From a virus, in the IMG/VR virus record IMGVR_UViG_3300003322_000968, positions 1-64,000 of that record: DNA of 64,000 nucleotides, one strand, 5' to 3'. Numbering within the stretch: position 1 is the stretch's first letter; each line of letters begins with the position of its first letter. A program made the position numbers and the translations under genes. The notes under the pieces were generated by a model. It did no database searches. It was given only the letters and a program-made list of their open reading frames with translations, and had not been told where the DNA came from. This document shows positions 1 through 64,000 of this stretch, in pieces.

Positions 1-149
1 CATTCATACACAAATGGCCAGCCATCGCAGATGTCGCCTAATGTTATCAATAGGTCATTTTCTTTATCGAAGCCGGATCGCTCCAGGCATTGTTGTAACG
101 GAATATGTGCGCCATGCGGATCCCCCATTACGAAAGTTCTATTTGCCAT
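1..149 (-). CDS. Metallophosphoesterase, N-terminal part (cut by window edge)
   Basis: The reading frame starts at 149 and runs off the left edge, giving 49 residues. Near the start is MGDPHG, matching the GDxHG metal-binding motif of calcineurin-like phosphoesterases, and about 35 residues later GDICDGWP, matching GDxxDRGP. This is the layout of phage lambda-type Ser/Thr protein phosphatases and related enzymes. The substrate cannot be told from this fragment. The ATG overlaps the 3' end of the upstream gene (stop at 139), which supports this start and translational coupling. The usual Arg of GDxxDRG appears as Gly here. Confidence 0.7.
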   Translation of the reverse strand, partial: MANRTFVMGDPHGAHIPLQQCLERSGFDKENDLLITLGDICDGWPFVYE

Positions 150-435
150 AATAAGTTTCCTCCCACCACTTATTAAATTCTTCATCCTTTTGCTCTCTTT
201 GTTTACGCGCCCATTCGGTTTTGTATTCGCGTATCTGGTCTTTCTTCAGTTTTTCTTCTCTGACTTTTTTGAGATACCTATCATTGTGTTCTTTCTTTGT
301 TAATGGAGCTTTTTTAATCTGGCCCTTCTTTACAGGTACGATTTTACCTTCTTTTACCTTTTGACGGTAAATTTTTTTCGCTTCACGATCCTTCTTACGC
401 TTTTCTTCTATAGATTGCTTAGTGCCCTTTGCCAT
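139..435 (-). CDS. Small lysine-rich charged protein, unknown function
   Basis: 98 residues, extremely rich in Lys, Glu and Arg, with no hydrophobic segment; likely helical or coiled coil (for example EEKRKKDREAKK near residue 10). Such composition is common in small phage nucleic-acid-binding proteins, but no family is recognised. It overlaps the phosphoesterase start downstream by 11 bases and lies 12 bases after the HTH gene, so all three are probably cotranscribed. Confidence 0.6.
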   Translation of the reverse strand: MAKGTKQSIEEKRKKDREAKKIYRQKVKEGKIVPVKKGQIKKAPLTKKEHNDRYLKKVREEKLKKDQIREYKTEWARKQREQKDEEFNKWWEETYYGK

Positions 436-447
436 AATTAATAGTTT

Positions 448-678
448 TTATTTAAAGATTATGGTTGCCTTTTTATTTACGAGGTCATCAACCGACACAT
501 TGAAATATTTAGCAATTTGTTGTAACTCTTCATCTTTTATTTTAATGTTACGCGCGGGGGTTTCGATGTCGCCTATTCTGCGCTCAGATATTAGGTTTAG
601 TTCAATGCTAAGCTCCCTGGCGGATATATCGCGCTCCAACCGCAATAAACGCAAATTGTGGCCTATGTTATTAGACAT
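448..678 (-). CDS. XRE-family helix-turn-helix regulator
   Basis: 76 residues. The sequence IGHNLRLLRLERDISARELS followed by ERRIGDIETP and later IAKYFNVSVDDLV is the five-helix Cro/CI-type (XRE) fold occupying almost the whole protein. The ATG at 678 was chosen because the domain begins right after it; longer versions need a non-ATG start. It probably acts as a DNA-binding regulator of this leftward operon or of a remote phage promoter. It lies directly downstream of a 65-residue gene and of the conserved 34-bp box at 927-960. Confidence 0.75.
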   Translation of the reverse strand: MSNNIGHNLRLLRLERDISARELSIELNLISERRIGDIETPARNIKIKDEELQQIAKYFNVSVDDLVNKKATIIFK

Positions 679-679
679 A

Positions 680-877
680 TTAAGTTTTTTTGTTGTTGTA
701 TTTCTGTAATGCCAGCTCCATGGCAATAGGCGCATGGGGTATTTCTTTTAGAGCGGCGTAAAATAGATCTGTTAAATCCTGTGGCGTTAAGTTGTTGTGG
801 CGAACTGCTATCGCTTTGCCATTTGTAGATATGGCTATTCGGCGCCATTTGGGTGGCTTGTCGGAGGGAAAAGACAT
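680..877 (-). CDS. Hypothetical protein, 65 residues
   Basis: Start ATG at 877 (MSFPSDKPPKWRR). No recognised domain; mixed composition with a probable C-terminal helix containing ALKEIPHAPIAMELALQKY. The stop is one base from the HTH gene start, so the two are cotranscribed. Upstream, a conserved box (927-960) carries its own ATG that opens a 13-codon mini-ORF ending 10 bases before this start. Translation could also begin at an in-frame TTG at 922. Confidence 0.5.
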   Translation of the reverse strand: MSFPSDKPPKWRRIAISTNGKAIAVRHNNLTPQDLTDLFYAALKEIPHAPIAMELALQKYNNKKT

Positions 878-926
878 AGGATGAGGTTTACGGTTTAATG
901 ATTTTAATAGTAAATAGCGCAAAGAT

Positions 927-960
927 CATAAGCCGTCGGGGTGTTTAATTGTTAATTAAT
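927..960 (-). promoter_or_regulatory. Fourth, diverged copy of the start-associated 35-bp box, with a 13-codon mini-ORF
   Basis: Read on the minus strand this begins ATTAATTAACAAT and ends GACGGCTTATG. It aligns along its full length with the three boxes at 44719-44753, 44861-44895 and 46126-46160, with a handful of mismatches and a one-base gap. Its ATG (929) opens a 13-residue ORF ending at 888, just before the next gene. Likely a promoter, operator or leader for the left-end operon. Confidence 0.55.
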
Positions 961-977
961 ATCCCCTAATGTAGCAA

Positions 978-1379
978 TTATTCTGAATTATTATCCAATT
1001 TATTTTTACTTTTTTGAAGCATTTTTTCAAAAGGCGTGAGCGTATCGTATTGATCTTCAGGTTTATGTACTACTTCTGGGATGATCTCCGCCGGTATATC
1101 AATCTTAGCCGGCTCCGGCTCTACCGGTAACGCGGCTTCGCGAATAGCAGCATCAATCTTTAGCAGGTTATTATTATATTCTTCAGTTTCTTTTTTGGTG
1201 GCATACCGAAAATAATGGCCTTTAGCCTGCTTTGTTTTTCCATTGATGTTGTAGGATATAACGACCTGGGATAAATTATAAAAATCAGCAGCTGCCTTGC
1301 TCGACTCCCAGTAAGCTACCGGCTTACCGCCAGGTTTATCTAACTCTATAATTGGTTTTTTTAAATTAGGATTTGCCAT
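978..1379 (-). CDS. NUMOD1-like DNA-binding domain protein
   Basis: 133 residues from ATG 1379. Residues ~18-58 (VAYWESSKAAADFYNLSQV, then INGKTKQAKGHYFRY) match the pattern of NUMOD1 modules: aromatic-x-S-x-x-A-A, a helix-turn-helix, and a terminal G-x-x-F-R-Y. NUMOD modules normally give DNA specificity to homing endonucleases, but no nuclease domain follows. The C-terminal half is acidic and proline-rich. It may be a relic of a homing endonuclease or a stand-alone DNA-binding protein. It overlaps the 3' end of the upstream glycosyltransferase gene by 14 bases. Confidence 0.5.
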   Translation of the reverse strand: MANPNLKKPIIELDKPGGKPVAYWESSKAAADFYNLSQVVISYNINGKTKQAKGHYFRYATKKETEEYNNNLLKIDAAIREAALPVEPEPAKIDIPAEIIPEVVHKPEDQYDTLTPFEKMLQKSKNKLDNNSE

Positions 1380-1953
1380 AATATATACATTCTGGTGGTA
1401 AAATTTTAGGATCACAGTTATAGTCAACCATTTGTTGTGCGTTGCTGCTCCAACCAGGGTGCTGAAGGGCGGCGAATGGCGCGCAGACGTAATAACTACC
1501 GACTATGGGCTGATCATCAATGTGTTTGTTTTCGGGTGTTGATAGGAATTTATCATAGTAAACCTCGCTAATTATATAACAGTGAAGGCCGGCAAATTTG
1601 CCAATTGGTATAGCTCCGGTCCTTTTGCCAACTTGCTGCAATGTTTGCTGGTCCAGACCATAAGCTCCTGCCAAATACAGATCAAAATACTCCGGCTTAT
1701 TCGCTAAGAAGTACTGCCAACCATCTGGCGCCGGGAACATTACATCTTCTTCCATGATGCAGATCTCAGGCAAATGGTGATCCACGGCAAATTGCACGAT
1801 TTGCTTATGGCTCAGATTAATGCTACGAACAACGTTAAGAGGGTCATATATCGGCTCCCAGAACTTAGCGTCGATGCCTTGGCGATCTAATTCCGCATAA
1901 AGGGTTTCATTTGGTCGCGGCCTTACCGGGTTTATTAATATATGCGCTATCAT
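1366..1953 (-). CDS. Glycosyltransferase-like protein (GT25-like)
   Basis: 195 residues. It begins MIAHILINPVRPRP and contains INLSHKQIVQFAVDHHLPEICIMEEDV; a short strand followed by an acidic E/D-rich metal-binding loop after a substrate helix is typical of GT-A fold family 25 (LPS-type) transferases. Later AGLHCYIISEVYYDKFL and HIDDQP resemble the acceptor end of that family. Catalytic role and sugar are not determinable. It is one of five glycosyltransferase-like genes at 1.4-7.7 kb, so joint action on one glycan (virion decoration, host surface sugar or DNA) is plausible. Confidence 0.55.
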   Translation of the reverse strand: MIAHILINPVRPRPNETLYAELDRQGIDAKFWEPIYDPLNVVRSINLSHKQIVQFAVDHHLPEICIMEEDVMFPAPDGWQYFLANKPEYFDLYLAGAYGLDQQTLQQVGKRTGAIPIGKFAGLHCYIISEVYYDKFLSTPENKHIDDQPIVGSYYVCAPFAALQHPGWSSNAQQMVDYNCDPKILPPECIYYGKS

Positions 1954-1958
1954 GTAGT

Positions 1959-2096
1959 TTAATTTTCACTCCAATGATCGACCCAGCTCCTGAATGTATT
2001 GCTTTTGTTATACAGTATAACAGCGGCTAAGACGCCCAAACAAAACAGCCCCCACATAACCAAAATCGTAATTAAAACGTACAATAGATTGATCAT
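1959..2096 (-). CDS. Small single-pass membrane protein, 45 residues
   Basis: The minus-strand ORF starts at 2096, where its ATGA overlaps the TGA stop of the upstream methyltransferase-like gene. It encodes MINLLYVLITILVMWGLFCL and more: a single hydrophobic helix of about 28 residues followed by a polar tail ending HWSEN. The tight stop/start overlap and the small gap to the next gene argue that it is real. Function unknown; an accessory membrane or anchoring protein is possible. Confidence 0.6.
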   Translation of the reverse strand: MINLLYVLITILVMWGLFCLGVLAAVILYNKSNTFRSWVDHWSEN

Positions 2097-2743
2097 ATAA
2101 ATTTTATTTGATCATTAATAATTGTTTTCCAGTTATTGAATTCATACAAATTGCTCACTACCGTTGTATGTGGCGCGCCTTCCACAATAAGGTCACAACG
2201 AAACTTAAAAGAGTTTAGGATCTCACTAAGGCCATAAACATATTCGGCGTCCGGCTCCGTATCATGCACAATGATCAGCTTGGCAATATTGCTATGCTTA
2301 CTAATTAAATATTTGCGCAATTCTGCCGGCGCGCAATCAATGAATACAATTGATCCTTTCCAGACATTGACATGCATGTAATTGGGTTCATAAAACAAAG
2401 TATGGTTTTTATGAGCCCAGATATTGTCGTCATATTCAATTGCGTTATACGATTTGTCTTTAATTAATTCAAACCATTGGTAGTCGCTTTCATAACTGAT
2501 GCAGTCGTTTGCCGGGAATTTCTCAGCATATAATGATTGTAATAATGGTGTGCTTCCCTGCCCAGTTCCGAATTCAAAAAAGCCCATATGGTGCATGTTC
2601 ATAATGGCCCTATATAGCATTGGCCTATGTGATGAAAAATCATCAACCGGCATCCAACTATCCGGAATTTCCGGATGGTCTAATGGAAGCGGCACACCGC
2701 GTTCGATTATAGGTTCAGGTATCTTCTTTTTGCGTTTAGCCAT
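2093..2743 (-). CDS. SAM-dependent methyltransferase-like protein
   Basis: 216 residues from ATG 2743, which falls just after the preceding gene's stop. FFEFGTGQGSTPLLQ (~residues 49-63) is a class I methyltransferase motif I (E/D-x-G-x-G-x-G). VFIDCAPAELRKYL, and IIVHDTEPD further on, resemble the later strands of the Rossmann core as in FkbM-like or macrocin-O-methyltransferase-like enzymes. The substrate is unknown; sugars or peptides are possible given the neighbouring glycosyltransferases. Confidence 0.6.
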   Translation of the reverse strand: MAKRKKKIPEPIIERGVPLPLDHPEIPDSWMPVDDFSSHRPMLYRAIMNMHHMGFFEFGTGQGSTPLLQSLYAEKFPANDCISYESDYQWFELIKDKSYNAIEYDDNIWAHKNHTLFYEPNYMHVNVWKGSIVFIDCAPAELRKYLISKHSNIAKLIIVHDTEPDAEYVYGLSEILNSFKFRCDLIVEGAPHTTVVSNLYEFNNWKTIINDQIKFI

Positions 2744-2744
2744 A

Positions 2745-3329
2745 TTATTCAATTGTCCATATTCCGGTTTGCCAAGGATGGCCATCATGATCTTTATGAT
2801 CTTCTTGCAAATAAATGTTTCCTGTGAAACTCCTCAAGGCTTCTTCCGCAGCTGGGCATATAAACACATAATCCTGTTGCCAATTATCCACGATTAACGT
2901 TAGTGGGCGCAGTAACGTTAGCGCCTTTAAAATACATTCATAACGCAGAATACCATCTACGACAACAATATCGGGAGTATACCACGCCGGCACCTCCGTG
3001 TAAAAATCAATCTTTGTTTGATCTCCTTCATGAACATTTCGGTAATGTATCTCCACCTTTGACTGTAATCCTAATTCATTCTTGCGGGCAACTATATCGG
3101 CAAACCATTGCTGATTGGCTTCAATAGAAAACACATACTTACACTTATCGGCCCACCATAATGTAGATAGGCCAGCTCCCCACTCGAGCACGAGCTTATC
3201 GGCAAGATCCCAGGTTTTTATAGCATCCATGGCGCTGTTTACAAGCCACGGCTCTACTAAATTATTTGTAGGATCGAATCTTTGCCCGAAGGATAATCCT
3301 ATTCTACTTGTATGCCCATTTGAATCCAT
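2745..3329 (-). CDS. SAM-dependent methyltransferase-like protein
   Basis: 194 residues. LVLEWGAGLSTLWWADK (~45-61) is motif I of a class I methyltransferase, followed by VFSIEANQQWFADIV (motif II, acidic residue for the ribose) and DIVVVDGILRYECI. It is probably a distant paralog of the next gene, since both share the order of motifs. It overlaps the upstream HNH gene by 26 bases, so the endonuclease seems to have inserted just ahead of it. Confidence 0.6.
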   Translation of the reverse strand: MDSNGHTSRIGLSFGQRFDPTNNLVEPWLVNSAMDAIKTWDLADKLVLEWGAGLSTLWWADKCKYVFSIEANQQWFADIVARKNELGLQSKVEIHYRNVHEGDQTKIDFYTEVPAWYTPDIVVVDGILRYECILKALTLLRPLTLIVDNWQQDYVFICPAAEEALRSFTGNIYLQEDHKDHDGHPWQTGIWTIE

Positions 3330-3897
3330 ATGCTGTTTTTCCTCTTTTTATGATGACTCTTGATATTGTTGATTTTTTGCCATTCACGGCTAATGCGGCG
3401 GCAGCTAATGACGAAAATTCACTGATTGTTTCTCCGTTCTCATTCAGCTGCAATGTAATGTTCTTCTGGCGCCACGGCTTTGCCTTGAAATGATTTGAAT
3501 TATTTTTAAACCTTCCATTGACAGCGGAATATAGAACATTATCGTGCTTCGTTTTGTATTCAAGATTGAGATAATAATTGTTTTGACGATTAAAGTCAAT
3601 ATGATTTATCTCAAGCTCATTTGAGTACCCGTCAATAAACAAAAAAGCCACAAGCCTATGAATTTTCCATCTTTGCGTTAAGCCATTAAAACATAGCGTT
3701 ACTTCAAGATAGTTATCAGCATTTCTGAACGGGGTTAATAGGCCAGCCCTTTTTGAATATTTTATGCCGTTTTTATCGATCCTGAAATTTGCAACTCTCC
3801 TTACTCTACCATGATTGCTGCATTCATAAGCCCCTTCGAACATTGGTATTGGCTTCCATGTTTCTTCTGTTTGTGTTAATTTACCAATATCAACCAT
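3304..3897 (-). CDS. HNH homing endonuclease with NUMOD4 domain
   Basis: 197 residues. The N-terminus EETWKPIPMFEGAYECSNHG (~11-30) is a NUMOD4 module. It is followed by an HNH core: IHRLVAFLFIDG, LEINHIDFNRQNNYYLNLEY and KHDNVLYS (~80-120). The C-terminus LAAAALAVNGKKSTISRVIIKR looks like a NUMOD1-type helix-turn-helix. Such free-standing enzymes nick or cut cognate sites and spread between phages. It overlaps the methyltransferase downstream and sits 3 bases after the next upstream gene, consistent with neat insertion into a pre-existing operon. Confidence 0.85.
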   Translation of the reverse strand: MVDIGKLTQTEETWKPIPMFEGAYECSNHGRVRRVANFRIDKNGIKYSKRAGLLTPFRNADNYLEVTLCFNGLTQRWKIHRLVAFLFIDGYSNELEINHIDFNRQNNYYLNLEYKTKHDNVLYSAVNGRFKNNSNHFKAKPWRQKNITLQLNENGETISEFSSLAAAALAVNGKKSTISRVIIKRGKTAYGFKWAYK

Positions 3898-3899
3898 AA

Positions 3900-4166
3900 T
3901 CAGAATAATTTTCCATCCATGTATTTCTGTTCTACTTCATAAGGATTTGCAATGTATTGCGCAAGCAGGCTGATTAGCTGGCTTGCTTGTTCAATTGCAA
4001 TTGTTTGGCATCCGACCTCGACAAAAAAGCCTTTGTCAAGCTGCCTAATAGTTAGTTGTCGCATTTTGAAACTTAGCGGTGCGGCTCCGTGTTCGCTTAT
4101 CATTCTATTGGCCTGTTCTCTTGTGGCTGGTTGTTCATGTCCAGGCATCGGCGCTTGTGTATTCAT
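3900..4166 (-). CDS. Hypothetical protein, 88 residues (paralog of the 4184 gene)
   Basis: The N-terminus is polar and Gln/Pro-rich. The second half (GFFVEVGCQTIAIEQASQLI, then NPYEVEQKY) matches the neighbouring 71-residue protein in spacing and pattern (GYIIAIGRRSFTIHALEKVL, then DPTEFEKEF). This suggests a small alpha/beta domain duplicated in tandem. No known family recognised. Start ATG at 4166. Confidence 0.55.
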   Translation of the reverse strand: MNTQAPMPGHEQPATREQANRMISEHGAAPLSFKMRQLTIRQLDKGFFVEVGCQTIAIEQASQLISLLAQYIANPYEVEQKYMDGKLF

Positions 4167-4183
4167 TATATATATTTATTGGG

Positions 4184-4399
4184 TTATAAATTGTCTAAAT
4201 AGCTAAAAAAGGAATTACTGTAAAACTCTTTTTCGAATTCAGTTGGATCTTTAAGAAAACGTTCGGTAAATTTTAACACCTTCTCAAGGGCATGGATTGT
4301 AAAGGACCTTCGACCAATGGCGATTATATAACCCAGTGATCCGTCTTCAATAATAACTTTGCTAATTTCAATATTATTTACTTGGACTTTTGGTGTCAT
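4184..4399 (-). CDS. Hypothetical protein, 71 residues (paralog of the 3900 gene)
   Basis: A compact protein with two or three predicted strands then a helix, ending KDPTEFEKEFYSNSFFSYLD. It shares its core pattern with the adjacent 88-residue protein, so the two are likely a tandem duplication. The ATG overlaps the stop of the upstream glycosyltransferase-like gene by 4 bases (ATGA type), supporting cotranslation. Function unknown. Confidence 0.55.
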   Translation of the reverse strand: MTPKVQVNNIEISKVIIEDGSLGYIIAIGRRSFTIHALEKVLKFTERFLKDPTEFEKEFYSNSFFSYLDNL

Positions 4400-5208
4400 A
4401 AAAGCTTTACATATTCATTTCTGTAATCAATCATCCAATCGAAATTGTCATCGGGATACATGGTCTGAAATAGATCGAGAATTGATTTAAAATTATCTTC
4501 TGTATATCCAGGCCTTTTCATATGAGCATCTATGATACCAGGCGGTATTGCTTCCGGCCAGCCATCGCGATCAGCACGCCGTGTTGCGAATTGAGTGCCG
4601 GGCGCGGCGCGCAAATGTTCAAATACTAATTCATCGCTTTTTTTAAGTGCATTAAATATGGTTTCTTGGTCTTTGGACCATAAGTTTCCCCTAAAATGTT
4701 CGCATTCTATTGCGCCAAGTAAATCATCAAGCTTTTCCTGAGCAGAAACTCCAAGGGGAATATTCATTACCTCTCGCCAGATTTTGGCAGGCATTCCAAT
4801 GAAACATATTGGGTATTGATTTTCGGGAACCAGATCAGCTCCAGCAACGTGAACATAGCCATCATTGAATTGATTAAAATATCCCCTATTAAAAACCGCC
4901 ATATCAATATCTCCGGTGATTAATACTTCGTCATCCTGGAATAATGGCAATGCGGCACCGTATAAGCGAGAGCATTGGGCGTAGGTGGCTTCTTTGTCTT
5001 TAGGACAATTGTAAACAGCAAATCTATTATTGCCTTGGCTTTGAAAATAATTTCTCATGACTCTACGCCTCCTTTGTCTTACCACATCGCCACAATCATC
5101 TGGTATAAAGCAAACCACATCAATACCCAGCTTATTCCAGGCCCAGGTAGTTATGGGAAGGAAGAAAAGATATTGATTGTCATAGGTTGTGGAGAGAATT
5201 GCAGTCAT
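4396..5208 (-). CDS. Glycosyltransferase-like protein, 270 residues
   Basis: The N-terminus MTAILSTTYDNQYLFFLPIT, followed by LGIDVVCFIPD, suggests a Rossmann-type nucleotide-sugar-binding domain. EVLITGDIDMAVFNRGYF (~94-111) carries a D-x-D motif typical of GT-A enzymes that bind Mn2+ and a nucleotide-sugar. PICFIGMPAKIWREVM and later DAHMKRPGY resemble acceptor-side segments. Exact family and sugar unknown. Start overlaps the stop of the upstream gene by 4 bases. Confidence 0.55.
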   Translation of the reverse strand: MTAILSTTYDNQYLFFLPITTWAWNKLGIDVVCFIPDDCGDVVRQRRRRVMRNYFQSQGNNRFAVYNCPKDKEATYAQCSRLYGAALPLFQDDEVLITGDIDMAVFNRGYFNQFNDGYVHVAGADLVPENQYPICFIGMPAKIWREVMNIPLGVSAQEKLDDLLGAIECEHFRGNLWSKDQETIFNALKKSDELVFEHLRAAPGTQFATRRADRDGWPEAIPPGIIDAHMKRPGYTEDNFKSILDLFQTMYPDDNFDWMIDYRNEYVKLL

Positions 5209-5480
5209 TTTAGTACTTTTTCAATACTGAGTTCTTTTAAACAATGTTCGTACATCCCATTATCCTCTAAAAGCTTGTCTACATCTATTTTGGCTATTGC
5301 GCGTTGATCCATATCCACCATAACAATATTCTCAAGTATGATTCTGTATGGTATATGATTCATACTTAATTTATATTTCTTCAATTCTTGATTCAACTCC
5401 CATGCAAGATCCATTATCCTACATATTTCAAGTAGCTGAGTAGATTCAAAAAAGTTGACGGCATATAACTGCTGGCTCAT
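5205..5480 (-). CDS. Hypothetical protein, 91 residues
   Basis: Starts MSQQLYAVNFFESTQLLEIC and appears mainly helical, with AWELNQELKKYKLSMNHIPY in the middle. No motif recognised. It lies between two glycosyltransferase-like genes with a 4-base overlap on one side and a 9-base gap on the other, so it belongs to the same leftward operon. Confidence 0.5.
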   Translation of the reverse strand: MSQQLYAVNFFESTQLLEICRIMDLAWELNQELKKYKLSMNHIPYRIILENIVMVDMDQRAIAKIDVDKLLEDNGMYEHCLKELSIEKVLK

Positions 5481-5489
5481 AATAATTGT

Positions 5490-6182
5490 TTATCCTATTC
5501 CTTGTATCCAAAATATTAATTCATGTAAATTGTAATCGGTGCCATAATAGGCAACAAAATCCCTATCTTCCCCAGCTGTTTTAATCCCCATCTTATGTAG
5601 TATAACCGAGGCGGCGCTTTGGTCCTGGCGGCTGAATTTGAATAGCGGGTGATGACTGTCATTAGGATCATGAAACCTTGCTCCATTAAACATCCCATCA
5701 AGCATGTATTGCCGCCAGTTCTCAAAGAACTCTTTACCCTTAGGATTGTCGATATTTATTCCTACTAAACCGGTTGCAAACTCACTTACATCGGTAAGGT
5801 CATCTCGAACTAAACCGGCATAGTTCAATAAGGCGTCGGTAGTTGTCTCAGCTAGCGAATAGCCCGATTTAAAGAAGTATAAACCATGTTCGTTGATATA
5901 ATCAAATACTGGCATTATAGGCTTTATGGCGTATATGCTGGCATCAGCCCATAAGACTATCCTATAACCGCGCCGAAAGGCTTCCTCAAAGCAGTACACC
6001 TTAAAGGCATATGGATATTCATTTACCGGTGGGCAACCTGATGGTAATTCATCTTTCCAGGTTAATATATCGCCAGCCCAGCCGGTAAAGTTTAAGCTGC
6101 GCTCAAGCCGTTTAACACCAACGGGATAATGACCGCCGAAGCCGAATGAAATGACGCAAGCTTGATTATTGGTTAGATCCAT
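5490..6182 (-). CDS. Glycosyltransferase-like protein, 230 residues
   Basis: SFGFGGHYPVGVKRLERSLN (~12-31) followed by YPYAFKVYCFEEAFRRGYRI and VLWADASIYAIKPI (~77-90) fits a GT-A fold enzyme whose metal-binding motif is degenerate (ADAS in place of D-x-D). FATGLVGINIDNPKGKEFFE resembles the middle region of nucleotide-diphospho-sugar transferases. Part of the 1.4-7.7 kb glycosyltransferase group; target unknown. Confidence 0.55.
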   Translation of the reverse strand: MDLTNNQACVISFGFGGHYPVGVKRLERSLNFTGWAGDILTWKDELPSGCPPVNEYPYAFKVYCFEEAFRRGYRIVLWADASIYAIKPIMPVFDYINEHGLYFFKSGYSLAETTTDALLNYAGLVRDDLTDVSEFATGLVGINIDNPKGKEFFENWRQYMLDGMFNGARFHDPNDSHHPLFKFSRQDQSAASVILHKMGIKTAGEDRDFVAYYGTDYNLHELIFWIQGIG

Positions 6183-6191
6183 GTTGTTGAT

Positions 6192-6398
6192 TTATGCTGT
6201 TGCTGCTTTAACTGCCCACATTGCCGCCTCCTCAAAAGAGGTCTGTGCTAGGGATGCGAGACGAGCATCTTTCTGCTTAAATGATTCGCAGATATTTATA
6301 AGTTCTGCTGTTCTGAATTTAATATCATCAACAAATGTTGATCCGCTTACATTAAAGTCGGTGCGCACTCTTTGTTCGCCAATTGATTTTTCTGACAT
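6192..6398 (-). CDS. Candidate Acb2/Tad1-type hairpin protein (cyclic-nucleotide sponge)
   Basis: 68 residues: GEQRVRTDFNVSG, then VDDIKFRTAELINICES, then RLASLAQTSFEEAAMWAVKA. From memory this matches a common small phage protein with R-V-R-x-x-F-N-x-S-G at the start and E-x-A-A-M-W-A-V-K-A at the end, predicted as two long helices and grouped with the Acb2/Tad1 hairpin fold. Acb2 proteins bind cyclic di- and tri-nucleotides and block CBASS (and some Thoeris) defence. Assignment rests on motif memory, and sponge activity here is inference. It lies between two glycosyltransferase genes. Confidence 0.5.
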   Translation of the reverse strand: MSEKSIGEQRVRTDFNVSGSTFVDDIKFRTAELINICESFKQKDARLASLAQTSFEEAAMWAVKAATA

Positions 6399-6414
6399 AA
6401 ATTATTATTAATAG

Positions 6415-7011
6415 TTATGAAATACCGTATCGTTGATTATGTGGTGTTGAGTTATACAAATAGTGATAAATGAATTCATCTATATAATTCTCCTTCTGCA
6501 GTAACGGATATATCGCTTGCGCGAAAGCGTGATCTTCGCCAAATCTGATGGGCGGTATGGGACACTGCAAACATAATCTCGTTTTAATAGGGGTTTTAAA
6601 AAATGGCGTTCTTACATGATTAAAACCATCTACATTATCGGCCCACCCACCATACCTAATACTGAAGTTTGAAGATTCAACACGCTTACCATCAAATATG
6701 CATAGCTCTTTAAAGCCTACACAGTCACAATCCATATCTTTGATCTCATCTATAATCAATGGGAGTGCTTGATAATGTAAAAAATCGTCATCGTCAACCT
6801 GCCATGAATATACGCCATTTGCCATACGATATAACCTATTACGCTTATCCCCGATCGTAATCTCTTTATTATCCTGAAGAAATAATATCTCTACAAGATC
6901 ATGCAAATCATAATCTATAATCTGGCGATTGATGAATTGCTTGAGCTTATGAAATTGCTCAGCTCGTTCAATGACAGTTGGGATTAATATTGATAAAAGT
7001 TTTTCGCTCAT
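6415..7011 (-). CDS. Family 2-like glycosyltransferase
   Basis: 198 residues. LLSILIPTVIERAEQFHKL (~5-23) is the opening strand of GT2 enzymes, GDKRNRLYRMANG (~53-66) the middle conserved segment, and VYSWQVDDDDFLH (~67-79) the metal-binding D-D-D-D loop. RFGEDHAFAQAIYPLL (~157-172) supplies the E-D-x-x-F/L motif often seen near the catalytic base. Compact compared with the usual 220-300 residues. Its start overlaps the next upstream gene's stop by 4 bases. Confidence 0.7.
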   Translation of the reverse strand: MSEKLLSILIPTVIERAEQFHKLKQFINRQIIDYDLHDLVEILFLQDNKEITIGDKRNRLYRMANGVYSWQVDDDDFLHYQALPLIIDEIKDMDCDCVGFKELCIFDGKRVESSNFSIRYGGWADNVDGFNHVRTPFFKTPIKTRLCLQCPIPPIRFGEDHAFAQAIYPLLQKENYIDEFIYHYLYNSTPHNQRYGIS

Positions 7012-7679
7012 AAATCAAATCCAAAATTTGCTGCCTTTCTTCTATAATAAATTTTTTCATCATGCCCCCACATATTCTGTTGCCGATCAAATTGTTCATC
7101 TCTTGGAAGATGCCCATAGGCGGGATTTAAATGATTGATAATTTGAATACCATTATAGAAATACTTATTTCTTAATTTGGCGCAATCCATGCTTTCGTTA
7201 TCTGCAAAAACACTCCAATACAACGGATTATATATCCATAAATCACGTTCAAAATACTTGCGACCAGCAACATACAAAACTGGTACAGCCAGCTTTGCGT
7301 CGTTATCTAATACGTGCAGAAGACCATCTGTATCGGGGGCGTTTATTGCAAAATATTCCCTGATTAAATTGTCAAATCCGTAAACAATGAATCGTATATC
7401 GTCGCTAACCGCCACGCAAATATCCCAGCCGGTTATATCCTCCATATCACGATTAAACGCATCAATCTTTGTCCTGGATAATCCCCACATTGCAGTTGTA
7501 TGAGCATAGCCATTTATGCGCGCTTTCACCTCCTCGTTGTTCATTGTAGGATCATCAATATCTAATGTACAAACAATGTGGAAGTTCTCTTTATCCGCTA
7601 TCATTGAATGCAGATTATCCAGAGTTTGAAAGAACCGTTCGGGCCTCTGTCTACTTGGAAACTTAAAAAGTATCTTCAT
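7008..7679 (-). CDS. Glycosyltransferase-like protein, 223 residues
   Basis: MKILFKFPSRQRPERFFQTL looks like the first strand and helix of a GT2-type GT-A fold. FHIVCTLDIDDPTMN (~33-47) carries D-I-D-D, and VSDDIRFIVYGFDN (~91-104) holds S-D-D, the likely metal site. Later DEQFDRQQNMWGHDEKIY (~193-210) contains a downstream acidic pair. The Arg-rich start (RQRPERF) is common in phage-encoded members. It is the promoter-proximal glycosyltransferase of the group. Confidence 0.55.
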   Translation of the reverse strand: MKILFKFPSRQRPERFFQTLDNLHSMIADKENFHIVCTLDIDDPTMNNEEVKARINGYAHTTAMWGLSRTKIDAFNRDMEDITGWDICVAVSDDIRFIVYGFDNLIREYFAINAPDTDGLLHVLDNDAKLAVPVLYVAGRKYFERDLWIYNPLYWSVFADNESMDCAKLRNKYFYNGIQIINHLNPAYGHLPRDEQFDRQQNMWGHDEKIYYRRKAANFGFDL

Positions 7680-7888
7680 TAGAAATTAAATTCATTCTTT
7701 TTTATGCCATAAGTCTCATTGTGCCAGATCGTTACTTGGTCGGATGTAAAATGTTTTACTTCGCCACCTTTACATAGTACGATCGTATACATATCATTCT
7801 CCATCATGCCACCGTCTGTTATATACCATACATAACCTTCACCAAGAGGAGTCATGCACGGAACTGGTCTTCGACACTCGTGTATCAT
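7679..7888 (-). CDS. Hypothetical protein, 69 residues
   Basis: Beta-rich small protein with CMTPLGEGYVWYITDGGMM followed by YTIVLCKGGEVKHFTSDQVT, looking like a small SH3-like or KOW-like barrel. Its stop shares a base with the start of the glycosyltransferase downstream, and its ATG overlaps the stop of the GroES-like gene, so translation is coupled on both sides. Function unknown. Confidence 0.5.
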   Translation of the reverse strand: MIHECRRPVPCMTPLGEGYVWYITDGGMMENDMYTIVLCKGGEVKHFTSDQVTIWHNETYGIKKNEFNF

Positions 7889-8163
7889 ATAATTGCTTTT
7901 ATGTCGCCGGGGTCTTTCTCTGTAGGACCGTTAATGAATTTGTAATTAACATCTTCGTGTAAAAGTGATACGCCAACCCGCGATGAGTACAACACCTTGT
8001 CACCGGGCTTAATGTTAATGACCGCTGTTGCTATTGCCATAACTTCACCCTCTTCCAGGTCTTTATTGATTACAGAAGGTATTATAAGGCCTGCTGTTGT
8101 TTTTTCCTGCTTCGGCAGGGGCTTCACTAATACCTGATTGCCAAGAGGTGTTATATTTACCAT
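7885..8163 (-). CDS. GroES-like co-chaperonin
   Basis: 92 residues. ITPLGNQVLVKPLPKQEKTT followed by AGLIIP opens like GroES (PL-x-D-R-V-L-V-K, then T-x-x-G-I-x-x-P). It is then followed by EEGEVMAIA and IKPGDKVLYSSRVGV, matching the G-x-V-x-A-V and G-D-x-V-x-Y strands. Length is near that of bacterial GroES (~97). Phage co-chaperonins cap host GroEL during capsid protein folding. A second GroES-like protein lies just across the divergent promoter at 8455. Confidence 0.75.
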   Translation of the reverse strand: MVNITPLGNQVLVKPLPKQEKTTAGLIIPSVINKDLEEGEVMAIATAVINIKPGDKVLYSSRVGVSLLHEDVNYKFINGPTEKDPGDIKAII

Positions 8164-8399
8164 TTACATTTTTTATCGAGATCAATAATGTCATTATAAG
8201 AAAGGGCCATTACGATTAAGAATACAATAAAGGCCAGCCAGCTACCAAAGCTCAATGCGGCTATAACGATATAATCTAGTAGGCAAATAGGCCCGTTGGC
8301 GCAGCGATCAATATGTCTAAAAGAAAAAAAACATATAACATAACCAAGTAAATATATAAGTATACCGACTGCGGTTATTGTTATGTGGTAGGTGACCAT
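8157..8399 (-). CDS. Small membrane protein, 80 residues
   Basis: Two or three hydrophobic segments: ITAVGILIYLLGYVICFF (~8-25), and a longer region DYIVIAALSFGSWLAFIVFL (~42-61) continuing to ~67. They are separated by a short loop with two cysteines (RCANGPIC) and followed by a charged tail. No family known; a holin or superinfection-exclusion role is conceivable but not shown. First gene of the leftward operon; its start codon is inside the left arm of a perfect inverted repeat. Confidence 0.55.
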   Translation of the reverse strand: MVTYHITITAVGILIYLLGYVICFFSFRHIDRCANGPICLLDYIVIAALSFGSWLAFIVFLIVMALSYNDIIDLDKKCKW

Positions 8400-8457
8400 A
8401 CAAAAAACCTAAGAACATTTTTTTAATTAAAAAAATTATTTGTAGGTTTTTTGTATG
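8397..8457. promoter_or_regulatory. Divergent regulatory region: perfect 15-bp inverted repeat carrying both start codons
   Basis: The left arm (8397-8411) is CATACAAAAAACCTA and the right arm (8443-8457) its exact reverse complement. Each arm contains the start codon of one divergent gene, minus-strand ATG at 8399 and plus-strand ATG at 8455. The 31 bases between are almost pure A/T. This can act as a shared operator, a pair of start-associated leaders, or a bidirectional promoter for the leftward modification operon and the rightward structural operon. Confidence 0.7.
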
Positions 8458-9093
8458 CACACGCCAATTAATAAGCTGATTGTTCAGTTAGAGAAAAAGC
8501 TGTACGATTCCAGAACTTTTGAATCAGGTCAAACCATATACTTCGATCCGTCTTGGCATCCAGAAGAATATGCCATGCTAAAGGCCACGGTGGTTTCAGT
8601 ACCACCTGGGGTGATTAATAGGCCTGATTATTATGGTTATAAAATAGAGCCAATTAGTCCCGGCGACGAGATCTTAATAAGATATGATGTGGTATTTGCA
8701 TATAATGACCAACCAGATCGCGATACACCCATATATAAGAATCTGATATTTAGCTACAACGAAAAGCTGGAACGGTTTGAAGAGCTTTGGCTATGTGACA
8801 TTCTTCAGGTGTTTGCGACCATTGACCCCGCAGGAGATTATAGTATGGTCAATGGTTTTGTAATGCTGTCTATAGTAGAAGAAAAAAGAGAATCGGGCAA
8901 TATTATAATACCGGACAGCTACAACAATCAGGAGCTTAAGAACATTGCGATTGTTCGTGCTGGAGGCAAAAGCCTTGGCTTACAATCCGGCGATAAGGTT
9001 TACATAAACCCACAAACCGTAATGCGATATCAGCTTAATCAATGGGCTTTCTTTATCATCAAAGAGCAATATATCCTTGGGCGTATTAAGTAA
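8455..9093 (+). CDS. Tandem GroES-like domain protein
   Basis: 212 residues with two GroES-like halves. The first has NKLIVQLEKKLYDSRTF (~6-22), a V-V-S-V-P-P-G turn and ISPGDEILIRYDVVF (~67-81). The second has NGFVMLSIVEEKRESGNIII (~129-148) and LQSGDKVYINPQTVMR. Both have the opening strand and the G-D-x-V strand of the GroES barrel. It may fold phage structural proteins with host GroEL or work as a pair with the product at 7885. It is the first gene of the rightward operon and ends in the conserved bipartite box. Confidence 0.6.
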   Translation: MHTPINKLIVQLEKKLYDSRTFESGQTIYFDPSWHPEEYAMLKATVVSVPPGVINRPDYYGYKIEPISPGDEILIRYDVVFAYNDQPDRDTPIYKNLIFSYNEKLERFEELWLCDILQVFATIDPAGDYSMVNGFVMLSIVEEKRESGNIIIPDSYNNQELKNIAIVRAGGKSLGLQSGDKVYINPQTVMRYQLNQWAFFIIKEQYILGRIK

Positions 9094-9146
9094 AAACTTA
9101 TCCTACTTTTCGGCCTCATTCATTGATCCTCCATAGATTAGGTGTA
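9092..9146 (+). promoter_or_regulatory. Bipartite late-type promoter box, copy 1
   Basis: AAAAACTTATCCTACTTT starts at 9092, overlapping the TAA stop of the gene before, and ATTAGGTGTA starts at 9137, exactly 45 bases downstream. The same two elements with the same 45-base spacing occur at 24753-24807 and 29202-29256. Here the downstream element is followed by AACC and has no ATG; the gene begins 24 bases later. This favours a promoter over a ribosome-binding site. Confidence 0.65.
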
Positions 9147-9169
9147 ACCCGGTCTCATCCGGCATCGCG

Positions 9170-9847
9170 ATGGATCTCAACGACGCTTACGAATTACTGA
9201 ATTTTTATATAAATAAATCTCAAGGCGGCTGGTTTGCGCCAGAGGAGATTACGCCTATCGTTGACCGGGCTCAACGCACTCTTTATAACACCTATTATAC
9301 AAAGTACTCAACTAGCCAGCGCCTTGATGATGCAATGGCGCCGTTCAAAGTAGACTTCCAGTTTACTACAGGAATTACGCCCGGCGGCTTAATTACAACG
9401 CCAGATAACTACCTGGATCTTCTTTCAATTTATACGGTTGTCACTGGTTCAGATAATATAACCAGAAAACGGCCAGTAGAAATTGTGAATGAAGAAGAAT
9501 TAGTAATCAGGCTGAATAGCCAGGTGGTACCAGTTACAATTGATGACCCAATTGGAATAATTAAGGTAGACTGGAATGTACAATTATATCCTGCGCAACC
9601 AATGGCCGGGGTAATGACATATTTGCGCGAACCTGTGGCGCCATTCTTCGCTTACTCGCTTATGAGCGGAAGGGTAATAGTATATGATCAGTTAAATAGC
9701 GTGCAGCTGGAGTGGTCAGATAAGGATATTCAAGAGATCTTATTTATTGCCCTTAATAGCCTTGGGATTAACCTGTCGGAGGCTGATATATTACAGTGGA
9801 GCGAAATGAAAAATCAGCAGAATTTCAACAGTACAATTAAGCAGTAA
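9170..9847 (+). CDS. Head-tail connector (ring/adaptor) protein 1
   Basis: 225 residues. The N-terminus MDLNDAYELLNFYINKSQGG and the next helix resemble the first helices of podoviral connector proteins; the rest is beta-rich with ITPGGLITTPDNYLDLLSIY. In crAss-like phages several such ring proteins stack below the portal. Position directly before two more connector-like genes and the muzzle-like gene supports this; direct family evidence is weak. The product ends with the acidic/Gln tail IKQ, and its stop overlaps the next start. Confidence 0.5.
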   Translation: MDLNDAYELLNFYINKSQGGWFAPEEITPIVDRAQRTLYNTYYTKYSTSQRLDDAMAPFKVDFQFTTGITPGGLITTPDNYLDLLSIYTVVTGSDNITRKRPVEIVNEEELVIRLNSQVVPVTIDDPIGIIKVDWNVQLYPAQPMAGVMTYLREPVAPFFAYSLMSGRVIVYDQLNSVQLEWSDKDIQEILFIALNSLGINLSEADILQWSEMKNQQNFNSTIKQ

Positions 9848-10515
9848 TGGCAACGACTAAATACAGACTTGCTGAACAGGTGGTGCGCATCCTTAATGGT
9901 GGTGAAATTCCTGTTTCAACCAAAGTAAAAATTAATGAGGCAAAACTGGCTGTTGAACAGGTATTGAACAAAATGCTAAAGATGGAATATCTGAATGTTA
10001 ATATTCCATCTGCTGAACTAATTCCTAATGGTGCCAGTGTGGCTACCTATGAAGGAATTGCCGTTACTCAATATAATACAACTCGCAGTAAGTCAACATT
10101 GCCGGCGATGCCATTGAAGTTGCCGCGAGGCATTGGGGTATACCAAATCTTTGATCCGGCTAATATGGATTGCCCATTTATACCCTTAGAGATGGGACAG
10201 CTGGGGCTTTTGAAAACGCAGCCGTTGATAAACGACCTCTTGGGTCAGGTTGGGTATGAATGGTATGGGACCGATATTATTTACACTAAGGACCTAACGC
10301 AGCCTAGCCCTATTACGGTAACCATGCGGCTGGTGGTGCTGGATATAAGCCAGTATAGCGATTACGATATTCTGCCAGTTCCCGCTGATATGGAATGGGA
10401 TGTAATAAATGAAGTAGTGAAGCTGTTTGCCGCCGAGCCGGTTGGCGATAAGCTCGTAGATCCGAACAGCAGCGATCAGGTTAATGTACCGGCACAACAA
10501 CAAATACAACCATGA
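9847..10515 (+). CDS. Head-tail connector (ring/adaptor) protein 2
   Basis: 222 residues. The N-terminus ATTKYRLAEQVVRILNGGEI followed by KINEAKLAVEQVLNKML is a helical entry domain as in podoviral tail-tube/adaptor proteins. The C-terminal half is beta-rich, with YDILPVPADMEWDVINEVVK, a motif shared by crAss-like ring proteins. It starts on the stop of the previous gene (TAATG) and its stop overlaps the ATG of the inserted GIY-YIG gene. Structural role is inferred from context. Confidence 0.55.
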   Translation: MATTKYRLAEQVVRILNGGEIPVSTKVKINEAKLAVEQVLNKMLKMEYLNVNIPSAELIPNGASVATYEGIAVTQYNTTRSKSTLPAMPLKLPRGIGVYQIFDPANMDCPFIPLEMGQLGLLKTQPLINDLLGQVGYEWYGTDIIYTKDLTQPSPITVTMRLVVLDISQYSDYDILPVPADMEWDVINEVVKLFAAEPVGDKLVDPNSSDQVNVPAQQQIQP

Positions 10516-11357
10516 TAGAAAGAGATTATTATCAATACTACCTGTACCGCCATGTGAGATTGGATACTAATCAGGTATTTTATATAGGTCGAGGGAAGGC
10601 GTTTTGCAGGCCCTCCAGGCGCAGATGCGCAGATACTAATTCATACGCTGAAAGATATGCCCGAGCCTTCGATATGCACACCAGAAACAAGGCATGGAAA
10701 AACATAAAAAAACAAAGTGCGATTGAGGTAGAAATTTTATTTGAATCAGATAGTATGGATATTATTAATGAAAAGGAAAAAGAATTCATCGAATTATATG
10801 GAAGGATTTGTAAGGGAACCGGAAGTCTCATAAATATAACTGCTGGTGGAGAGGGTCAGGCCGGCATGAATGAAGCTGCGGTTGAAAAACTCATTGAATC
10901 TCAAAAGAAAATTGGGCTTTATGATAAACTGGCAAAAGAAAGAAGGCTACCGATTTATTTATACGATTTATCTGGAAGATTCTTGAGAAAATTCGAAACA
11001 AAAATTGAATGTGCTGATTTTCTAAATTGCAGCATTCATAGTATTCAAGCCTACATTACTAACAAAAAGGCACTAAATGATTGCTTATTGTCGCGGATGT
11101 TTTCTCCTTTGGGCATGAATGTTAGTGAATTCAATTGCAATCCGCCGAAAAGCAGAAGTATTATTAAATATGATTTGAATTTTAATGTTATTGCAATTTA
11201 TGGAAATCAAAAGGAGGCAATAGCAGCAGAAAAAGGCGCAACACCAGCAATATCAATATGGAGAGGCTGTAATCAAGAAAAGCCAATTAGGAATATCTAT
11301 TGGCGTTATGCTGATGCTGGCCATAAATTGAAAGGAGGTAGCTATGAAGTGGGCTAA
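10512..11357 (+). CDS. GIY-YIG homing endonuclease
   Basis: 281 residues. YLYRHVRLDTNQVFYIGRGK (~10-29) is the GIY-YIG motif, followed by an Arg/His-rich catalytic region and EKEKEFIELYGR (~93-104) with the conserved Glu helix. The C-terminal half has two NUMOD1-like repeats: IYLYDLSGRFLRKFETKIEC and IIKYDLNFNVIAIYGNQKEA. It separates two ring-protein genes, overlapping the first by 4 bases and the second by 14, so insertion has left both neighbours intact. Confidence 0.85.
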   Translation: MIERDYYQYYLYRHVRLDTNQVFYIGRGKAFCRPSRRRCADTNSYAERYARAFDMHTRNKAWKNIKKQSAIEVEILFESDSMDIINEKEKEFIELYGRICKGTGSLINITAGGEGQAGMNEAAVEKLIESQKKIGLYDKLAKERRLPIYLYDLSGRFLRKFETKIECADFLNCSIHSIQAYITNKKALNDCLLSRMFSPLGMNVSEFNCNPPKSRSIIKYDLNFNVIAIYGNQKEAIAAEKGATPAISIWRGCNQEKPIRNIYWRYADAGHKLKGGSYEVG

Positions 11358-12090
11358 ATTGGATTCGATAATTCGCAGGAATCTGTTGGCCAAACGTCAA
11401 CCGCTTCACTATTATATAGAGTACTTAGTACACGCTTCTTCGTGCCTACGCGAATTAACCTTCGACAGCCTGCGCATTATCAATACGGTGAAGCTTGAGC
11501 TGAATGATTATTTCGCGGCAGATCTGCCATGTGACTTTGTGGACTGGACTAAGGTAGGGATAATGATGGGGCAATTCGTTCAACCTATAACCCAACGGGA
11601 AAGCATTAATCGCCTGCATAATTATGACAGTCAGGGTCAAATAATAACATACCAGGATCCCGCGACCTTCAATATGGACTTCCCGTTTTGGCCAGGCTAC
11701 TGGATGTTCCAAAATATTGATGATTTGGGGGAGAATTTGGGGCGTCTGTATGGCTTCAATACCGGCCTTGCGCCCGATGGCTTCAAGATTCTGCCAGAAC
11801 GTAATCAGATCCAATTTCAGGAAACTGCCAGAACCACAACTTATATATTAGAGTATATCAGCGATGGTCAAACTTCTGATAATGCCAGCCAGATCGATCA
11901 ATACGCCTGGAGTGCAATTGAAGCCTATATAAATTGGAAACGAACGCCAAATGCAGATAACGATCATTCACCGGAAGCATTTAATTATAAAAACCAGCGC
12001 AGGTTATTGCGGGCAAGGATGAGTGAGATTACATTATATGATATAAGACAGACGCTGTATAGAAATTACAGGGCCAGTGTCAAGGAGTGA
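11344..12090 (+). CDS. Head-tail connector (ring/adaptor) protein 3
   Basis: 248 residues. Contains YIEYLVHASSCLRELTFDSL near the start and later SQIDQYAWSAIEAYINWKR; internal beta-strand segments resemble the other ring proteins. Unlike most genes here it has a textbook Shine-Dalgarno AAAGGAGGT 5 bases before the ATG (11333-11341), inside the end of the endonuclease gene. A hairpin at 12104-12127 follows. Role inferred from its place between connectors and the muzzle-like gene. Confidence 0.5.
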   Translation: MKWAKLDSIIRRNLLAKRQPLHYYIEYLVHASSCLRELTFDSLRIINTVKLELNDYFAADLPCDFVDWTKVGIMMGQFVQPITQRESINRLHNYDSQGQIITYQDPATFNMDFPFWPGYWMFQNIDDLGENLGRLYGFNTGLAPDGFKILPERNQIQFQETARTTTYILEYISDGQTSDNASQIDQYAWSAIEAYINWKRTPNADNDHSPEAFNYKNQRRLLRARMSEITLYDIRQTLYRNYRASVKE

Positions 12091-12103
12091 TTTAAAAAAA
12101 CAA

Positions 12104-12127
12104 CCTCCGCTGTAGAAACAGCGGAGG
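12104..12127 (-). terminator. Hairpin with U-tract on the minus strand
   Basis: A 10-bp stem CCTCCGCTGT / ACAGCGGAGG with a 4-base loop. Its T-rich tail (TTGTTTTTTT) lies on the minus-strand side; on the plus strand the sequence after the stem is GGATAAATG. It would therefore terminate transcription running against the structural operon. Confidence 0.65.
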
Positions 12128-12184
12128 GGATAAATGAAGCCACAAAGACTTCACTTATGAAATCGCGTTCAAATTAATTAAAAA

Positions 12185-15100
12185 ATGTTAACCGAGAAAA
12201 AATATTTCGGCAATGGCAGAGGCAACTTTGATGATGTTGACTTTGTGTTGCAGTCAAATGAATGGGTGAACTTGGAGAACATGCGAGTGGGCTCTACTGA
12301 TAAAGGCGTTATTGGTACAGTAGAGTCTGTTGGCAGCAATGTGTTGCTGTCTTCTATTCAGCCCTCGGTAACATTTGTGCAAATTGGCAGTGTTGAGGAT
12401 CAGGAGCGCAACCAGATTATATATTTTCTAAAAGATCTTTATGGACCTTGGGATAAAATTGCAATGTATGATGTTGCAACCAATACATTTTATACGGTTC
12501 TTTTAGCCAGCCAAGTAAATGGTGGTTTGAATTTTGGTAAAAACAAATTAATTCATTCTGCCCGTATCGTACATGGGCTGTTATACTGGACAGATAATTT
12601 AAACCAACCGCGTAAGATTAATATTGATGCGGCTATTAAAATGAATGATCCGTCTTATGTCACGGACGCAACACCCTACATTAATCCTATAGATTGGCGC
12701 GAAATCACCATTATTAAGCCACCGCCGCCATTAGCGCCGAATATTACAAAAGACACGGATTCCGGCTTCAATAATAATTTCATTGCGAATGAAAGTTTTC
12801 GGTTTGTCTTTCAATATATTTACAACGATAATGAAACTACTGTTGTTGGCACTTATAGCAATGCTTCACGCTTAAATCATGTTACAAGCACCTTCAACAG
12901 AATTATTGTTTCCATGGATCCGCTTGAGCGCATTCCGCAGACCGTTCAAATTATTAATTTAATAGTGCTGATTGGAACGACTGATTTTATTATAAAAACA
13001 TGGGATCGGTCGATAACAAGCGAAGCCACGGAAATAAATAATCAAAATTCAGGGAGCACTCAGTTAACATATAATTTCTATAATAACGCTACGGGTCCGG
13101 TATTGAGCAGCGACTTAGTGCTTAAGCCATTTGACAGCGTCCCAATATATTCTGCTGCATTAGAGGTTGCGCGCAATCGGTTGTTTCTTGGCAATAACGT
13201 CGCTGGTTATGACGCGCCAACTTCCACATCATTGTCTTTTACCTTAAACACGGTTACACTGACTGGGACAAGCGTTAGTATCAACTTGGAGGAGATTTGG
13301 TTAAACGATGCAAATTTTGCCGCCACTCAAAGATATACCGGCTACTATGCTTATTTAACCATGGTTTCTCCAGTAGGGTATTATGCCCTTACTGCAACTG
13401 AACAATACTGCAGCGGATGTTTTTCGTTTCCCCCTTTTCCGCCAGCTCCCTCCTCCTTTACAATAGGAGACTGTACTTATAGGGGCGCCACCACTGCGGA
13501 TGTATTAGCAAGCGTTAATGCTGCGCATTCTGCAAGCATGAATTATATTCAACGATATGATTCAATATATTTCGCAACGCTTACAGGCGTTTCAGTGGCT
13601 ACCTATGATATTTTCAAAACCAGGTCTCAATATAAACTAGGAGTGGTTTTCTATGATTTTGCAATGCGGAAATGTGGCGTAATCACACCACCATTTAATA
13701 CAAGCGTTGCTGACCCAACATTGGTTACAATTCCCGTTAGAACGTTTGCGATGGGCACGGCGATTAACGCAATCAATTGGACGCTGAGCAATACGAATGC
13801 GCTAACAGAAATACCAGACTGGGCATATTATTATACTGTGGTAAGAACGCTTAATTTAAGGACAAGATATTTTATTCAGGCTGTTCAGCCAGCTTCCACC
13901 GCTAAATATGCGACAAAAGATACCGACGGCAACTATGTATTTACAAACAATACTTTCGTTGCAGGCGCGGTTGGAATTGGCCTCGATACAACATCGCTTA
14001 CTCAGGCCGGCTTGGGATATGCATTTACTCAAGGCGACGTTTGTATCTTAATTAAAGAAGACAATACAATATATACACTTGCTGTAATTGATCAAAGCGG
14101 TAAATATATTATCGTCAATACGCCAGAGGGCGGAATAGGCGATCTTACAGGCTTTAAGATAATTTATGAAATCTATACCCCATATCAGGCCAGCAGCCAA
14201 GAGCCTTATTACGAAATGGGCGAAATGTATATGGTTGCAAACCCAGGCACGAGTGCGCGGGCTTATAACTCCACCTCGGGAACCTTGCTACCAGATGCAT
14301 ATGCGCTGACCCGCAACTTTAATAGTATTACGTATTTCGCAGAGACAATGTCGCCTAATGACAGATTTTATAGCCGCTGGGATAATGATGCCGGGAAAAT
14401 AAATTACATTCTAAAACAAGGTCAAGTATCAAAGCCTGACTTTATAATATTCAGTAATGTTTATATACCAGGTACAGCAACAAATGGACTCTCAACATTT
14501 GAAGCTTTAAACGAAAAACCCGTTCCGCTTGAGAATGGGCCAATACAAAAACTACAGTTAACATCCAAGACGCAAGATGAGGGTACGGTAATGCTGGCAA
14601 TCTGTAATAATGAAACCGCATCGATTTATTTAGGCGAAACCAGGATATTAGACAATACAGGCACAACCCAGTTCATTGCCTCTTCGTCAGATGTCATTGG
14701 TACAATTAATAACCTAAAAGGCTCATTCGGCACCATCAACCCTGAAAGCGTTACCGAATTTCGTGGCAATGTATATTGGCTCGATATGCTCAATGGCAAG
14801 TTTATTCAATATTCTCTTAATGGACTATTCCCGATTTCCAATTATAAGATGACGCGTTATTGGAAGTTGTTCTGTGAACAATTCTTAAGCATGACACAGT
14901 CGCAGATAGAAGCTTTGGGCAGCCGGCCTTTTGTTTTTACAACAGTAGATCCGCATCACTGGGAATTATTGGTTACTGTGCCTAAGCTGTTGAATACGCC
15001 GCCGATGGGTTTTCTGCCGGATCCGCCCTACACATCATATGTATATCCATTCGATATTTGGGACGGTCAGGCGAAAACCCTCGTATACAAGATCAATGCC

Positions 15101-15616
15101 GAGCCAAATTTCTGGCAAGGGTCTTACTCTTATACGCAAGAGGGCTATATAACAATCCAGAATATTCTATACTCATTCAAATTTGGGCAGCTTTATAGAC
15201 ACAATGACACCAGTTCGTATTGTAATTTCAATGGCGTTCAATATAAATCAAGGTTGATGTTTATTTGCAATCAGCAGCCTGAGCGCGACAAGGTATATGA
15301 TAACGCAGCTGTTGAGGTTAATATGCGCCCGACGCTTACTTATTTCATGAGCTTATCTCCATATACACAAGTAAGTAATTTGCAGGATTTTGATTGGCAA
15401 CAAAAGGAATCAGCAATGTATAGCCAGATTTACCGCAATGTATTGACGCCAACGGCTACAGGCTTAAAGCCGAATGCCTTAGTTACGGGTGAAAAGATGC
15501 GAACCTATGCATTACGCGTTATGCTGGAGTTTACAGTTAGTTCGTTCCCCGTGGAACTGCGATTTGTGAGTTTAGGATATCAATTAAGTTTAGGTCATTC
15601 AATTCCAATACAATGA
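12185..15616 (+). CDS. Large tail muzzle / stabilisation-like protein
   Basis: 1143 residues. The N-terminus KKYFGNGRGNFDDVDFVLQ followed by NEWVNLENMRVGSTDKGVIG is a signature I associate with the big beta-propeller tail proteins of crAss-like phages (muzzle or P22 gp4/gp10-like stabilisation proteins). The body is Thr/Ser/Asn-rich and beta-predicted throughout, with a short Cys cluster (YCSGCF ~ residue 415, DC further on). It probably forms the distal tail nozzle. The gene abuts the transglycosylase gene by a 4-base overlap. Confidence 0.6.
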   Translation: MLTEKKYFGNGRGNFDDVDFVLQSNEWVNLENMRVGSTDKGVIGTVESVGSNVLLSSIQPSVTFVQIGSVEDQERNQIIYFLKDLYGPWDKIAMYDVATNTFYTVLLASQVNGGLNFGKNKLIHSARIVHGLLYWTDNLNQPRKINIDAAIKMNDPSYVTDATPYINPIDWREITIIKPPPPLAPNITKDTDSGFNNNFIANESFRFVFQYIYNDNETTVVGTYSNASRLNHVTSTFNRIIVSMDPLERIPQTVQIINLIVLIGTTDFIIKTWDRSITSEATEINNQNSGSTQLTYNFYNNATGPVLSSDLVLKPFDSVPIYSAALEVARNRLFLGNNVAGYDAPTSTSLSFTLNTVTLTGTSVSINLEEIWLNDANFAATQRYTGYYAYLTMVSPVGYYALTATEQYCSGCFSFPPFPPAPSSFTIGDCTYRGATTADVLASVNAAHSASMNYIQRYDSIYFATLTGVSVATYDIFKTRSQYKLGVVFYDFAMRKCGVITPPFNTSVADPTLVTIPVRTFAMGTAINAINWTLSNTNALTEIPDWAYYYTVVRTLNLRTRYFIQAVQPASTAKYATKDTDGNYVFTNNTFVAGAVGIGLDTTSLTQAGLGYAFTQGDVCILIKEDNTIYTLAVIDQSGKYIIVNTPEGGIGDLTGFKIIYEIYTPYQASSQEPYYEMGEMYMVANPGTSARAYNSTSGTLLPDAYALTRNFNSITYFAETMSPNDRFYSRWDNDAGKINYILKQGQVSKPDFIIFSNVYIPGTATNGLSTFEALNEKPVPLENGPIQKLQLTSKTQDEGTVMLAICNNETASIYLGETRILDNTGTTQFIASSSDVIGTINNLKGSFGTINPESVTEFRGNVYWLDMLNGKFIQYSLNGLFPISNYKMTRYWKLFCEQFLSMTQSQIEALGSRPFVFTTVDPHHWELLVTVPKLLNTPPMGFLPDPPYTSYVYPFDIWDGQAKTLVYKINAEPNFWQGSYSYTQEGYITIQNILYSFKFGQLYRHNDTSSYCNFNGVQYKSRLMFICNQQPERDKVYDNAAVEVNMRPTLTYFMSLSPYTQVSNLQDFDWQQKESAMYSQIYRNVLTPTATGLKPNALVTGEKMRTYALRVMLEFTVSSFPVELRFVSLGYQLSLGHSIPIQ

Positions 15617-16410
15617 TAGCAGGATCACCATTATTTAAAAACCTTGGAATGGCATCCGGGCTTGATGGCCTTGATGAAGCAACAGGTGGCGGTAAGCCAA
15701 AGCCCAAAGCGGCAACACAGGCGCCATTGCCGGCGCCGGGTACAAAAGTGGTATTACCTGGTTTCGAAGATATGCCGTTATATGCACCAGAGGATACGAA
15801 CAAAGTAAAAATCCAAGATACCAGGACAATAAATCCTGCTACTGGCCAACCGTTTGCAAAAGGACGCCAAGGCGCTATGACAACAAGCATTAATCCTAAC
15901 AATGCCAAATTTGTAATTCAACACGCATTAAGTAAGGGGGTTGACCCAAACACTGCCCTGGCGATCGCCTTACAAGAAACGAAAATGGGCAACCTGAATG
16001 AAGATATGGGTACAGCCAATGAATACATGGCTGATCAGGGTATAGATAATCCATATGAGCAAGGCGCTAATGCATTAGTAAAGGCCTTGGCGGATAAATT
16101 AGCTTATGCAAAAAGGCTTGGTTTTGACAAAAAGGGTGAAGCATTCGCTTTGCAGGCATATAATGGATATGGCCGATTGACCCCGCAGAATACAGATCCA
16201 AATGCAACTGAAACTTTCTACGGCATACCGGTAACCCATCAAAGGCCTTTAGACATGAAACAGAATCCGGTTTATGGCAAAACAATTATGTCACTGAGGG
16301 ATGAGGTTATTAAGAAAAATCCTGAGCTACAGGAATTGATTCAAAAAGCAATGCAAGCAAGACAGGCAACACCAATGCAGTCACCTGCATTAGCATATAC
16401 ACCACAATAA
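15613..16410 (+). CDS. Virion lytic transglycosylase/lysozyme-like protein
   Basis: 265 residues. After a low-complexity Pro/Ala/Lys region, residues ~95-200 contain FVIQHALSKGVDPNTALAIA directly followed by LQETKMGNL, where the Glu of QET would be the catalytic acid of an SLT-type lysozyme fold. FALQAYNGYGRL (~177-188) replaces the typical AYNAG motif. Probably opens peptidoglycan during DNA ejection. It sits between the muzzle-like protein and internal-core-like proteins, as in T7-like ejection modules. The C-terminus is Gln/Pro-rich. Confidence 0.6.
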   Translation: MIAGSPLFKNLGMASGLDGLDEATGGGKPKPKAATQAPLPAPGTKVVLPGFEDMPLYAPEDTNKVKIQDTRTINPATGQPFAKGRQGAMTTSINPNNAKFVIQHALSKGVDPNTALAIALQETKMGNLNEDMGTANEYMADQGIDNPYEQGANALVKALADKLAYAKRLGFDKKGEAFALQAYNGYGRLTPQNTDPNATETFYGIPVTHQRPLDMKQNPVYGKTIMSLRDEVIKKNPELQELIQKAMQARQATPMQSPALAYTPQ

Positions 16411-16421
16411 AAATATACACT

Positions 16422-17099
16422 ATGGGAATGGATCCAATGTCAGCAGTAGGAATGGGCATAGGGCTTATAGGTGGGATTGGCGGCATATTCGGCAATAAGA
16501 AATCACAGCGGGAGCTGAATAGGTTAATCGGCCAGGATCCGCGCTATACGGCAAATCCCATTGCTGCTCAGCGAATGGGCCTAGCGCAAACTTTATTAAA
16601 TGCGCGGATGCCTGGCGCCGCTGCTGGTGAACGAAATATATATCAGAATCAGGCTAACATGATGGGCAATGTTAACCGTAATGCTACGGATGCGTCGCAA
16701 GCGCTTGCCTTAGCTGCTGCCGGACAGGGCCAGTCGAATCAGGCATTTGGCAACCTTGCCACACAGGAAGCACAGGATTACCAACGCCGTTATGGGAACT
16801 TGGTGCAAGCGCAAGAGGGCCAAATACAAGAAGGTGATAAAGTGTTCCAGGATCAGGTTCGTCGCTTTGGAGACCTTGCCCAGATCAAAGGCATGCAGGC
16901 TCAGAATAGGCAGGCCATGTGGCAGAGCTTAGGCAACCTGGGATTTGGCTTGATGGGGGTAGGTATGGCAAACGGCATGAATGGCGGTGGTGGTGGAAGC
17001 AATCCGCTCAGCAGCATGATGGGAGGTGGCGCTGGAGGTGCGGCTGGAGGAGGTGGTGCAAGTACCATTGTTAATAGCATGATGCCTTTTGTAGTTTAA
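16422..17099 (+). CDS. Internal virion protein, gp14-like
   Basis: 225 residues. A glycine-rich hydrophobic start (MSAVGMGIGLIGGIGGIFGN, ~5-24), a Gln/Asn/Ala-rich helical middle (NRNATDASQALALAAAGQGQ) and a Gly-rich C-terminus (MNGGGGGSNPLSS). This matches the composition of podoviral ejection proteins such as T7 gp14, which insert into the outer membrane and form the first part of the ejection channel. Assignment is by composition and gene order. Confidence 0.5.
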   Translation: MGMDPMSAVGMGIGLIGGIGGIFGNKKSQRELNRLIGQDPRYTANPIAAQRMGLAQTLLNARMPGAAAGERNIYQNQANMMGNVNRNATDASQALALAAAGQGQSNQAFGNLATQEAQDYQRRYGNLVQAQEGQIQEGDKVFQDQVRRFGDLAQIKGMQAQNRQAMWQSLGNLGFGLMGVGMANGMNGGGGGSNPLSSMMGGGAGGAAGGGGASTIVNSMMPFVV

Positions 17100-17118
17100 C
17101 TTTTAATTATTTATTACT

Positions 17119-18711
17119 ATGCCACTTGACCTTAGCGGTTTTCGTTCTGAGCCGAACCAGTGGGCTGGTTTATATCACACGGCTGACATGCTGGAGAAAC
17201 GCAAGCTCCGGCAGGAGCAACTTGCGTACATGGGACAGTCGCGCAGGGCTGCCGCTGGCACATTCTTGCAGAATTATTTAGACCCTAAAGATTATTTATC
17301 CGGCACCACTTATGATCCTATGTTACTCCAGGGCTTGCAAACCGCTATGCAAAAGGGCTCCCAGCTGGCAGCTGCCGGCGCTGATGCTCCTACTCTTATG
17401 ATGGCGCTCGGGCCTATGGTGAATAAGATTACGCAGTACTCAACAAATGCAAAGAATATTAATAAACAGGTAGATGATCAAATAAAATTAATGCGCGAAA
17501 GCGGCTTAACGGGTTACGATTATTCAAAACTTAAAGATGAGGCGATGCGTCAGGCCTTTTTCAAAGAAGGCCCGAACGGCCAAACAATGGCGGATCCGGG
17601 CGAGATTGATCCATCGGTAAATTATATACAAAAGGCATTAGAGGCAAATCCGGAAAAGCTAACAACAGCCGCTGGCTTGGATTTGTTTGCAAAGAATTCA
17701 CCAATGACAAAGACGCTTTATGATCGACAGACTTATACTGGGTTTGGTGAGCAGGATAGGTCAAAAGTGCATTTGATAGGCCAGAATTGGCTTGTGCCCG
17801 AAAGAGACAGGTCAGGCAAAATAGTTGATTTGGTACCGGAACATGATATAGCAACCGAGGCCGGACAACCGCTATTTCACAACTTTATTGATGACAAAGG
17901 TCAACAGCAAAGATCGCCAGTACGGCTATTAAGCGAAAGCAGGTTTGATGATATGATGCAGCGGCGCCCTGATATAGCAGATTATTTGAAAGGCGTAGTT
18001 AAGCAGCATCTAAAAGAGTATACAGATCAGGGGGGCAAACCAATATCAATGCAGGATCCCAGAGCGAAATTAGTAGCAAGGGCTATTGCTTACGATGAAT
18101 TGAAGGCGCGAAAAGCTGCCACAATTGAACGAGCTGATATTGTTGATAAACCAAGTCCGCAACAAATATCTTTAAAAATTGGCGGAACAGACCAATATAT
18201 AAATAACATTAAGAAACAAACAGAGGCTAGAACACAGACGCGCTTAAATGTTACAAATCAGCTCAAATCAAATCCCGGAAAAGTATTTGATGAAATCCTA
18301 AGCGGTAATCCGGAATATTTGCAAGGCAATCACGTGCCTATAAATGGTAAAGATGTTATTGAGATAACGCCGGCCATGCCAGGAGGAGGTTTAAAAGCGG
18401 GTCGTGGTCAAAATTTCAAATATGGGAAATTATATTATGATCCCAGCGATCAATCATTCATTGTAGAAAAAAACAGCAAAGACAAATATGGAATTGCTAA
18501 AACCGAACTAGAGACTATTAAGCACGAAGATCTGGATAAATTTAAATTTCAAATAGGCGAAGCGAATGGCATAAAACTTCAAAGTGGCCAAGCGCCTACG
18601 CCGGCCGCCGATCCAGCTGCTGAAGATTTCAATAACCGGCAAAAGAAATGGAGGAATGCAACTAAAAGCAGCGCGAATTCTATATTGAGCCCATTTGGTA
18701 AACAACAATAA
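17119..18711 (+). CDS. Internal virion (cargo/ejection) protein, 530 residues
   Basis: Starts MPLDLSGFRSEPNQWAGLYH with a helical N-terminus (MLEKRKLRQEQLAYMGQSRR). Mainly polar, with alternating helical and beta regions and no recognised enzyme motif. It lies between the gp14-like gene and the giant polyvalent protein, where T7-like phages place gp15 and crAss-like phages place cargo proteins. The final ~40 residues are Ala/Pro/Asn-rich. Likely ejected with DNA. Confidence 0.45.
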   Translation: MPLDLSGFRSEPNQWAGLYHTADMLEKRKLRQEQLAYMGQSRRAAAGTFLQNYLDPKDYLSGTTYDPMLLQGLQTAMQKGSQLAAAGADAPTLMMALGPMVNKITQYSTNAKNINKQVDDQIKLMRESGLTGYDYSKLKDEAMRQAFFKEGPNGQTMADPGEIDPSVNYIQKALEANPEKLTTAAGLDLFAKNSPMTKTLYDRQTYTGFGEQDRSKVHLIGQNWLVPERDRSGKIVDLVPEHDIATEAGQPLFHNFIDDKGQQQRSPVRLLSESRFDDMMQRRPDIADYLKGVVKQHLKEYTDQGGKPISMQDPRAKLVARAIAYDELKARKAATIERADIVDKPSPQQISLKIGGTDQYINNIKKQTEARTQTRLNVTNQLKSNPGKVFDEILSGNPEYLQGNHVPINGKDVIEITPAMPGGGLKAGRGQNFKYGKLYYDPSDQSFIVEKNSKDKYGIAKTELETIKHEDLDKFKFQIGEANGIKLQSGQAPTPAADPAAEDFNNRQKKWRNATKSSANSILSPFGKQQ

Positions 18712-18728
18712 TTTTAAATTCTTAATAA

Positions 18729-21700
18729 ATGCCACAAGGCCCAGGCGATGATATATTAGATGCCGTTGAAGCTGGTGAAAGCGATAGTGCTCTAGCCAGT
18801 AAGTTCAAATTGAATGCTGATGAAATAAAAGCATTCAAGTCCCTTCATTATGGGTTGTCAAATCAAAAGATGGCTTATGATGAAATAAGCGATTATTACC
18901 CAGAACTAAATAAATATTTTAAACTCGGGCCTTATATTGATGAACGCAACAGGACTGATAAACAACCTGAAAACGAAAGGCCTGACTTTACAAAACCCGT
19001 AAAACAAAAAACTGTTGCGGAGAGCGCTGGAACACCAGCGCAACTGCGAGCATCGCAGCAAATGGCCGAAGCAAAAACTTCTGGCACATTGCAGGATAAA
19101 TTTGATAAAAAAATCACGGCATCAAATAAAGTTATTGATGATGCTATGCGCGCAAACGATGATGTAGCGGAGCATATGATACGAGACCAACGTTATAAAG
19201 CAGCGGAGCAAAAGGGTTATAATGAGTTTGCGGCAGCGCCGCGCACCGACATGCCGGCTGCTAATATGCTTGCAGGGATTCGCAATAGAGTATTGCCGCC
19301 AGAGACGAAACCACAAGACCTGCCAGTAGCGCCTGAAGAGGTGCAGCAGCTGAAATCCGAAGTGCAATCAAATGAGCCACAGGCAAGGCAGTTCATTAAC
19401 CAAATTGTGGTAAGGAAACCTGAGCGGGCGAAAGAGCTTCAAAGCTCACTTTATATGCTTGATGCCGCGCAGCGTATGAAAGAAAATCCGGAAATAGGTC
19501 AGAAGGTTAACTCAAACCTTGAAAGCCTTGAGAAAGGTGAACTAAAATACAATGCGCAAACCGGACAGCTTATTAAAGAACAGGGGTTTTGGCCTGCGCT
19601 TGTTTCCGGTATTAAAGAGCGCACTCGCCAGTTGGAAATGTATAAAACCCTGGATCTTCCAAAAGCAGACGTTATTAAAATAATGGAAGATCGCCGGGCT
19701 AAATTTGATCCCGATGAACCTGTTGATGCTCCAACTACTGCCGGCGAGATTGCGCAAATGACCGGCATGGAATGGGCAGCATTATTAAAAGGCTCGGCAA
19801 CTGGAGTAGTAGCAACCTTGGCCGATAATCCCGAGGCGGCGCCTTATGTTTCTGCCGCCATCAATGCGCCCGAATATTACAAAAGAGGTTATTCTTCTGC
19901 GTTTGATGAAACATATAATCAGTTGCGCGGTGAGGGTAAATCGCCAGAAGAGTCGTATGATCTTGCAATGCAGCAAGCTGCTACCGAGGGAAAGTTAAGT
20001 GCAGCCGAAGGCGCTATAAGCTCCTTCATAGGCGGTCGTATAGGTATGAAAGAGTTGCCAAAATTTAATATTACCGGCAGCTTTAAGAATGCGGTTAAAA
20101 ATGTAATAACTAAATCAGGCCACTTTGCGGCTGAAACCGGTGTGGAGGGGTTAACCGACGGGCTCGTTGCGGCATACCTTCAGGACAAAAAGAATGATGC
20201 GGCTAGAGAGCACGGTATTTTCAGGCCAGATGATTATCAATTACGCGAGAACATACAGGGCGAATTAACATTTGCTTTTGCTGCTGGCGCTATGACGCAG
20301 GCAGGAAAAAAACTTATAGACCCCGGCACCTATAAGAAAATTTTGTATTGGATGGGCAGGCAGCCCAAAGAAACTGTTGATGCAAAGCTTGGTGACATGG
20401 TCATGGATGGTAGTATTTCGCAAGAAGAGGCGAAAGACATAAGAGATCAGGTTGTTACTCAGCGTGAAGTTGATGGCACCGTTCCTGATGATATTAAAGA
20501 TGTTTCCAGGATGGCCATGCTCGACAAGATTAAAGAACGCGATGAGCTTGAGGCAAAATTGAAAACCGTTGACAAAGCACTCCATCCCGAAATCAAAGAA
20601 CAGATTGATAAACTAAATGATGCAATTCTCGAACACTCCAAACATAAAAAAGAAAACAATGAAAGCGAAACCAACGCCGAAACCCAAGCCCAAGCCGAGC
20701 AACCCGATGTATTAAAGGGTGCGGAACAATCTTCGCCAGTGGAAGAAGGCGCAGCCGATAATAATACAGGGAAGGGTGAGGCTGCGCCAGCTGGCGAACT
20801 ACATTACACAAATCCGGAAGGAACAGAATATGTGCTACGGGACGACAAACTGTATTACAAAAACAAAAAAGGTGAAGAGGTTGCATTTTCTGACAAGGCA
20901 ATGCAAACAAAAGATACGAAAGCACTGATTGAAACTATTAAGCAGGCAAATCAATCAAACACTCAAACAGAACAAAATGCCGTTCAAGAGCCAAGCCCAG
21001 AGGGCATACCTGTACATGCACCATCCGGAAATAGCCAGGCGATGGAGCAAGGAAATGAAGGCCAAGGGCCAGTCACAGAAGAATCTGCCAAAGCACAAAA
21101 AGTAACGCCACAACAGCAAAGCTTTTATGAAAGCAACATGGGTGCTACGCCGGCGCAAACCGGCCGCGTAATGCCCGATCCCATCGTTGGTCAACAACCT
21201 AAAAAGCTACGGCAAATTATTGCCGATGTTTCAAAGGGATTAAAGCAGCGACTGATATATTCTAAGGCCGGCCGGCGTGGTGGAATTGGCGCTTACCTAC
21301 CAAGTTTTAAAGGTATTAAAATTCGCTTTAATGGAGATTTAGATACTACGGCGCATGAGCTTGGCCACGCCATTGATGATCACTTTGATCTATATACTAT
21401 TATAGCACAAGATCCACAAGCCCTACAGGAGCTGGATCAGTTTTCATCGCATGGAAGCACGCCGCCATCTGGTCACCCTAATCCCCGCACCTATATAGAT
21501 AAAGAGGGTTTTGCCGAATGGATGCGCGCATATATTGTCAATCCAGCTGAGGCAGAACGGATGGCGCCAAAAGTAACTGAATTATATAAAGCCAATACCA
21601 GCGATAAATTTCAGGATACTATACAACAGTTTTCAGATGACGTAAGAACGTTTGCGGGCTCTAATGGCGGCAATTTGATAATGGCTAATGTTGAATTTGA

Positions 21701-24182
21701 GCCAGAGAAACCAAAGGGAATTTTAGGCCAGCTTCTTAAGAAAGAGTTAACTAATAATGAATTCTCAGTGAATTGGGTTGATCGCATGGCTGCGAATTTC
21801 ATAAACCCTTTGCATGCCTTTGAGAAAGCCTTTCGCTATGCTCAAGGAATAAGGGGCATTGATGAGGTATTACCGGAAAAAGATCCAATTATATTATCAC
21901 GCATTCTGCTTGGAATTGATGGCAAATTTGGCGAAGTACTGAAAAGCGGAATGATCAATGGCAGAAGTGAAGTTCTTTCTGATGAGCAAGGAAATGTAAA
22001 AAATTTGCAATGGTTATTATCCCCTTTTGACAATACAGATATGGCTTCCATTGTGCAAGACATGAAGGACACAATAGCTTTAATGGTCGCAGAAAGAACT
22101 GTAGAGCTTGCGGGCAAATTCGAGCGCGGTAATCTATTAACTGGTATTGGCGGTGGTATATTTAGCGACTTTGAAGCTGCTCAAAAAGCACTGAATGATT
22201 TTCATAATGGAGACTCCGAGAGGCTGGCGCGTATTCAGGAGGCAGCAAGCCGTTATCGGGAATTTGCAGATGACATCCTTAAGTATGCTGTAGATAAAGG
22301 ACGGTTTAGTAAAGAACAATATGATCTAATAAAAGAAAATAATATTCAATATGTAGCGCTTTTTAGGTTATTAGAGACCGAACCAGATGAGGAGTTGACG
22401 GTTTTTAAAGGAAAGAGTGGCGCATTAGGCAGCACATCGGAAATCGTGCATTCAATAAAAGGTTCAACCAAGGCCATAGAAAACCCTTATATATCATTGC
22501 TTAACATGCTATATCGAACAATGCGCGAATCAGATCGCAATGAAACATTGCGAGCTTTTCGTGATATGTTGGTTGATCCGCGTTATAGCAATGAAGGCGA
22601 GCCAAAACGGCTATCGGATATTGGAATGATTGCGCAAGAGGGCGACAAGGAGACAATTTCCATTTTTGTTGATGGCAAACAAGAGAAATGGCGGTTTCAG
22701 AAAGATGTATATGAGCAGCTAAAAGCAATGGATAAGGACGCGTATAAGCTTCCGGCGCTCTTAACTGCGCCTGGGCAAGCGCTGCGATTCTTTACTACGC
22801 ACTTTCCGACTTTTGCAGTTCGCAACTGGGTTAAGGACTTACAAGATCGATTAATTAAATCTACAACTGGCTCGGGCTTCATGGATCTGATAGGCAATAA
22901 AGAAGACTGGAATACAATAGCGAGAGCTGGCGGTTTGAACAGCGGCTTTTATCTTAAATCTAAAGAGCATTATTATGGGCTTTTGACAGAAGCGATGGAT
23001 GTTATGGCTAAGGACAAGAAGTTTATTCTTGCAGACCCTGTGATGTTGAAACACGCTTGGAATAAATATTCTGACCTACTTTATAAAAGCGAAACATCTA
23101 ATCGTGTAGCGGAATACAGGTCTGCGTTTAAAGAAGCCAAAGAGAAGGGAATGGATGACTACAACGCCATGATGTACGGCGCCTATAAAGCAAGGAATTT
23201 AATTGACTTTGCAATCATGGGCCATTGGATGAAAATTGCCAACCAAATTATTCCGTTTAGTAATGCGGCGGTGCAGGGTTTAAGATCAGCGGCCTATAGT
23301 ATTAAAGAAAACCCTGGTGGTTTTATGGCGCGCACTGCTATTTACTCTATAATACCTGGCATAGCGGCTTGGATATGGAATCATCGCAACGATGATGATG
23401 AGAAATTATATGAGGAAATGCCGGCGTATCAACGCGACATGTTCTGGAATTTCAGAGTAGGCCCCAATAACTGGCTTTCAGTGCCGAAGCCTTATGAATT
23501 GGCCTTGCCGCAAGCCGGAATAGATAGGTGGTTAAGTTATAAATACTCTAAAAACGAGAAAGCATTTGAGGGCTACGGTACAGACATTAAAAAATTATTA
23601 TTACCATTTGATGAAGGCAACTTAGCGGGTCCATACCAAGGCGTTTTTGAAGGAATCACTAACTATGATTTTTTTAGAGAACGCAATATCATTCCGGTAG
23701 ATGAAGATCCTTTAAACCTTGCGCTCCGTCACACAGAAACAGCTTCACGGCTTGGCCAGTTGCTGCAAAAATATACAAGTATTGACGGTCGTAAATGGGA
23801 TCACTTCTTGCAACGTCAGTTTTCATATACCGGCTCATTCGCGCTAAAGCTATCGGATCTTGGTAAAGAAAACAGTCGCCATGAATTTGATTTCACGGAC
23901 ACTGGTTTATTTAAGCGCAGTCCGGCATACAATTCAGTATCAGTGCAAAAGATGATTGCTTATGCAAAAGAATTTGGTTTAACCAAAACTCCCGCTTATA
24001 AATCCTTTAACGGAATGGTAGCAGAATACTTTGCAGCTACAGATAATGAAAAACGTGAAGAAGTTGGAAAGCAATTAATCGATTACGGTAAAACGCTATA
24101 TGAAGATTGGGTAAGGAATAAGGTTGATGAACGCAAAATAGAGGCGGCTGAAGCCAAAAAAGCAGCACAACAAAAGAAATGA
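18729..24182 (+). CDS. Giant polyvalent internal protein with zinc-metallopeptidase motif and LPD38-like region
   Basis: 1817 residues. The N-terminal ~800 residues are polar and helical with Gln/Glu/Asn-rich linkers. At ~872-880 TTAHELGHAIDDHF is an HExxH zinc site, with KEGFAEWMRAYI about 60 residues later giving the third-ligand helix of zincin-like domains. From ~1350 to ~1650, FPTFAVRNWVKDLQDRLI and IIPFSNAAVQGLRSAAYSI resemble LPD38 of large polyvalent proteins. Such proteins are packaged in the head and injected to counter host functions. It takes the position of T7 gp16. The stop overlaps the next ATG by 4 bases. Confidence 0.65.
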   Translation: MPQGPGDDILDAVEAGESDSALASKFKLNADEIKAFKSLHYGLSNQKMAYDEISDYYPELNKYFKLGPYIDERNRTDKQPENERPDFTKPVKQKTVAESAGTPAQLRASQQMAEAKTSGTLQDKFDKKITASNKVIDDAMRANDDVAEHMIRDQRYKAAEQKGYNEFAAAPRTDMPAANMLAGIRNRVLPPETKPQDLPVAPEEVQQLKSEVQSNEPQARQFINQIVVRKPERAKELQSSLYMLDAAQRMKENPEIGQKVNSNLESLEKGELKYNAQTGQLIKEQGFWPALVSGIKERTRQLEMYKTLDLPKADVIKIMEDRRAKFDPDEPVDAPTTAGEIAQMTGMEWAALLKGSATGVVATLADNPEAAPYVSAAINAPEYYKRGYSSAFDETYNQLRGEGKSPEESYDLAMQQAATEGKLSAAEGAISSFIGGRIGMKELPKFNITGSFKNAVKNVITKSGHFAAETGVEGLTDGLVAAYLQDKKNDAAREHGIFRPDDYQLRENIQGELTFAFAAGAMTQAGKKLIDPGTYKKILYWMGRQPKETVDAKLGDMVMDGSISQEEAKDIRDQVVTQREVDGTVPDDIKDVSRMAMLDKIKERDELEAKLKTVDKALHPEIKEQIDKLNDAILEHSKHKKENNESETNAETQAQAEQPDVLKGAEQSSPVEEGAADNNTGKGEAAPAGELHYTNPEGTEYVLRDDKLYYKNKKGEEVAFSDKAMQTKDTKALIETIKQANQSNTQTEQNAVQEPSPEGIPVHAPSGNSQAMEQGNEGQGPVTEESAKAQKVTPQQQSFYESNMGATPAQTGRVMPDPIVGQQPKKLRQIIADVSKGLKQRLIYSKAGRRGGIGAYLPSFKGIKIRFNGDLDTTAHELGHAIDDHFDLYTIIAQDPQALQELDQFSSHGSTPPSGHPNPRTYIDKEGFAEWMRAYIVNPAEAERMAPKVTELYKANTSDKFQDTIQQFSDDVRTFAGSNGGNLIMANVEFEPEKPKGILGQLLKKELTNNEFSVNWVDRMAANFINPLHAFEKAFRYAQGIRGIDEVLPEKDPIILSRILLGIDGKFGEVLKSGMINGRSEVLSDEQGNVKNLQWLLSPFDNTDMASIVQDMKDTIALMVAERTVELAGKFERGNLLTGIGGGIFSDFEAAQKALNDFHNGDSERLARIQEAASRYREFADDILKYAVDKGRFSKEQYDLIKENNIQYVALFRLLETEPDEELTVFKGKSGALGSTSEIVHSIKGSTKAIENPYISLLNMLYRTMRESDRNETLRAFRDMLVDPRYSNEGEPKRLSDIGMIAQEGDKETISIFVDGKQEKWRFQKDVYEQLKAMDKDAYKLPALLTAPGQALRFFTTHFPTFAVRNWVKDLQDRLIKSTTGSGFMDLIGNKEDWNTIARAGGLNSGFYLKSKEHYYGLLTEAMDVMAKDKKFILADPVMLKHAWNKYSDLLYKSETSNRVAEYRSAFKEAKEKGMDDYNAMMYGAYKARNLIDFAIMGHWMKIANQIIPFSNAAVQGLRSAAYSIKENPGGFMARTAIYSIIPGIAAWIWNHRNDDDEKLYEEMPAYQRDMFWNFRVGPNNWLSVPKPYELALPQAGIDRWLSYKYSKNEKAFEGYGTDIKKLLLPFDEGNLAGPYQGVFEGITNYDFFRERNIIPVDEDPLNLALRHTETASRLGQLLQKYTSIDGRKWDHFLQRQFSYTGSFALKLSDLGKENSRHEFDFTDTGLFKRSPAYNSVSVQKMIAYAKEFGLTKTPAYKSFNGMVAEYFAATDNEKREEVGKQLIDYGKTLYEDWVRNKVDERKIEAAEAKKAAQQKK

Positions 24183-24754
24183 TCTACAAACAAGCAGATT
24201 TCAATAATTGTCAATTCAATCCATTAGTAAAAGACCCATTGCTGAGCATGTTCCCGCGCCTAACAGAGATCATAGATCCCGAATGGCGAGATGAACACCT
24301 GGATAGCATTTTGCGCTATATGATCATGGTGTATGATCCAAAGTCACCCTTAGTTTTTAATGAGCGGGATTTGAATTATCGTAAGGGCATTGCAGTGGAG
24401 TTATCCCGGTTGGATGAAGAGGTATCGGAGGCTGTTATAAATTCTACACACAAATACAGTCTGAATCTGATCGTTAAATACCTCATACGCTTTGCCAGGT
24501 CTAAGGAGTGGGCTGCGATCTGTGCTTTCGAAAGCTCCTATAACGAATCCATTAAGGAGGTCATGGAGCCTATATCTGGTAAGAATAGCCGGGAGAAACT
24601 GGACTCGGTACAAAAGAAGGCGGTTATTAAGCAGGAAATAATTGAGGATATAAAACGCCTTGATATGCTTTACCGAACCTTCTTTGGGGAGGACGAGGAG
24701 CTTCAGAAGAACAAGAAGCGCCTAACGCCGGAAATGATAGCAAGCCCCCGCTAA
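24179..24754 (+). CDS. Conserved protein preceding the terminase (small-terminase candidate)
   Basis: 191 residues, mostly helical (LTEIIDPEWRDEHLDSILRY, later KKAVIKQEIIEDIKRLDMLY). No DNA-binding motif is clear. Its place immediately before the large terminase makes it a candidate small terminase or packaging accessory, but crAss-like small terminases are poorly defined, so this is only positional. The TAA stop is the first part of the bipartite box. Confidence 0.4.
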   Translation: MIYKQADFNNCQFNPLVKDPLLSMFPRLTEIIDPEWRDEHLDSILRYMIMVYDPKSPLVFNERDLNYRKGIAVELSRLDEEVSEAVINSTHKYSLNLIVKYLIRFARSKEWAAICAFESSYNESIKEVMEPISGKNSREKLDSVQKKAVIKQEIIEDIKRLDMLYRTFFGEDEELQKNKKRLTPEMIASPR

Positions 24755-24807
24755 AAACTTATCCTACTTTAGGGCTTATTACACTCCTTCCCGTTAGATT
24801 AGGTGTA
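24753..24807 (+). promoter_or_regulatory. Bipartite late-type promoter box, copy 2
   Basis: AAAAACTTATCCTACTTT begins at 24753, overlapping the upstream TAA. ATTAGGTGTA begins at 24798, 45 bases on, and its last A is the first base of the terminase ATG. The spacing is identical to copies 1 and 3. If transcription starts close to the second element, the terminase mRNA would be leaderless or almost so. Confidence 0.65.
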
Positions 24808-26822
24808 TGTTCTTACCTATAGAAGGCGGAAGTGTAGAAGTCATTCAGGGTTATGAGTGTCAGTTACCACCAGTTGGTTACGGTAAAAACCGGCTAACTG
24901 GGGAGCTGGAGCATATTGGTATTATAAAGTCATCCCCTCGCACTGAAGATCAGATTTGGAAGCGTATAACTCTACCTGTTGATTGGGATAAGCGTCGCAA
25001 GGCAGAACAAAAGCAGCAGGATAATGACCCGGATTACTTTGACCCTGATCTTGAGAAAATAAGAGAGCGCCACTGGCAATATCGACTTTGTGGTATTTGG
25101 GTTTATATTAACGGTAAGCCGGTTTATTTACCAGGTTCTTACTACATGTATCTTAATTGGTGTCAAATTGATATAGGTTATCCTTATTACCGTGACACCG
25201 ACCGCCGCTTCTATTATGTTTGGGAATATTGTGTTGAAGATCCCCGATGCGCCGGCTTAGTTGATATTGAGCGCCGGCGTATGGGCAAAACTTATAAATC
25301 CGGATCAATATTACTTGATCGTGCAAGCCTTTACCGCAACCATCATGGCGGCATACAGTCGAAAACAGGCGAAGATGCTAAGCAAGTATTCAAGAAAACG
25401 GTAGTAGCATTCTTCAAGAAAATTCCAGACTTCTTTCGGCCTATATATGATAAATCTAAGGGCATAACTCCGACGAGTGAATTAAGGTTCTTTCAGACTA
25501 CAGCTAAAGGTCGGAATGCGGAAAAGGTTTTAGAGGGCGATGAACTGGAATCGTGGATTGACTTCGGGACTTCTGAACCATTCTATTATGATGGCTCAAA
25601 GCTTAACTCTTATGTCTGCGATGAGTTTGGTAAAACAATGGATTGTAATGTCTGGGATCGTTGGGGTGTTGTTCGTTTCTGTTTGGATCAGGACGGCCAA
25701 TGGGTTGGCAAGGCTTTATTCACTACCACCATTGAAGAAATGGAGAATGGTGGCGAAAATGGCCAACGCGTTTGGGATAACTCCAACCAAGATGAACGCA
25801 ACGACAACGGTCGTACTAAGTCCGGCATGTATAGGTTTTTTCTTCCAGCATTTGAAACAACCTTCTTTGATAAGTATGGCATGCCAGAGGTTGAGCGCGC
25901 TAAGGATTATTACCTTAAAGAACGCGCCGGGCTACAACATGACCCACGCGCACTAAGTTCAATCATTCGCAAAAACCCCTTCGATATACATGAGGCATTT
26001 CGCATTGATGGCGATCGTTGCCTTTATGATTCAATGAAGCTCAACTACCAGCTTGATTCACTATCGTATAAACAAAACCTAACTACACGTGGCAATTTCG
26101 TTTGGGAGAATGGTGAGCCTTTTACTAAGGTAAGATTTGAGAAATCTTCTAACGGTCGCTGGGAAGTGGCGTATCTCATGGAGAATTTTGATAACGCAAA
26201 CCAGGTGGTTTGCCGCAATGGGAGATTTTTTCCAAATAACAATTTTGCTTTTACGATAGGCTGCGACCCCTTTAAATACGATGCCACCAAAGACAATCGC
26301 CGCTCCGATTGCGCCGCTTTTGTATATAAAAAGTTTGATGCGCTAAATCCCAGTCACCCATATAACGATGCCTTTGTTTGTTACTACCGTTACCGCGCGG
26401 CTACTACAGCTATGCAATATGAAGACATTCTAAAGATGGCATGGTATTATGGTTGCCAGGTATTATTTGAGCGCAATATTGATAACTGGCGAGATTACTT
26501 TTTTGCTAAGAACTGTGAGGGATTCTTAATGAAACTGCCGGGGGAGGATGATTTTGGTATTTATACTGATGGCCATAAAACTGTTCACCAAACATTAGCC
26601 GATTATACAGAAGCCTACATTAATGAGCATATTGAAAAAGTGTATTTCAGGAATTTAATTAAGGAGTGGCTTTTGTTCGAAATCTCACGTACAACAGCAT
26701 TCGATACTGCAATGGCCGCTGGTTTCACTTTAATAGCCGCAAGAAATAAATCCTATATAAGAAAAATTGAAGACACGAGAGATGTTTCAAATTATTTCAG
26801 AATAAGAAAAGCTACAGCATAA
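24807..26822 (+). CDS. terL: Large terminase subunit (crAss-like)
   Basis: 671 residues. The ATPase domain has DIERRRMGKTYKSG (~152-165) as the Walker A variant, and SYVCDEFGKT (~267-276) as Walker B with the catalytic acid. The nuclease domain begins with FTIGCDPFKYDATK (~480-493, RNase H-like first Asp), with LFERNIDNWRDYF (~552-564) as the following acidic/polar motif. This motor-nuclease packages DNA into procapsids at the portal. The R-x-x-G-K-T form of Walker A and the overall style are those of Crassvirales terminases. It directly follows the bipartite box. Confidence 0.9.
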   Translation: MFLPIEGGSVEVIQGYECQLPPVGYGKNRLTGELEHIGIIKSSPRTEDQIWKRITLPVDWDKRRKAEQKQQDNDPDYFDPDLEKIRERHWQYRLCGIWVYINGKPVYLPGSYYMYLNWCQIDIGYPYYRDTDRRFYYVWEYCVEDPRCAGLVDIERRRMGKTYKSGSILLDRASLYRNHHGGIQSKTGEDAKQVFKKTVVAFFKKIPDFFRPIYDKSKGITPTSELRFFQTTAKGRNAEKVLEGDELESWIDFGTSEPFYYDGSKLNSYVCDEFGKTMDCNVWDRWGVVRFCLDQDGQWVGKALFTTTIEEMENGGENGQRVWDNSNQDERNDNGRTKSGMYRFFLPAFETTFFDKYGMPEVERAKDYYLKERAGLQHDPRALSSIIRKNPFDIHEAFRIDGDRCLYDSMKLNYQLDSLSYKQNLTTRGNFVWENGEPFTKVRFEKSSNGRWEVAYLMENFDNANQVVCRNGRFFPNNNFAFTIGCDPFKYDATKDNRRSDCAAFVYKKFDALNPSHPYNDAFVCYYRYRAATTAMQYEDILKMAWYYGCQVLFERNIDNWRDYFFAKNCEGFLMKLPGEDDFGIYTDGHKTVHQTLADYTEAYINEHIEKVYFRNLIKEWLLFEISRTTAFDTAMAAGFTLIAARNKSYIRKIEDTRDVSNYFRIRKATA

Positions 26823-26837
26823 AATTAACCCATATAT

Positions 26838-26948
26838 ATGAAAGAAATCTGGAAAGACATTAAAGGCTATGAAAGATTGTATCAAGCATTTAAATACGGC
26901 ATAATATGGAAGATCAACTCAGAGGCATTTATCCTCCTCATGATATAA
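26838..26948 (+). pseudogene. Remnant of a NUMOD4-type homing endonuclease
   Basis: The 36-codon frame begins with a class AACCCATATATATG start. It encodes KEIWKDIKGYERLYQAFKYG, matching the typical NUMOD4 pattern W-K-D-I-x-G-Y-E-x-L-Y-Q-V-S-N-Y-G, then degenerates and runs out of frame into the portal gene. The NUMOD4 module is normally followed by an HNH nuclease, absent here. It appears to be what is left after deletion of an endonuclease gene between terminase and portal. Compare the intact NUMOD4-HNH gene at 3304-3897. Confidence 0.7.
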
Positions 26949-29203
26949 ACCCTAAGGACAAAGACATTAAATGGGGAATGAAATACGCAAGGGCCTGTTG
27001 GTCTGACTGGAGCTATACAGTACCAAGAACAATATTTTTTAACTCTAGCGATAAATACGAGGAGCTGCGATTATATGCTCAGGGCAAACAGCCTATAAAT
27101 AAATACAAGAAGCTTTTAGCGGTAGACGAACAAACTGACAATACATGGCTTACTGTGGACTGGAGCGTTCGCCCAATCATTCCTAAATTCCGCGATATAG
27201 CATTATCACGCCTCATGCAGCAGGAGTATAACATTGTTGCTACTCCCATAGACCCTCAGGCCAAAGGTGAATTAGATCAGTATTACGCTGACATGAAAGC
27301 GAAGATAGCTATACGCAAGTTAATGGAAGAACAGAATCAGGAATTAGCCAATCATCCCATGTTGCAGCCGCAGTCAGGTGAACCAATGGACTTCGAAGAA
27401 CTGGAAATGCGCATTGAGTTTGGGGAGCAATTCAATCGCAGCAAGGATGCAGAACAGGCTATTCAGCTCATGTTTTATGAGAATGATAGCAAGTTCGTTC
27501 GACGCCGTTTATTTGAATCAATGTTTGATTGCGGTACGGCTGGCTATAAAGCTTGGTTAGACAAAGACGGTAGACCGAAGTTTAGGGATGTAAATCCTGA
27601 AGCTGTCGTAACTAACTGGTGCCGTTTCCCCAATTTTAAAGACCTGATACACGCCGGCGAAGTAATTGATGTAAGCCTGATTGATCTGGCTACTATGAAG
27701 GATGATGATGGTCAGCCCTATTTTACACAGGAGGAAATTGATGAAATGCGCAATAACATCGCAGGCAAATGGAGCAACCCCGCCATGGTTGGGCGCAGCA
27801 CCAATTATTTTAAGAATTACGATCGGCAAACTGTTAAAGTATTAGACCTGCAATTCTTCTCCTACAACGAGTTGAACTTTGAGCGGAATGTAAATCGCCG
27901 GGGCAATGTAATGTTCAATGAGGCCGAATGGGACAAGCGCAATAACAAGAAAGATAAATACCTGCGCAAGAAAATTAAAGTAGTTTATGAGATTAAGTGG
28001 ATCATAGGCACTGATTATGCGTATGACTTTCGGCTTAAGAAAGACATGAAGCGCTCGGTTGACCCTAAAAAAATGGCTGAAACTACGCTCGATTACAAAT
28101 TCTTTGCGCCGAATTTTTATGAGATGCGCACCTTGTCAATGATGGAGCGCCTTGTACCATTAGCCGACGAATACCAAATGACCATATACCGCATTCAGAA
28201 CTTCATAAATCGCATGGTGCCGAACGGCTGGTGGATAGACCTTGACGCGCTGGAGAATGTTGCATTAAATAAAGGTGGCGAGAACATGAAGCCGCTTGAT
28301 CTCTTGCAGATGTTTTATGAAACCGGTGTGCTCGTTGGTCGCAGCAAAGATGTAATGGGGGATAACGTTAATTATAAGCCCATCATTCCCATTGACAATA
28401 ACGCATACAACCAGCTCCAGGCTTTATATGAGCATTTGCAATTATGTATAGCTCAGATGCAAAGCATTATCGGCCTCAATGAGCTAACCGATGCCTCTAC
28501 GCCAAATGCAAAAACACTGAACGGTGTGGCTTCCATGGCGGTTGAATCTACCAACAACGCGTTATATCAAATTCAATTTGGTGAGCGCTATTTGCTGGAG
28601 TCGCTGGCCAACGATATGTTAATGCTTACACAGCAGGCTGTTAAGAAGGGCGACATAGAAGGCTTTGCGAAGGCCCTTAACAGCAATACGCTGCAATTCA
28701 TTAAAGCTTCTGAGGACCTGCCTTTACGCGACTATGGGATTATGTTAGACGAACGCCCCACTGATGACCAGAAGCAACTTCTGCTAATGCAGATTCAGCA
28801 AGATCAGGCTCAAGGATTACTCGATACCGCCGATGCTCTTTATATATTAAATGTATATAATGTGAAGCAGGCGCAGCAAATGCTCGCCTATAAGGTTCGT
28901 AAGAATAAGGAGGCAGCACAGAAGAATGAAATGGCGAAAATACAACAAACCGTACAGGGCCAACAGCAGTCCGCCATGCTGGCCGAACAGGCGAAACAAC
29001 AAACCTTACAGGTTGAGTGGTCGCTTAAAATGCAATATATGGAACGGGAAAAGCAATTGGATTATATGATTAAGCAACAGGAGCTGCAGCTTAAGTATGG
29101 AATGAATTCCCAGAACAACCAGACAAAAATTGTTACCACGCAAATGGCCAATGAAAGCAAAGAGCGTATTGCAGAAAACGCAGAAGCCGAACCGGCCAAA
29201 TAA
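26906..29203 (+). CDS. Portal protein (crAss-like)
   Basis: 765 residues. Near the N-terminus is DKDIKWGMKYARACWSDWSY (~18-37), followed by WSVRPIIPKFRDIALSRLMQ (~91-110) and a long helical core. MERLVPLADEYQMTIYRIQN (~413-432) and LIQ-rich segments fit the stem/wing of portal rings. The C-terminal ~120 residues are Gln/Lys-rich coiled coil (MKQ-type barrel-like tail). Forms the dodecameric DNA entry channel. Its first codons overlap the NUMOD4 remnant in another frame, so the true start may have been altered by the deletion. Confidence 0.8.
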   Translation: MEDQLRGIYPPHDINPKDKDIKWGMKYARACWSDWSYTVPRTIFFNSSDKYEELRLYAQGKQPINKYKKLLAVDEQTDNTWLTVDWSVRPIIPKFRDIALSRLMQQEYNIVATPIDPQAKGELDQYYADMKAKIAIRKLMEEQNQELANHPMLQPQSGEPMDFEELEMRIEFGEQFNRSKDAEQAIQLMFYENDSKFVRRRLFESMFDCGTAGYKAWLDKDGRPKFRDVNPEAVVTNWCRFPNFKDLIHAGEVIDVSLIDLATMKDDDGQPYFTQEEIDEMRNNIAGKWSNPAMVGRSTNYFKNYDRQTVKVLDLQFFSYNELNFERNVNRRGNVMFNEAEWDKRNNKKDKYLRKKIKVVYEIKWIIGTDYAYDFRLKKDMKRSVDPKKMAETTLDYKFFAPNFYEMRTLSMMERLVPLADEYQMTIYRIQNFINRMVPNGWWIDLDALENVALNKGGENMKPLDLLQMFYETGVLVGRSKDVMGDNVNYKPIIPIDNNAYNQLQALYEHLQLCIAQMQSIIGLNELTDASTPNAKTLNGVASMAVESTNNALYQIQFGERYLLESLANDMLMLTQQAVKKGDIEGFAKALNSNTLQFIKASEDLPLRDYGIMLDERPTDDQKQLLLMQIQQDQAQGLLDTADALYILNVYNVKQAQQMLAYKVRKNKEAAQKNEMAKIQQTVQGQQQSAMLAEQAKQQTLQVEWSLKMQYMEREKQLDYMIKQQELQLKYGMNSQNNQTKIVTTQMANESKERIAENAEAEPAK

Positions 29204-29256
29204 AAACTTATCCAACTTTTGATTAGTTAAAAAAAATCGCATTTACATTAGGTGTA
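29202..29256 (+). promoter_or_regulatory. Bipartite late-type promoter box, copy 3
   Basis: AAAAACTTATCCAACTTT begins at 29202 on the portal stop codon, and ATTAGGTGTA at 29247, 45 bases downstream, runs into the ATG at 29256. The intervening sequence differs completely from copies 1 and 2, so only the two elements and their spacing are conserved. Expected to drive the scaffold-capsid block. Confidence 0.65.
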
Positions 29257-29591
29257 TGTCCTTTTATTTAAAAAAGGTTGATGCTGTCCAGTTTAAGTTG
29301 ACCGATCAGCAGCGGGAGCAAATTAGAAACCGTAAGGCGGTGTTTTTCGAAGGCGCCCCGATTAAGCATATTGGTGGTGATCAGTATATAGCCTTGTTGC
29401 AGCAAGGGGAAAACCTGATTAAGATAACTGAATCGCAATGGCTTGTGCGCCATCCCGATGGTCAATGGCAAATACTTTGGCCTGATAGCTTTAGTGCGAA
29501 TTTTATAAGGGGAAACGATTCTGATCTAATTGAAATAAAATACGATCCATTTAAGGCGAAGTCCTTTAGTCAGCCCAATACAATTATATGA
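29256..29591 (+). CDS. Small head-module protein, 111 residues
   Basis: Opens MSFYLKKVDAVQFKLTDQQR and is beta-rich afterwards (YIALLQQGENLIKITESQWL). No known family recognised. It lies between portal and scaffold-like genes, overlaps the latter by 4 bases, and its start codon is part of the bipartite box; a head-assembly accessory is likely. Confidence 0.5.
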   Translation: MSFYLKKVDAVQFKLTDQQREQIRNRKAVFFEGAPIKHIGGDQYIALLQQGENLIKITESQWLVRHPDGQWQILWPDSFSANFIRGNDSDLIEIKYDPFKAKSFSQPNTII

Positions 29592-30730
29592 GCGAACCCA
29601 TTGTACAAGAAGCGCCCAACATTGCTGCCATGATGGCGAGCCAGGGCGTCAAGACAGATGATTCGCCGGTTAACATACCGGTTCAAGATACTTCAACATC
29701 GCAGACAGCTCAGTCTGTAGAGCCTCCAAAGGCAGAACCGGCAAAAACTGAAACAGCCGAGCCGGCGCCTGGGCCTGGAGCGGCCCCGGAGCCTCCGAAG
29801 TCGGAACCCGTAAAAGCTGAGCCAGCTGCAACACCTGTTACTCCGGTGCAGCAGCCCGCTCAGCCTGTTGATGTTGATTGGCGAGAGTTAATAAAAAAAC
29901 AACCCGAAGTAGAAGTGTTGAAATCCGTTGGCCTGGATGACAAGATGATCAATTTTCTGTCCAGGTGGAAGGGTGGCGAAGATCTTAAAGACTATTTCGA
30001 AGCTATTTCTACTGATTATTCCAAAATGGGACCTGAAGAATTGTTGAGACGACAGTTATTCAAGGAGTTTGGAAGTCTATCAGCGGAAGACTTTGAAGAA
30101 GTTTATAAGATGAAGGTAATTGAACATTATAAGCTTGATCCTGATGTGTATGACGAGAAGGATGTGCGCCGGGGAAGGCTTATGCTGGGCATTGATGCAG
30201 ATAGAATTCGCCAGGATTTTATAAAAAAACAGCAGGAGTTGCTGTTGTCAAAACCCCCGGAACCGGCTCCCTCAACGGCTGAACTGGAAGCGCAAGCACA
30301 ATTGGAGCAGCGCGAAAAGGATATATTATCCTACCGCGCTCAAGTGGATTCTAATCAGTACACAAAAGATCTGGTCAATACAAAATTGCTGAGGATCGGA
30401 GAAGGCGACAAGGCGTTTAATCTGGAAGTTTCCAATCCAAATGAGGTGTTGGATTTGTTATATGATCCATCTAAGTGGGCGCAAAAGCTTTGGAACGCCG
30501 ATGGCACCCCCAATATTCGAAAGCAATTAATTATTGGTGCAATTGCAAATGACGATGAATTGTTTTTTACCAATCTGACAAAGCATTACGAAAAGTTAGG
30601 TGCCAAGTCGCTGGTAGAGCAAATTCAAAATCCATCTGAGCCCGCAATCGGAGCCACATCAAAAGGATCCACAGAAGCCTCTGACCCAATAGCGCAATTA
30701 GCGCGTAATGGAGTGATTACTTCGGGGTGA
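29588..30730 (+). CDS. Scaffold-like head assembly protein
   Basis: 380 residues. Residues ~20-95 are a Pro/Ala/Glu/Lys low-complexity linker (repeats of the form PPKAEPAKTE). The rest is highly charged and helical (KDYFEAISTDYSKMGPEELL; LEAQAQLEQREKDILSYRAQ), ending with a Ser/Thr/Ala tail. Acidic helical proteins placed just before the major capsid gene are commonly scaffolds. No protease motif is visible. Confidence 0.45.
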   Translation: MSEPIVQEAPNIAAMMASQGVKTDDSPVNIPVQDTSTSQTAQSVEPPKAEPAKTETAEPAPGPGAAPEPPKSEPVKAEPAATPVTPVQQPAQPVDVDWRELIKKQPEVEVLKSVGLDDKMINFLSRWKGGEDLKDYFEAISTDYSKMGPEELLRRQLFKEFGSLSAEDFEEVYKMKVIEHYKLDPDVYDEKDVRRGRLMLGIDADRIRQDFIKKQQELLLSKPPEPAPSTAELEAQAQLEQREKDILSYRAQVDSNQYTKDLVNTKLLRIGEGDKAFNLEVSNPNEVLDLLYDPSKWAQKLWNADGTPNIRKQLIIGAIANDDELFFTNLTKHYEKLGAKSLVEQIQNPSEPAIGATSKGSTEASDPIAQLARNGVITSG

Positions 30731-30761
30731 TATGTAATTCACCTATTAAACTTTAATTAAA

Positions 30762-32108
30762 ATGGCCGTTACACAAGGCACGTTGAACAAAGCCTATGTG
30801 AGTGCGATTGCATTCCTGGATCAACGTGACATAAATCCGAACTTAATTGATGTAGCCCGCGATAGCTACTTCACTGATATCATGAAGGTTGTAAACCGTT
30901 ATAAAGAGGCCAAGGTGCCCATTTACAATCACTTTGTAAATAACGACGTGTTCGCGACCGCAACAATCAGCAGTGTTTCGTCTGGTTATGGCACTTCCAG
31001 AATGACTGTTGTTCTTACTTCTGGCACTGGAGGTTATGCCCGTGTTGGCGATCTGGTGCGCATAAGTAATACCAACTCGGTGGGCCGGCAAGCGCGCATC
31101 ATGACCGTTACCTCTGTATCCGGTGTGGATACGATTGTATTGCAGTCTGTAGACAACACACCGCTGTTTGCCGCAACAAATGATACTATTACATTCCAAT
31201 CCAATTCATTCGGGGAAAAATCTGATTCCCCTGCCAGCCGCCGTTATCCTGTAACCCGGTACGTTAACCAGGTTCAGATTTTCCGCGAAGCCGATGAGAT
31301 CACTGACGTGCAGAAGGTATCTAAGATCGAGCTGACTGTTGAAGGACAACCCTACTATACGCCTATTCAGCACATTTATAAACTGAAGGCATTGAATGGT
31401 TTCATCTCTGCGCAGATGATCGCCGGCGTTCAGTCAACAACACTGTTCTCTGATTCGAATCCAGTCCTGGCTGATGCCAATGGCAATCCGATCCAAACAA
31501 CCATGGGGCTTGATCAGTATATAACGACCTACGGGATCAGCGATAGCGCCGCAACAGTCGGAACGATGACCTTCAGTGACGCAGATGCCATCATTGATAA
31601 TTTCCTGGCAAACAAGGCGCCGCTCCAGCAAATTGGTTGGATGGGCAGCCTGGCTCGCCGGCCATGGGATGTATGGCTTAAAAACCTGGGAAGCTCTGGC
31701 GTTAATAGTGTTCGTTTGAATATTGATGGCCGCGAAGTTGATCTCATGGTTGACAAGCTTTCATATGGCAATGCAGAATTTGAATTCGTTCATCTGCCCA
31801 TGTTCGATCACCCGGAATTATTTCCATACGGGATTGTGCCTGAAATGGTGGGCTCAACCTACTTCACGCCTAAGGATAAAGTGCAGGTTGAAGGCGGGGG
31901 CATGGAGCCACGTATCCAAATCCGTTATCTGCCCAAGCCAATGGCGGGCGGTAATACCACTTCTAACGGTATAATCTCCGAATGGAATACTGGCGCGTTG
32001 GCCCCTATTCCAACTAGCTCTGTAATGGTTTGGCATACTGACTGGTATACAAACCAAGGCTTAGAAGTGCTAGGAGCGAAACACATGCAACGTTTCCGTG
32101 TAGCATAA
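30762..32108 (+). CDS. Major capsid protein (crAss-like, HK97 fold)
   Basis: 448 residues. The N-terminal helices (NPNLIDVARDSYFTDIMKVV, ~26-45) and the beta region GGYARVGDLVRISNTNSVGR (~91-110) are typical of Crassvirales capsid proteins, in which an inserted domain follows the N-arm. Later WMGSLARRPWDVWLKN and ELFPYGIVPEMVGSTYFTPK fit the P- and A-domains of an HK97 fold. Gene order (portal, small protein, scaffold-like, capsid) and the strong hairpin right after the stop agree with high expression. Confidence 0.8.
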   Translation: MAVTQGTLNKAYVSAIAFLDQRDINPNLIDVARDSYFTDIMKVVNRYKEAKVPIYNHFVNNDVFATATISSVSSGYGTSRMTVVLTSGTGGYARVGDLVRISNTNSVGRQARIMTVTSVSGVDTIVLQSVDNTPLFAATNDTITFQSNSFGEKSDSPASRRYPVTRYVNQVQIFREADEITDVQKVSKIELTVEGQPYYTPIQHIYKLKALNGFISAQMIAGVQSTTLFSDSNPVLADANGNPIQTTMGLDQYITTYGISDSAATVGTMTFSDADAIIDNFLANKAPLQQIGWMGSLARRPWDVWLKNLGSSGVNSVRLNIDGREVDLMVDKLSYGNAEFEFVHLPMFDHPELFPYGIVPEMVGSTYFTPKDKVQVEGGGMEPRIQIRYLPKPMAGGNTTSNGIISEWNTGALAPIPTSSVMVWHTDWYTNQGLEVLGAKHMQRFRVA

Positions 32109-32117
32109 TTATAAATC

Positions 32118-32142
32118 AGGGTGCAGCAAACTGCTGCACCCT
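32118..32142 (+). terminator. Hairpin after the major capsid gene
   Basis: A 10-bp stem AGGGTGCAGC / GCTGCACCCT with a 5-base loop lies 9 bases after the capsid stop. The T-run after it is short (TTAAC), so it could act as a leaky terminator or as a 3' stabiliser of capsid mRNA. The next gene starts 15 bases later. Confidence 0.55.
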
Positions 32143-32156
32143 TTAACAAAACCCAT

Positions 32157-33047
32157 ATGTTAGATCAAATTGGAACAAAACCCGTATATAACAATTTGAC
32201 GCCTCAGCTTCGCGAACAACTTATGAAAAAAGCAAATGAAGCTGGCCGTTACGTGAAATACAAGTTCGCAATTGCAAAGCGTAACCCAGACGGCGAAATG
32301 AAAACTGGTGGTGAATACTTATATCCATTGCGCTGGGCACTGACGCCGGTTACTTTCTATATAACCGACCCCTTTGATAAGTTACGAAAGCGCATTGGGG
32401 TGGTCGATAAGCTGAAGGAGTTTGGCGCTCCCAGCGATAGCTTTAAGCGCGTGCATCTGGAAGAGCAGTTCAAAGGCATACTAACACTCGATATGGAACA
32501 TATGCCCGATCAGGATACATTCATTTATCTGGAGCTACATCCTAAGCTAGAAGGAGGCCAGTTTCGCGATAGTAATGAAATGGCCATATTCCGCAGGATT
32601 GATGAAGTGAAAGAAGCGAAAAGTTCACTATCAGCCAGGGAGAACAGAGCCAATGCCATGTTTGTAGCCTCTCAAATGACCATGCAGGAAGTAAAAGATT
32701 TTGCTTGTGCAATGGGTTGGAATGAGCATGAAGATATAAACATCATTAGGGATAAAGTGCTGGAAATTGCAGATAAAGACCCCGAATGGTTTAAAAACTT
32801 CATTGATAATAAAAGCATTGAATACAGGGCTGTTATTAAGCGCGCTCTTGACAATAATATAATTGCATGGCATCCTGTAGAGAACAAAATTGTTTGGGGC
32901 AGCAACAATCAAACCGTGGCCATCTTGGAGCGCTGCGAAGATGGAAAAGTCCTGGAGCGGTTTGGTGATTGGCTCGTTACAAGCAAGAACGGCCAGGAGG
33001 TCTATACTAAGCTTAAAGGATTGTTATTAAAGAACGCAACAGTTTGA
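32157..33047 (+). CDS. Conserved structural-module protein, 296 residues
   Basis: Start ATG at 32157 lies in an AAACCCATATG leader directly after the capsid hairpin. Residues ~55-165 are beta-rich (YLYPLRWALTPVTFYITDPF). The C-terminal ~130 residues are helical (MTMQEVKDFACAMGWNEHED; KDPEWFKNFIDNKSIEYRAV). No family recognised. Between capsid and tail genes it may be a head-completion or decoration protein. Confidence 0.5.
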   Translation: MLDQIGTKPVYNNLTPQLREQLMKKANEAGRYVKYKFAIAKRNPDGEMKTGGEYLYPLRWALTPVTFYITDPFDKLRKRIGVVDKLKEFGAPSDSFKRVHLEEQFKGILTLDMEHMPDQDTFIYLELHPKLEGGQFRDSNEMAIFRRIDEVKEAKSSLSARENRANAMFVASQMTMQEVKDFACAMGWNEHEDINIIRDKVLEIADKDPEWFKNFIDNKSIEYRAVIKRALDNNIIAWHPVENKIVWGSNNQTVAILERCEDGKVLERFGDWLVTSKNGQEVYTKLKGLLLKNATV

Positions 33048-33113
33048 TATTGTATATATGGGTTAGCGCTCTCGATATGTTCATGCGGGGGCTCTTAATT
33101 TAAACTTTAAGCA

Positions 33114-33887
33114 ATGAGGTCATATGTTGTTTATTTCCATAGAAACCCAGAAACGAAAACTATATTTTATGTAGGAATTGGAAATAACAAAAGACCCTTT
33201 CAATTTCAGGATAGAAATATCTTTTGGAAGAAATATGTTTTGAAATATGGCAATCCGGTTGTCGATGTGATCAAGATTGGTGTCTCAAAAGAGGAGGCAA
33301 TAGAAGCCGAGTTGCATTTCATATCTGTATTGGGCAGGCGCGGGATTGATAAAAATGGCATATTGGTAAATAGAACGATTGGTGGCGATGGAGTAAAAGG
33401 CGTACCGATGAGCGATATAACAAGAAAGAAACTATCCCTTATCAATAAAGGCAAAAAGCTTTCCGTTGAGCGGCGTTTAAAGATTTCAAATGGCCAAAGA
33501 GGAAGAAAGCTAACAGAAGAATGGAGAAAAAGTCTTTCAGAATCAAAAATGGGATCTAAGAACCCTTTTTATGGAAAAACCTTCTCGCGCGAGCATAGAG
33601 AAAAACTAAGCGGTAGGCGCGGACCTCTTCATCCGCGGTATGGAAAGAAAAATACAGAAGAAAGTAAGATCAAAAGGAGGGCAACAGTAGGCGATAGGTT
33701 TAAAAGAGGTGGTCACCCATATGCGCATAAAGTTATACATGAAGCCACCGGCGGAATTTGGCCCTGTGTTAAAGATGCATGGGAATTATCAGGCTTAAGA
33801 ATGACGTATATAAGCTTCGCTCGATGTCTAAGGAATGAACGCAAGAATAAAACAGGATATAAATTATTAATTAATGGCGAATCTTAA
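33114..33887 (+). CDS. GIY-YIG homing endonuclease with NUMOD3 repeats
   Basis: 257 residues. YVVYFHRNPETKTIFYVGIG (~4-23) is the GIY-YIG motif (here VVY and YVG), and EAIEAELHFISVLGRRG (~61-77) provides the Glu-containing helix. Residues ~105-205 carry at least three NUMOD3 repeats (TRKKLSLINKGKKLSVERRL; EHREKLSGRRGPLHPRYGK), DNA-binding units of I-TevI-like enzymes. It overlaps the start of the following structural gene by 14 bases, like the 10512 endonuclease and its neighbour. Confidence 0.85.
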   Translation: MRSYVVYFHRNPETKTIFYVGIGNNKRPFQFQDRNIFWKKYVLKYGNPVVDVIKIGVSKEEAIEAELHFISVLGRRGIDKNGILVNRTIGGDGVKGVPMSDITRKKLSLINKGKKLSVERRLKISNGQRGRKLTEEWRKSLSESKMGSKNPFYGKTFSREHREKLSGRRGPLHPRYGKKNTEESKIKRRATVGDRFKRGGHPYAHKVIHEATGGIWPCVKDAWELSGLRMTYISFARCLRNERKNKTGYKLLINGES

Positions 33888-35079
33888 TGCCTATATAGAT
33901 TTTGAAATAATTCTTTCTAAAGATCAAGGCTCGTCATCTTTGGTTTTAAGAGACCCGGATAATTATCCGGCAGGTGTTGATGTAAATTTAAAAGGTATAT
34001 TTTCTATCACGCAACCGGATTCGGTGACAATTACCGGCAACTACCTTACGCCCGATATTTCATGGAATGGTTCACAGCTAACGATTGCCACAAAAGAGTT
34101 GCGCTTACGCTCAACAGGTAGTTTCCAGCAAGGAACCTATACAATCACATACAATATTACGGCGCCCGGATACGACGAAACGACATTGACTAAGACTTTT
34201 GACTTAAGCTATACTTCACCAACGCTTGTGGTTTCAGATAATTTCGATGTTTTTACACCGTCGCTATCTGTTACAGATAATACAGTTTATACGCAATCGG
34301 GAATGACTCTAAGCGGCGTTGTGCGCAGCTGGGAGGCGACAATAATAAGCGTTGAGGGCACCAATCAGGACATCTTAGGTTCTCTGCAAACATTTGACCT
34401 CTCTTACCTGGGCTCATATTATGATTCAAGATATGATGTTTCGTTAACTGCAACCGTCACCTACACTTTAGACTCCCCGGATGACTGGGTGCAGATATCA
34501 GATCAACAGGAATACGAACATACTTATTATGCATTTATTCCGCCCTCCATTATAGATCTATTGCAGTTATTAACTACCTACAAAGCTACTGTAGATGCGG
34601 CGCATTGCATTTGCGGAACTGGCTGTGTTGATAACTGCACAACCCTTAAAAACACTTATTCCCTGGCGGTTTCCATTTATACGCATATTGTAGAGCGTGG
34701 ACGCGCTGGTGAAACTGACGGGCTGGATGCTTATGTGCTGCAATTGCAGAAGCTGCTTAGTAATTGTGTAACACCCGCTTATACCAATACAAATGATGCG
34801 ATATTGCCCTATGATTGGGGAAGCACAATAACAGGATCGTTCGCATTCTTCAAGCAGATGATTGTCGGAAGCGGGGTAAATAATGCGCCAGCTGATGGCG
34901 CGACTACATACACTGATGCATTATTGATAAACAAAAGTGTTATGGTCTTTCTTGATAGTTTATTAATGGGAAATAATTTATCAGATCGAGTATCAATTAC
35001 CTATAACAATACAACCGGCACAATAACCTGGAATAGCCCATTATCCGCCCCGCAACTAATCTCAATATATACGTTCTGA
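33874..35079 (+). CDS. Beta-rich virion/tail protein, 401 residues
   Basis: The first ~235 residues are Thr/Ser-rich beta-sandwich-like repeats (Ig-like character: TYTITYNITAPGYDETTLTK and TLSGVVRSWEATI). A short Cys-rich turn follows (HCICGTGCVDNC, ~245-256), then a helical region with HIVERGRAGETDGLDAYVLQ, and a beta-rich end. It fits a tail or fibre-attachment protein between the head module and the spike. No sequence family recognised. Confidence 0.45.
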   Translation: MANLNAYIDFEIILSKDQGSSSLVLRDPDNYPAGVDVNLKGIFSITQPDSVTITGNYLTPDISWNGSQLTIATKELRLRSTGSFQQGTYTITYNITAPGYDETTLTKTFDLSYTSPTLVVSDNFDVFTPSLSVTDNTVYTQSGMTLSGVVRSWEATIISVEGTNQDILGSLQTFDLSYLGSYYDSRYDVSLTATVTYTLDSPDDWVQISDQQEYEHTYYAFIPPSIIDLLQLLTTYKATVDAAHCICGTGCVDNCTTLKNTYSLAVSIYTHIVERGRAGETDGLDAYVLQLQKLLSNCVTPAYTNTNDAILPYDWGSTITGSFAFFKQMIVGSGVNNAPADGATTYTDALLINKSVMVFLDSLLMGNNLSDRVSITYNNTTGTITWNSPLSAPQLISIYTF

Positions 35080-35080
35080 T

Positions 35081-37537
35081 ATGAAGTATTTAATTGTCAT
35101 ATTATCATTCTTTGCTATACTGGCATTTGCTAATAACACCGGCATTTCGGTAAAACCCATAAAGCAGGATACAGTTCCAACCGGAGCTGCGCCGCAATTG
35201 TTTGGCAGTAAATTATATGAATTTAGGAATTACGCTTTGATCGATTCGTTTCTTATGATTGCCGAGGGCGATACCTTTGCTTATCCACGCTGGCCAGCCA
35301 TAAAATTTAAAAGTTCTGATAAAAGGTGGTACGGTCACGATAAATCCAAATGGCAGCGGTTTTTATATGCCAGCGATACGAGCACTTTACTGGCGACGCG
35401 ATATGACTTAACACAATTGCCACAAACAATTCTTTCGAATGTGGGTTCGGGCTATCGCTTAGTTACAAACCCAAATGGCAGCATTAAAACAATCGCTAAC
35501 AGCAATACAGTAATCTGGGATAGCACAAGTAATGCAAACTCATTAACCGCAAAAGTAGATACCGCTGTAATTGCTACTCAATATGATATTGCCCAGTTGG
35601 GCGTATTTAATACCTACTATGCATATGTTGATACGTTAGGCAATGACGCCACCGGCGCGTTAAATAATGCCGCAAAGCCATTTAAGACCATAAATGCCGC
35701 ATTAGATGCACTACCCTCGCAGGGTGGCGTAATTCCGATTGGATTAGGCAAATTCAATAGTCCCGATTCGGCTAAGATGAAATCCAACGTTTGGTTTAAG
35801 GGTTCGGGCATGCCCGTAGCAAATGATACAATGACTGTGAATGCGTATTATAACAACACTATAAAGGTACCTACGCGGTTAATCGGCGGTACCATATTAA
35901 CCGGTTCTTTCATAGTGCCATATAATCGCGAACATATACATTGTACAGATCTGGGAGTTGATGTTGGGTCCGATTGGGTTGCTAACGTGAACGGTGGAGT
36001 GGAGGTAGATGGATTTATGTGCCCGCAATTTTATAATCCTGCCGGAGGTCTACCGTCAGCAGACGGAAAGCACCTCCTACAAACACAAACGAAGCCAAGG
36101 CGTGGGATGTTGTTTAAGAATATCAATGTCCTCCTTTCTTCCGCAACTTCGCCATACCACGCATTCTTACTTGAGAACATGACATTTGCTATTGCTGACA
36201 ATATCTATACAACGTATGGTTTTGCCGGAGTTGTGATAAAGACAATGGGAGGAATTTATACAAATCTACATACGCGTGGACACGGCACCTATCATATTAT
36301 ACCAAAGTCAAACGACTACAGTTATTGCTACGGAGTTGTTATAAATGGCTTCGAGTGCGGGCCGATCTTGGGTAATAATGGCACAGGGATAACGCTTGAT
36401 CAAAACGATCCAGGGAGCCCCGGTATTTATTGGTGTAATATAAGCAACGGCTTTATAAATCATGTAGGAACAGGAATGTCGTTGACGGGTGATAATATGA
36501 ACATTAGCAACATCAACATCGTCGATGTGGGAATTTCAGGCGTCGTTTCGGCTAATCTTATACGTTCTCATATTGATAACATAACCCAACGAATTGCCCC
36601 ACAACAGGGGTTTAGCATAGACCCCGGATCAATATTGTCAGACGGGGCAACCACATGGAGTAATTGTACTGCTATAGGAAATCTTGGCGACGGATTTCGT
36701 GTTTTAAATGGGACGGCAAAGAATTATTTCGAGAATATAATTTCTGGCGAGAATACGGGCTATGGATTTAATTCCAACGGTACGGCATGGGTGGGTAATC
36801 ATACATATTATAGTAATACAGCGGGCGCAACGACAGGAACAATGCATAATAGAGTTGCAGTTACTTCTTTGCTATCAGCCGGGACAGGTATATCCTTATC
36901 AGGAAGTGGAACCGAAGCCAGTCCGTACTCAATCAGTTCAAGCTATTCCGCGCCTATAACTTCAATAAACTCTCAAACGGGCCCAGCGATAACAATAACA
37001 GCTGGCACTGCTATAACAACAAGTACATTAAGTAATGACATCACTATTGCATATGATAAAACAAACAGTGAAGTATATCACACCTTGGCAAATTATTTAA
37101 TAGACGCGAATAATTCAGGCACAGCTGAAACTGATTTATATAGTACAACGGTTGGAGCTAATAAATTAATTAGCAATGGGCAGTCGTTGTCATTTGAAAT
37201 TTCAGGAACCTTCAATGATATCACCGCAACAGCAGACGTACAATTCTATTTCGCGGGAGCTTCTTTTGGTAATACTGGGGCCTTAACCATAAGCACAACC
37301 GGGGCATGGAGCGCAAGAGGCATGATAATAAGAACAACCTCTACGACTGCACGAGCATATGTTACAATAACCACACCGGGCGCATCAACAGCTGAGTATA
37401 CCAATGAACTTGATCTAACCGGATTGGATTTTACTACATCGAATGTTTTCAAAGTAACCGCGCAGGCTGGCGGCGCCGGAGGTGGCAGCAATGATATAAC
37501 CGCAAAGCTGGGTAAATTAAAATTCGAATCTAATTAA
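35081..37537 (+). CDS. Tail spike/fibre with parallel beta-helix and N-terminal hydrophobic leader
   Basis: 818 residues. The N-terminus KYLIVILSFFAILAFANNTG looks like a secretory signal peptide, unusual for a virion protein. Residues ~185-235 (AYVDTLGNDATGALNNAAKP, FKTINAALDALPSQGGVIPI) are the pectate-lyase-type opening of a parallel beta-helix, followed by repetitive Asn/Gly/Ser strands to ~590. The C-terminal ~180 residues form a separate beta-rich knob. It probably binds, and may cleave, a host surface glycan. It abuts the previous gene by 1 base. Confidence 0.65.
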   Translation: MKYLIVILSFFAILAFANNTGISVKPIKQDTVPTGAAPQLFGSKLYEFRNYALIDSFLMIAEGDTFAYPRWPAIKFKSSDKRWYGHDKSKWQRFLYASDTSTLLATRYDLTQLPQTILSNVGSGYRLVTNPNGSIKTIANSNTVIWDSTSNANSLTAKVDTAVIATQYDIAQLGVFNTYYAYVDTLGNDATGALNNAAKPFKTINAALDALPSQGGVIPIGLGKFNSPDSAKMKSNVWFKGSGMPVANDTMTVNAYYNNTIKVPTRLIGGTILTGSFIVPYNREHIHCTDLGVDVGSDWVANVNGGVEVDGFMCPQFYNPAGGLPSADGKHLLQTQTKPRRGMLFKNINVLLSSATSPYHAFLLENMTFAIADNIYTTYGFAGVVIKTMGGIYTNLHTRGHGTYHIIPKSNDYSYCYGVVINGFECGPILGNNGTGITLDQNDPGSPGIYWCNISNGFINHVGTGMSLTGDNMNISNINIVDVGISGVVSANLIRSHIDNITQRIAPQQGFSIDPGSILSDGATTWSNCTAIGNLGDGFRVLNGTAKNYFENIISGENTGYGFNSNGTAWVGNHTYYSNTAGATTGTMHNRVAVTSLLSAGTGISLSGSGTEASPYSISSSYSAPITSINSQTGPAITITAGTAITTSTLSNDITIAYDKTNSEVYHTLANYLIDANNSGTAETDLYSTTVGANKLISNGQSLSFEISGTFNDITATADVQFYFAGASFGNTGALTISTTGAWSARGMIIRTTSTTARAYVTITTPGASTAEYTNELDLTGLDFTTSNVFKVTAQAGGAGGGSNDITAKLGKLKFESN

Positions 37538-37545
37538 TAGGTTCA

Positions 37546-37773
37546 ATGAACGAGAAAGCTCAAACTATAATTGTATCACTACTAACAGCAGCACTAATCG
37601 CATGTTTCGGGTTTTTGTGGAACCTGAATGGCACATTATCGCGTATGGAAGAGCGAGATGTAACGAGAGAGAAAGCGCTTAATGATATAAACCTGAAGAT
37701 AAACTCAATACAATTAGATCTCATTGATCTGCGCGACCGAATCATACGAATTGAAACCAAAACGCAAAAATGA
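37546..37773 (+). CDS. Small membrane protein with coiled coil
   Basis: 75 residues: one transmembrane helix (IIVSLLTAALIACFGFLW, ~8-25) then a charged amphipathic coiled coil (INLKINSIQLDLIDLRDRII). This layout is common in phage lysis cassettes and in hemolysin-XhlA-like proteins. It overlaps the next small membrane protein by 4 bases, ahead of holin- and spanin-like genes. Confidence 0.6.
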   Translation: MNEKAQTIIVSLLTAALIACFGFLWNLNGTLSRMEERDVTREKALNDINLKINSIQLDLIDLRDRIIRIETKTQK

Positions 37774-38066
37774 TGAACTACTACGAACAGATATTATTAG
37801 CGGCTGGTGGTTACGCGCTTCACCTTCTAAAAATGTGGGGCGAATCAATTAAGCGCAAAGAGAGGTTTGTCAAAGAGACATTTTACATCAGCATCGCAAT
37901 GAATGTGATTTCTATATTCATTATGATTTATATAGGCGGTTCATTGCCGGCTGATATAATTGTAATGAGCCCGCTAACCTGCGTAATCATTGGGACGTTC
38001 GGCAGTTCAATGCTTTCGGGCATTATAAATATTAAGAAGCCTAAAGACATAAACGATACGGAATGA
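37770..38066 (+). CDS. Holin-like membrane protein
   Basis: 98 residues. A first amphipathic stretch (YYEQILLAAGGYALHLLKMW), a transmembrane helix (FYISIAMNVISIFIMIYIGG, ~38-57) and a second (VMSPLTCVIIGTFGSSMLSG). The short charged tail ends NDTE. Size, two membrane spans and position before a spanin-like gene and endolysin suggest a holin; no signature family is recognised. Confidence 0.45.
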   Translation: MMNYYEQILLAAGGYALHLLKMWGESIKRKERFVKETFYISIAMNVISIFIMIYIGGSLPADIIVMSPLTCVIIGTFGSSMLSGIINIKKPKDINDTE

Positions 38067-38809
38067 AGTTTGATTTCAAAGATATCGCTTGGGTAGCAGT
38101 TGTTACACTCATTGTGATATTCCTATCAAAATGCCATAGGGAAAAAACAGACCTGCAAGATGCGGAGCTTAATAAGCTAGGACTAAAGATTCATGAAGAT
38201 TCGATCGAGACCGCGCGGGTTATAAAACAATATGAAATTATTGTTGCAAACAAAGACACAATAGCAACACTGTACATAAACAGAAACAAAGCAATTGAGC
38301 AGCAGGCCGATAAGCAAGCCGCTACTGTGCTGCGCTTATCAGCGGCATTAAGGGCTTATCAATTACCGGGGGATTCGAACATAACAACTGTTAGTCACGA
38401 ATACATTGATTATTGCGATAGCCTTGCGCTTACCTCTAGTGACCTGGCTATAAACTTCAATAACTATAAACGGAATGCGGCTTTCATCATAGCGGCCAAA
38501 GACACTGCATTACTTGCTAAAGATAGCATCATCGCTGCGGAGCGTAAAGCGAAGTCTGACTGTAAGAATGGCTATAACGCGTTAATGCGGATCTACCAGC
38601 ATGATCAATCTGTTAATAAGCTGCATAGTCAATTATACATCGGAGCTGAATTAATCGGTAACCCTAATTACTTAATTAGCAATGTGGGCCTTGCGTTAAC
38701 CCTAAAAACAAAAGCCAACAAGCTTTGGCAATTATCTGGCGGCATAATGACAAGCGGCCAGTATTACGCGAGAATCAATGGCAACATATTGATATCACTA
38801 AAACGATAA
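38063..38809 (+). CDS. Spanin-like inner-membrane protein with long coiled coil
   Basis: 248 residues. The N-terminal transmembrane helix (IAWVAVVTLIVIFLSKCH, ~8-25) is followed by a ~150-residue charged helix (ADKQAATVLRLSAALRAYQL; AAKDTALLAKDSIIAAERKA), and a beta-rich C-terminus (LYIGAELIGNPNYLISNVGL). It resembles an inner-membrane spanin fused to a beta-rich periplasmic part. It may bridge membranes during lysis of a Gram-negative host. Overlaps the holin-like gene by 4 bases. Confidence 0.5.
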   Translation: MKFDFKDIAWVAVVTLIVIFLSKCHREKTDLQDAELNKLGLKIHEDSIETARVIKQYEIIVANKDTIATLYINRNKAIEQQADKQAATVLRLSAALRAYQLPGDSNITTVSHEYIDYCDSLALTSSDLAINFNNYKRNAAFIIAAKDTALLAKDSIIAAERKAKSDCKNGYNALMRIYQHDQSVNKLHSQLYIGAELIGNPNYLISNVGLALTLKTKANKLWQLSGGIMTSGQYYARINGNILISLKR

Positions 38810-38811
38810 TT

Positions 38812-39012
38812 ATGAAGTTCTTTAAAAAGTATTCGGGGTATATAGGTTTTGGCTCCCTGCTATCGGGAATGATTATAGGCGGTTGGGGTTGGGATAAATT
38901 TGAATCTACCATAACGGCCAGGACACATGGTTCAGTATTTATGATAATAGTTGGGGTGGCGCTGATCATAATCGGCTTATTGGCATTGAATTTAAGTTCT
39001 CAAAAAAGATGA
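38812..39012 (+). CDS. Small membrane protein, 66 residues
   Basis: ATG 38812 was chosen because a longer frame overlaps the preceding gene. It carries two hydrophobic segments: GYIGFGSLLSGMIIGGW (~8-24) and MIIVGVALIIIGLLALNL (~43-60), joined by a polar loop ARTHGS. Part of the lysis-type membrane cluster; could be a second holin or antiholin, not provable here. Confidence 0.5.
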   Translation: MKFFKKYSGYIGFGSLLSGMIIGGWGWDKFESTITARTHGSVFMIIVGVALIIIGLLALNLSSQKR

Positions 39013-39335
39013 TCGGCTATGTATTCATAGCGTTGGCGGCATTCTTTAATGCCTGTATGGACGCATGGGAAAATGAACCCAACTTCAATGAGAGCATTTT
39101 TAGACATTGGAATCAGCGCTTTTGGTTAAAGGAGATTTCTTGGCAGTATGCCAGAAAGATATTCTCCTATAAAATTGACGCTTGGCATCTTGCAAAATCA
39201 TTAATGGTTATCTGCTTTGCTATTGCATTATGCTTCGATTATCGTGGCGCGTGGTATATAATAGTTATTAACTGCGGAGTTGTATGGAATTTCTCTTTCT
39301 GGCTTTACTACCATAAGATCTTTAAAATAAAATAG
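39009..39335 (+). CDS. Small membrane protein, 108 residues
   Basis: Starts MIGYVFIALAAFFNACMDAW (a first membrane-like helix). A polar middle with FRHWNQRFWLKEISWQYARK follows, then two more hydrophobic stretches (LMVICFAIALCF; AWYIIVINCGVVWNFSFWLY). Overlaps the preceding gene by 4 bases. No family recognised; belongs to the lysis-associated group. Confidence 0.5.
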   Translation: MIGYVFIALAAFFNACMDAWENEPNFNESIFRHWNQRFWLKEISWQYARKIFSYKIDAWHLAKSLMVICFAIALCFDYRGAWYIIVINCGVVWNFSFWLYYHKIFKIK

Positions 39336-39423
39336 CCCCTCTATAGACATAGACGAGCTATAGTTATAATATCTGATTAGCGAATACTAATATACGGCTT
39401 TTAATTAAAGCTCCAAATAAAAA

Positions 39424-39445
39424 ACCCCGGTAGCTATCCGGGGCT
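39424..39445 (-). terminator. Hairpin with U-tract on the minus strand
   Basis: Stem ACCCCGG / CCGGGG(C)T with loop TAGCTAT. The minus-strand side continues TTTTTTATTTG; the plus-strand side continues CATGAC. It therefore terminates leftward transcription, against the lysis genes, and lies 50 bases before the endolysin start. The 39336-39423 stretch before it has no gene. Confidence 0.6.
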
Positions 39446-39497
39446 CATGACAAAAAAAGGACACAAACCTTGCATTGATCCAAAAATACTCTTTTTT

Positions 39498-40031
39498 ATG
39501 AATCTCCCAAATGATTATGTGTGGCTTCTTAATGAGCCGGGCCCTAAGATGCTATTAGAGGCACTGAAGCTCTATGGCACTACGGAGGCGCCTGGAGAGG
39601 GCGACAATCCTGTCATTTTAGAGTGGGCTAAAGAGGTCGGCCTTGATAAGGTCTATAAGCATGATGCAACCGCTTGGTGCGGTTTGTTTATGGCGGTTGT
39701 CGCCAAAAGGGCTGGTAAGCAATTACCTCCTGGTGGCCCTCTTTGGGCACTCAACTGGGGGCAGTTTGGTGATAAGGTTGAGGACGGGCCAAAACTGGGC
39801 GACATTTTAGTGTTCAAACGAGCTGGGGGCGGCCATGTCACGCTTTACGTCGGGGAAGATGATGAATGCTATCATTGCCTAGGAGGCAATCAATCTGATA
39901 TGGTGAACATTGTAAGAAAACCATGGAGCCGCATTTACGCCATTCGCCGGCCTCATTATAACATACAGCCGGCAAATGTGCGTAAAATCATATTAGACAG
40001 TAATGGATCTATAGATGAAAAAGAATCATAA
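39498..40031 (+). CDS. Endolysin, CHAP-like/TIGR02594-type amidase
   Basis: 177 residues from ATG 39498; an upstream in-frame ATG at 39447 abuts the hairpin and is less likely. DATAWCGLFMAVVAKRAGK (~57-75) holds the catalytic Cys after A-W. GDILVFKRAGGGHVTLYVGE (~99-118) contributes the catalytic His in G-H-V-x-L-Y-V-G. This is the NlpC/P60-like CHAP fold of the family known as TIGR02594, which cleaves peptidoglycan peptides. It closes the rightward lysis cassette. Confidence 0.75.
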   Translation: MNLPNDYVWLLNEPGPKMLLEALKLYGTTEAPGEGDNPVILEWAKEVGLDKVYKHDATAWCGLFMAVVAKRAGKQLPPGGPLWALNWGQFGDKVEDGPKLGDILVFKRAGGGHVTLYVGEDDECYHCLGGNQSDMVNIVRKPWSRIYAIRRPHYNIQPANVRKIILDSNGSIDEKES

Positions 40032-40274
40032 TGTATAAGGGAGCCCGCACTCTATTGCAATATTTTTCATGGTACTAAGGCGGATTTGTTTATCGCCACG
40101 ATTTCTCAATTCACGCTGCAATTGCCCCAGCGGCGTGCTGGGGTTTTCCTTAATTATCTTATAAGCAGCCGCAGTTGATTCCTCTTTCTGATATTTAATA
40201 TTATAAACCGCCATCTGGGCCTCAGCTAATAAGTCAGGGTGTATTCTTATTCCTATCATTACTCCTTTCGCCAT
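40026..40274 (-). CDS. Small DNA-binding-like protein next to the integrase
   Basis: 82 residues from ATG 40274 (a longer frame would need a non-ATG start). IGIRIHPDLLAEAQMAVYNI suggests a ribbon-helix-helix-like or short HTH start, and RELRNRGDKQIRLSTMKNIA resembles a helix-turn-helix. Its minus-strand position beside the integrase and overlapping the endolysin's 3' end by 6 bases would suit an excisionase-like or regulatory role, which is inferred only. Confidence 0.45.
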   Translation of the reverse strand: MAKGVMIGIRIHPDLLAEAQMAVYNIKYQKEESTAAAYKIIKENPSTPLGQLQRELRNRGDKQIRLSTMKNIAIECGLPYTL

Positions 40275-40641
40275 GGCCTCAAAGATAAATAACAAGGTAG
40301 TTTTAAACAAACTTAAACATGTTTAACATTTCCTTTACCTTAGCGGAATGGAAATAAAAACAACGCACCAAACAACGCACCGAAGATTCAAAAATTACAT
40401 TCAAATAATTGTATATCAATGACATAAGCATATGTACAGAAATCCCCCTAAAGGGGATATTTTATTTTTAATGTAATTCATTGTAAATCTATTGAAATCG
40501 GCCATGGTATTGTGTTTTAGGGGTAAATTTCATAACGAATAACCTTAACCTATCTTAACCTACATTCACCCACCTTTACCTTAAATAACGCACCAAACTA
40601 CGCACCAAAATTTGCTATATTCGTTTAAAATAAACCCATAT
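40275..40641. other. Gene-free, repeat-rich region upstream of the integrase: candidate attP
   Basis: AACGCACCAAAC followed by a further ACGCACC occurs at 40362-40381 and again, with one base changed, at 40587-40606, giving four ACGCACC boxes. CCTTTACCTTA occurs at 40332 and at 40573. A short hairpin ATCCCCC/GGGGAT lies at 40443-40458, and TTAACCTA repeats occur near 40545-40562. Direct repeats beside a tyrosine recombinase are typical of integrase arm sites. The core crossover sequence cannot be identified without the host junctions. Confidence 0.5.
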
Positions 40642-41754
40642 ATGGCAAACTACAAAATCACATTCCGAGTGCGCTGGGACAAATATAGCGCCGCGCAACA
40701 AGGCTACCCAATTTGGTTAAGGTTTAAAGTGAAGGGGTGTAAAGAAAAGTTTAAGGAAACGGAGCTTTATATACAAAGCCGCGAGCAATGGAGCGGTAAA
40801 GAGGTTAAAAAACACCCCGATGCCCAGAAGATGAACATCCTGCTGGCAAAGAAGAAAATAGAATTGAATGCCCAGCTTATGAACGACAAAATAGCAGACA
40901 TTCCAATAACAGCAAACTCCCATAAGAAGCAGCGCGGCATCCCCAGTTTTTTTGAGTATATCAAAGAGGTTCGCGGCACGAACAGAAAAACCACCAACCT
41001 TATAAATAACATAAAAGAATATTTGGGTTACGAGCCCTCTATCCATGAAATTGACATTGCCTGGCTGCGTAAGTATGAAACTCATTTACGTAAGAAGCTA
41101 AAGTATAAGGATAATTCCATAAATACCATATTCAAGGTATTGCGTCGGGTAACCAACCAAGCCGTATTGGAGAAGCACATCAAAGAGAGGGTGATTGGCA
41201 AGGGGGCCTACCAAATGCCCGCTGCTGGTAAAACCACACCTGTTTTCCTTGTAAAAGAGGAGCGCGCAAGATGGATGAAGGGGCTTGTTGAAAATGAGAT
41301 TGCAAACCCTGTAACCCGGCGAGCGCTTCTGTATTTCATGCTATCTTGCTATAGTGGTTTGCGCCATAGTGATCTGCGTAAATTCAATACAGACAAGCAT
41401 GTGATAGATGATATGATTGTATTGCGAGCCACAAAAACCGGCGAATTAATCTGTTATCCGATAGGCGAATCTTTAAAAACAATCATTGCGCTAATTCGCA
41501 TTTTAGGCCCATTGTGCATGGAATATAAGGTTTATAATGCAGCATTGAAGGATATTGCTAAGCAGTTTGAGACCAAGAAAAATGTCTCGACACACGTAGG
41601 GCGTCATTCATTTGGCCGCTTCATGGCAGAACAAAATGTATCAGAATCAGATTGCGCATATTACATGGGAATTGGCATTAAGGTGGTGCAAATTTATTAT
41701 CATATAACAGGCAAAATTAGAAATGATCGCAATCAGCATTTGCGCGTAGCGTAG
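40642..41754 (+). CDS. int: Tyrosine recombinase (phage integrase)
   Basis: 370 residues from ATG 40642, chosen because it ends the AAACCCATATATG leader. The N-terminal arm/core-binding part contains the Bacteroidetes-type SAM-like helices (~90-190). The catalytic part has CYSGLRHSDLRKF (~234-246, first Arg), STHVGRHSFGRFMAE (~315-330, the H-x-x-R pair) and VVQIYYHITGK (~347-357, nucleophilic Tyr). It catalyses attP-attB recombination, so the phage is temperate or the window is a prophage. The direct repeats upstream are its likely binding sites. Confidence 0.9.
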   Translation: MANYKITFRVRWDKYSAAQQGYPIWLRFKVKGCKEKFKETELYIQSREQWSGKEVKKHPDAQKMNILLAKKKIELNAQLMNDKIADIPITANSHKKQRGIPSFFEYIKEVRGTNRKTTNLINNIKEYLGYEPSIHEIDIAWLRKYETHLRKKLKYKDNSINTIFKVLRRVTNQAVLEKHIKERVIGKGAYQMPAAGKTTPVFLVKEERARWMKGLVENEIANPVTRRALLYFMLSCYSGLRHSDLRKFNTDKHVIDDMIVLRATKTGELICYPIGESLKTIIALIRILGPLCMEYKVYNAALKDIAKQFETKKNVSTHVGRHSFGRFMAEQNVSESDCAYYMGIGIKVVQIYYHITGKIRNDRNQHLRVA

Positions 41755-41755
41755 A

Positions 41756-42400
41756 CTACTCTCCAGGGCCCAGTTCTTTTGGGCCCTTTTTGCTGTTCTT
41801 TTGTTCTAAAAGCCGCTTATCGAGGCCGAACATTTTTAAGGCGAGGTAGAACTGGTCTTTTCTCACAATCTTTCCTTTAATAAACTTATCAAGTAAATTA
41901 GCTATTTGTTTTGCCTGTTCGGTAAAGGCGGTGCCCGCTTGTCCGGATTTAAGATCCTTTAAATTCATTAAGGCCCTTTCTATTGTTTTATTCATTTCGG
42001 CTATATCGCCGCCCGATTCTTCCATAAAGGAAATGAACATGGTGCGAAGCTTTGTTAGTTGCTCATCTTCGAGACTTGGCTTGGGCGCTACCAGATCTGG
42101 ATTATCGGCGCCGGGCTGTGGCAAACCCAATTCAGCGCAAATGTGATCAAAGGCCTGAGCGCCCTCTTCATCGGTTACAGGTATCCAATGCCGTAAATAC
42201 TCTGGCATTTCTTCAAATTTTACATTGTACGGACGCGCTGATGTAAATAACCTTACAGTTTCATTATCATCCAGAATCTGGTACTTTATAAACCTTAATG
42301 GCAGGCCATCTATATTGTAAGTGCTATTGATCATCAACTTTAGATGTTCCTTCCATTTCGTTATCTGAGGAACTTCCTCGGGCAGATTGTTGTTGTTCAT
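41756..42400 (-). CDS. Hypothetical protein, 214 residues
   Basis: Starts MNNNNLPEEVPQITKWKEHL. The middle has HWIPVTDEEGAQAFDHICAE. The C-terminal half is helical (LTKLRTMFISFMEESGGDIA, later FTEQAKQIANLLDKFIKGKI) and ends KKGPKELGPGE. No family known. Its last codons form the shared terminator hairpin facing the integrase; its 5' end overlaps the HNH-like gene by 77 bases, a longer overlap than usual here. Confidence 0.5.
   Translation of the reverse strand: MNNNNLPEEVPQITKWKEHLKLMINSTYNIDGLPLRFIKYQILDDNETVRLFTSARPYNVKFEEMPEYLRHWIPVTDEEGAQAFDHICAELGLPQPGADNPDLVAPKPSLEDEQLTKLRTMFISFMEESGGDIAEMNKTIERALMNLKDLKSGQAGTAFTEQAKQIANLLDKFIKGKIVRKDQFYLALKMFGLDKRLLEQKNSKKGPKELGPGE
41765..41790. terminator. 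Terminator between integrase and convergent gene
   Basis: Stem AGGGCCCA / TGGGCCCT with a 7-base loop, followed on the plus strand by TTTTTGC. It serves the integrase mRNA and lies within the last codons of the convergent gene (KELGPGE). Confidence 0.75.
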
Positions 42401-43364
42401 TTTCTATGGCTTTTATGGCGCGTTTTAATTCTATGCTTTTGCGCATCATGTTAATAAGTGCCTGATCTTTTCTATTATCTTCTTTTGTATTAGGGTCAAT
42501 AACGTGTCTATTTATCACTCCGACTACATACCAATCGGTGAGGTTTTTAACGCCCTCATCAAAAACAGTTACACGAGTTAGTTGCAAATTCTCAATCTCG
42601 CTAGGGCCGTCTGGATTTATTTTCTCAACCCACATTCCAGGTGGAATTTCGCCTTTGTGTTTGCGCCATAGATACGGAAGCAATAATTGATACTCTCCCT
42701 CTCCAGTCTTTATTAGCTCTCTCTTTTTTCCATCGTGCTTCCAGGCAGTAATGCCGCCTATTGGTATAGTTTCTTTGACATACTTTATTAGTTGCAGATT
42801 GTCAACTGTAAGAGGCGCGTTTTCGTCTATCCAGTCAACTCGCATGCCAAATGGAATATGACCATGGGTTTGCTCCCATAGGTATTTTGCATAGGGTCTG
42901 TACTTTGCCTGATCTAATTTTATGAGCCACTGTTTTCTTTTTTTCCAGTCTCCATATACTATTGCGCCTATTTTTGGGCTCCTTGTTTCATGTGCCTTAT
43001 AAATTGCGGCCAATTTAATTTGTTTGTAATACGGTTGGGAGCGTATGAATTTACGATCCGCCTCAGTGCGCACTAATTGGTGGTGATATATTATTATAGA
43101 AATGTCTTTTTCCCTCATAAAAGAATAGCCCATTTCATTCAGCTTAATGGCCATTTCTCTATTCGCCATTTTTCGAAAGTTGTCTTTTACATATAACAAT
43201 ACTTCTTCAGGATAAATAATCGCCCCTTTGCCTTTAATGTTATATTTTCTGCGTCTTTTTCGTATTTCAGAAACTTTGCAGTTCAGCATAGCGGCCAACT
43301 CATGATCATAAATTTTCCCGGCGTATTTATCGAAGATTTCTATTGCTTCAGGAGTCCAGTTCAT
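42324..43364 (-). CDS. Protein with two degenerate HNH-like modules
   Basis: 346 residues. An N-terminal helix-turn-helix-like part (HELAAMLNCKVSEIRKRRRK) precedes two related modules: YAKYLWEQTHGHIPFGMRVD (then WIDENAPLTVDNLQLIKY) at ~158-196 and YLWRKHKGEIPPGMWVEKIN (then PDGPSEIENLQLTRV) at ~232-266. Both have the shape of HNH_3 nucleases, where the usual motif is V-D-H-I-D-G-N, but the central His is Trp or Lys, so catalysis is doubtful. It may bind DNA without cutting. The C-terminus is polar and Ser/Gln/Glu-rich. Confidence 0.55.
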   Translation of the reverse strand: MNWTPEAIEIFDKYAGKIYDHELAAMLNCKVSEIRKRRRKYNIKGKGAIIYPEEVLLYVKDNFRKMANREMAIKLNEMGYSFMREKDISIIIYHHQLVRTEADRKFIRSQPYYKQIKLAAIYKAHETRSPKIGAIVYGDWKKRKQWLIKLDQAKYRPYAKYLWEQTHGHIPFGMRVDWIDENAPLTVDNLQLIKYVKETIPIGGITAWKHDGKKRELIKTGEGEYQLLLPYLWRKHKGEIPPGMWVEKINPDGPSEIENLQLTRVTVFDEGVKNLTDWYVVGVINRHVIDPNTKEDNRKDQALINMMRKSIELKRAIKAIENEQQQSARGSSSDNEMEGTSKVDDQ

Positions 43365-43657
43365 GTGAATGCATTTGTTATGATTTCGCGTGCATCATAC
43401 CCGGCTTTGTCACGAGCATATAGGCTGTGTGGTTTATCGAGTTGTCGGCAATTGGCATGAAACCCCCTGCCGGTTTCTGTAGCTATATCTTTCACGCCCT
43501 CCAATGTGAAAAAATAATCATGCTCTCCTATTAGCCCTAGGTTGTGCATTTCCAATATTCTCTCAATGGTAATTTTATTGCGGCCGACCACCATTTCAAA
43601 ATGCGCTCTCGTAAAAGCCTTTTTCATAACGGGTTTGGCCCGCTTTGTTTTTGCCAT
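43361..43657 (-). CDS. Hypothetical protein, 98 residues
   Basis: Starts MAKTKRAKPVMKKAFTRAHF (basic N-terminus). The later part has LEMHNLGLIGEHDYFFTLEG. No family known. The ATG at 43657 is preferred over 43666 because of its spacing to the ParB-like gene and a basic start typical of DNA-associated proteins. The stop overlaps the HNH-like gene start by 4 bases. Confidence 0.5.
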   Translation of the reverse strand: MAKTKRAKPVMKKAFTRAHFEMVVGRNKITIERILEMHNLGLIGEHDYFFTLEGVKDIATETGRGFHANCRQLDKPHSLYARDKAGYDAREIITNAFT

Positions 43658-43680
43658 TTCTAACAATTAAAGGTTAAGGA

Positions 43681-44721
43681 TTAATAACGATAAATAGGCT
43701 TAAGGATTATTTGGCTATCCATGTCAACCTTGACGGTCTCTGATTTCTCTCTTCTTATACGCATATTCCAAGCTTCGATTAAATGCTTAACCTTTGTTGT
43801 TATAGAAACGATGTTAGAGCGATTGCGATTGCGGTTTTTTAGGTGTGAAAATTCTTTCTCAAAATAGCCGCGAACAACTTTGACGGGATCATTAGCTTTG
43901 AGTTCAACGCCGCTTGCAAAGCTATCGAGGAATTGTGCGGCTTCGGCCTTCATGCCAGGCAACTGGCCCAATATATACATCATAAAGGCCCACTGTGGGG
44001 CAGTTAGAAAGTTTTTGCTATCCTTCATCCATCTGGTCTTAGCTCTTGTTAAGTGAGCTACAACTTCAACCATCTGTGATTTCTTATTAACAAAAGCATT
44101 CACCTCATAGTTAGGAACATCTTTATCTCCAATTGAGCCCTTAACCATTGACCTGTTTTGGTATAATAGAATTAGCTTAATTGTTTGGGCGATCTGGCGG
44201 CTGTCATTTGCGAAGTTGCCAATCTTAACCATGTCCTCAGCGTTGCGACGTTCATTCAGATCGATATACGAGAATGCGTCATCATCCAAGCCGGTTACGA
44301 TAATATAATCTACAGAAACGCCGCTTAAGTAAATTGCCCAAAGCTTATGCTGCCCATCGATGAGCTTAAGTTTCTTTGTAATTCGTAGTGTATCACCATT
44401 TCGCTCTTTCCACTTCTTTGATTTCATTTGCTCTACATAGGAATTAATCGCCTTCCAGCGTAATTCTCTATTTTGATCATCATCGTTGAGTGTTAGGAGA
44501 TCAAGGGCGATTTCGGGAGTAATTTTTACATAGAAGGGCTTCTCAGGGTCCGCCCGCTTAATACGTTCTATTATGTCCGTTTGTAGTTTATGCCCTTTTA
44601 ATATATCAAGGTAATCGGGTCTATTTATTTTCATTCGAAAGTTGTTTTGGCTTTTTGGGTTGGCCATTCGTTCAGAAGAGGTGGGATTGCTTCTTGTAGG
44701 GGAGATAACAACATTAGCCAT
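43681..44721 (-). CDS. ParB/sulfiredoxin-like DNA-binding protein
   Basis: 346 residues. Near ~100-130 RITKKLKLIDGQHKLWAIYL contains L-I-D-G-Q-H, the G-x-H/Q-R-like turn of ParB-type N-terminal domains that bind and hydrolyse CTP or act on DNA. Flanking SYIDLNERRNAEDMVKIGNF is also typical of phage ParB-like proteins. Residues 200-345 are helical. Function could be partitioning, replication or regulation. Its start codon is the end of a 35-bp box, and a mirror copy drives the divergent small gene at 44893. Confidence 0.65.
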   Translation of the reverse strand: MANVVISPTRSNPTSSERMANPKSQNNFRMKINRPDYLDILKGHKLQTDIIERIKRADPEKPFYVKITPEIALDLLTLNDDDQNRELRWKAINSYVEQMKSKKWKERNGDTLRITKKLKLIDGQHKLWAIYLSGVSVDYIIVTGLDDDAFSYIDLNERRNAEDMVKIGNFANDSRQIAQTIKLILLYQNRSMVKGSIGDKDVPNYEVNAFVNKKSQMVEVVAHLTRAKTRWMKDSKNFLTAPQWAFMMYILGQLPGMKAEAAQFLDSFASGVELKANDPVKVVRGYFEKEFSHLKNRNRNRSNIVSITTKVKHLIEAWNMRIRREKSETVKVDMDSQIILKPIYRY

Positions 44722-44753
44722 ACGCTGTCAGGGTGTTTAGTTTATTAGTTAAT
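44719..44753 (-). promoter_or_regulatory. 35-bp start-associated box, copy 1 (minus)
   Basis: On the minus strand the box opens ATTAACTAATAAACTAAA and ends CCCTGACAGCGTATG on the ParB-like start codon. With the copy at 44861-44895 it forms an inverted pair whose last 16 bases match exactly (44719-44734 against 44880-44895). Confidence 0.65.
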
Positions 44754-44860
44754 GATTTTAACGTCTCGAATTTAACAGAAATAATTTTATTCAAAAAAAT
44801 TAATTATTAATTTTATTAGCACTGTATTTGTATTAAGAATTGCAGTAATTGGTAGATAAC

Positions 44861-44895
44861 ATTAACTAACAATCTAAAAACCCTGACAGCGTATG
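44861..44895 (+). promoter_or_regulatory. 35-bp start-associated box, copy 2 (plus)
   Basis: Opens ATTAACTAACAATCTAAA and ends CCCTGACAGCGTATG on the start codon of the 48-residue gene at 44893. Near-identical to copies at 44719-44753 and 46126-46160. Confidence 0.65.
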
Positions 44896-45039
44896 AAGCA
44901 CAAGACCAGGCCTAAAGCAGCTAACCCCAAACCTCCGCTCCTTTTGCGACTTATTGATCCTCAGCTAATAACACTAACGGGCAAACATGATCCGGCTATA
45001 AATAATAAAATCAAGAAAATTATTTCACGATCTTCTTAG
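44893..45039 (+). CDS. Small basic protein, 48 residues, under the 35-bp box
   Basis: The start codon is the end of the conserved box (44861-44895). It encodes MKHKTRPKAANPKPPLLLRL and continues basic to IKKIISRSS. The frame is short, plus-strand and squeezed between two leftward genes, overlapping the repressor gene's 3' end by 15 bases. The box is the main support; a leader or regulatory peptide is possible. Proline- and lysine-rich; no domain. Confidence 0.5.
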   Translation: MKHKTRPKAANPKPPLLLRLIDPQLITLTGKHDPAINNKIKKIISRSS

Positions 45040-45456
45040 TGACTTCTTGGTTCGCAACTCTCCAACTTCTTTCTGTAGTTTTAGCAACTGTTTGTTTATA
45101 TCAACAAGCTTATCTAAAATAAGCTGCTGACTGGCTTCTATTATTGTCAGCTGTGTTCCCATTATTAATTCAACTGAACCAGCAGCAAGCTTTGCTTGGT
45201 TCAGCAAATAGGGTTTTTCAAAATCCTCCAGATTATGTTTGTGGCGCTTTAGATAATCATTAAAGTGCAGGGCAAACTCCATGCTAATAGGGCGTTTCAT
45301 GTTCATATAGGCGCTAATAAGGCCCGGGGAAACCTTCAGCGCTTTGGCGAGTGCCGCGCTCGTTTTAATATACTTATTTACTCTTAACCAGTTAAAGGCA
45401 TTAATGAACTGATTATTCAGTTTATAGCGATCTCTATGTGGTCTACGCTCGTTCAT
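45025..45456 (-). CDS. CI-type repressor candidate (HTH)
   Basis: 143 residues. FNWLRVNKYIKTSAALAKAL then VSPGLISAYMNMKRPISMEF (~21-60) is an XRE-type helix-turn-helix. The C-terminal half (LTIIEASQQLILDKLVDINK, then KLQKEVGELRTKK) is a coiled coil for oligomerisation; no S24 peptidase domain is present. Divergent orientation to the small HTH gene at 45601 gives the repressor/Cro layout of a lysogeny switch. Confidence 0.65.
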   Translation of the reverse strand: MNERRPHRDRYKLNNQFINAFNWLRVNKYIKTSAALAKALKVSPGLISAYMNMKRPISMEFALHFNDYLKRHKHNLEDFEKPYLLNQAKLAAGSVELIMGTQLTIIEASQQLILDKLVDINKQLLKLQKEVGELRTKKSLRRS

Positions 45457-45600
45457 GGATGTTATATTTTTTTGTTGTTATGATATATGCGAATAGTGTT
45501 GTAGATATTTCGTTTGCTGAATAATCTTCACTTTTTTTGAATAAAATTTACAAGCCCTCTTAAGAGTCGCTAAGATTGTTCAAAAAAACTACAACTCCAA
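45457..45600. promoter_or_regulatory. Divergent lysogeny-switch intergenic region
   Basis: 144 bases between the divergent repressor-like and Cro-like starts, AT-rich (for example TTCACTTTTTTTGAATAAAA). Expected to hold both promoters and operators. I see no clear long palindrome, and no copy of the 35-bp box. Confidence 0.55.
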
Positions 45601-45834
45601 ATGGCGATGAATGGCCAACGAATAAAGATAGCCCAAGCATTAATAAAGATAGCTCCAGAGGTTACCGCCAAGGACAGAACAGACTGCGCAAAAAAACTGA
45701 AGCTATCAAAGGAAACTATATGCTATTACCTGGGCGGAAAGGTGTCAAATAATGACAAGGCATTAAAGGTGCTCGAATTCCTAAAGGACCGCATAAAATG
45801 GCGTGAACAAGAAATTCAAAAACTATGCAAGTAG
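45601..45834 (+). CDS. Cro-like HTH protein
   Basis: 77 residues. IKIAQALIKIAPEVTAKDRT then CAKKLKLSKETICYYLGGKV (~7-47) is a helix-turn-helix like Cro/CI; a basic tail ends KWREQEIQKLCK. First gene of the rightward early operon, opposite the repressor. It overlaps the next gene by 10 bases. Confidence 0.6.
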   Translation: MAMNGQRIKIAQALIKIAPEVTAKDRTDCAKKLKLSKETICYYLGGKVSNNDKALKVLEFLKDRIKWREQEIQKLCK

Positions 45835-46118
45835 ATCAACTTAAGAGAATGGAGAGCAGGCTACTGCGGATCGAAAAAATGCTAACAGAGGTGCTTGATA
45901 AAGTGCCGCCGCCCCAAAAAGCGCGTATGACTGAAAAAGAAGTCATGGCAGAGTATAACGTTAGCAAGAATGTGTTGCGCCGTTTGCGGCTTGGCTATAA
46001 GAATAATGATGGCATTGAAGTGCCTGCTGTTCTGTTTAAATGGGGGCATCGGCATGGGAAGAACTTTGATTATGATCGCGAAGAGGTTGAGCGCGTATTG
46101 CGCAGAACGCTTATATAA
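45825..46118 (+). CDS. HTH (excisionase/MerR-like) DNA-binding protein
   Basis: 97 residues. A coiled-coil start (QLKRMESRLLRIEKMLTEVL) precedes MTEKEVMAEYNVSKNVLRRL and LFKWGHRHGKNFDYDREEVE, a winged-HTH of the helix_turn_helix_17 kind with the FxYxxxEVE end typical of excisionase-like proteins. It could be an excisionase or early regulator. Confidence 0.55.
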   Translation: MQVDQLKRMESRLLRIEKMLTEVLDKVPPPQKARMTEKEVMAEYNVSKNVLRRLRLGYKNNDGIEVPAVLFKWGHRHGKNFDYDREEVERVLRRTLI

Positions 46119-46125
46119 CCACTCA

Positions 46126-46160
46126 ATTAACTAACAAACTAAATACATTGACAGCGTATG
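46126..46160 (+). promoter_or_regulatory. 35-bp start-associated box, copy 3 (plus)
   Basis: Opens ATTAACTAACAAACTAAA and ends ATTGACAGCGTATG on the start of the next gene. About 31 of 35 positions equal copy 2, so conservation runs over the whole block rather than only the ATG-proximal part. Confidence 0.65.
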
Positions 46161-46616
46161 AATGATAACACACAATTAGCAGTAGTTGATTCTGAGCAAC
46201 ATCTTCCAGCAAGAAATGAAGGTTTGCAGCCGGTTGAACTTGAGAACATTGCGGCATTACAAAATGCTGAGCCGGCTCCGTTTGACCTTATGAGCGATTA
46301 TTGGAGCCCCGTGAATGCCGGTGAATCAAGGCGCGTACTTTTTGACCGAATTCAAACAATGGCCACGGTTGACCAGACCTCTGGAGAGATTATTGACCTG
46401 GAATGTGCTTTCTTTTTCTATCAGGAACAGCCGGGCGGCTTAACTAAACAGATTCGCAATGGCTCAAAGCGACTTGTTGGCGCCTTACAGGCCTTTAACC
46501 TCCAGCGCCTTACCCCGCTGCTTATAAAATACATGGGCAAAACCAGGAACAAAACCAACGCCAACCTATCTGATAACTGGAGCATAACCCCTTTACGCGT
46601 CGATGTCACCAAATAA
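46158..46616 (+). CDS. Conserved phage early protein, 152 residues
   Basis: Residues ~40-145: FDLMSDYWSPVNAGESRRVL and later SGEIIDLECAFFFYQEQPGG then IRNGSKRLVGALQAF. I recall similar sequences in Bacteroidetes phage early modules near Gp157-like genes; an OB-fold or single-strand-binding-like role has been suggested by layout only. The start lies in the 35-bp box. The stop overlaps the next start by 14 bases. Confidence 0.5.
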   Translation: MNDNTQLAVVDSEQHLPARNEGLQPVELENIAALQNAEPAPFDLMSDYWSPVNAGESRRVLFDRIQTMATVDQTSGEIIDLECAFFFYQEQPGGLTKQIRNGSKRLVGALQAFNLQRLTPLLIKYMGKTRNKTNANLSDNWSITPLRVDVTK

Positions 46617-47097
46617 GCTATTTAACATCCAGTACGAATATGCGCAATTGTTGGGTAAGATAGAAGAGGCTGAAGGTGAGATTACCCCGGAGATTGATCA
46701 GGCCTTACAGTTTACAGAAAACAGGATGCATGAAGCCGGCGAGAACATCGGTATGAGCATTAAGGCGCTTGAATACTGGGAAGATGACATTGAAGCGGAG
46801 TTAAAGCGCTTAGAAAAAATGCGCAATAGTACACGCAAGGGCATTGAATTATTGAAAAACCGACTAGCCCAGGCCATGCAGCAGTTTGGCATAGAACGCA
46901 TTTCCAGCCCTACAATCACCGTTTCATTTCGTAAATCTGAAGCGGTCGAGATCCTGGATGAGTCTGTTATACCTGCTGCATATTTTGAACCTCAACCGCC
47001 AAAACTGCGTAAGTCCTTAATTAAGGAGACCATTAAAGCGGGCCGCGATGTACCAGGGGCAGAAATAGTACAACGCCAGAATTTACAAATCCGGTAA
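46603..47097 (+). CDS. Siphovirus Gp157-family protein
   Basis: 164 residues. A long helical first half (MHEAGENIGMSIKALEYWED; EAELKRLEKMRNSTRKGIEL) precedes ISSPTITVSFRKSEAVEILD and IPAAYFEPQPPKLRKSLIKE, the mixed coiled coil then short beta domain of PF05565 (Gp157). Family members are found beside recombination or single-strand annealing genes and may bind DNA or the recombinase. Exact role not settled. Confidence 0.8.
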   Translation: MSPNKLFNIQYEYAQLLGKIEEAEGEITPEIDQALQFTENRMHEAGENIGMSIKALEYWEDDIEAELKRLEKMRNSTRKGIELLKNRLAQAMQQFGIERISSPTITVSFRKSEAVEILDESVIPAAYFEPQPPKLRKSLIKETIKAGRDVPGAEIVQRQNLQIR

Positions 47098-47098
47098 A

Positions 47099-47461
47099 AT
47101 GTTAATTATCACTACAGGCCGAACTCCAGATAGAACACCGACTGTGTTTACGGATATTTTCAAGGTAGCCTATCGGGAGCGGTTGCCTATTGATCTGCTT
47201 GTTAAGAAGGTTATAGATGATGGTTATGTTATTGACTGGGATGCGGAGATTGAAGGCGCTTTAAAGCTTGGAATAACACAGGAAACAATATTGAAAGGAT
47301 TAGGCACAGCATATAAATACCTCTACCCCGATCTGCATTTGTACTACCTGGAAAAAGCGAAATGGTATTTACGCTTAAGGCCTAAGAAAGTTGGTAACCC
47401 AGATCACACCATTAAAACCTATATCAATGATTCAAAATCTTCAGCTTCAGGCAATACTTGA
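47099..47461 (+). CDS. Hypothetical protein, 120 residues
   Basis: Starts MLIITTGRTPDRTPTVFTDI. The later part is beta/alpha mixed (AEIEGALKLGITQETILKGL; YLYPDLHLYYLEKAKWYLRL). No family seen. It starts 1 base after the Gp157-like gene and overlaps the next gene by 35 bases; same operon. Confidence 0.5.
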   Translation: MLIITTGRTPDRTPTVFTDIFKVAYRERLPIDLLVKKVIDDGYVIDWDAEIEGALKLGITQETILKGLGTAYKYLYPDLHLYYLEKAKWYLRLRPKKVGNPDHTIKTYINDSKSSASGNT

Positions 47462-47810
47462 TACAATAGAGGGAACTGGCTTTGATCAGGTGCAATCTAT
47501 TACGCTCCTAATTGACTGGGGCTTTAAATTACAACAATGGATGGCCTTCGCCGGTAGCCAACAGGCCGAATGCAAACGCGCCTTGCACGTTGCTCGAAGG
47601 CAGGCGATGGTCAACCTTGTTGCAAGCTTGCAGGCCAATGGCGCTGATATGGCAATCTCATTACAAAAACAATATGTGGATGATTTGTGCGCAGAGGAGA
47701 ATTACAACTATGAATTAGCGCAGCGCTGTAATAGGGCATGCGTACACGCCATTGATCTGGTTAGAACAGTAATCACAACACTTCGGACCGAAATTCAGAT
47801 GATCAAATGA
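47427..47810 (+). CDS. Hypothetical helical protein, 127 residues
   Basis: ATG 47427 fits better than an upstream in-frame start because it limits overlap with the neighbour. Almost wholly helical: NLQLQAILDTIEGTGFDQVQ, later QQAECKRALHVARRQAMVNL and EENYNYELAQRCNRACVHAI. No recognised family. The stop overlaps the HNH gene start by 4 bases. Confidence 0.5.
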   Translation: MIQNLQLQAILDTIEGTGFDQVQSITLLIDWGFKLQQWMAFAGSQQAECKRALHVARRQAMVNLVASLQANGADMAISLQKQYVDDLCAEENYNYELAQRCNRACVHAIDLVRTVITTLRTEIQMIK

Positions 47811-48475
47811 GTAGACTTATTGATATAACAGGTGTAAGATTCGGAAGAATACAAGTGGTGAGCATGTATACTTTCAAAGGAGGAAGAACTTATTGGTATT
47901 GGAGGTGCGATTGCGGCAGAATTAATTTAAGTGAAGCGTATAGCCTAAAATCCGGAGGTACTAAATCATGCGGCTGTTTCAGGGTCGAGCAAACATCTAA
48001 AAGGAAAATTACACACGGGCTACGCAAACATCCACTGTACGATATATGGAGTAAAATAAAAGAGCGCTGTAATAATAGCAAAAATATAGCCTATAAGAAT
48101 TATGGAGGGAGGGGAATTTCGGTTTTCAAACAATGGGAATGTTCATTTGATTCTTTCTATAAATGGTGTATTGAAAATAAATGGGAAAAGGGACTAGAAA
48201 TTGATCGGATTAATAATAACGGAAATTATGAGCCCCATAATTGCAGAATTGTAACAAGAAAAATAAACTCGCGAAATCGTCGCACAAACAAGCCGATTCA
48301 TTATATGGGGAAATTATATTGGTCTTGGGAACTAGAGGAGATTTATGGAATTCCTAAAATAATAATTCAACGACGGCTGCGCGATTATAAATGGCCAATC
48401 GAAAAAGCCTTAACAATGCCAGTATTAAAAAGAAATCGAAAACTCGTTAATTATGACACAGCTACCGTTGTTTAA
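47807..48475 (+). CDS. HNH-type homing endonuclease
   Basis: 222 residues. An N-terminal zinc-ribbon-like part (YWRCDCGRI, then SCGCF, ~32-65) precedes HPLYDIWSKIKERCNN and NYGGRGISVFKQWECSFDSF. EIDRINNNGNYEPHNCRIVT (~146-165) is the metal-binding D-R-x-N-x-x-G-x-Y-x-x-x-N-C core of this HNH type. The C-terminus has a possible DNA-binding helix-turn-helix. Overlaps both neighbours (4 and 23 bases), as the other endonucleases do. Confidence 0.75.
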   Translation: MSRLIDITGVRFGRIQVVSMYTFKGGRTYWYWRCDCGRINLSEAYSLKSGGTKSCGCFRVEQTSKRKITHGLRKHPLYDIWSKIKERCNNSKNIAYKNYGGRGISVFKQWECSFDSFYKWCIENKWEKGLEIDRINNNGNYEPHNCRIVTRKINSRNRRTNKPIHYMGKLYWSWELEEIYGIPKIIIQRRLRDYKWPIEKALTMPVLKRNRKLVNYDTATVV

Positions 48476-48767
48476 TGATGAAGAAACCCCACAGCAGCCT
48501 GATAAGAAAACCAGGCCGATGAGTATCCGCGCAAAGGCGCGTAAGATCATACGGGAAGAAGGGCTATACAATTATGCAATGGTGATTAAAGCGGTTTTTG
48601 AAGCTGATGAAAAACACATAGAAGCGAAATACAACATACCAAAATCTGGCTTATGTGACTTATTGATTCGTGAGTTTGATATGGCAGTAGGCTATCAAGA
48701 GTCACTGATTGATTTCCTTCATCATGTAAAAAATATTCCGGGTTACGGTTTACAAAAAATCGAATAA
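48453..48767 (+). CDS. Hypothetical protein, 104 residues
   Basis: Starts MTQLPLFNDEETPQQPDKKT. The core is helical, with IRAKARKIIREEGLYNYAMV and EAKYNIPKSGLCDLLIREFD. No family recognised. It overlaps the HNH gene by 23 bases, suggesting that the endonuclease was inserted immediately before it. The N-terminal LPLFN is a short motif of the QLPLF type seen in beta-clamp-binding peptides, a possible but unproved link to host replication. Confidence 0.5.
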   Translation: MTQLPLFNDEETPQQPDKKTRPMSIRAKARKIIREEGLYNYAMVIKAVFEADEKHIEAKYNIPKSGLCDLLIREFDMAVGYQESLIDFLHHVKNIPGYGLQKIE

Positions 48768-48768
48768 C

Positions 48769-49023
48769 ATGAATAGGCTCAATACACGTAGCGCAACCAC
48801 TGCTACACCGCACTATCTCTATGATTTGTCTATGCCATTGCCTGAACGGCAATATAAGCGCATGCTTTTCCCAAGCGCTATTGCCGCCGCTGCATTTTTA
48901 GGAGTGCCCCCACAACGCATTTATCTCAGTCGTTCTTCTCGGCATCGTATCTGGTCAGAGGCGCAAGGGCGCTGGTTCGCTGTAAGGATTGCAAATACCA
49001 AAACCATTACAACCAATGAATGA
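48769..49023 (+). CDS. Hypothetical protein, 84 residues
   Basis: Starts MNRLNTRSATTATPHYLYDL. Basic; SAIAAAAFLGVPPQRIYLSR resembles the NUMOD1-type helix-turn-helix, and the C-terminus ends WFAVRIANT. It overlaps the next gene (ATG at 49016) by 8 bases. No enzyme motif. Confidence 0.45.
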   Translation: MNRLNTRSATTATPHYLYDLSMPLPERQYKRMLFPSAIAAAAFLGVPPQRIYLSRSSRHRIWSEAQGRWFAVRIANTKTITTNE

Positions 49024-49369
49024 TCGCTATCTACTGCAACAGATGCTGCAGCGCGTAAAGGCTATCAATCCTGACTATCCGGCAGATATGCAGATTGACG
49101 GTAGGCATCTTTTAAAAGCAGCCGAATTCGTTTATAAGCAAATGTCCTTAGATCGCGGCGTTGAGAATAATGCCTATGAAATTATACCGGTTTGGGATCA
49201 GCTCTATACCGCCGCCTATAACGACCCTTTCTATAAGGATAAATCCCTGGCGACTATTTGTAACCATATACAAGAATTCTATCAAAAGGTTAAGAACGGC
49301 AATGGAAAACAAATCTCTGGTACCAAGCTCAAGCAAAAGCTTGCTGCCCGCCTTAAGAACAGGAAATAA
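49016..49369 (+). CDS. Hypothetical protein, 117 residues
   Basis: Starts MNDRYLLQQMLQRVKAINPD; helical (DGRHLLKAAEFVYKQMSLDR) with a basic end (KQISGTKLKQKLAARLKNRK). No family recognised. It overlaps the next gene by 68 bases and sits within the replication-type operon. Confidence 0.45.
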   Translation: MNDRYLLQQMLQRVKAINPDYPADMQIDGRHLLKAAEFVYKQMSLDRGVENNAYEIIPVWDQLYTAAYNDPFYKDKSLATICNHIQEFYQKVKNGNGKQISGTKLKQKLAARLKNRK

Positions 49370-49928
49370 GCAGGCCATCAATTGGCACTTACAACTATTT
49401 AAACAGCATGGCGCTATACGCCATGACCTGACACTACAAATACCAAGCGCAGAACGCATACCAGCCCTAACAAGGACCGATGCTGGATATGATGAGATCA
49501 ATACTATTCTTGCAATATACCTCACCCAAACGTTTAATAATCTCAATTTAAGAAAGGGCTTTAATGAGGATCAGGTGCTCGATTTAGCAGAAATGATTAT
49601 TGAAGAAGCGAAGGAGGATAACTTAAGCCTGGAGGACGTAATGCTGTTTCTTCAGCAATTAGTAACAGGTAAGGCTGGTAAGATATTTGACCGGCTGGAT
49701 ATACCAACCTTTTTTGAGCTATTTGAGGGCTATAGGCAGGATCGACACCTAGCATTACAATATATACACTATGAGGCCGAAGTGCAGTTTAAAGGGATGG
49801 GCGACACGACACGGACCAGCGATGGCAATATGGAGAACGATGAAAATACAAGACGGGTTATGGCCGATTACTATAAAAACTCTATGAATAATGAAAGTCA
49901 ACCCATTCAGCCGCCGCCTGCGCCCTGA
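49302..49928 (+). CDS. DUF6633-like replication-associated protein
   Basis: 208 residues from ATG 49302, because the longer frame starts inside its neighbour. ILAIYLTQTFNNLNLRKGFN (~66-85), LAEMIIEEAKEDNLSLEDVM (~92-111) and GKIFDRLDIPTFFELFEGYR (~125-144) match a pattern I associate with DUF6633, common in Bacteroidetes phage replication modules, where it may take the place of a replication initiator. Function not established. The Pro/Gln-rich C-terminus overlaps the VRR-NUC gene. Confidence 0.5.
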   Translation: MENKSLVPSSSKSLLPALRTGNKQAINWHLQLFKQHGAIRHDLTLQIPSAERIPALTRTDAGYDEINTILAIYLTQTFNNLNLRKGFNEDQVLDLAEMIIEEAKEDNLSLEDVMLFLQQLVTGKAGKIFDRLDIPTFFELFEGYRQDRHLALQYIHYEAEVQFKGMGDTTRTSDGNMENDENTRRVMADYYKNSMNNESQPIQPPPAP

Positions 49929-50253
49929 GGATAAGTTACACGCAAGCGTTTGCGACTATATACTTTGGACCTATCCCGGAGCCGTTATACACCACTCGCC
50001 TAATGAAGGAAAACGTACGGCATTTGAGCGGTATTTAATGAAGGTCCTGCGCGTCTCCAGTGGCTTTCCTGACCTGCTAATATTTTACCGTGGCCAAACG
50101 ATCGCCATTGAATTAAAGGCCGGTAAAAACTGTATGACGGTCAATCAACAACGATGGATTGCGTTGCTCAAGGAATACTTCCCTGCGTCCTGTTGTACGG
50201 GCTTTGATGAGGCAACTGCTTTTATTGATGAGTATTTTAAAAACCTTAAATAA
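49891..50253 (+). CDS. VRR-NUC domain nuclease
   Basis: 120 residues. KLHASVCDYILWTYPGAVIH (~15-34), SSGFPDLLIFYRGQTIAIEL then KAG (~57-79) and VNQQRWIALLKEYF (~84-97) form the VRR-NUC/PD-(D/E)XK core: a Glu/His helix, the catalytic P-D-x(n)-E-x-K, and a Q-x-x-W helix. These small virus-type nucleases cut structured DNA. It follows the DUF6633-like gene in the early operon. Confidence 0.85.
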   Translation: MKVNPFSRRLRPEDKLHASVCDYILWTYPGAVIHHSPNEGKRTAFERYLMKVLRVSSGFPDLLIFYRGQTIAIELKAGKNCMTVNQQRWIALLKEYFPASCCTGFDEATAFIDEYFKNLK

Positions 50254-50261
50254 ACAAAAAA

Positions 50262-50281
50262 CCACGCCTTATGGGGCGTGG
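50262..50281 (-). terminator. Hairpin with U-tract on the minus strand
   Basis: Stem CCACGCC / GGCGTGG. Reading leftward, the stem is followed by TTTTTTG; reading rightward, by CAATTGCC. It faces against the early operon. Confidence 0.6.
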
Positions 50282-50342
50282 CAATTGCCAGTATCTATAT
50301 GTAACAAAAAAGGAGGTACACCTAATCTACTCATTAAATTTC

Positions 50343-50732
50343 ATGTATCCAACAAAAATTCCCTTGCGAGAAATTGAACGCTCAATATCAATTAATTGTG
50401 CAATTGACAAATCCTCCCCAAAAACGCTGCAGCTCATGAAGTGGCAAGGCCAGAACCAGTATCTAAGACAAGGTTTAGGCCGGTGCCTATTTGTGTACAT
50501 TGCCTTAAAATCAGGCTACAATCAAGAGGAGATTTGCGACTATTTGACTATGAGCGAACAGGAGTACTTGCAGCAATCCGGGATCCTGGATGAATACTAC
50601 AATAACGGGCGCTTATTGTTTGAATCAGTTGGCACAAAAGCCGGCTATTTAGAAACTAAAGACGCCTGCTTATTCTTTTACCGCAAGCTAGTATTAGCGG
50701 AGAACTATTTGCGGTATAGGTTTGGGTTATAA
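50343..50732 (+). CDS. Hypothetical protein, 129 residues (DnaA-C-like helices possible)
   Basis: ATG 50343 (MYPTKIPLREIER) is preferred because longer starts cross the hairpin. The middle GRCLFVYIALKSGYNQEEIC then DYLTMSEQEYLQ has the helix pattern of a bacterial DnaA C-terminal or mycobacteriophage-type HTH (alternative domain assignments equally open). ICDYL is encoded by a copy of the recurrent 13-mer (50533-50545). Last gene of the early operon, followed by a hairpin. Confidence 0.5.
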   Translation: MYPTKIPLREIERSISINCAIDKSSPKTLQLMKWQGQNQYLRQGLGRCLFVYIALKSGYNQEEICDYLTMSEQEYLQQSGILDEYYNNGRLLFESVGTKAGYLETKDACLFFYRKLVLAENYLRYRFGL

Positions 50733-50741
50733 ACTAAAAAG

Positions 50742-50765
50742 CCCCAGTGTTGAAACACCAGGGCC
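50742..50765 (-). terminator. Hairpin with U-tract on the minus strand
   Basis: Stem GCCC-CA-GTGTT / AACAC-CA-GGGC. Leftward reading continues TTTTTAG; rightward reading continues CCGAGC. It sits at the end of the rightward early operon but is oriented to stop leftward transcription coming from the array. Confidence 0.55.
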
Positions 50766-50799
50766 CGAGCTAATAGCTACTTGCTATTTGGAAGAAAAG

Positions 50800-50849
50800 C
50801 CCAAGCGGGCAAAAAACACTATATATGAAAAGACAAAATCATTATTAAA
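50800..50849 (+). promoter_or_regulatory. Plus-strand hairpin plus AAAAAACACTATATATG element at the left border of the array
   Basis: A small stem GCCC-AAGC-GGGC (50800-50811) is followed at once by AAAAAACACTATATATG, whose ATG (50826) opens a 7-residue ORF ending at 50849. The same plus-oriented word AAAAAACACTATA recurs after a hairpin at 58049-58070, the right border. Within the array the related leader is always on the minus strand, so these two look like border copies. Confidence 0.5.
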
Positions 50850-51501
50850 AGTATCCCTTAATATAATCCCAAATTCGCTCTTTTATAGCTAACATTCCTT
50901 TATCGGATGGGTGAGAGCATATACCGGGATCAGCATAAAGCCCCTTCGCAGTATTTGTTTCATCTTTTTGTAAATCAGAATTTAAAATGAAAGCATATTT
51001 TTCCCGGTAAGCCCACTTTCTTATTTCCATATTAAGTGCTTTATTCCAAAATCCATCTACAATTACAACAACAGCATTTGAGGTGTTAAGGTAATTTATC
51101 AACCTTTCGTAATATTCAATGAAATCAATAGCTCCTTCTGGTACATTCTCAGATATTCGGAAAATATACAAATCAGCTCCTTTTAATAAATCCAATTGCT
51201 GAAGATCATAGGTTTTAAATTCTCTTTCAAATGCTGCTATGTTTTTAAACTCAATTGATGTACCGGGGGATTTGTCTTTGATGCTTTTAATCAGTAGATG
51301 AACAAAATCTGAATCTAAAGCGGAAGCTGCCATTCCCCAATCATGTTCCCATCCAATAGAAGGTAGCGGAGCATGTTGTACAATACTGTTACCTAAGATT
51401 ACTACCTTTTGAATTTTCCCAACCTTAGCATTGATTATAGGATTGGGTTGATTACAGGCAAAAAGATATAATGTAAAGATTAGTAAGCTAATGCGGCGCA
51501 T
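50845..51501 (-). CDS. Lipoprotein with SGNH/GDSL-hydrolase fold
   Basis: 218 residues. The N-terminus RRISLLIFTLYLFACNQPNP has a lipobox (L-F-A-C), so it should be lipid-anchored outside the cytoplasm. KVVILGNSIVQHAP (~31-44) is the GDS-type block I with the nucleophilic Ser, and ICSHPSDKGM (~200-209) the D/H-containing block V (order S-H-P-S-D-K-G). Members hydrolyse acyl or acetyl esters. It is not a usual virion gene and looks like a lysogenic-conversion cargo gene altering the host surface. A strong hairpin (51519-51546) lies upstream. Confidence 0.6.
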   Translation of the reverse strand: MRRISLLIFTLYLFACNQPNPIINAKVGKIQKVVILGNSIVQHAPLPSIGWEHDWGMAASALDSDFVHLLIKSIKDKSPGTSIEFKNIAAFEREFKTYDLQQLDLLKGADLYIFRISENVPEGAIDFIEYYERLINYLNTSNAVVVIVDGFWNKALNMEIRKWAYREKYAFILNSDLQKDETNTAKGLYADPGICSHPSDKGMLAIKERIWDYIKGYF

Positions 51502-51518
51502 AGATTAAATTTAAAAAT

Positions 51519-51546
51519 GGCCAGGATATTTAGTAGTATCCTGGCC
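51519..51546 (-). terminator. Hairpin between the array and the lipoprotein gene
   Basis: A 10-bp perfect stem GGCCAGGATA / TATCCTGGCC. Leftward reading continues TTTTTAAATT, an intrinsic terminator ending the last array transcript; the lipoprotein gene starts 18 bases further. Confidence 0.7.
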
Positions 51547-51620
51547 GCGATGCACATATCAAATATAAATTACCGCGACGAATGTAAAGAAAAGTCCAAA
51601 AATGTCAATATAATTTGCGA

Positions 51621-51848
51621 CTATTTTGCCTTACGGTTATAATTACGCATTTCAAATCTGATAACGCCGCTTCGGTCACGCCACGCATAAAGCGTATCGG
51701 GGCGTAGGCTGTCGAATGAAACAACTTCCAACTCTTCTGGTAAGTCAATTTGCGAGAGCTTGTGTGCGGTAAAGGTAAGGCCGGAGATAATAAATAAAAC
51801 CAGGACACTGAGCGCTATAGTGAGCGCGGTTACGTTTCGTTTATACAT
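51621..51848 (-). CDS. Array gene: small membrane protein, 75 residues
   Basis: ATG 51848 chosen since the longer frame starts in the upstream hairpin region. One transmembrane helix (LTIALSVLVLFIISGLTFTA, ~9-28) then a polar exterior domain with YAWRDRSGVIRFEMRNYNRK. It ends just ahead of a TTTGCGACTATTT copy. Leader here is AAACTAAACCAAATG, not the AAACACT form. Confidence 0.5.
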   Translation of the reverse strand: MYKRNVTALTIALSVLVLFIISGLTFTAHKLSQIDLPEELEVVSFDSLRPDTLYAWRDRSGVIRFEMRNYNRKAK

Positions 51849-51883
51849 TTGGTTTAGTTTGTTTATATAAAACAAAAGCCCGG

Positions 51884-52429
51884 CTATTTGCCGGGCTTAG
51901 TAACAACCTGATCTATTGCAGTTTTTATCTGTTCTTTTGTAAGATACCATGAGCTTACTTTAATACAATTCTTACCATTAAATGTTATCACTGACACTTC
52001 GCAGGTATCCCCTATGAGCGCGGTAAGCGCCTGCGCCAATCTGTTAATTTCGCTCAAGTCTTTTGAGCTGCTTGACCTGATTACCTCTGATCGTTTATCA
52101 AGCCTTGGCGGTCTTTTTTTCATAACCAATCGCTCCGGTCCGGGGCTATGAGCCTCAAGATAGGCCGCTAATTTTGCGACTATTTCAGGGTCATTTGAAG
52201 GATATTCCCGCAAAGAAGAGGCCGTAATGATGTGTGTGGCCCCTTTTATTTGCGTATTCAGGAACCAAAATTCATGATCAAGGCTGCCGGCATTTGCTAC
52301 TATTTGGTTATTATGCAGGGCGCAGGTTGTAATAGCCTCATTCCTGCAATTGGCTGCCCAATCGGCCATTTCTGTAACCAAGGGCTGTCTGTAACGGCAA
52401 AGGGTTATTTTCGAAGGCTTTTTTGACAT
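51884..52429 (-). CDS. Array gene: hypothetical protein, 181 residues
   Basis: Starts MSKKPSKITLCRYRQPLVTE. Later YPSNDPEIVAKLAAYLEAH and DLSEINRLAQALTALIGDTC look helical, with a beta end (FNGKNCIKVSSWYLTKEQIK). Leader AAAACACTGTTATG. The stop codon is in the loop of hairpin 51878-51896 (codons for P-G-K then stop), so terminator and coding end are fused. The gene carries two copies of the 13-mer. Function unknown. Confidence 0.55.
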   Translation of the reverse strand: MSKKPSKITLCRYRQPLVTEMADWAANCRNEAITTCALHNNQIVANAGSLDHEFWFLNTQIKGATHIITASSLREYPSNDPEIVAKLAAYLEAHSPGPERLVMKKRPPRLDKRSEVIRSSSSKDLSEINRLAQALTALIGDTCEVSVITFNGKNCIKVSSWYLTKEQIKTAIDQVVTKPGK

Positions 52430-52571
52430 AACAGTGTTTTTGTTTTTAACTATATCATACCATAAATAGCAAAGCCCGCAAAAGCGGGCAGTAAACGTAA
52501 ATTTCAATTCATAGGCGAATTCTTTTTATGTTTTGCGACTATTTTAGTCAGCAATGATCAGTAATACGATC

Positions 52572-52841
52572 CTACGCTTTGCGATCCTGGTGAAACCGGC
52601 AGCGCTCACCAGGTTTTGCGACTATTTGTTGGCACTTGCCACCCTTGGCCTTATCGGCCCCGCAGCGCAGCGTGTTGGGATCGTGAAACCGGCAATAGCC
52701 AGACGGTAATACAAACGGCGACATACATTGTACAGAATCTTTCAGTTTCTTGTCGTAGCGCTTGCCCTTACATTGGGGGTTCTGGGCTATTACGGTAAGT
52801 GTTACCAGTAATAGCCCCAAAATAACGGTTAGAGTTTTCAT
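52572..52841 (-). CDS. Array gene: secreted Cys-rich protein, 89 residues
   Basis: A signal peptide (KTLTVILGLLLVTLTVIAQN) leads to a mature domain with repeats of the form C...CRFHD (YCRFHDPNTLRCGADKAKGG) and ERCRFHQ. The pattern resembles DUF5763-like small zinc/disulfide proteins. It would be exported to the periplasm. Leader AAACAATTAACATG. It contains a 13-mer copy encoding IVAK. Confidence 0.55.
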   Translation of the reverse strand: MKTLTVILGLLLVTLTVIAQNPQCKGKRYDKKLKDSVQCMSPFVLPSGYCRFHDPNTLRCGADKAKGGKCQQIVAKPGERCRFHQDRKA

Positions 52842-52903
52842 GTTAATTGTTTATAATAAAAAACCCCGCATTTGCGGGGTTGGTAGGGATTAATAAACGG
52901 GGC

Positions 52904-53146
52904 CTATTTGTTGTTTTCTTTGAATGCTTTATATTCCGCCTTGCACCATTGCTTATAGTCGGTTTTTGTGACGCCTGCCTCTTTGTCTCTTTGTTCTTCA
53001 TACCCGTTTCTGTTTTCCCAATAGCTTTTAGCGGTTGCCTCGGTCATGAATTTTGCAGCCTTGGGGGTTTTATAATCTTCTGGGTAAAGCCTCATATTCT
53101 CTCTGAACAATTCCTTTATTATTTGCTCAATGTTATGTTTTTGCAT
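52904..53146 (-). CDS. Array gene: charged protein, 80 residues
   Basis: Starts MQKHNIEQIIKELFRENMRL; strongly charged and helical with YKQWCKAEYKAFKENNK at the end. No family recognised. Leader AAAACACTCAATATG; upstream hairpin 53168-53184. Confidence 0.5.
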   Translation of the reverse strand: MQKHNIEQIIKELFRENMRLYPEDYKTPKAAKFMTEATAKSYWENRNGYEEQRDKEAGVTKTDYKQWCKAEYKAFKENNK

Positions 53147-53172
53147 ATTGAGTGTTTTAAATACAAAAGCCC

Positions 53173-53473
53173 CTATTCGGGGCTATGCATTGTGGTTAAA
53201 ACTTCATTCATTTCTTCACCAGGAATAAACAGCACTTCCGCGCTGTCGTCATTGTCGTTTTGCTGCGTAATTTTTAGGCTATTGTCACGATAAACGATAT
53301 AAATGCGTCCCTCGTAATTAATGCTTGAAATAGCGCATTTAATAGGCTCTGAAGGCAGTTCGTCAATTGAGGTCTGCTTAATAATGCGGGCCCAATTTTA
53401 AAAGTTCTTCATGATCCCATTCGCCATGCAGGCGCGCTTGAATTGCTCGTAATGCTTGAACTGTGTTATACAT
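53173..53473 (-). pseudogene. Array gene split by a +1 frameshift (about 99 codons)
   Basis: ATG 53473 follows the AAACACT leader and opens a frame (MYNTVQALRAIQARLHGEWD) that stops after 31 residues at 53378. The next frame, without its own start, continues with KQTSIDELPSEPIKCAISSI and ends TTMHSPE at 53173, where the TAG lies in the loop of hairpin 53168-53184 like other array genes. Skipping one base at TTTTAAAATTG joins the two. Either a one-base insertion, a sequencing error, or programmed +1 frameshifting. A similar site is seen at 62917-62922. Confidence 0.55.
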
Positions 53474-53567
53474 ATAAGTGTTTTTAAATACAAAAACCCC
53501 GCCCAGCAACCTGGAACGGGGTAAACACTCTGTCCAACGAAAAAGAGGGTTTAACGTTTTCCCGATG

Positions 53568-53921
53568 TCAGGAAAACGCTTCAATAAATTCTTTATCCCA
53601 GTCGCCGTTTTCGTCAAATACGGTGTATTCGCAATTATCATATGCGCAATATAACGGATAGCCTGAGCGTGAATTTAAATTCGTTGCAAAGATTACCGGT
53701 TTGCCGTTAACGGTTATATTATAATTTGCAACATAAATATCCCCGCTGCTATCGTCTTTTTCGATCCTGAACGGCTCACCATTTTCTACTATTTGTATTG
53801 TAATACCCTCGGGCCGGTCATGCTGATCGCTTTTGATTAAAAGGTGCCCCATGCAGCGTAATAATTTTGCTTCATTGAAAAAATCGCGGGGTATAACGCG
53901 TAAATAGCTACTATTTGTCAT
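53568..53921 (-). CDS. Array gene: hypothetical protein, 117 residues
   Basis: Starts MTNSSYLRVIPRDFFNEAKL. Beta-rich middle (GITIQIVENGEPFRIEKDDS; IYVANYNITVNGKPVIFATN) and an acidic C-terminus ENGDWDKEFIEAFS. Leader AAAACACTTATATG; upstream hairpin 53942-53968. Function unknown. Confidence 0.5.
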   Translation of the reverse strand: MTNSSYLRVIPRDFFNEAKLLRCMGHLLIKSDQHDRPEGITIQIVENGEPFRIEKDDSSGDIYVANYNITVNGKPVIFATNLNSRSGYPLYCAYDNCEYTVFDENGDWDKEFIEAFS

Positions 53922-53992
53922 ATAAGTGTTTTAACTAAAAAGCCCCGCGCAATTGCTTGCAACGGGGCCGCTTTCCATCTAAAACCAAATAG

Positions 53993-54430
53993 TTAAACGC
54001 GCATAAACTCCTTCAGATCGTATTGAGTGCTACCATGTGTGAAATAGGCTCCGCCCTCCTCGTGCTCAATCTCCGCCTCATAAATTTCTTCATGCTCCAT
54101 ATCCTGCCCGTAATTAAACCGGTAATACACCCCGTCATTGCTATGATTAAACATAATTTCAATGCCGCCATGATTGCAAATTGTAAGTGTTGCATCTGGC
54201 TTGAATCTATCGGGGCTTATATCTGCAACCTTCCCCACTATTAATTCAAATTCGCGCCACCAATCGCCAATGGTATGTTTTTCGCCCATATCATTAATGG
54301 TTTGGCAGTCCATTAACGCCGCCTCGGTGTCAATACGGCGACCGGTTTCAACTGTGTAGATTTTGCCTTTAGTAAAGCAGCCGCCGCCATTGTGCAGGTT
54401 ACTTTTTGCTTTAATTTGATAAGTATTCAT
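53993..54430 (-). CDS. Array gene: hypothetical protein, 145 residues
   Basis: Starts MNTYQIKAKSNLHNGGGCFT then KGKIYTVETG, a small SH3-like barrel opening. Central KPDATLTICNHGGIEIMFNH, and the acidic end HEEIYEAEIEHEEGG. Leader AAACACTCATAACATG; upstream hairpin 54455-54471. No known family. Confidence 0.5.
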   Translation of the reverse strand: MNTYQIKAKSNLHNGGGCFTKGKIYTVETGRRIDTEAALMDCQTINDMGEKHTIGDWWREFELIVGKVADISPDRFKPDATLTICNHGGIEIMFNHSNDGVYYRFNYGQDMEHEEIYEAEIEHEEGGAYFTHGSTQYDLKEFMRV

Positions 54431-54488
54431 GTTATGAGTGTTTATTAATAGAAAAGCCCCAATGAGGGGCTAAATTTGCTACTATTTG

Positions 54489-54713
54489 TTACAGATCATC
54501 GGGGCCAAATGTATGCCAGCTAATGTAGCTATAGAGCCTATTTAATACAATCATAGCGCGCAAAGATTCCGCCGTAAATGATTTTAGTGTATTGTCAGCG
54601 CCGTGAAGCGTATTATATAACAATTTGGCTTCTGTGCCATGGGGATCAATTTTTCCCTCTTTAATGCGCTTAACAAACTGCTTGACCTGATTGTTTAATT
54701 CTGCTTTTGTCAT
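54489..54713 (-). CDS. Array gene: hypothetical protein, 74 residues
   Basis: Starts MTKAELNNQVKQFVKRIKEG; helical and basic, with TLKSFTAESLRAMIVLNRLY in the second half. Ends WHTFGPDDL. Leader AAACACTCATACAATG; upstream hairpin 54735-54759; a 13-mer copy lies right after the stop. Confidence 0.5.
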   Translation of the reverse strand: MTKAELNNQVKQFVKRIKEGKIDPHGTEAKLLYNTLHGADNTLKSFTAESLRAMIVLNRLYSYISWHTFGPDDL

Positions 54714-54743
54714 TGTATGAGTGTTTATTAATACAAAACCCCG

Positions 54744-55010
54744 CTATTTGCGGGGTTTTAGCTTTTGGAATGTATCTGTAATTATATAATAACAATCCTT
54801 TCCTTCTGCATGGCCTATTATGACAAAACCGTTTTGTTGCAACCAATATTCAGCGATCTCACAACTATCTTTGCCGTAATCAGCATCAAAGGGTATGATA
54901 ACAGACTGCTTAAATCTTTCGCTTTTAATAGAAATACGCGCCGGTTGCGTGTTAGTCTGTCCAACGTATTTAACTATCAGAATGTGGTAATTAGGTATTT
55001 TAGTATTCAT
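54744..55010 (-). CDS. Array gene: hypothetical protein, 88 residues
   Basis: Starts MNTKIPNYHILIVKYVGQTN; beta-rich with SERFKQSVIIPFDADYGKDS then CEIAEYWLQQNGFVI. The stop sits in the loop of hairpin 54735-54759 (coding P-R-K then TAG). Leader AAAACACTTATATG; upstream hairpin 55033-55061. Confidence 0.5.
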   Translation of the reverse strand: MNTKIPNYHILIVKYVGQTNTQPARISIKSERFKQSVIIPFDADYGKDSCEIAEYWLQQNGFVIIGHAEGKDCYYIITDTFQKLKPRK

Positions 55011-55086
55011 ATAAGTGTTTTATAAATACAAAAGCCGGCCAGGGCGAAACCTGAACCGGCTAACGTGTACCTATGAAAAACCGACC

Positions 55087-55338
55087 TTAATAAGCGCTAA
55101 TAATTTCCAATTTATTGCTTTCGCAAAAATCATTGACCTTATAAAAATCAGCAAGATTAGATGTTTTCACCAACGAATACCCTAATGAATTAATAGATTC
55201 TGTCAAGTCTTGTAATCTGTATTTATCTACCCTGGTAAGCAGGTGTGAATATTCATCAATTTCTTTAATGGCATTTTCTAAGCGCTCTAAATCTTGTTGC
55301 AATTTTATTTGTGCAGCTTTTTTAGTTTGTTTTCTCAT
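55087..55338 (-). CDS. Array gene: coiled-coil protein, 83 residues
   Basis: Starts MRKQTKKAAQIKLQQDLERL followed by ENAIKEIDEYSHLLTRVDKY: a charged coiled coil. C-terminus YKVNDFCESNKLEIISAY. Leader AAAACACTTAATACAATG; upstream hairpin 55364-55391. Confidence 0.5.
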   Translation of the reverse strand: MRKQTKKAAQIKLQQDLERLENAIKEIDEYSHLLTRVDKYRLQDLTESINSLGYSLVKTSNLADFYKVNDFCESNKLEIISAY

Positions 55339-55422
55339 TGTATTAAGTGTTTTTAACTAAAAAACCCCGCTGGAACGAAACCAGACGGGGCTATGTGCTC
55401 TATCGGCTATAACAGAGATAAG

Positions 55423-55662
55423 CTAGTCAGCTATTTGGTTTGCTTGCTGTATTGCAAATTTCGTTTCGTGGATACGGCTTAAATTACCAGTTACTATTTC
55501 ACCAGTTGCCGCCCCAACTGCATTGCATAGTTGCTGCCGTATATTATCATCCTGCACATGCAGCCCTAACAATTGGGCCTGCGCTTTAATGTTAAAGTAA
55601 GCAATTGCATTATTGGCGGCCGCAACTAAATCGGCCATTATTTTAGTCTCTTTGTTTGTCAT
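55423..55662 (-). CDS. Array gene: helical protein, 79 residues
   Basis: Starts MTNKETKIMADLVAAANNAI. The middle AYFNIKAQAQLLGLHVQDDN and the rest are helical and Gln/Ala-rich. No family recognised. Leader AAAACACTTGTATG; upstream hairpin 55686-55704. Confidence 0.5.
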   Translation of the reverse strand: MTNKETKIMADLVAAANNAIAYFNIKAQAQLLGLHVQDDNIRQQLCNAVGAATGEIVTGNLSRIHETKFAIQQANQIAD

Positions 55663-55691
55663 ACAAGTGTTTTATAAATACAAAAGCCCGG

Positions 55692-56165
55692 TTATTTGCC
55701 GGGCCTGTAAAATTCAACATAACTTAAGTCTTTGGTGTACCTTACTCGAACATTGTTCGGCAAACCCCAGTAAGCGCCACCTTTATCATATGCGGGTTCG
55801 CTCATTGGTATGTATTCATCAAATATCTTTGTACCAGCTGGTGGCGGCACTCCTATATTTGATCTGCCCATTGGAGCGCCATGTTTACCATTAACGGGGG
55901 TTATGATCTGGTTAACCAGCCGTTTACCGTTCAGGACATATAGGTCATAGCCCTGGCTTTTTAGCTCCCGTTGCAAGGTTATATAATCGGCCCTGCGCGC
56001 TCGTTTAAGTTTCTTGCAATATTCAACTTTTGCAGTACTGTGTTGCCCAATATGGCTATAGCAATATATGTCAAGGCCCGGGTTAACCCAGTCACTGCCG
56101 GGAAATACAGCTAATACACCACGGGGGTTTTCTTCAATCAGGAATAATACGGTTGTTTTGCTCAT
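55692..56165 (-). CDS. Array gene: hypothetical protein, 157 residues
   Basis: Starts MSKTTVLFLIEENPRGVLAV; then DIYCYSHIGQHSTAKVEYCK and LQRELKSQGYDLYVLNGKRL. C-terminal VRYTKDLSYVEFYRPGK, with P-G-K-stop in the loop of hairpin 55686-55704. Mixed alpha/beta. Leader AAAACACTTGTATG; upstream hairpin 56187-56213. Function unknown. Confidence 0.5.
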   Translation of the reverse strand: MSKTTVLFLIEENPRGVLAVFPGSDWVNPGLDIYCYSHIGQHSTAKVEYCKKLKRARRADYITLQRELKSQGYDLYVLNGKRLVNQIITPVNGKHGAPMGRSNIGVPPPAGTKIFDEYIPMSEPAYDKGGAYWGLPNNVRVRYTKDLSYVEFYRPGK

Positions 56166-56219
56166 ACAAGTGTTTTAAATAATAAAGCCCGCATGCATAG
56201 AAATGCAGCGGGCATTTAA

Positions 56220-56372
56220 TTAGTCTGGTTGTAATTCAATTGCAGCAGGAACATAATCGCCGTCATTTAGCCAGTATTCTGAATGGGCGCTATTTTCGTC
56301 TAACTGCCTGATTATTGCGCCCATTACTTTAATTAAGTCAAGCGCTTCAATCAACTTTTGTTTGTCATCCAT
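56220..56372 (-). CDS. Array gene: small acidic protein, 50 residues
   Basis: Encodes MDDKQKLIEALDLIKVMGAI, later HSEYWLNDGDYVPAAIELQP; one helix then a polar tail. It falls between the array neighbours with typical short gaps. The leader lacks AAACACT (ATTTATGGATG), and no hairpin separates it from its upstream neighbour. Confidence 0.5.
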   Translation of the reverse strand: MDDKQKLIEALDLIKVMGAIIRQLDENSAHSEYWLNDGDYVPAAIELQPD

Positions 56373-56394
56373 AAATAAAAAAGTTTTTGAATGA

Positions 56395-56586
56395 TTAGTC
56401 GGGTTTAACCCATGCTGAAACCGTCAGGGAAATAGCTTTACCGTTTGCTTTAACATCTGTGCGCTTAGCGCCGTTACTGCTAGCTACAATAAGCGTTTTG
56501 CCGCTGCCGCTCATTTTAGGCGCCTCTAAGGGCAATGTGATTACAAGATGTTGCCTGCCTTCGATTGTCTTGAGTTCAGTTTGCAT
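56395..56586 (-). CDS. Array gene: hypothetical protein, 63 residues
   Basis: Starts MQTELKTIEGRQHLVITLPL, with APKMSGSGKTLIVASSNGAK in the centre and a beta-rich end (GKAISLTVSAWVKPD). The GSGKT resembles a P-loop by chance in so short a protein. Leader AAAACACTTTATATG; upstream hairpin 56607-56625. Confidence 0.5.
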   Translation of the reverse strand: MQTELKTIEGRQHLVITLPLEAPKMSGSGKTLIVASSNGAKRTDVKANGKAISLTVSAWVKPD

Positions 56587-56613
56587 ATAAAGTGTTTTAA
56601 ATAAGAAAAGCCC

Positions 56614-56943
56614 TTAACGGGCTTTCTTGTTAGCGAATTCACGGGCTTTTAACCAGTATTTTGCAGCGTTGGGAGCATTGTCTGGGTGGTAATGTATGTT
56701 TTCCTCCCGCTCTGTATTGGTGCCATAGTCTTTTATATAAAATCCTGTACTATACCACGAACTAATGCTTGCGCTGTCAGGGCTCTGAGAGGCATGTATG
56801 TGTGTTTTCATTAATGCAACCAACTCCCTAAATGTTACTTGCTGCTTTTCTTCAATAAAGCCAGTATCTGAATAATCCCCTATTGCAGCGCTTTCGGGTG
56901 TAGTTTCAGCGTATGTGCGCGAAATGATTATGTAGTTGTTCAT
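56614..56943 (-). CDS. Array gene: hypothetical protein, 109 residues
   Basis: ATG 56943 (MNNYIIISRTYAETTPESAA) follows AAACACTCATATC; a longer frame starts in the hairpin. The middle TGFIEEKQQVTFRELVALMK is alpha/beta, and the end KYWLKAREFANKKAR is basic; its stop lies in the loop of hairpin 56607-56625. Upstream hairpin 56966-56995. Function unknown. Confidence 0.5.
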   Translation of the reverse strand: MNNYIIISRTYAETTPESAAIGDYSDTGFIEEKQQVTFRELVALMKTHIHASQSPDSASISSWYSTGFYIKDYGTNTEREENIHYHPDNAPNAAKYWLKAREFANKKAR

Positions 56944-57000
56944 GATATGAGTGTTTATAAAACAAAACCCCCATACAACTAAATGCATGGGGGTTAATAT

Positions 57001-57207
57001 TTAAAAATCCGGGGTATGTTCAACCTGTTCCCCGTTTGCTTTTTCACATAAGTGAACACTTACCATGTGCTCCTTACTCTTTTTGGGCTTAAAGTAGGCA
57101 ATAGCTTTCTGTTTTGCTTCATATAAATCATTAGCCCAAATGTCGGTTTCTTTGTCATTGTAAAATGCCTTATAGCCATTTAGGCCATTTGTTTTATTGT
57201 TTTCCAT
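57001..57207 (-). CDS. Array gene: hypothetical protein, 68 residues
   Basis: Starts MENNKTNGLNGYKAFYNDKE then TDIWANDLYEAKQKAIAYFK, a compact alpha/beta fold as in other phage proteins of the form Y-K-A-F-Y-x-x-K-x-x-E-V-x-A-x-S-x-Y-E-A. Leader AAAACACTTTACAATG; upstream hairpin 57229-57254 has one mismatch. Confidence 0.5.
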   Translation of the reverse strand: MENNKTNGLNGYKAFYNDKETDIWANDLYEAKQKAIAYFKPKKSKEHMVSVHLCEKANGEQVEHTPDF

Positions 57208-57260
57208 TGTAAAGTGTTTTAATTAAAAATGCCCGACTAATTAAAGTCAGGCATTGGTAA

Positions 57261-57338
57261 TTAATGAGTACGTATAAATTGCGCGACAATGTTTGCCAGC
57301 ACAACAAAGGAGCTGATCAAATAATTTACATATTTCAT
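57261..57338 (-). CDS. Array gene: tiny membrane peptide, 25 residues
   Basis: Encodes MKYVNYLISSFVVLANIVAQ then FIRTH: a single hydrophobic helix with a positive end. It lies between two hairpins like its neighbours; its leader is AAACTTGTTAACGATATG rather than the AAACACT form. Confidence 0.45.
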   Translation of the reverse strand: MKYVNYLISSFVVLANIVAQFIRTH

Positions 57339-57382
57339 ATCGTTAACAAGTTTATATAATAACAAAACCCGCATTAAGCGGG

Positions 57383-57820
57383 TTAATCTTCAATTACGTG
57401 ACCATCTAAATTTAAAAGGAACAGGTGAATGTCTAAATCATTTCCCCTGAATATTTTACAACACTCATTCATTAAAAAGTCCATATGATGCGCATCCTGC
57501 TCATGTATTCCTTTTAAACAATCTGCCGCGCTATCGTCCGGGTTGTAAAGCTCACCGTTATTATATAACTCGGTCAGATACGTTTTGGCCTGTTCTAATG
57601 TTGTAATACCCTCAGGTAGTGTTGTTTTAATAAGTCGGGGCGCTGGCTTTTTGAGTTCCGTTAGTTTCCTTTTAGCAAGGGCCGTAACCACTTGTATTAT
57701 GTCGCATATTTCAAGGTCATTTAATTGCGCAGCGGCAGCAACTTCATTTGCCGCTTTAGCAATTGCAGCCGCTTTATTTATTTCAGCCAACTGTTCCGGC
57801 GTTAAATCTTTGTATTGCAT
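57383..57820 (-). CDS. Array gene: hypothetical helical protein, 145 residues
   Basis: Starts MQYKDLTPEQLAEINKAAAI; helical Ala-rich first part, then LPEGITTLEQAKTYLTELYN and AADCLKGIHEQDAHHMDFLM. Ends LFLLNLDGHVIED. Leader AAAACACTCTTATG; upstream hairpin 57843-57862. Function unknown. Confidence 0.5.
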   Translation of the reverse strand: MQYKDLTPEQLAEINKAAAIAKAANEVAAAAQLNDLEICDIIQVVTALAKRKLTELKKPAPRLIKTTLPEGITTLEQAKTYLTELYNNGELYNPDDSAADCLKGIHEQDAHHMDFLMNECCKIFRGNDLDIHLFLLNLDGHVIED

Positions 57821-57870
57821 AAGAGTGTTTTATAAATAAAAAAACCCGCTTTAATGCGGGTTAATTGCTT

Positions 57871-57972
57871 TTAAAATAACAGAATCAATGTCATAATTAC
57901 CAACAAGGGAATAAGAGAACAATAAAGGACTATAAGCAACCGTGAATAGCATTCAGCAAATAATTGTTTCAT
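57871..57972 (-). CDS. Array gene: small membrane peptide, 33 residues
   Basis: Encodes MKQLFAECYSRLLIVLYCSL then IPLLVIMTLILLF: one hydrophobic helix. A longer upstream frame crosses the hairpin, so the ATG at 57972 after AAACACTTGT is preferred. First gene of the array; upstream hairpin 57993-58022. Confidence 0.5.
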   Translation of the reverse strand: MKQLFAECYSRLLIVLYCSLIPLLVIMTLILLF

Positions 57973-58022
57973 ACAAGTGTTTATAAAACAAAACCCCCGA
58001 ATACATTGCTGCAAACGGGGGC

Positions 58023-58641
58023 TTAAAACACTAGAGCAGGCAAAAGCCTGCCAAAAAACACTATAATTAACTAATAACAAACTTCTTATGGTTATAGCGT
58101 GTTATCTTCACAGCGTAACAGCGCTATAATAATTATATTGCTCGTTAGTCATTCAAATACAATCTCATTTAACCTAACTATTCAGCAAATGCATCTTACT
58201 GCAATGCTATTGTTCCACACAAATAAATGAGTATTGTAACCCGATTGCTATAATGTATAATTGAGCCATTATAGCGCGTAATGTATTACGCTTGCGCAGC
58301 AGTAGCGGTCAGTAGAGTGGAAACTCATTGGAGAGGCAATATTGCTATTGTCCCCGTCGCGCCCCTGGTAGGTGTTTATTGACCTGGATTTACAGGTGCT
58401 AGCCCATTACGGGCAACTAGCTGGCCAGCACTAACAAAATGTTAGCTTATTTACTGGCAATCGGTAATTAGAGCAATCCCTGGCTTGATCTATGTCAAAT
58501 AGCTAATTGTTATAGCAAGGTTTGAGCGCCTTTGCTGTAACAACAATGCTAAGATAGTACATTTGTTACAATTGCAATACATTTGTAACAAAATAAAATG
58601 TTAAATAGGTAAATAGTTGTAGTGAAGGTAGTTATAAAGCG
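58023..58641. ncRNA. Gene-free, hairpin-rich region: candidate structured RNA, promoter or origin
   Basis: No convincing ORF. A plus-oriented hairpin (GCAGGC/GCCTGC, 58037-58054) is followed by AAAAAACACTATA (58054-58066). Further on four small stems follow one another: ACCTG/CAGGT (58382-58397), GCCC/GGGC (58402-58414), the palindrome GCTGGCCAGC (58420-58429) and CTAAC/GTTAG (58431-58445). ACATTTGTTACAATTGCAAT and ACATTTGTAACA form near-repeats at 58559-58591. It may hold the promoter of the array, an ncRNA or a replication origin; type not decided by sequence alone. Confidence 0.4.
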
Positions 58642-59004
58642 TTATTGATCTGCATTAAAACCATTGCCATATTTACTGATCTTTATTTTCACAAGATGGT
58701 CAATTGTGTAATTAAATTGCTCTATAGTTTTAATTCCGTCAGTAGTTATTGCATACACTACATTTAATCCAACTTGATTGCGGGTTATGTTGTGGTTACC
58801 AACTAACCTGTTTATAGATTGCTGGTAAGAGCGTTTACTGATTACTCCATATTCTAAGCAAATAGTGTCATATAAAGCCCCGTAACTGTAATTGCTGAGC
58901 GGGAATGATAAGCATTGAAGCAGTAAGAGATCGATCTTTGTTGAGCCCCTCATTGCCCTAAGGGCCTGGTTTTGTGCCTGGGTGTATAGTGTACCAAAAT
59001 ACAT
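58642..59004 (-). CDS. Small HTH-like regulator candidate, 120 residues
   Basis: Starts MYFGTLYTQAQNQALRAMRG. The middle YGALYDTICLEYGVISKRSY then QQSINRLVGNHNITRNQVGL resembles a winged-helix region (helix, turn, recognition helix, wing). It lies directly upstream of the gene-free 58.0-58.6 kb region and is the last gene before the array, so it might regulate it. Inference only. Confidence 0.45.
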   Translation of the reverse strand: MYFGTLYTQAQNQALRAMRGSTKIDLLLLQCLSFPLSNYSYGALYDTICLEYGVISKRSYQQSINRLVGNHNITRNQVGLNVVYAITTDGIKTIEQFNYTIDHLVKIKISKYGNGFNADQ

Positions 59005-59306
59005 AGGTGATTAAGTAAATGATCGTTCACTTATGAGGGCGATTATTGTTCGTTATCGGATGTAACCAATCGGTTACGCATTATGCAATTGCCTGGTTTT
59101 CAATGGGGTGGGGGAGGGGCTAAAATTCTATTTAACATAAGATATATTATGACTTTGATTGTGAGTTTCGCCAGCTTTTGCGCAATATACAATATTATGG
59201 CCAAATCGCACCGAAACGGGGCAAATTGGACCCCACCCCATCTGAAAATTCGCGTTTTCCCCGGCAATTGCGGCCCGTATCATAATGTAATTAACACACC
59301 CTCTCG
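59005..59306. other. Gene-free stretch with inverted repeats
   Basis: A hairpin GTAACC-AATC-GGTTAC lies at 59062-59077 and an 11-bp perfect inverted repeat ATGGGGTGGGG/CCCCACCCCAT at 59103-59113 and 59231-59241. Two opposing frames of 60-100 codons overlap each other here with no domain or leader support. Likely a promoter/operator region for the gene to its left. Confidence 0.4.
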
Positions 59307-59843
59307 TCATTCTCCCTTGTTTTTAGGATATAACATATTCCAGATCAGCATCGCTCCCTGTCTTACTCCATTAGCCTGCCCTAATTTGTAGGGATCCTCC
59401 GTTTCGCTATTCTCAAATATAATTGTTTTAATCCATAGCTCTATATGTTCATTATACGCTGTCCAGTCCTGTACCTGAGCCTTGCTGGTTGGCGAATATA
59501 CTCGCCCAGGATTGATGCGCACCAGGTCTTTTACGATTTCATAAACTATTACATCTGCAGAATAGTTACTTGGCAGTTTTTTCTGTAGTAATACTAGCAA
59601 TGATTGTTTAAACTCCTTTGTTATATTACGCTTAGCGTCTGTCGAAAATAGTTGTGATATATATGTTTTGAGCCTAATTCGGTTTTTGTCATACACTTCC
59701 CTTGCAGTAGCAAGTGTATAATATTGAGAGTCAGGATCGTTTAGTAATTGATCTACCAAATCAGATTGGCTTTCAAATAGGGGGCCATTGCCAAAATTAT
59801 ACTCAAATAGTACAGCAAAAGCATTTGTTGGAAACTCGGTCAT
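59307..59843 (-). CDS. Hypothetical protein, 178 residues
   Basis: Starts MTEFPTNAFAVLFEYNFGNG; later LVDQLLNDPDSQYYTLATAR and KEFKQSLLVLLQKKLPSNYS. Helical and charged, no recognised family. Leader AAACCCATATATG. Confidence 0.5.
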   Translation of the reverse strand: MTEFPTNAFAVLFEYNFGNGPLFESQSDLVDQLLNDPDSQYYTLATAREVYDKNRIRLKTYISQLFSTDAKRNITKEFKQSLLVLLQKKLPSNYSADVIVYEIVKDLVRINPGRVYSPTSKAQVQDWTAYNEHIELWIKTIIFENSETEDPYKLGQANGVRQGAMLIWNMLYPKNKGE

Positions 59844-59852
59844 ATATGGGTT

Positions 59853-60173
59853 TTATTGTAACAGGTCTCTTATATCAATAATTTCTGGTTTTACCCACTC
59901 GTCTTCAAATTGTCTTAATTGCCGGTCTTGGTTACACTTAAAACAGGCTAACACTTTAGTCTTTCTGCGCTCCAGGTTACGCCTTAGATCTACTTTGCTA
60001 TACAAGTGATCTGTTGTAGCCATAGTAGGAAATGGCTTGTAGTCACTCTGATTTACGCCTTTAGGCGGTGGTACAGTTTTAACCCCGCACCAATGACAAC
60101 GAAAACCAACTTTGTAGGCATGTCTTTTCCGCCATCTGGCATTGTTTCTTGTATCAACCCTGTATTTAGCCAT
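59853..60173 (-). CDS. HNH endonuclease-like protein
   Basis: 106 residues. CHWCGVKTVPPP (~27-38) and CFKCNQDR (~88-95) form the two zinc-binding knuckles, and ATTDHLYSKVDLRRNLERRK (~62-81) contains the D-H of the first strand and the R-R-x-x-x-R helix typical of HNH folds. Compact; no NUMOD. It may act in packaging (a terminase-linked HNH) or as a homing enzyme. The context, an early-gene strip, does not settle it. Confidence 0.7.
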   Translation of the reverse strand: MAKYRVDTRNNARWRKRHAYKVGFRCHWCGVKTVPPPKGVNQSDYKPFPTMATTDHLYSKVDLRRNLERRKTKVLACFKCNQDRQLRQFEDEWVKPEIIDIRDLLQ

Positions 60174-60254
60174 TCATTCTCTTTGCAATTGCATTACAAA
60201 ACGCATTCCAGGCAGTTGGTTACATATTGCTGTATTTCAAGGCCTTCCATAAGC

Positions 60255-60632
60255 CTAGGTTTTATCTTGCAGCTGCTCCAGCAGTTCTTTAACAGCAGAT
60301 CTAAAGGCCTTTTCTTCAAACAATGTCTTATAAACGCTATGCTTTAGTATGTTTGCAAAGCCCTCCCGGTCCTTAAATTGCCATTGCGTTAAAATCCCAT
60401 GAAGTATAGCAAATCTAACAGTTTCTGCGGCTTCATTAGAATTGGCTGGCTTTTGTTCTACTTCTTTTGCGTACCCCTCAAAATCTGGAGCTGGCATGCC
60501 CCATTTCTCTAGCAGAGGCAGTAGATCCCTTTCAGCGTATACAATCCTATTCGGGTCTTGCTCGTATACAATTTCAGCGTGGGAATGAATGGCAAATAGC
60601 TCTTTAGCCACTTCAACAGGTGTTAGCTTCAT
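60255..60632 (-). CDS. Hypothetical protein, 125 residues
   Basis: Starts MKLTPVEVAKELFAIHSHAE; helical throughout (FANILKHSVYKTLFEEKAFR then SAVKELLEQLQDKT). Leader AAACCCATATATG, the same as the previous gene and the integrase. Function unknown. Confidence 0.5.
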   Translation of the reverse strand: MKLTPVEVAKELFAIHSHAEIVYEQDPNRIVYAERDLLPLLEKWGMPAPDFEGYAKEVEQKPANSNEAAETVRFAILHGILTQWQFKDREGFANILKHSVYKTLFEEKAFRSAVKELLEQLQDKT

Positions 60633-60678
60633 ATATGGGTTTTAAATAGCCCCAGCTGTCACACCAGGGCTTTAATGT

Positions 60679-60897
60679 TTACTCTTCTTCAAAGTACAGG
60701 AAATAGTTTTTCTGCGGCTTAAAGAAGTTCGCTGCAGGCACCTCATTATCTATGCCGATATTGAGGGTGCCATTAGGCGTTGCCTTCGCAAAATCCTCAT
60801 TGCCTTCTCCTGTACCATATACTGCCGTAAGGTTGGCGCTTTTATTGTAACCGTTGTCAGTCACAGAGTTGCACCGGAATTTAGCTTTTACTTGCAT
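60679..60897 (-). CDS. Hypothetical protein, 72 residues
   Basis: Starts MQVKAKFRCNSVTDNGYNKS; then LTAVYGTGEGNEDFAKATPN and a hydrophobic end (ANFFKPQKNYFLYFEEE). Beta-rich; pattern V-K-A-K-F-x-C-x-S-x-x-x-x-G resembles other small phage proteins of unknown role. A leader ORF of 18 codons (60937-60881) starting at an ATTAGGTGTATG element overlaps its start. Confidence 0.5.
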   Translation of the reverse strand: MQVKAKFRCNSVTDNGYNKSANLTAVYGTGEGNEDFAKATPNGTLNIGIDNEVPAANFFKPQKNYFLYFEEE

Positions 60898-60934
60898 TAT
60901 AGGCTGTATGAACAGTTATAGAATGGGTATTGTA

Positions 60935-60950
60935 CATACACCTAATGTAA
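60935..60950 (-). promoter_or_regulatory. Isolated ATTAGGTGTATG element with mini-ORF
   Basis: On the minus strand CTTACATTAGGTGTATG repeats the second half of the bipartite box; 39 bases upstream CTTAT is present but the rest of AAAAACTTATCC is not. Its ATG (60937) opens an 18-codon ORF ending at 60881, inside the next gene. Confidence 0.45.
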
Positions 60951-60956
60951 GGAATT

Positions 60957-61295
60957 TTAGCTAACCTCTATCCATTGGCCATAAGCTTGCTTTATTTCCG
61001 GTATTATCGCTATTGCATATGGCCTACAGTTATTTTTAGCTGGCGAATCTTTGGATGCCAGTTTTATGCGCGCCATAGATGTAAACAGGTTTTTCATAGA
61101 GTAGGCGTATTTGTGGTTTCTGTTCTTTGTTATGAGCGCGCATATGTATGTTTGACCATTGCCAGCCCTACACTCTATTCGACTGGTGAGCCGCTTACCG
61201 TTTTCGTCGAAGGCAGTGTACTCCCATCTGTATTCTTCTATTTGTTTTACCTCAAGCGTAATGGCCTTGAGTTTGGCTTTTGTAATTACAGGCAT
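60957..61295 (-). CDS. Hypothetical protein, 112 residues
   Basis: Starts MPVITKAKLKAITLEVKQIE. The middle ECRAGNGQTYICALITKNRN and SMARIKLASKDSPAKNNCRP are beta-rich and basic. Leader AAACCCATTATATG, one base longer than the consensus. No family recognised. A gene-free 113 bases follows to 61408. Confidence 0.5.
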   Translation of the reverse strand: MPVITKAKLKAITLEVKQIEEYRWEYTAFDENGKRLTSRIECRAGNGQTYICALITKNRNHKYAYSMKNLFTSMARIKLASKDSPAKNNCRPYAIAIIPEIKQAYGQWIEVS

Positions 61296-61408
61296 ATAAT
61301 GGGTTTAATTTTTGCGTTTAATTTTACTTAGGCGGAGTTTCACCACTATCAATCAATTCCCTAATACACCATTTAGTATTTTATATCTGAATTATCATAT
61401 ATCATGCC

Positions 61409-61693
61409 TTAGAGAATGCTAAAAACACAGCACCTTGGAAACCATATGATGTCATTATAGCGTAGTTTATCCATGATTAAATCATTGTCAATTCTCGCTT
61501 CAATGATCTCTTTATCAACACTTATCACTTGGGTCCAGAACCGCTCTCTATCTACACATACCTTTACGCTGTCACCTGATTTAATTTGATCAAGCTCTTC
61601 TTTGCTAGGCGCCTCAAAGGTTTCAGGATGCCTTATGGCCATAGCCTGCGCATCTATAAAGGTGATGTCATTGAAAGTAATAGAAGTATTCAT
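61409..61693 (-). CDS. DUF2314-like protein, 94 residues
   Basis: SGDSVKVCVDRERFWTQVIS (~44-63) and EIIEARIDNDLIMDKLRYND (~67-86) match the pattern E-R-F-W-x-x-V ... x-x-D-N-D-L ... Y-G-D that I associate with DUF2314. Function unknown; small phage and bacterial proteins have this fold. The ATG overlaps the next upstream gene's stop by 4 bases. Confidence 0.5.
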   Translation of the reverse strand: MNTSITFNDITFIDAQAMAIRHPETFEAPSKEELDQIKSGDSVKVCVDRERFWTQVISVDKEIIEARIDNDLIMDKLRYNDIIWFPRCCVFSIL

Positions 61694-61905
61694 CGGCTAA
61701 TATTCTCTTTTAGCTCAAATATCGCAATAATGGTCTCCGTAAAACAGTCAGGGGTAGGGGTAGTGTAGATTTTCCAGTCCTTAAGCTTATAACCCCGCTG
61801 ATTATTACGGTTGATAATAGCCTCAAACTGTTGGCAGAGCAGGTTTGTCATTGGCGTATCCGCCTTCCAGCTCTTTGAAACCTCTGCAACTATGAATTTT
61901 TCCAT
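61690..61905 (-). CDS. DUF4177-like small protein, 71 residues
   Basis: Starts MEKFIVAEVSKSWKADTPMT. The helix CQQFEAIINRNNQRGYKLKD followed by a strand pair (KIYTTPTP; ETIIAIFEL) gives the N-x-x-x-x-x-G-Y/W-x-L pattern of DUF4177. Leader ATATATG. Confidence 0.45.
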   Translation of the reverse strand: MEKFIVAEVSKSWKADTPMTNLLCQQFEAIINRNNQRGYKLKDWKIYTTPTPDCFTETIIAIFELKENISR

Positions 61906-61956
61906 ATATGTTCTACATTATTTGTCTAAACCCGGGAAATTTGGCATTTTGGAGGA

Positions 61957-62343
61957 TTATGTATGACTTAATTTCGGCAAAACACCATCCTCAAATACTA
62001 CCAGCCAATATATGTTCTTGTCATCAATAAGCTCAGACTCAGCCGGATAGTATTCTACAGCCGTAGTCTCGGCCCCAAAGATCTCATTCTTTATTCTTTG
62101 TAGCTCACTCCAATGGTTTACAATAGGGGCGTCAAAATGGTTTTGTATAAGGACAAGCGTTACGGGTGATTTATCGGTAGGGTAGTTATCATAGATCATG
62201 ACCGTGTACCGATTATTACGGAAAGCTCGTGTCATACCAGGCGGAACAAAGGGATGAGCTTTCATATCAATCGGCTCAAACTTGCCTTCTGGCAGCTTTA
62301 ATAATTTCTGCGCGGCTAAGCGGCGCTGGCGTTTGGAATCCAT
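61957..62343 (-). CDS. DUF7694-like phage protein, 128 residues
   Basis: ATG 62343 (MDSKRQRRLAAQKLLKLPEG). The pattern R-A-F-R-N-N-R-Y-T-V near 38-47, WSELQRIKNEIFGAETTAVE at ~78-97 and YYPAESELIDDKNIYWLVVF at ~98-117 matches a widespread phage family I know as DUF7694. Role unknown; often in early regions. The basic N-terminus suggests nucleic-acid contact. Confidence 0.6.
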   Translation of the reverse strand: MDSKRQRRLAAQKLLKLPEGKFEPIDMKAHPFVPPGMTRAFRNNRYTVMIYDNYPTDKSPVTLVLIQNHFDAPIVNHWSELQRIKNEIFGAETTAVEYYPAESELIDDKNIYWLVVFEDGVLPKLSHT

Positions 62344-62356
62344 GATAAGATTATAT

Positions 62357-62812
62357 TTACCTACTAACTTCAATTATAGCCTCTGGCCACTCTTGGCAGG
62401 CCGCTAAATATCTTGTTACAAACATAACCAGCCCCTCATAATTACCCCAGTTGTTTTTAGGGTTTAATTGTTTATAGTGCCCCGGCTTAGAAACCAATTC
62501 CCCAAGACCTAAGGTTAGGGGTTTTATCAGCTCCTTAGCAACATTGATCATAAGCTCTTCCGGAAACCACAATGCTTTATGAAGACCCGCCTCTTTTGCC
62601 ATTGGCATCAATTTGTGTGTTATGTTATAATGGAGCACTATATCAGTTAAGTTTTCACCTGGCTCAAATGTTACCGGTTCCCGACCTGGATGCAGTTCAT
62701 CCCACTCCTCCCGACTGATCTCAATAGTGGATCCGTCCCGCCGTATAAAAATACCACTGGAGGTTTTTGGCCTCAATATGCCCGGTGTCTTAAGATATAC
62801 ATCTAAGCTCAT
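62357..62812 (-). CDS. Hypothetical protein, 151 residues
   Basis: Starts MSLDVYLKTPGILRPKTSSG then EISREEWDELHPGREPVTFE. Later ITHKLMPMAKEAGLHKALWF and YEGLVMFVTRYLAACQEWPE. Mostly helical after a beta start. The pattern M-S-L-D-V-Y-L is common in phage proteins of unknown function. Confidence 0.5.
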   Translation of the reverse strand: MSLDVYLKTPGILRPKTSSGIFIRRDGSTIEISREEWDELHPGREPVTFEPGENLTDIVLHYNITHKLMPMAKEAGLHKALWFPEELMINVAKELIKPLTLGLGELVSKPGHYKQLNPKNNWGNYEGLVMFVTRYLAACQEWPEAIIEVSR

Positions 62813-62819
62813 GCGCTTC

Positions 62820-62979
62820 TTATTGACTATATTTTAATAACAATTTTGGCATCCTATCAGATTTGCCACCCTCTTCAAAAAGCACCGTTTTAATAATTTC
62901 AGCTACATTATTAGTAATTTAATTCACTGAGGCCGCCTTTGTTGGCTTCAATGAATTGTTTAGTGAAATCAGGTGTCAT
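62820..62979 (-). pseudogene. Small gene split by a +1 frameshift (about 52 codons)
   Basis: ATG 62979 opens MTPDFTKQFIEANKGGLSEL and stops at 62911. Reading on after skipping one base at TTAAATTAC gives ITNNVAEIIKTVLFEEGGKS and RMPKLLLKYSQ to 62820, with normal short gaps to neighbours on both sides. The shift site resembles that of the 53173-53473 gene: a TTA codon followed by an A-run and TT. Mutation, sequencing error or programmed frameshift remain open. Confidence 0.45.
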
Positions 62980-62990
62980 AAATGATTGCT

Positions 62991-63344
62991 TTAAAAACTC
63001 CCCTTATACTCCAGCTGATACTCGCCCTTTAGAATATCGGGAATATTCTCAGGGCTATTGTACTTCTTGAACAGTTTTATGGCCCTATTAATGGACTTCT
63101 TTGCCTCATCAATAGTGTCACCGGCGCCATATATGCCTTTTACGTTATCTGCATAGGCGCTGTAGAAATCATCTATTTTCTCAATAACTATGGTTATGGT
63201 TTGCATATTGAATAGTTTGTCGAGCCGTTCTTTGGTTTCATAGGTGTAATCCTTATTAACATAACGCACATACGCGCACTCAGATGGCCAGCAGTCGCAT
63301 GTTAAACACTCGCCATTATGGTCAAAGCGGCAGGGGTGCATCAT
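62991..63344 (-). CDS. HicB-like protein with N-terminal Cys cluster
   Basis: 117 residues. The first 30 contain CRFDHNGECLTCDCWPSEC, a Cys/His cluster that may bind zinc. Residues ~47-116 (QTITIVIEKIDDFYSAYADN; IYGAGDTIDEAKKSINRAIK) match HicB-type partial RNase H fold antitoxins: Y-x-A-x-x-x-x-V-x-G-x-x-x-x-G-x-T-x-x-E-A. No HicA-like toxin is next to it. A start at 63206 would give HicB alone; the fused form is favoured by its 4-base overlap with the HD gene. Confidence 0.55.
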   Translation of the reverse strand: MMHPCRFDHNGECLTCDCWPSECAYVRYVNKDYTYETKERLDKLFNMQTITIVIEKIDDFYSAYADNVKGIYGAGDTIDEAKKSINRAIKLFKKYNSPENIPDILKGEYQLEYKGSF

Positions 63345-63880
63345 TTTATTTCCGGTTTATTCCTGCTATGCCATAACCTGGCACTTAATACATCAGCCGC
63401 GTGGCAAAGTGCGCCCAGTTCATTCATAACACGTTTATAGGGCGAATAATCGGCGCCTTCGCCTTCAATATACGTAAGCGCTAAAAGCTCCTCCTTTGTT
63501 AGCGTTATGTCATATTTAGAAATCATGTTCATCCTGAATTGCATTCTTTCCTTTTTTGACCATGGCTTATAATCGCCCATATCTCCAATAGCCAGCTGCA
63601 ATTGCATAAACGGCTTCTCGATATCATGCAGAAATAGCACCGATACCACGCTCGACCATGTGAAAGGCATCGGCCATGGGTCGTTCATCATCCTTCTGGC
63701 TATAGTCAAACAATCCGCCACATGCTGCAAATACCCGCCCTCCCAATCCTGGTGTTTATATAAGGATCCTTTTGCTATTGCCAGGGTGCCGGCATGATCA
63801 TCTAGGATCTTTTGTAGTTTAGGTGCGTTTTCGCCGGTGGATTTAATATAGCGGGTTATAAGGTAGAGCGGGTGCGGCAT
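63341..63880 (-). CDS. HD-domain phosphohydrolase-like protein
   Basis: 179 residues. YKHQDWEGGYLQHVADCLTI (~42-61) carries the first His ligands, SVVSVLFLHDIEKPFM (~77-92) the H-D pair, and EGEGADYSPYKRVMNELGAL (~144-163) the downstream Asp region. This is the HD/PDEase metal-site layout, without other domains. Such enzymes cleave nucleotides or cyclic nucleotides; a role in nucleotide metabolism or counter-defence is possible. Confidence 0.65.
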   Translation of the reverse strand: MPHPLYLITRYIKSTGENAPKLQKILDDHAGTLAIAKGSLYKHQDWEGGYLQHVADCLTIARRMMNDPWPMPFTWSSVVSVLFLHDIEKPFMQLQLAIGDMGDYKPWSKKERMQFRMNMISKYDITLTKEELLALTYIEGEGADYSPYKRVMNELGALCHAADVLSARLWHSRNKPEIK

Positions 63881-63883
63881 AAA

Positions 63884-64000
63884 TTACCTGGTTTTATGAT
63901 ACTCGTCGGCTATTTTGTACCATTTATTATTACAAGGAACGAGCATTATAACCCCCTCGCTAAACAAATAACAGAATTTCTCGCCATTGTTAACAGCCAT
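63884..64000 (-). CDS. Small ORF or gene end at the right edge, 38 residues visible
   Basis: The frame from 64000 reads MAVNNGEKFCYLFSEGVIML then VPCNNKWYKIADEYHKTR. An ATG lies exactly at the window edge, so this may be the complete gene or the end of a larger one. It ends 3 bases before the HD-domain gene, consistent with the same operon. No domain recognised. Confidence 0.4.
   Translation of the reverse strand: MAVNNGEKFCYLFSEGVIMLVPCNNKWYKIADEYHKTR

What the first reader, a model, noticed from the sequence alone, without database searches (positions are those of the whole stretch)
51519..58022. Array of 19 small genes, most with their own terminator hairpin and start-associated AAACACT leader
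Seen: over 6.5 kb nearly every gene ends in a GC-rich stem-loop with a T-tract, and 15 of 19 starts are preceded by AAACACT 3-7 bases before ATG. Stem sequences differ between cassettes while the layout is constant, and the genes are unrelated ORFans (membrane peptides, secreted Cys-rich, coiled coil). Established: cluster K mycobacteriophages (e.g. TM4) have start-associated sequences with upstream inverted repeats before many small ORFs. Inference: an independently evolved, unrelated system in a Bacteroidetes phage that lets cassettes be swapped and expressed as separate units, perhaps an early takeover or counter-defence locus.
Basis: partly seen in the sequence, partly recalled or inferred. 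Interest (0 to 1): 0.85.

Follow-up and report, generated by a model that had tools for sequence, protein, structure and literature searches.

The report
Terminator-plus-leader before each phage gene
A virus of Bacteroidota-type bacteria carries a row of about 20 small unrelated genes, nearly every one preceded by the same two-part signal, a transcription-stop hairpin about 24 bases before the start codon and then the word AAACACT, which suggests a standard plug-in expression module of a kind not described for these phages.

Summary
On the minus strand of 50.8-58.1 kb, 20 small genes follow one another. 18 of 20 starts have an intrinsic terminator (d-score >0) just upstream, against 1 of 107 other starts in the same genome. 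AAACACT lies 3-7 nt before 15 of 19 starts in the reported array and before none of 107 others. One correction: the hairpins belong to the following start, not to the preceding stop (stem to ATG 23.8 +/- 2.5 nt; stop to stem 8.6 +/- 18.5). The array genes are not related to one another, and the cassette genes with wider homologues sit elsewhere in ordinary operons without hairpins. The fixed 24-nt gap holds no host-type promoter and has no room for one, unlike the T4-type PeSL elements recovered as a control, so separate per-gene transcription units are not supported. I favour a shared, partly read-through transcript, punctuated before each gene by an attenuator and a common translation-start leader. 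The exact system was not found elsewhere. Related phages carry other start-associated repeats: AACACTATCAA in Callevirus, and a 16-bp palindrome in MW202828. New variant of a known kind; function is untested.

The parts
51519..58022 (-). whole array of 19 small genes with start modules (direction of reading 58022 to 51519)
57973..58021 (-). start module of gene 1: hairpin 57994-58021 (d=22), T tract, AAACACT 57976-57982
   Evidence: AGTGTTT copies upstream can pair with this leader
57871..57972 (-). gene 1, 33 aa, membrane peptide
   Evidence: weak coding signal
57821..57860 (-). start module of gene 2: hairpin 57845-57860 (d=34.5), AAACACT, 3-nt spacer
57383..57820 (-). gene 2, 145 aa
57339..57382 (-). 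start module of gene 3: hairpin 57368-57382 (d=16.5), degenerate leader TATAAACTTG
57261..57338 (-). gene 3, 25 aa, membrane peptide
   Evidence: weak coding signal
57208..57253 (-). start module of gene 4: hairpin 57230-57253 (d=13), AAACACT, 5-nt spacer
57001..57207 (-). gene 4, 68 aa, phrog_19202 (unknown function)
56944..56993 (-). start module of gene 5: hairpin 56968-56993 (d=30), AAACACT, 6-nt spacer
56614..56943 (-). gene 5, 109 aa, homologue in Xylophilus phage Lumi (Lumi_093)
56587..56622 (-). start module of gene 6: hairpin 56610-56622 (d=9), stop of gene 5 inside the hairpin, AAACACT, 4-nt spacer
56395..56586 (-). gene 6, 63 aa
56220..56372 (-). gene 7, 50 aa, the only gene with neither hairpin nor leader
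56166..56213 (-). start module of gene 8: hairpin 56187-56213 (d=15), AAACACT, 3-nt spacer
55692..56165 (-). gene 8, 157 aa
   Evidence: weak match in Ruegeria phages
55663..55704 (-). start module of gene 9: hairpin 55686-55704 (d=12), stop of gene 8 in the hairpin, AAACACT
55423..55662 (-). gene 9, 79 aa
55339..55390 (-). start module of gene 10: hairpin 55365-55390 (d=21), AAACACT, 7-nt spacer
55087..55338 (-). gene 10, 83 aa, charged, helix-rich look
55011..55060 (-). start module of gene 11: hairpin 55034-55060 (d=13), AAACACT
54744..55010 (-). gene 11, 88 aa
54714..54755 (-). start module of gene 12: hairpin 54739-54755 (d=19), stop of gene 11 in the hairpin, AAACACT
54489..54713 (-). 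gene 12, 74 aa
54431..54470 (-). start module of gene 13: hairpin 54456-54470 (d=16), AAACACT
53993..54430 (-). gene 13, 145 aa, weak phrog_17101
53922..53968 (-). start module of gene 14: hairpin 53942-53968 (d=20), AAACACT
53568..53921 (-). gene 14, 117 aa, widespread phage family (IPRDLFNEA motif); confident fold (pLDDT 91) without a known match
53474..53521 (-). start module of gene 15: hairpin 53497-53521 (d=28.5), AAACACT, preceded by complementary AGTGTTT
53378..53473 (-). gene 15, 31 aa; an open frame continues in another frame to about 53169 (possible frameshift or sequence error)
53147..53183 (-). start module of gene 16: hairpin 53169-53183 (d=19), AAACACT
52904..53146 (-). gene 16, 80 aa
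52842..52879 (-). start module of gene 17: hairpin 52864-52879 (d=42), degenerate leader AAACAAT
52572..52841 (-). gene 17, 89 aa, N-terminal hydrophobic segment, Cys-rich
52430..52489 (-). start module of gene 18: hairpin 52474-52489 (d=14), 44 nt from ATG, AAACACT
51884..52429 (-). gene 18, 181 aa
51849..51896 (-). start module of gene 19: hairpin 51878-51896 (d=41), stop of gene 18 in the hairpin, degenerate leader AAACAAA
51621..51848 (-). gene 19, 75 aa, N-terminal hydrophobic segment
51502..51546 (-). hairpin 51519-51546 before gene 20, 17 nt from its ATG; no AAACACT, d below 0
50845..51501 (-). gene 20, 218 aa, likely last gene of the series
58026..58062 (+). two plus-strand copies of AAACACT (58026, 58056) beside hairpins; on the array RNA they read AGTGTTT and can pair with the leader of gene 1
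   Evidence: 4 plus-strand copies in the region, 0.47 expected

Best explanation
The array is a set of plug-in expression cassettes that share one start module: an intrinsic-terminator hairpin, an AT-rich stretch and AAACACT, ending 3-7 nt before ATG, about 24 nt in all from stem to start. Most likely (inferred) the genes are transcribed together on one or a few long minus-strand transcripts coming from upstream. Each hairpin acts as a partial terminator (attenuator) and as an insulator that gives every start codon a clean, unstructured landing strip of about 20 nt. AAACACT then acts at the RNA level as a common translation-start signal, read either by the host's A-rich, non-Shine-Dalgarno initiation or by a phage or host factor, so that unrelated genes acquired from other phages are expressed in a standard way. 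Shown: the module, its anchoring to the start, its statistics, the lack of relatedness among the genes, and the absence of a host-type promoter in the gap. Inferred: attenuation, read-through, the RNA-level role of AAACACT, and gene acquisition into the array.
For: Terminator score >0 at 18/20 array starts against 1/107 others. AAACACT at 15/20 against 0/107. Stem-to-ATG 23.8 +/- 2.5 nt against stop-to-stem 8.6 +/- 18.5, Levene p=4e-5: the hairpin goes with the start. Gene 1 also has the module although about 620 bp of non-coding DNA lie upstream of it. No TAnnTTTG between hairpin and ATG, and the gap is too short for a promoter, whereas RB49 units of the PeSL type have full promoters in gaps of about 70-110 nt. 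The AT-rich part before AAACACT shows no fixed -10 hexamer. A at -3 or -6 in 17 of 19 starts and the open stretch after the stem fit the initiation rules measured in Flavobacterium johnsoniae (PMC6847099). Array proteins are unrelated to each other; relatives of genes 5 and 14 lie in ordinary operons without hairpin series. A start-associated AACACTATCAA repeat in Callevirus phages shares the core AACACT.
Against: No transcript data; the terminators may be strong, which would then need an unknown promoter or antiterminator for each gene. Exact conservation of CACT is more than known Bacteroidota initiation needs. No factor that reads AAACACT was identified. No second genome with this array was found, so conservation over evolution is untested.
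Confidence: 0.5

Rival explanations
1. Each cassette is its own transcription unit: the terminator ends the previous RNA and the AT-rich stretch with AAACACT is a phage-specific promoter giving very short-leader or leaderless mRNAs, a compact version of the terminator-promoter (PeSL) design.
For: Good terminators at nearly every junction; AT-rich TATTTATA-like stretch before AAACACT; terminator-promoter junctions occur in some relatives: elemoF and phi38:1 have hairpins followed by TAtcTTTG or TAtaTTTG.
Against: No host-type promoter in the gap, no sigma-70 region 2 match in the record, no conserved -10 hexamer, gap of only 20-29 nt in 17 of 18 modules with d>0. A T7-type RNA polymerase search also gave nothing, but its control did not ring, so that is uninformative.
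Confidence: 0.22
2. Ordinary compact-genome punctuation: plain terminators placed between short genes plus a Bacteroidota-type A-rich translation start, with AAACACT spread by copying of leaders and no dedicated system.
For: Hairpins are canonical terminators; leaders fall into near-identical groups (genes 1/5, 9/11, 12/13, 10/14) as if copied; a terminator about 25 nt before a start is also seen at the capsid junction of unrelated uncultured phages.
Against: The rest of the same genome has neither feature (1/107 and 0/107); stems vary while AAACACT stays exact; the hairpin is fixed to the start rather than the stop.
Confidence: 0.16
3. AAACACT is a DNA site for a phage regulator (stoperator or operator-like silencing sites at each gene start in a temperate phage).
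For: The phage encodes a tyrosine recombinase; relative MW202828 has 14 copies of a 16-bp perfect palindrome, many just upstream of small genes, which looks like an operator.
Against: The 7-mer is asymmetric and short; 15 of the 19 copies in the region point with transcription and sit 3-7 nt from ATG, the other four point the other way beside hairpins.
Confidence: 0.07
4. A site-specific recombination cassette array (integron-like), the hairpins being recombination sites.
For: Many small unrelated genes in one orientation, hairpins with conserved layout and varied sequence, a tyrosine recombinase about 10 kb away.
Against: No inverted core-site pair around most hairpins, T tracts present, hairpins fixed to the start codons, recombinase scores far below Xer cut-offs.
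Confidence: 0.05

Closest known systems
PeSL elements (composite promoter-terminator cassettes) of T4-type phages such as RB49 (Arbiol 2010; Comeau 2014, cited in PMC4503421)
   Same: A stem-loop terminator directly upstream of small, unrelated early genes, repeated at many junctions, proposed to help gene shuffling.
   Different: PeSLs carry an early promoter between terminator and start (found in RB49 by the same scan). Here the gap is about 24 nt with no promoter, nearly every gene of one block has a module, and a fixed AAACACT is added.
Start-Associated Sequences and extended SAS of cluster K mycobacteriophages (PMC3203893)
   Same: A short asymmetric conserved word 3-7 nt before ATG of many small non-structural genes, in about half of the cases with an inverted repeat upstream.
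   Different: SAS is a 13-mer containing AGGAG; ESAS repeats have a conserved sequence and mostly do not support RNA pairing. Here the word is AAACACT without SD; stems vary in sequence but always pair and score as terminators.
AACACTATCAA repeat of Callevirus phages phi38:1 and Calle_1 (Pervagoviridae; found here)
   Same: Start-associated, co-directional repeat in small-gene regions of related Bacteroidota podoviruses, with the core AACACT.
   Different: No hairpin; longer word; usually abuts the upstream stop codon.
GTGTCGTTAACGACAC palindrome of podovirus MW202828 (found here)
   Same: Repeated inverted repeat before small genes in the nearest named relative.
   Different: Invariant 16-bp perfect palindrome without T tract, also inside genes; looks like a DNA operator.

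Membership tests
Cluster K SAS/ESAS | 13-bp GGGATAGGAGCCC (up to 2 mismatches) at gene starts | tested here: not met
   0 matches in 51-58 kb, 2 elsewhere in the record; 11 in TM4 as control
Cluster K SAS/ESAS | conserved word 3-7 nt before the start codon of many small non-structural genes | tested here: met
   AAACACT at 15 of 19 starts, spacers 3-7 nt; analogy only
Cluster K SAS/ESAS | 17-bp inverted repeats with a conserved sequence | tested here: not met
   stems of varied sequence
PeSL (T4-type) | terminator stem-loop upstream of small genes | tested here: met
   18 of 20 starts, d>0
PeSL (T4-type) | early promoter between stem-loop and start | tested here: not met
   no sigma-70 (at least 9/12) or TAnnTTTG promoter in the gap; RB49 gives 7 gaps with promoters of at least 10/12
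PeSL (T4-type) | mediates gene shuffling between relatives | tested here: inconclusive
   no relative with the array was found
Integron cassette array | attC sites with inverted core sites around each hairpin | tested here: not met
   complementary AGTGTTT is present only at genes 1 and 15; read from the sequence, no attC model run
Integron cassette array | IntI integrase | tested here: not met
   recombinase 40612-41754 matches XerD/XerC/XerA models only far below cut-off
crAss-like phages | crAss-like structural genes as closest relatives | tested here: not met
   TerL and portal nearest to MW202828, Elemovirus and Cellulophaga podoviruses; crAss muzzle match below cut-off

The most novel reading that the evidence does not exclude
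A dedicated phage gene-expression code: a phage or host factor recognises AAACACT in RNA and, together with regulated read-through of the attenuators, switches on the whole block of accessory genes at once, so that any gene fitted with the module joins the regulon. Related Bacteroidota phages would use different codes (AACACTATCAA, GTGTCGTTAACGACAC).
Probability: 0.25. Interest if true: 0.82.

Novelty: new variant of a known kind. Interest (0 to 1): 0.6.

Why it matters
How phages give newly gained small genes a working expression signal is an open question, and Bacteroidota phages, whose hosts ignore Shine-Dalgarno sites, are poorly understood in this respect. A uniform module on some 18 unrelated genes is a natural experiment: it defines a start signal that can be tested in a reporter, and it gives a way to find accessory-gene blocks in other phages. 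The parallel start-associated repeats in two related phage groups suggest that each lineage keeps its own code.

Tried and rejected
Scans of IMG/VR with the leader: the first gave 88 single hits, and of the 80 examined none had a terminator hairpin before it; the second gave hairpin-plus-leader hits, but mostly one capsid-junction gene family whose homologues in other contigs have a different leader (GTGCTAATAAAAAACAT), so AAACACT there is probably lineage chance. TerL and CRISPR-repeat scans of the genome collection found no host or prophage. AAACACT as a general start signal of relatives: rejected; it is not enriched at their starts (0.96-fold), only the AACACTATCAA form in Callevirus. Rfam gave nothing above threshold worth keeping. 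A pattern comparison with a reversed control looked positive but is biased by A-rich starts; replaced. An alignment for a covariance model was not usable because stems differ in length. Fold search for gene 14 found no match.
Full report
WHAT WAS CHECKED. The window is bases 1-64000 of a 77,572-base IMG/VR virus record. The phage has terminase, portal and tyrosine recombinase matches. Its terminase and portal are closest to a 77% relative in IMG/VR (G001, 51 kb, which does not cover the array), then, at about 20-31%, to podovirus MW202828, Flavobacterium Elemovirus, Cellulophaga Pervagoviridae and Pachyviridae and Tenacibaculum phages. Only 2 of 124 starts have a Shine-Dalgarno-like site. A Bacteroidota host is therefore likely, not shown.

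OBSERVATION. Nineteen small genes lie head to tail on the minus strand, 57972 to 51621, with a twentieth (51501-50845) after the last hairpin. AAACACT occurs 3-7 nt before 15 of the 19 starts and before none of 107 other starts in the genome; no 7-mer is shared by more than 5 of 20 shuffled windows. Terminator scores are positive at 18 of 20 array starts and at 1 of 107 others; folding z-scores average -3.9 against -0.1. Nine related or comparison genomes have 0-6 such starts each. In-frame codon usage supports most of the ORFs; genes 1 and 3 (membrane peptides of 33 and 25 aa) are not supported by it.

ANATOMY. Read on the minus strand each module is: C-rich arm, loop, G-rich arm, T tract, AT-rich stretch, AAACACT, 3-7 nt, ATG. 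The 3' end of the stem lies 23.8 +/- 2.5 nt from ATG, whereas the upstream stop lies anywhere from inside the hairpin (5 cases) to 46 nt before it (82 nt for gene 18, left out of the mean). Gene 1, which has no gene for about 620 bp upstream, has the module too. So the hairpin belongs to the start. The positions before AAACACT are AT-rich without a fixed hexamer, while the seven letters are invariant in the 15 (the 15 were chosen by that word; of the other four, three keep AAAC and gene 7 has nothing). Leaders form near-identical pairs on unrelated genes (1/5, 9/11, 12/13, 10/14), which suggests copying of leaders. Four AAACACT copies on the opposite strand, all beside hairpins, exceed the 0.47 expected; at genes 1 and 15 the resulting AGTGTTT can pair with the leader around the terminator.

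ORIGIN OF THE CARGO. The array proteins are not related to each other. Ten of them were scanned against Pfam and PHROGs, with one solid match, to a PHROG of unknown function. Gene 5 has a homologue in Xylophilus phage Lumi, and gene 14 belongs to a family found in Rhizobium and Erythrobacter phages and 47 IMG/VR loci; the neighbourhoods examined are ordinary operons and show no comparable hairpin series. The module is thus a property of this phage's array, not of the genes. That the genes were acquired and fitted with the module is an inference.

MECHANISM. Two readings compete. (a) Separate units: a terminator for the previous RNA and a new promoter for the next. (b) A shared RNA in which each hairpin attenuates and insulates and AAACACT marks the translation start. 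The Bacteroidota promoter TAnnTTTG occurs in no gap, the gap is too short for a promoter, and no sigma factor was found (the T7-type polymerase search was uninformative). The same scan applied to RB49 recovers terminator-promoter units with promoters of up to 12/12 and long gaps. In F. johnsoniae translation initiation depends on A residues at -3, -6 and -12/-13 and on low structure from -20 to +20 (PMC6847099); the modules give such an open stretch bounded by the stem, and 17 of 19 starts have A at -3 or -6. I therefore favour (b) at about 0.5 and (a) at about 0.22. None of this has been tested by experiment.

RELATIVES. A k-mer search that was not told what to look for found a start-associated AACACTATCAA in Callevirus phages phi38:1 and Calle_1 (10-11 copies of AACACTATCA, mostly at the upstream stop and before the next start) and a 16-bp palindrome in MW202828 (14 copies, 8 intergenic, six of these 16-23 nt before an ATG). 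AAACACT as such is not enriched at starts of the marine relatives. So lineage-specific start-associated repeats recur in this phage group, but this combination was seen only here. Collections were searched with exact patterns and near records may be left out, so absence elsewhere is not proven.

KNOWN SYSTEMS. It resembles SAS/ESAS and PeSL in layout but fails a defining feature of each, so it is filed under neither. The PeSL papers were not available in the library; their description rests on PMC4503421, on titles and on my own knowledge, plus the RB49 control. No paper describing this arrangement was found.

Noticed in passing
record G000 69059-70366 and 70519-71640 (L009 11260-12567 and 12720-13841), outside the window: A CRISPR array of about 19 repeats (36-nt repeat GTTGTATCAACCTTGCAAATTAGTGCTACATACAAC, 66-bp period, one end degenerate) beside a 373-aa TnpB/Cas12f/Cas12u3-like protein (PADLOC 3e-43). 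One spacer matches the phage's own 71785-71814 with one mismatch; no target found in named phages.
   Followed up: partly
window 44943-54488: Motif TTTGC[GT]ACTATTTG: 12 copies with up to 2 mismatches, all on the plus strand, 1.8 expected; lies both inside genes (different frames) and between them, so a DNA-level signal is likely.
   Followed up: partly
window 58050-58641: A 592-base non-coding stretch upstream of the array that folds unusually well (z -3.8), with a palindrome near 58565-58600 and two TACATTTG boxes on the plus strand; possible regulatory RNA, operator or origin.
   Followed up: no
MW202828 43745-55169 (record coordinates): Perfect 16-bp palindrome GTGTCGTTAACGACAC in 14 copies, 8 of them between genes and six of those 16-23 nt before an ATG.
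   Followed up: partly
phi38:1 (NC_021796) and Calle_1 (NC_062744): AACACTATCA repeated 10-11 times, co-directional with the genes, usually at the upstream stop codon and before the next start.
   Followed up: partly
window 53169-53473: Gene 15 ends after 31 codons but an open frame continues in another frame to about 53169; a sequence error, a frameshift or an unusual start.
   Followed up: no
L211, L251, L011-L097 and others: In uncultured phages with a protein related to one of Nonlabens phage P12024S a terminator sits about 25 nt before the gene after the major capsid-like gene, with stems that change while the layout is kept.
   Followed up: partly
window 53568-53921: Gene 14 family (IPRDLFNEA motif) is widespread in phages of other bacteria, is predicted with high confidence (pLDDT 91) and matches no known fold.
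   Followed up: yes
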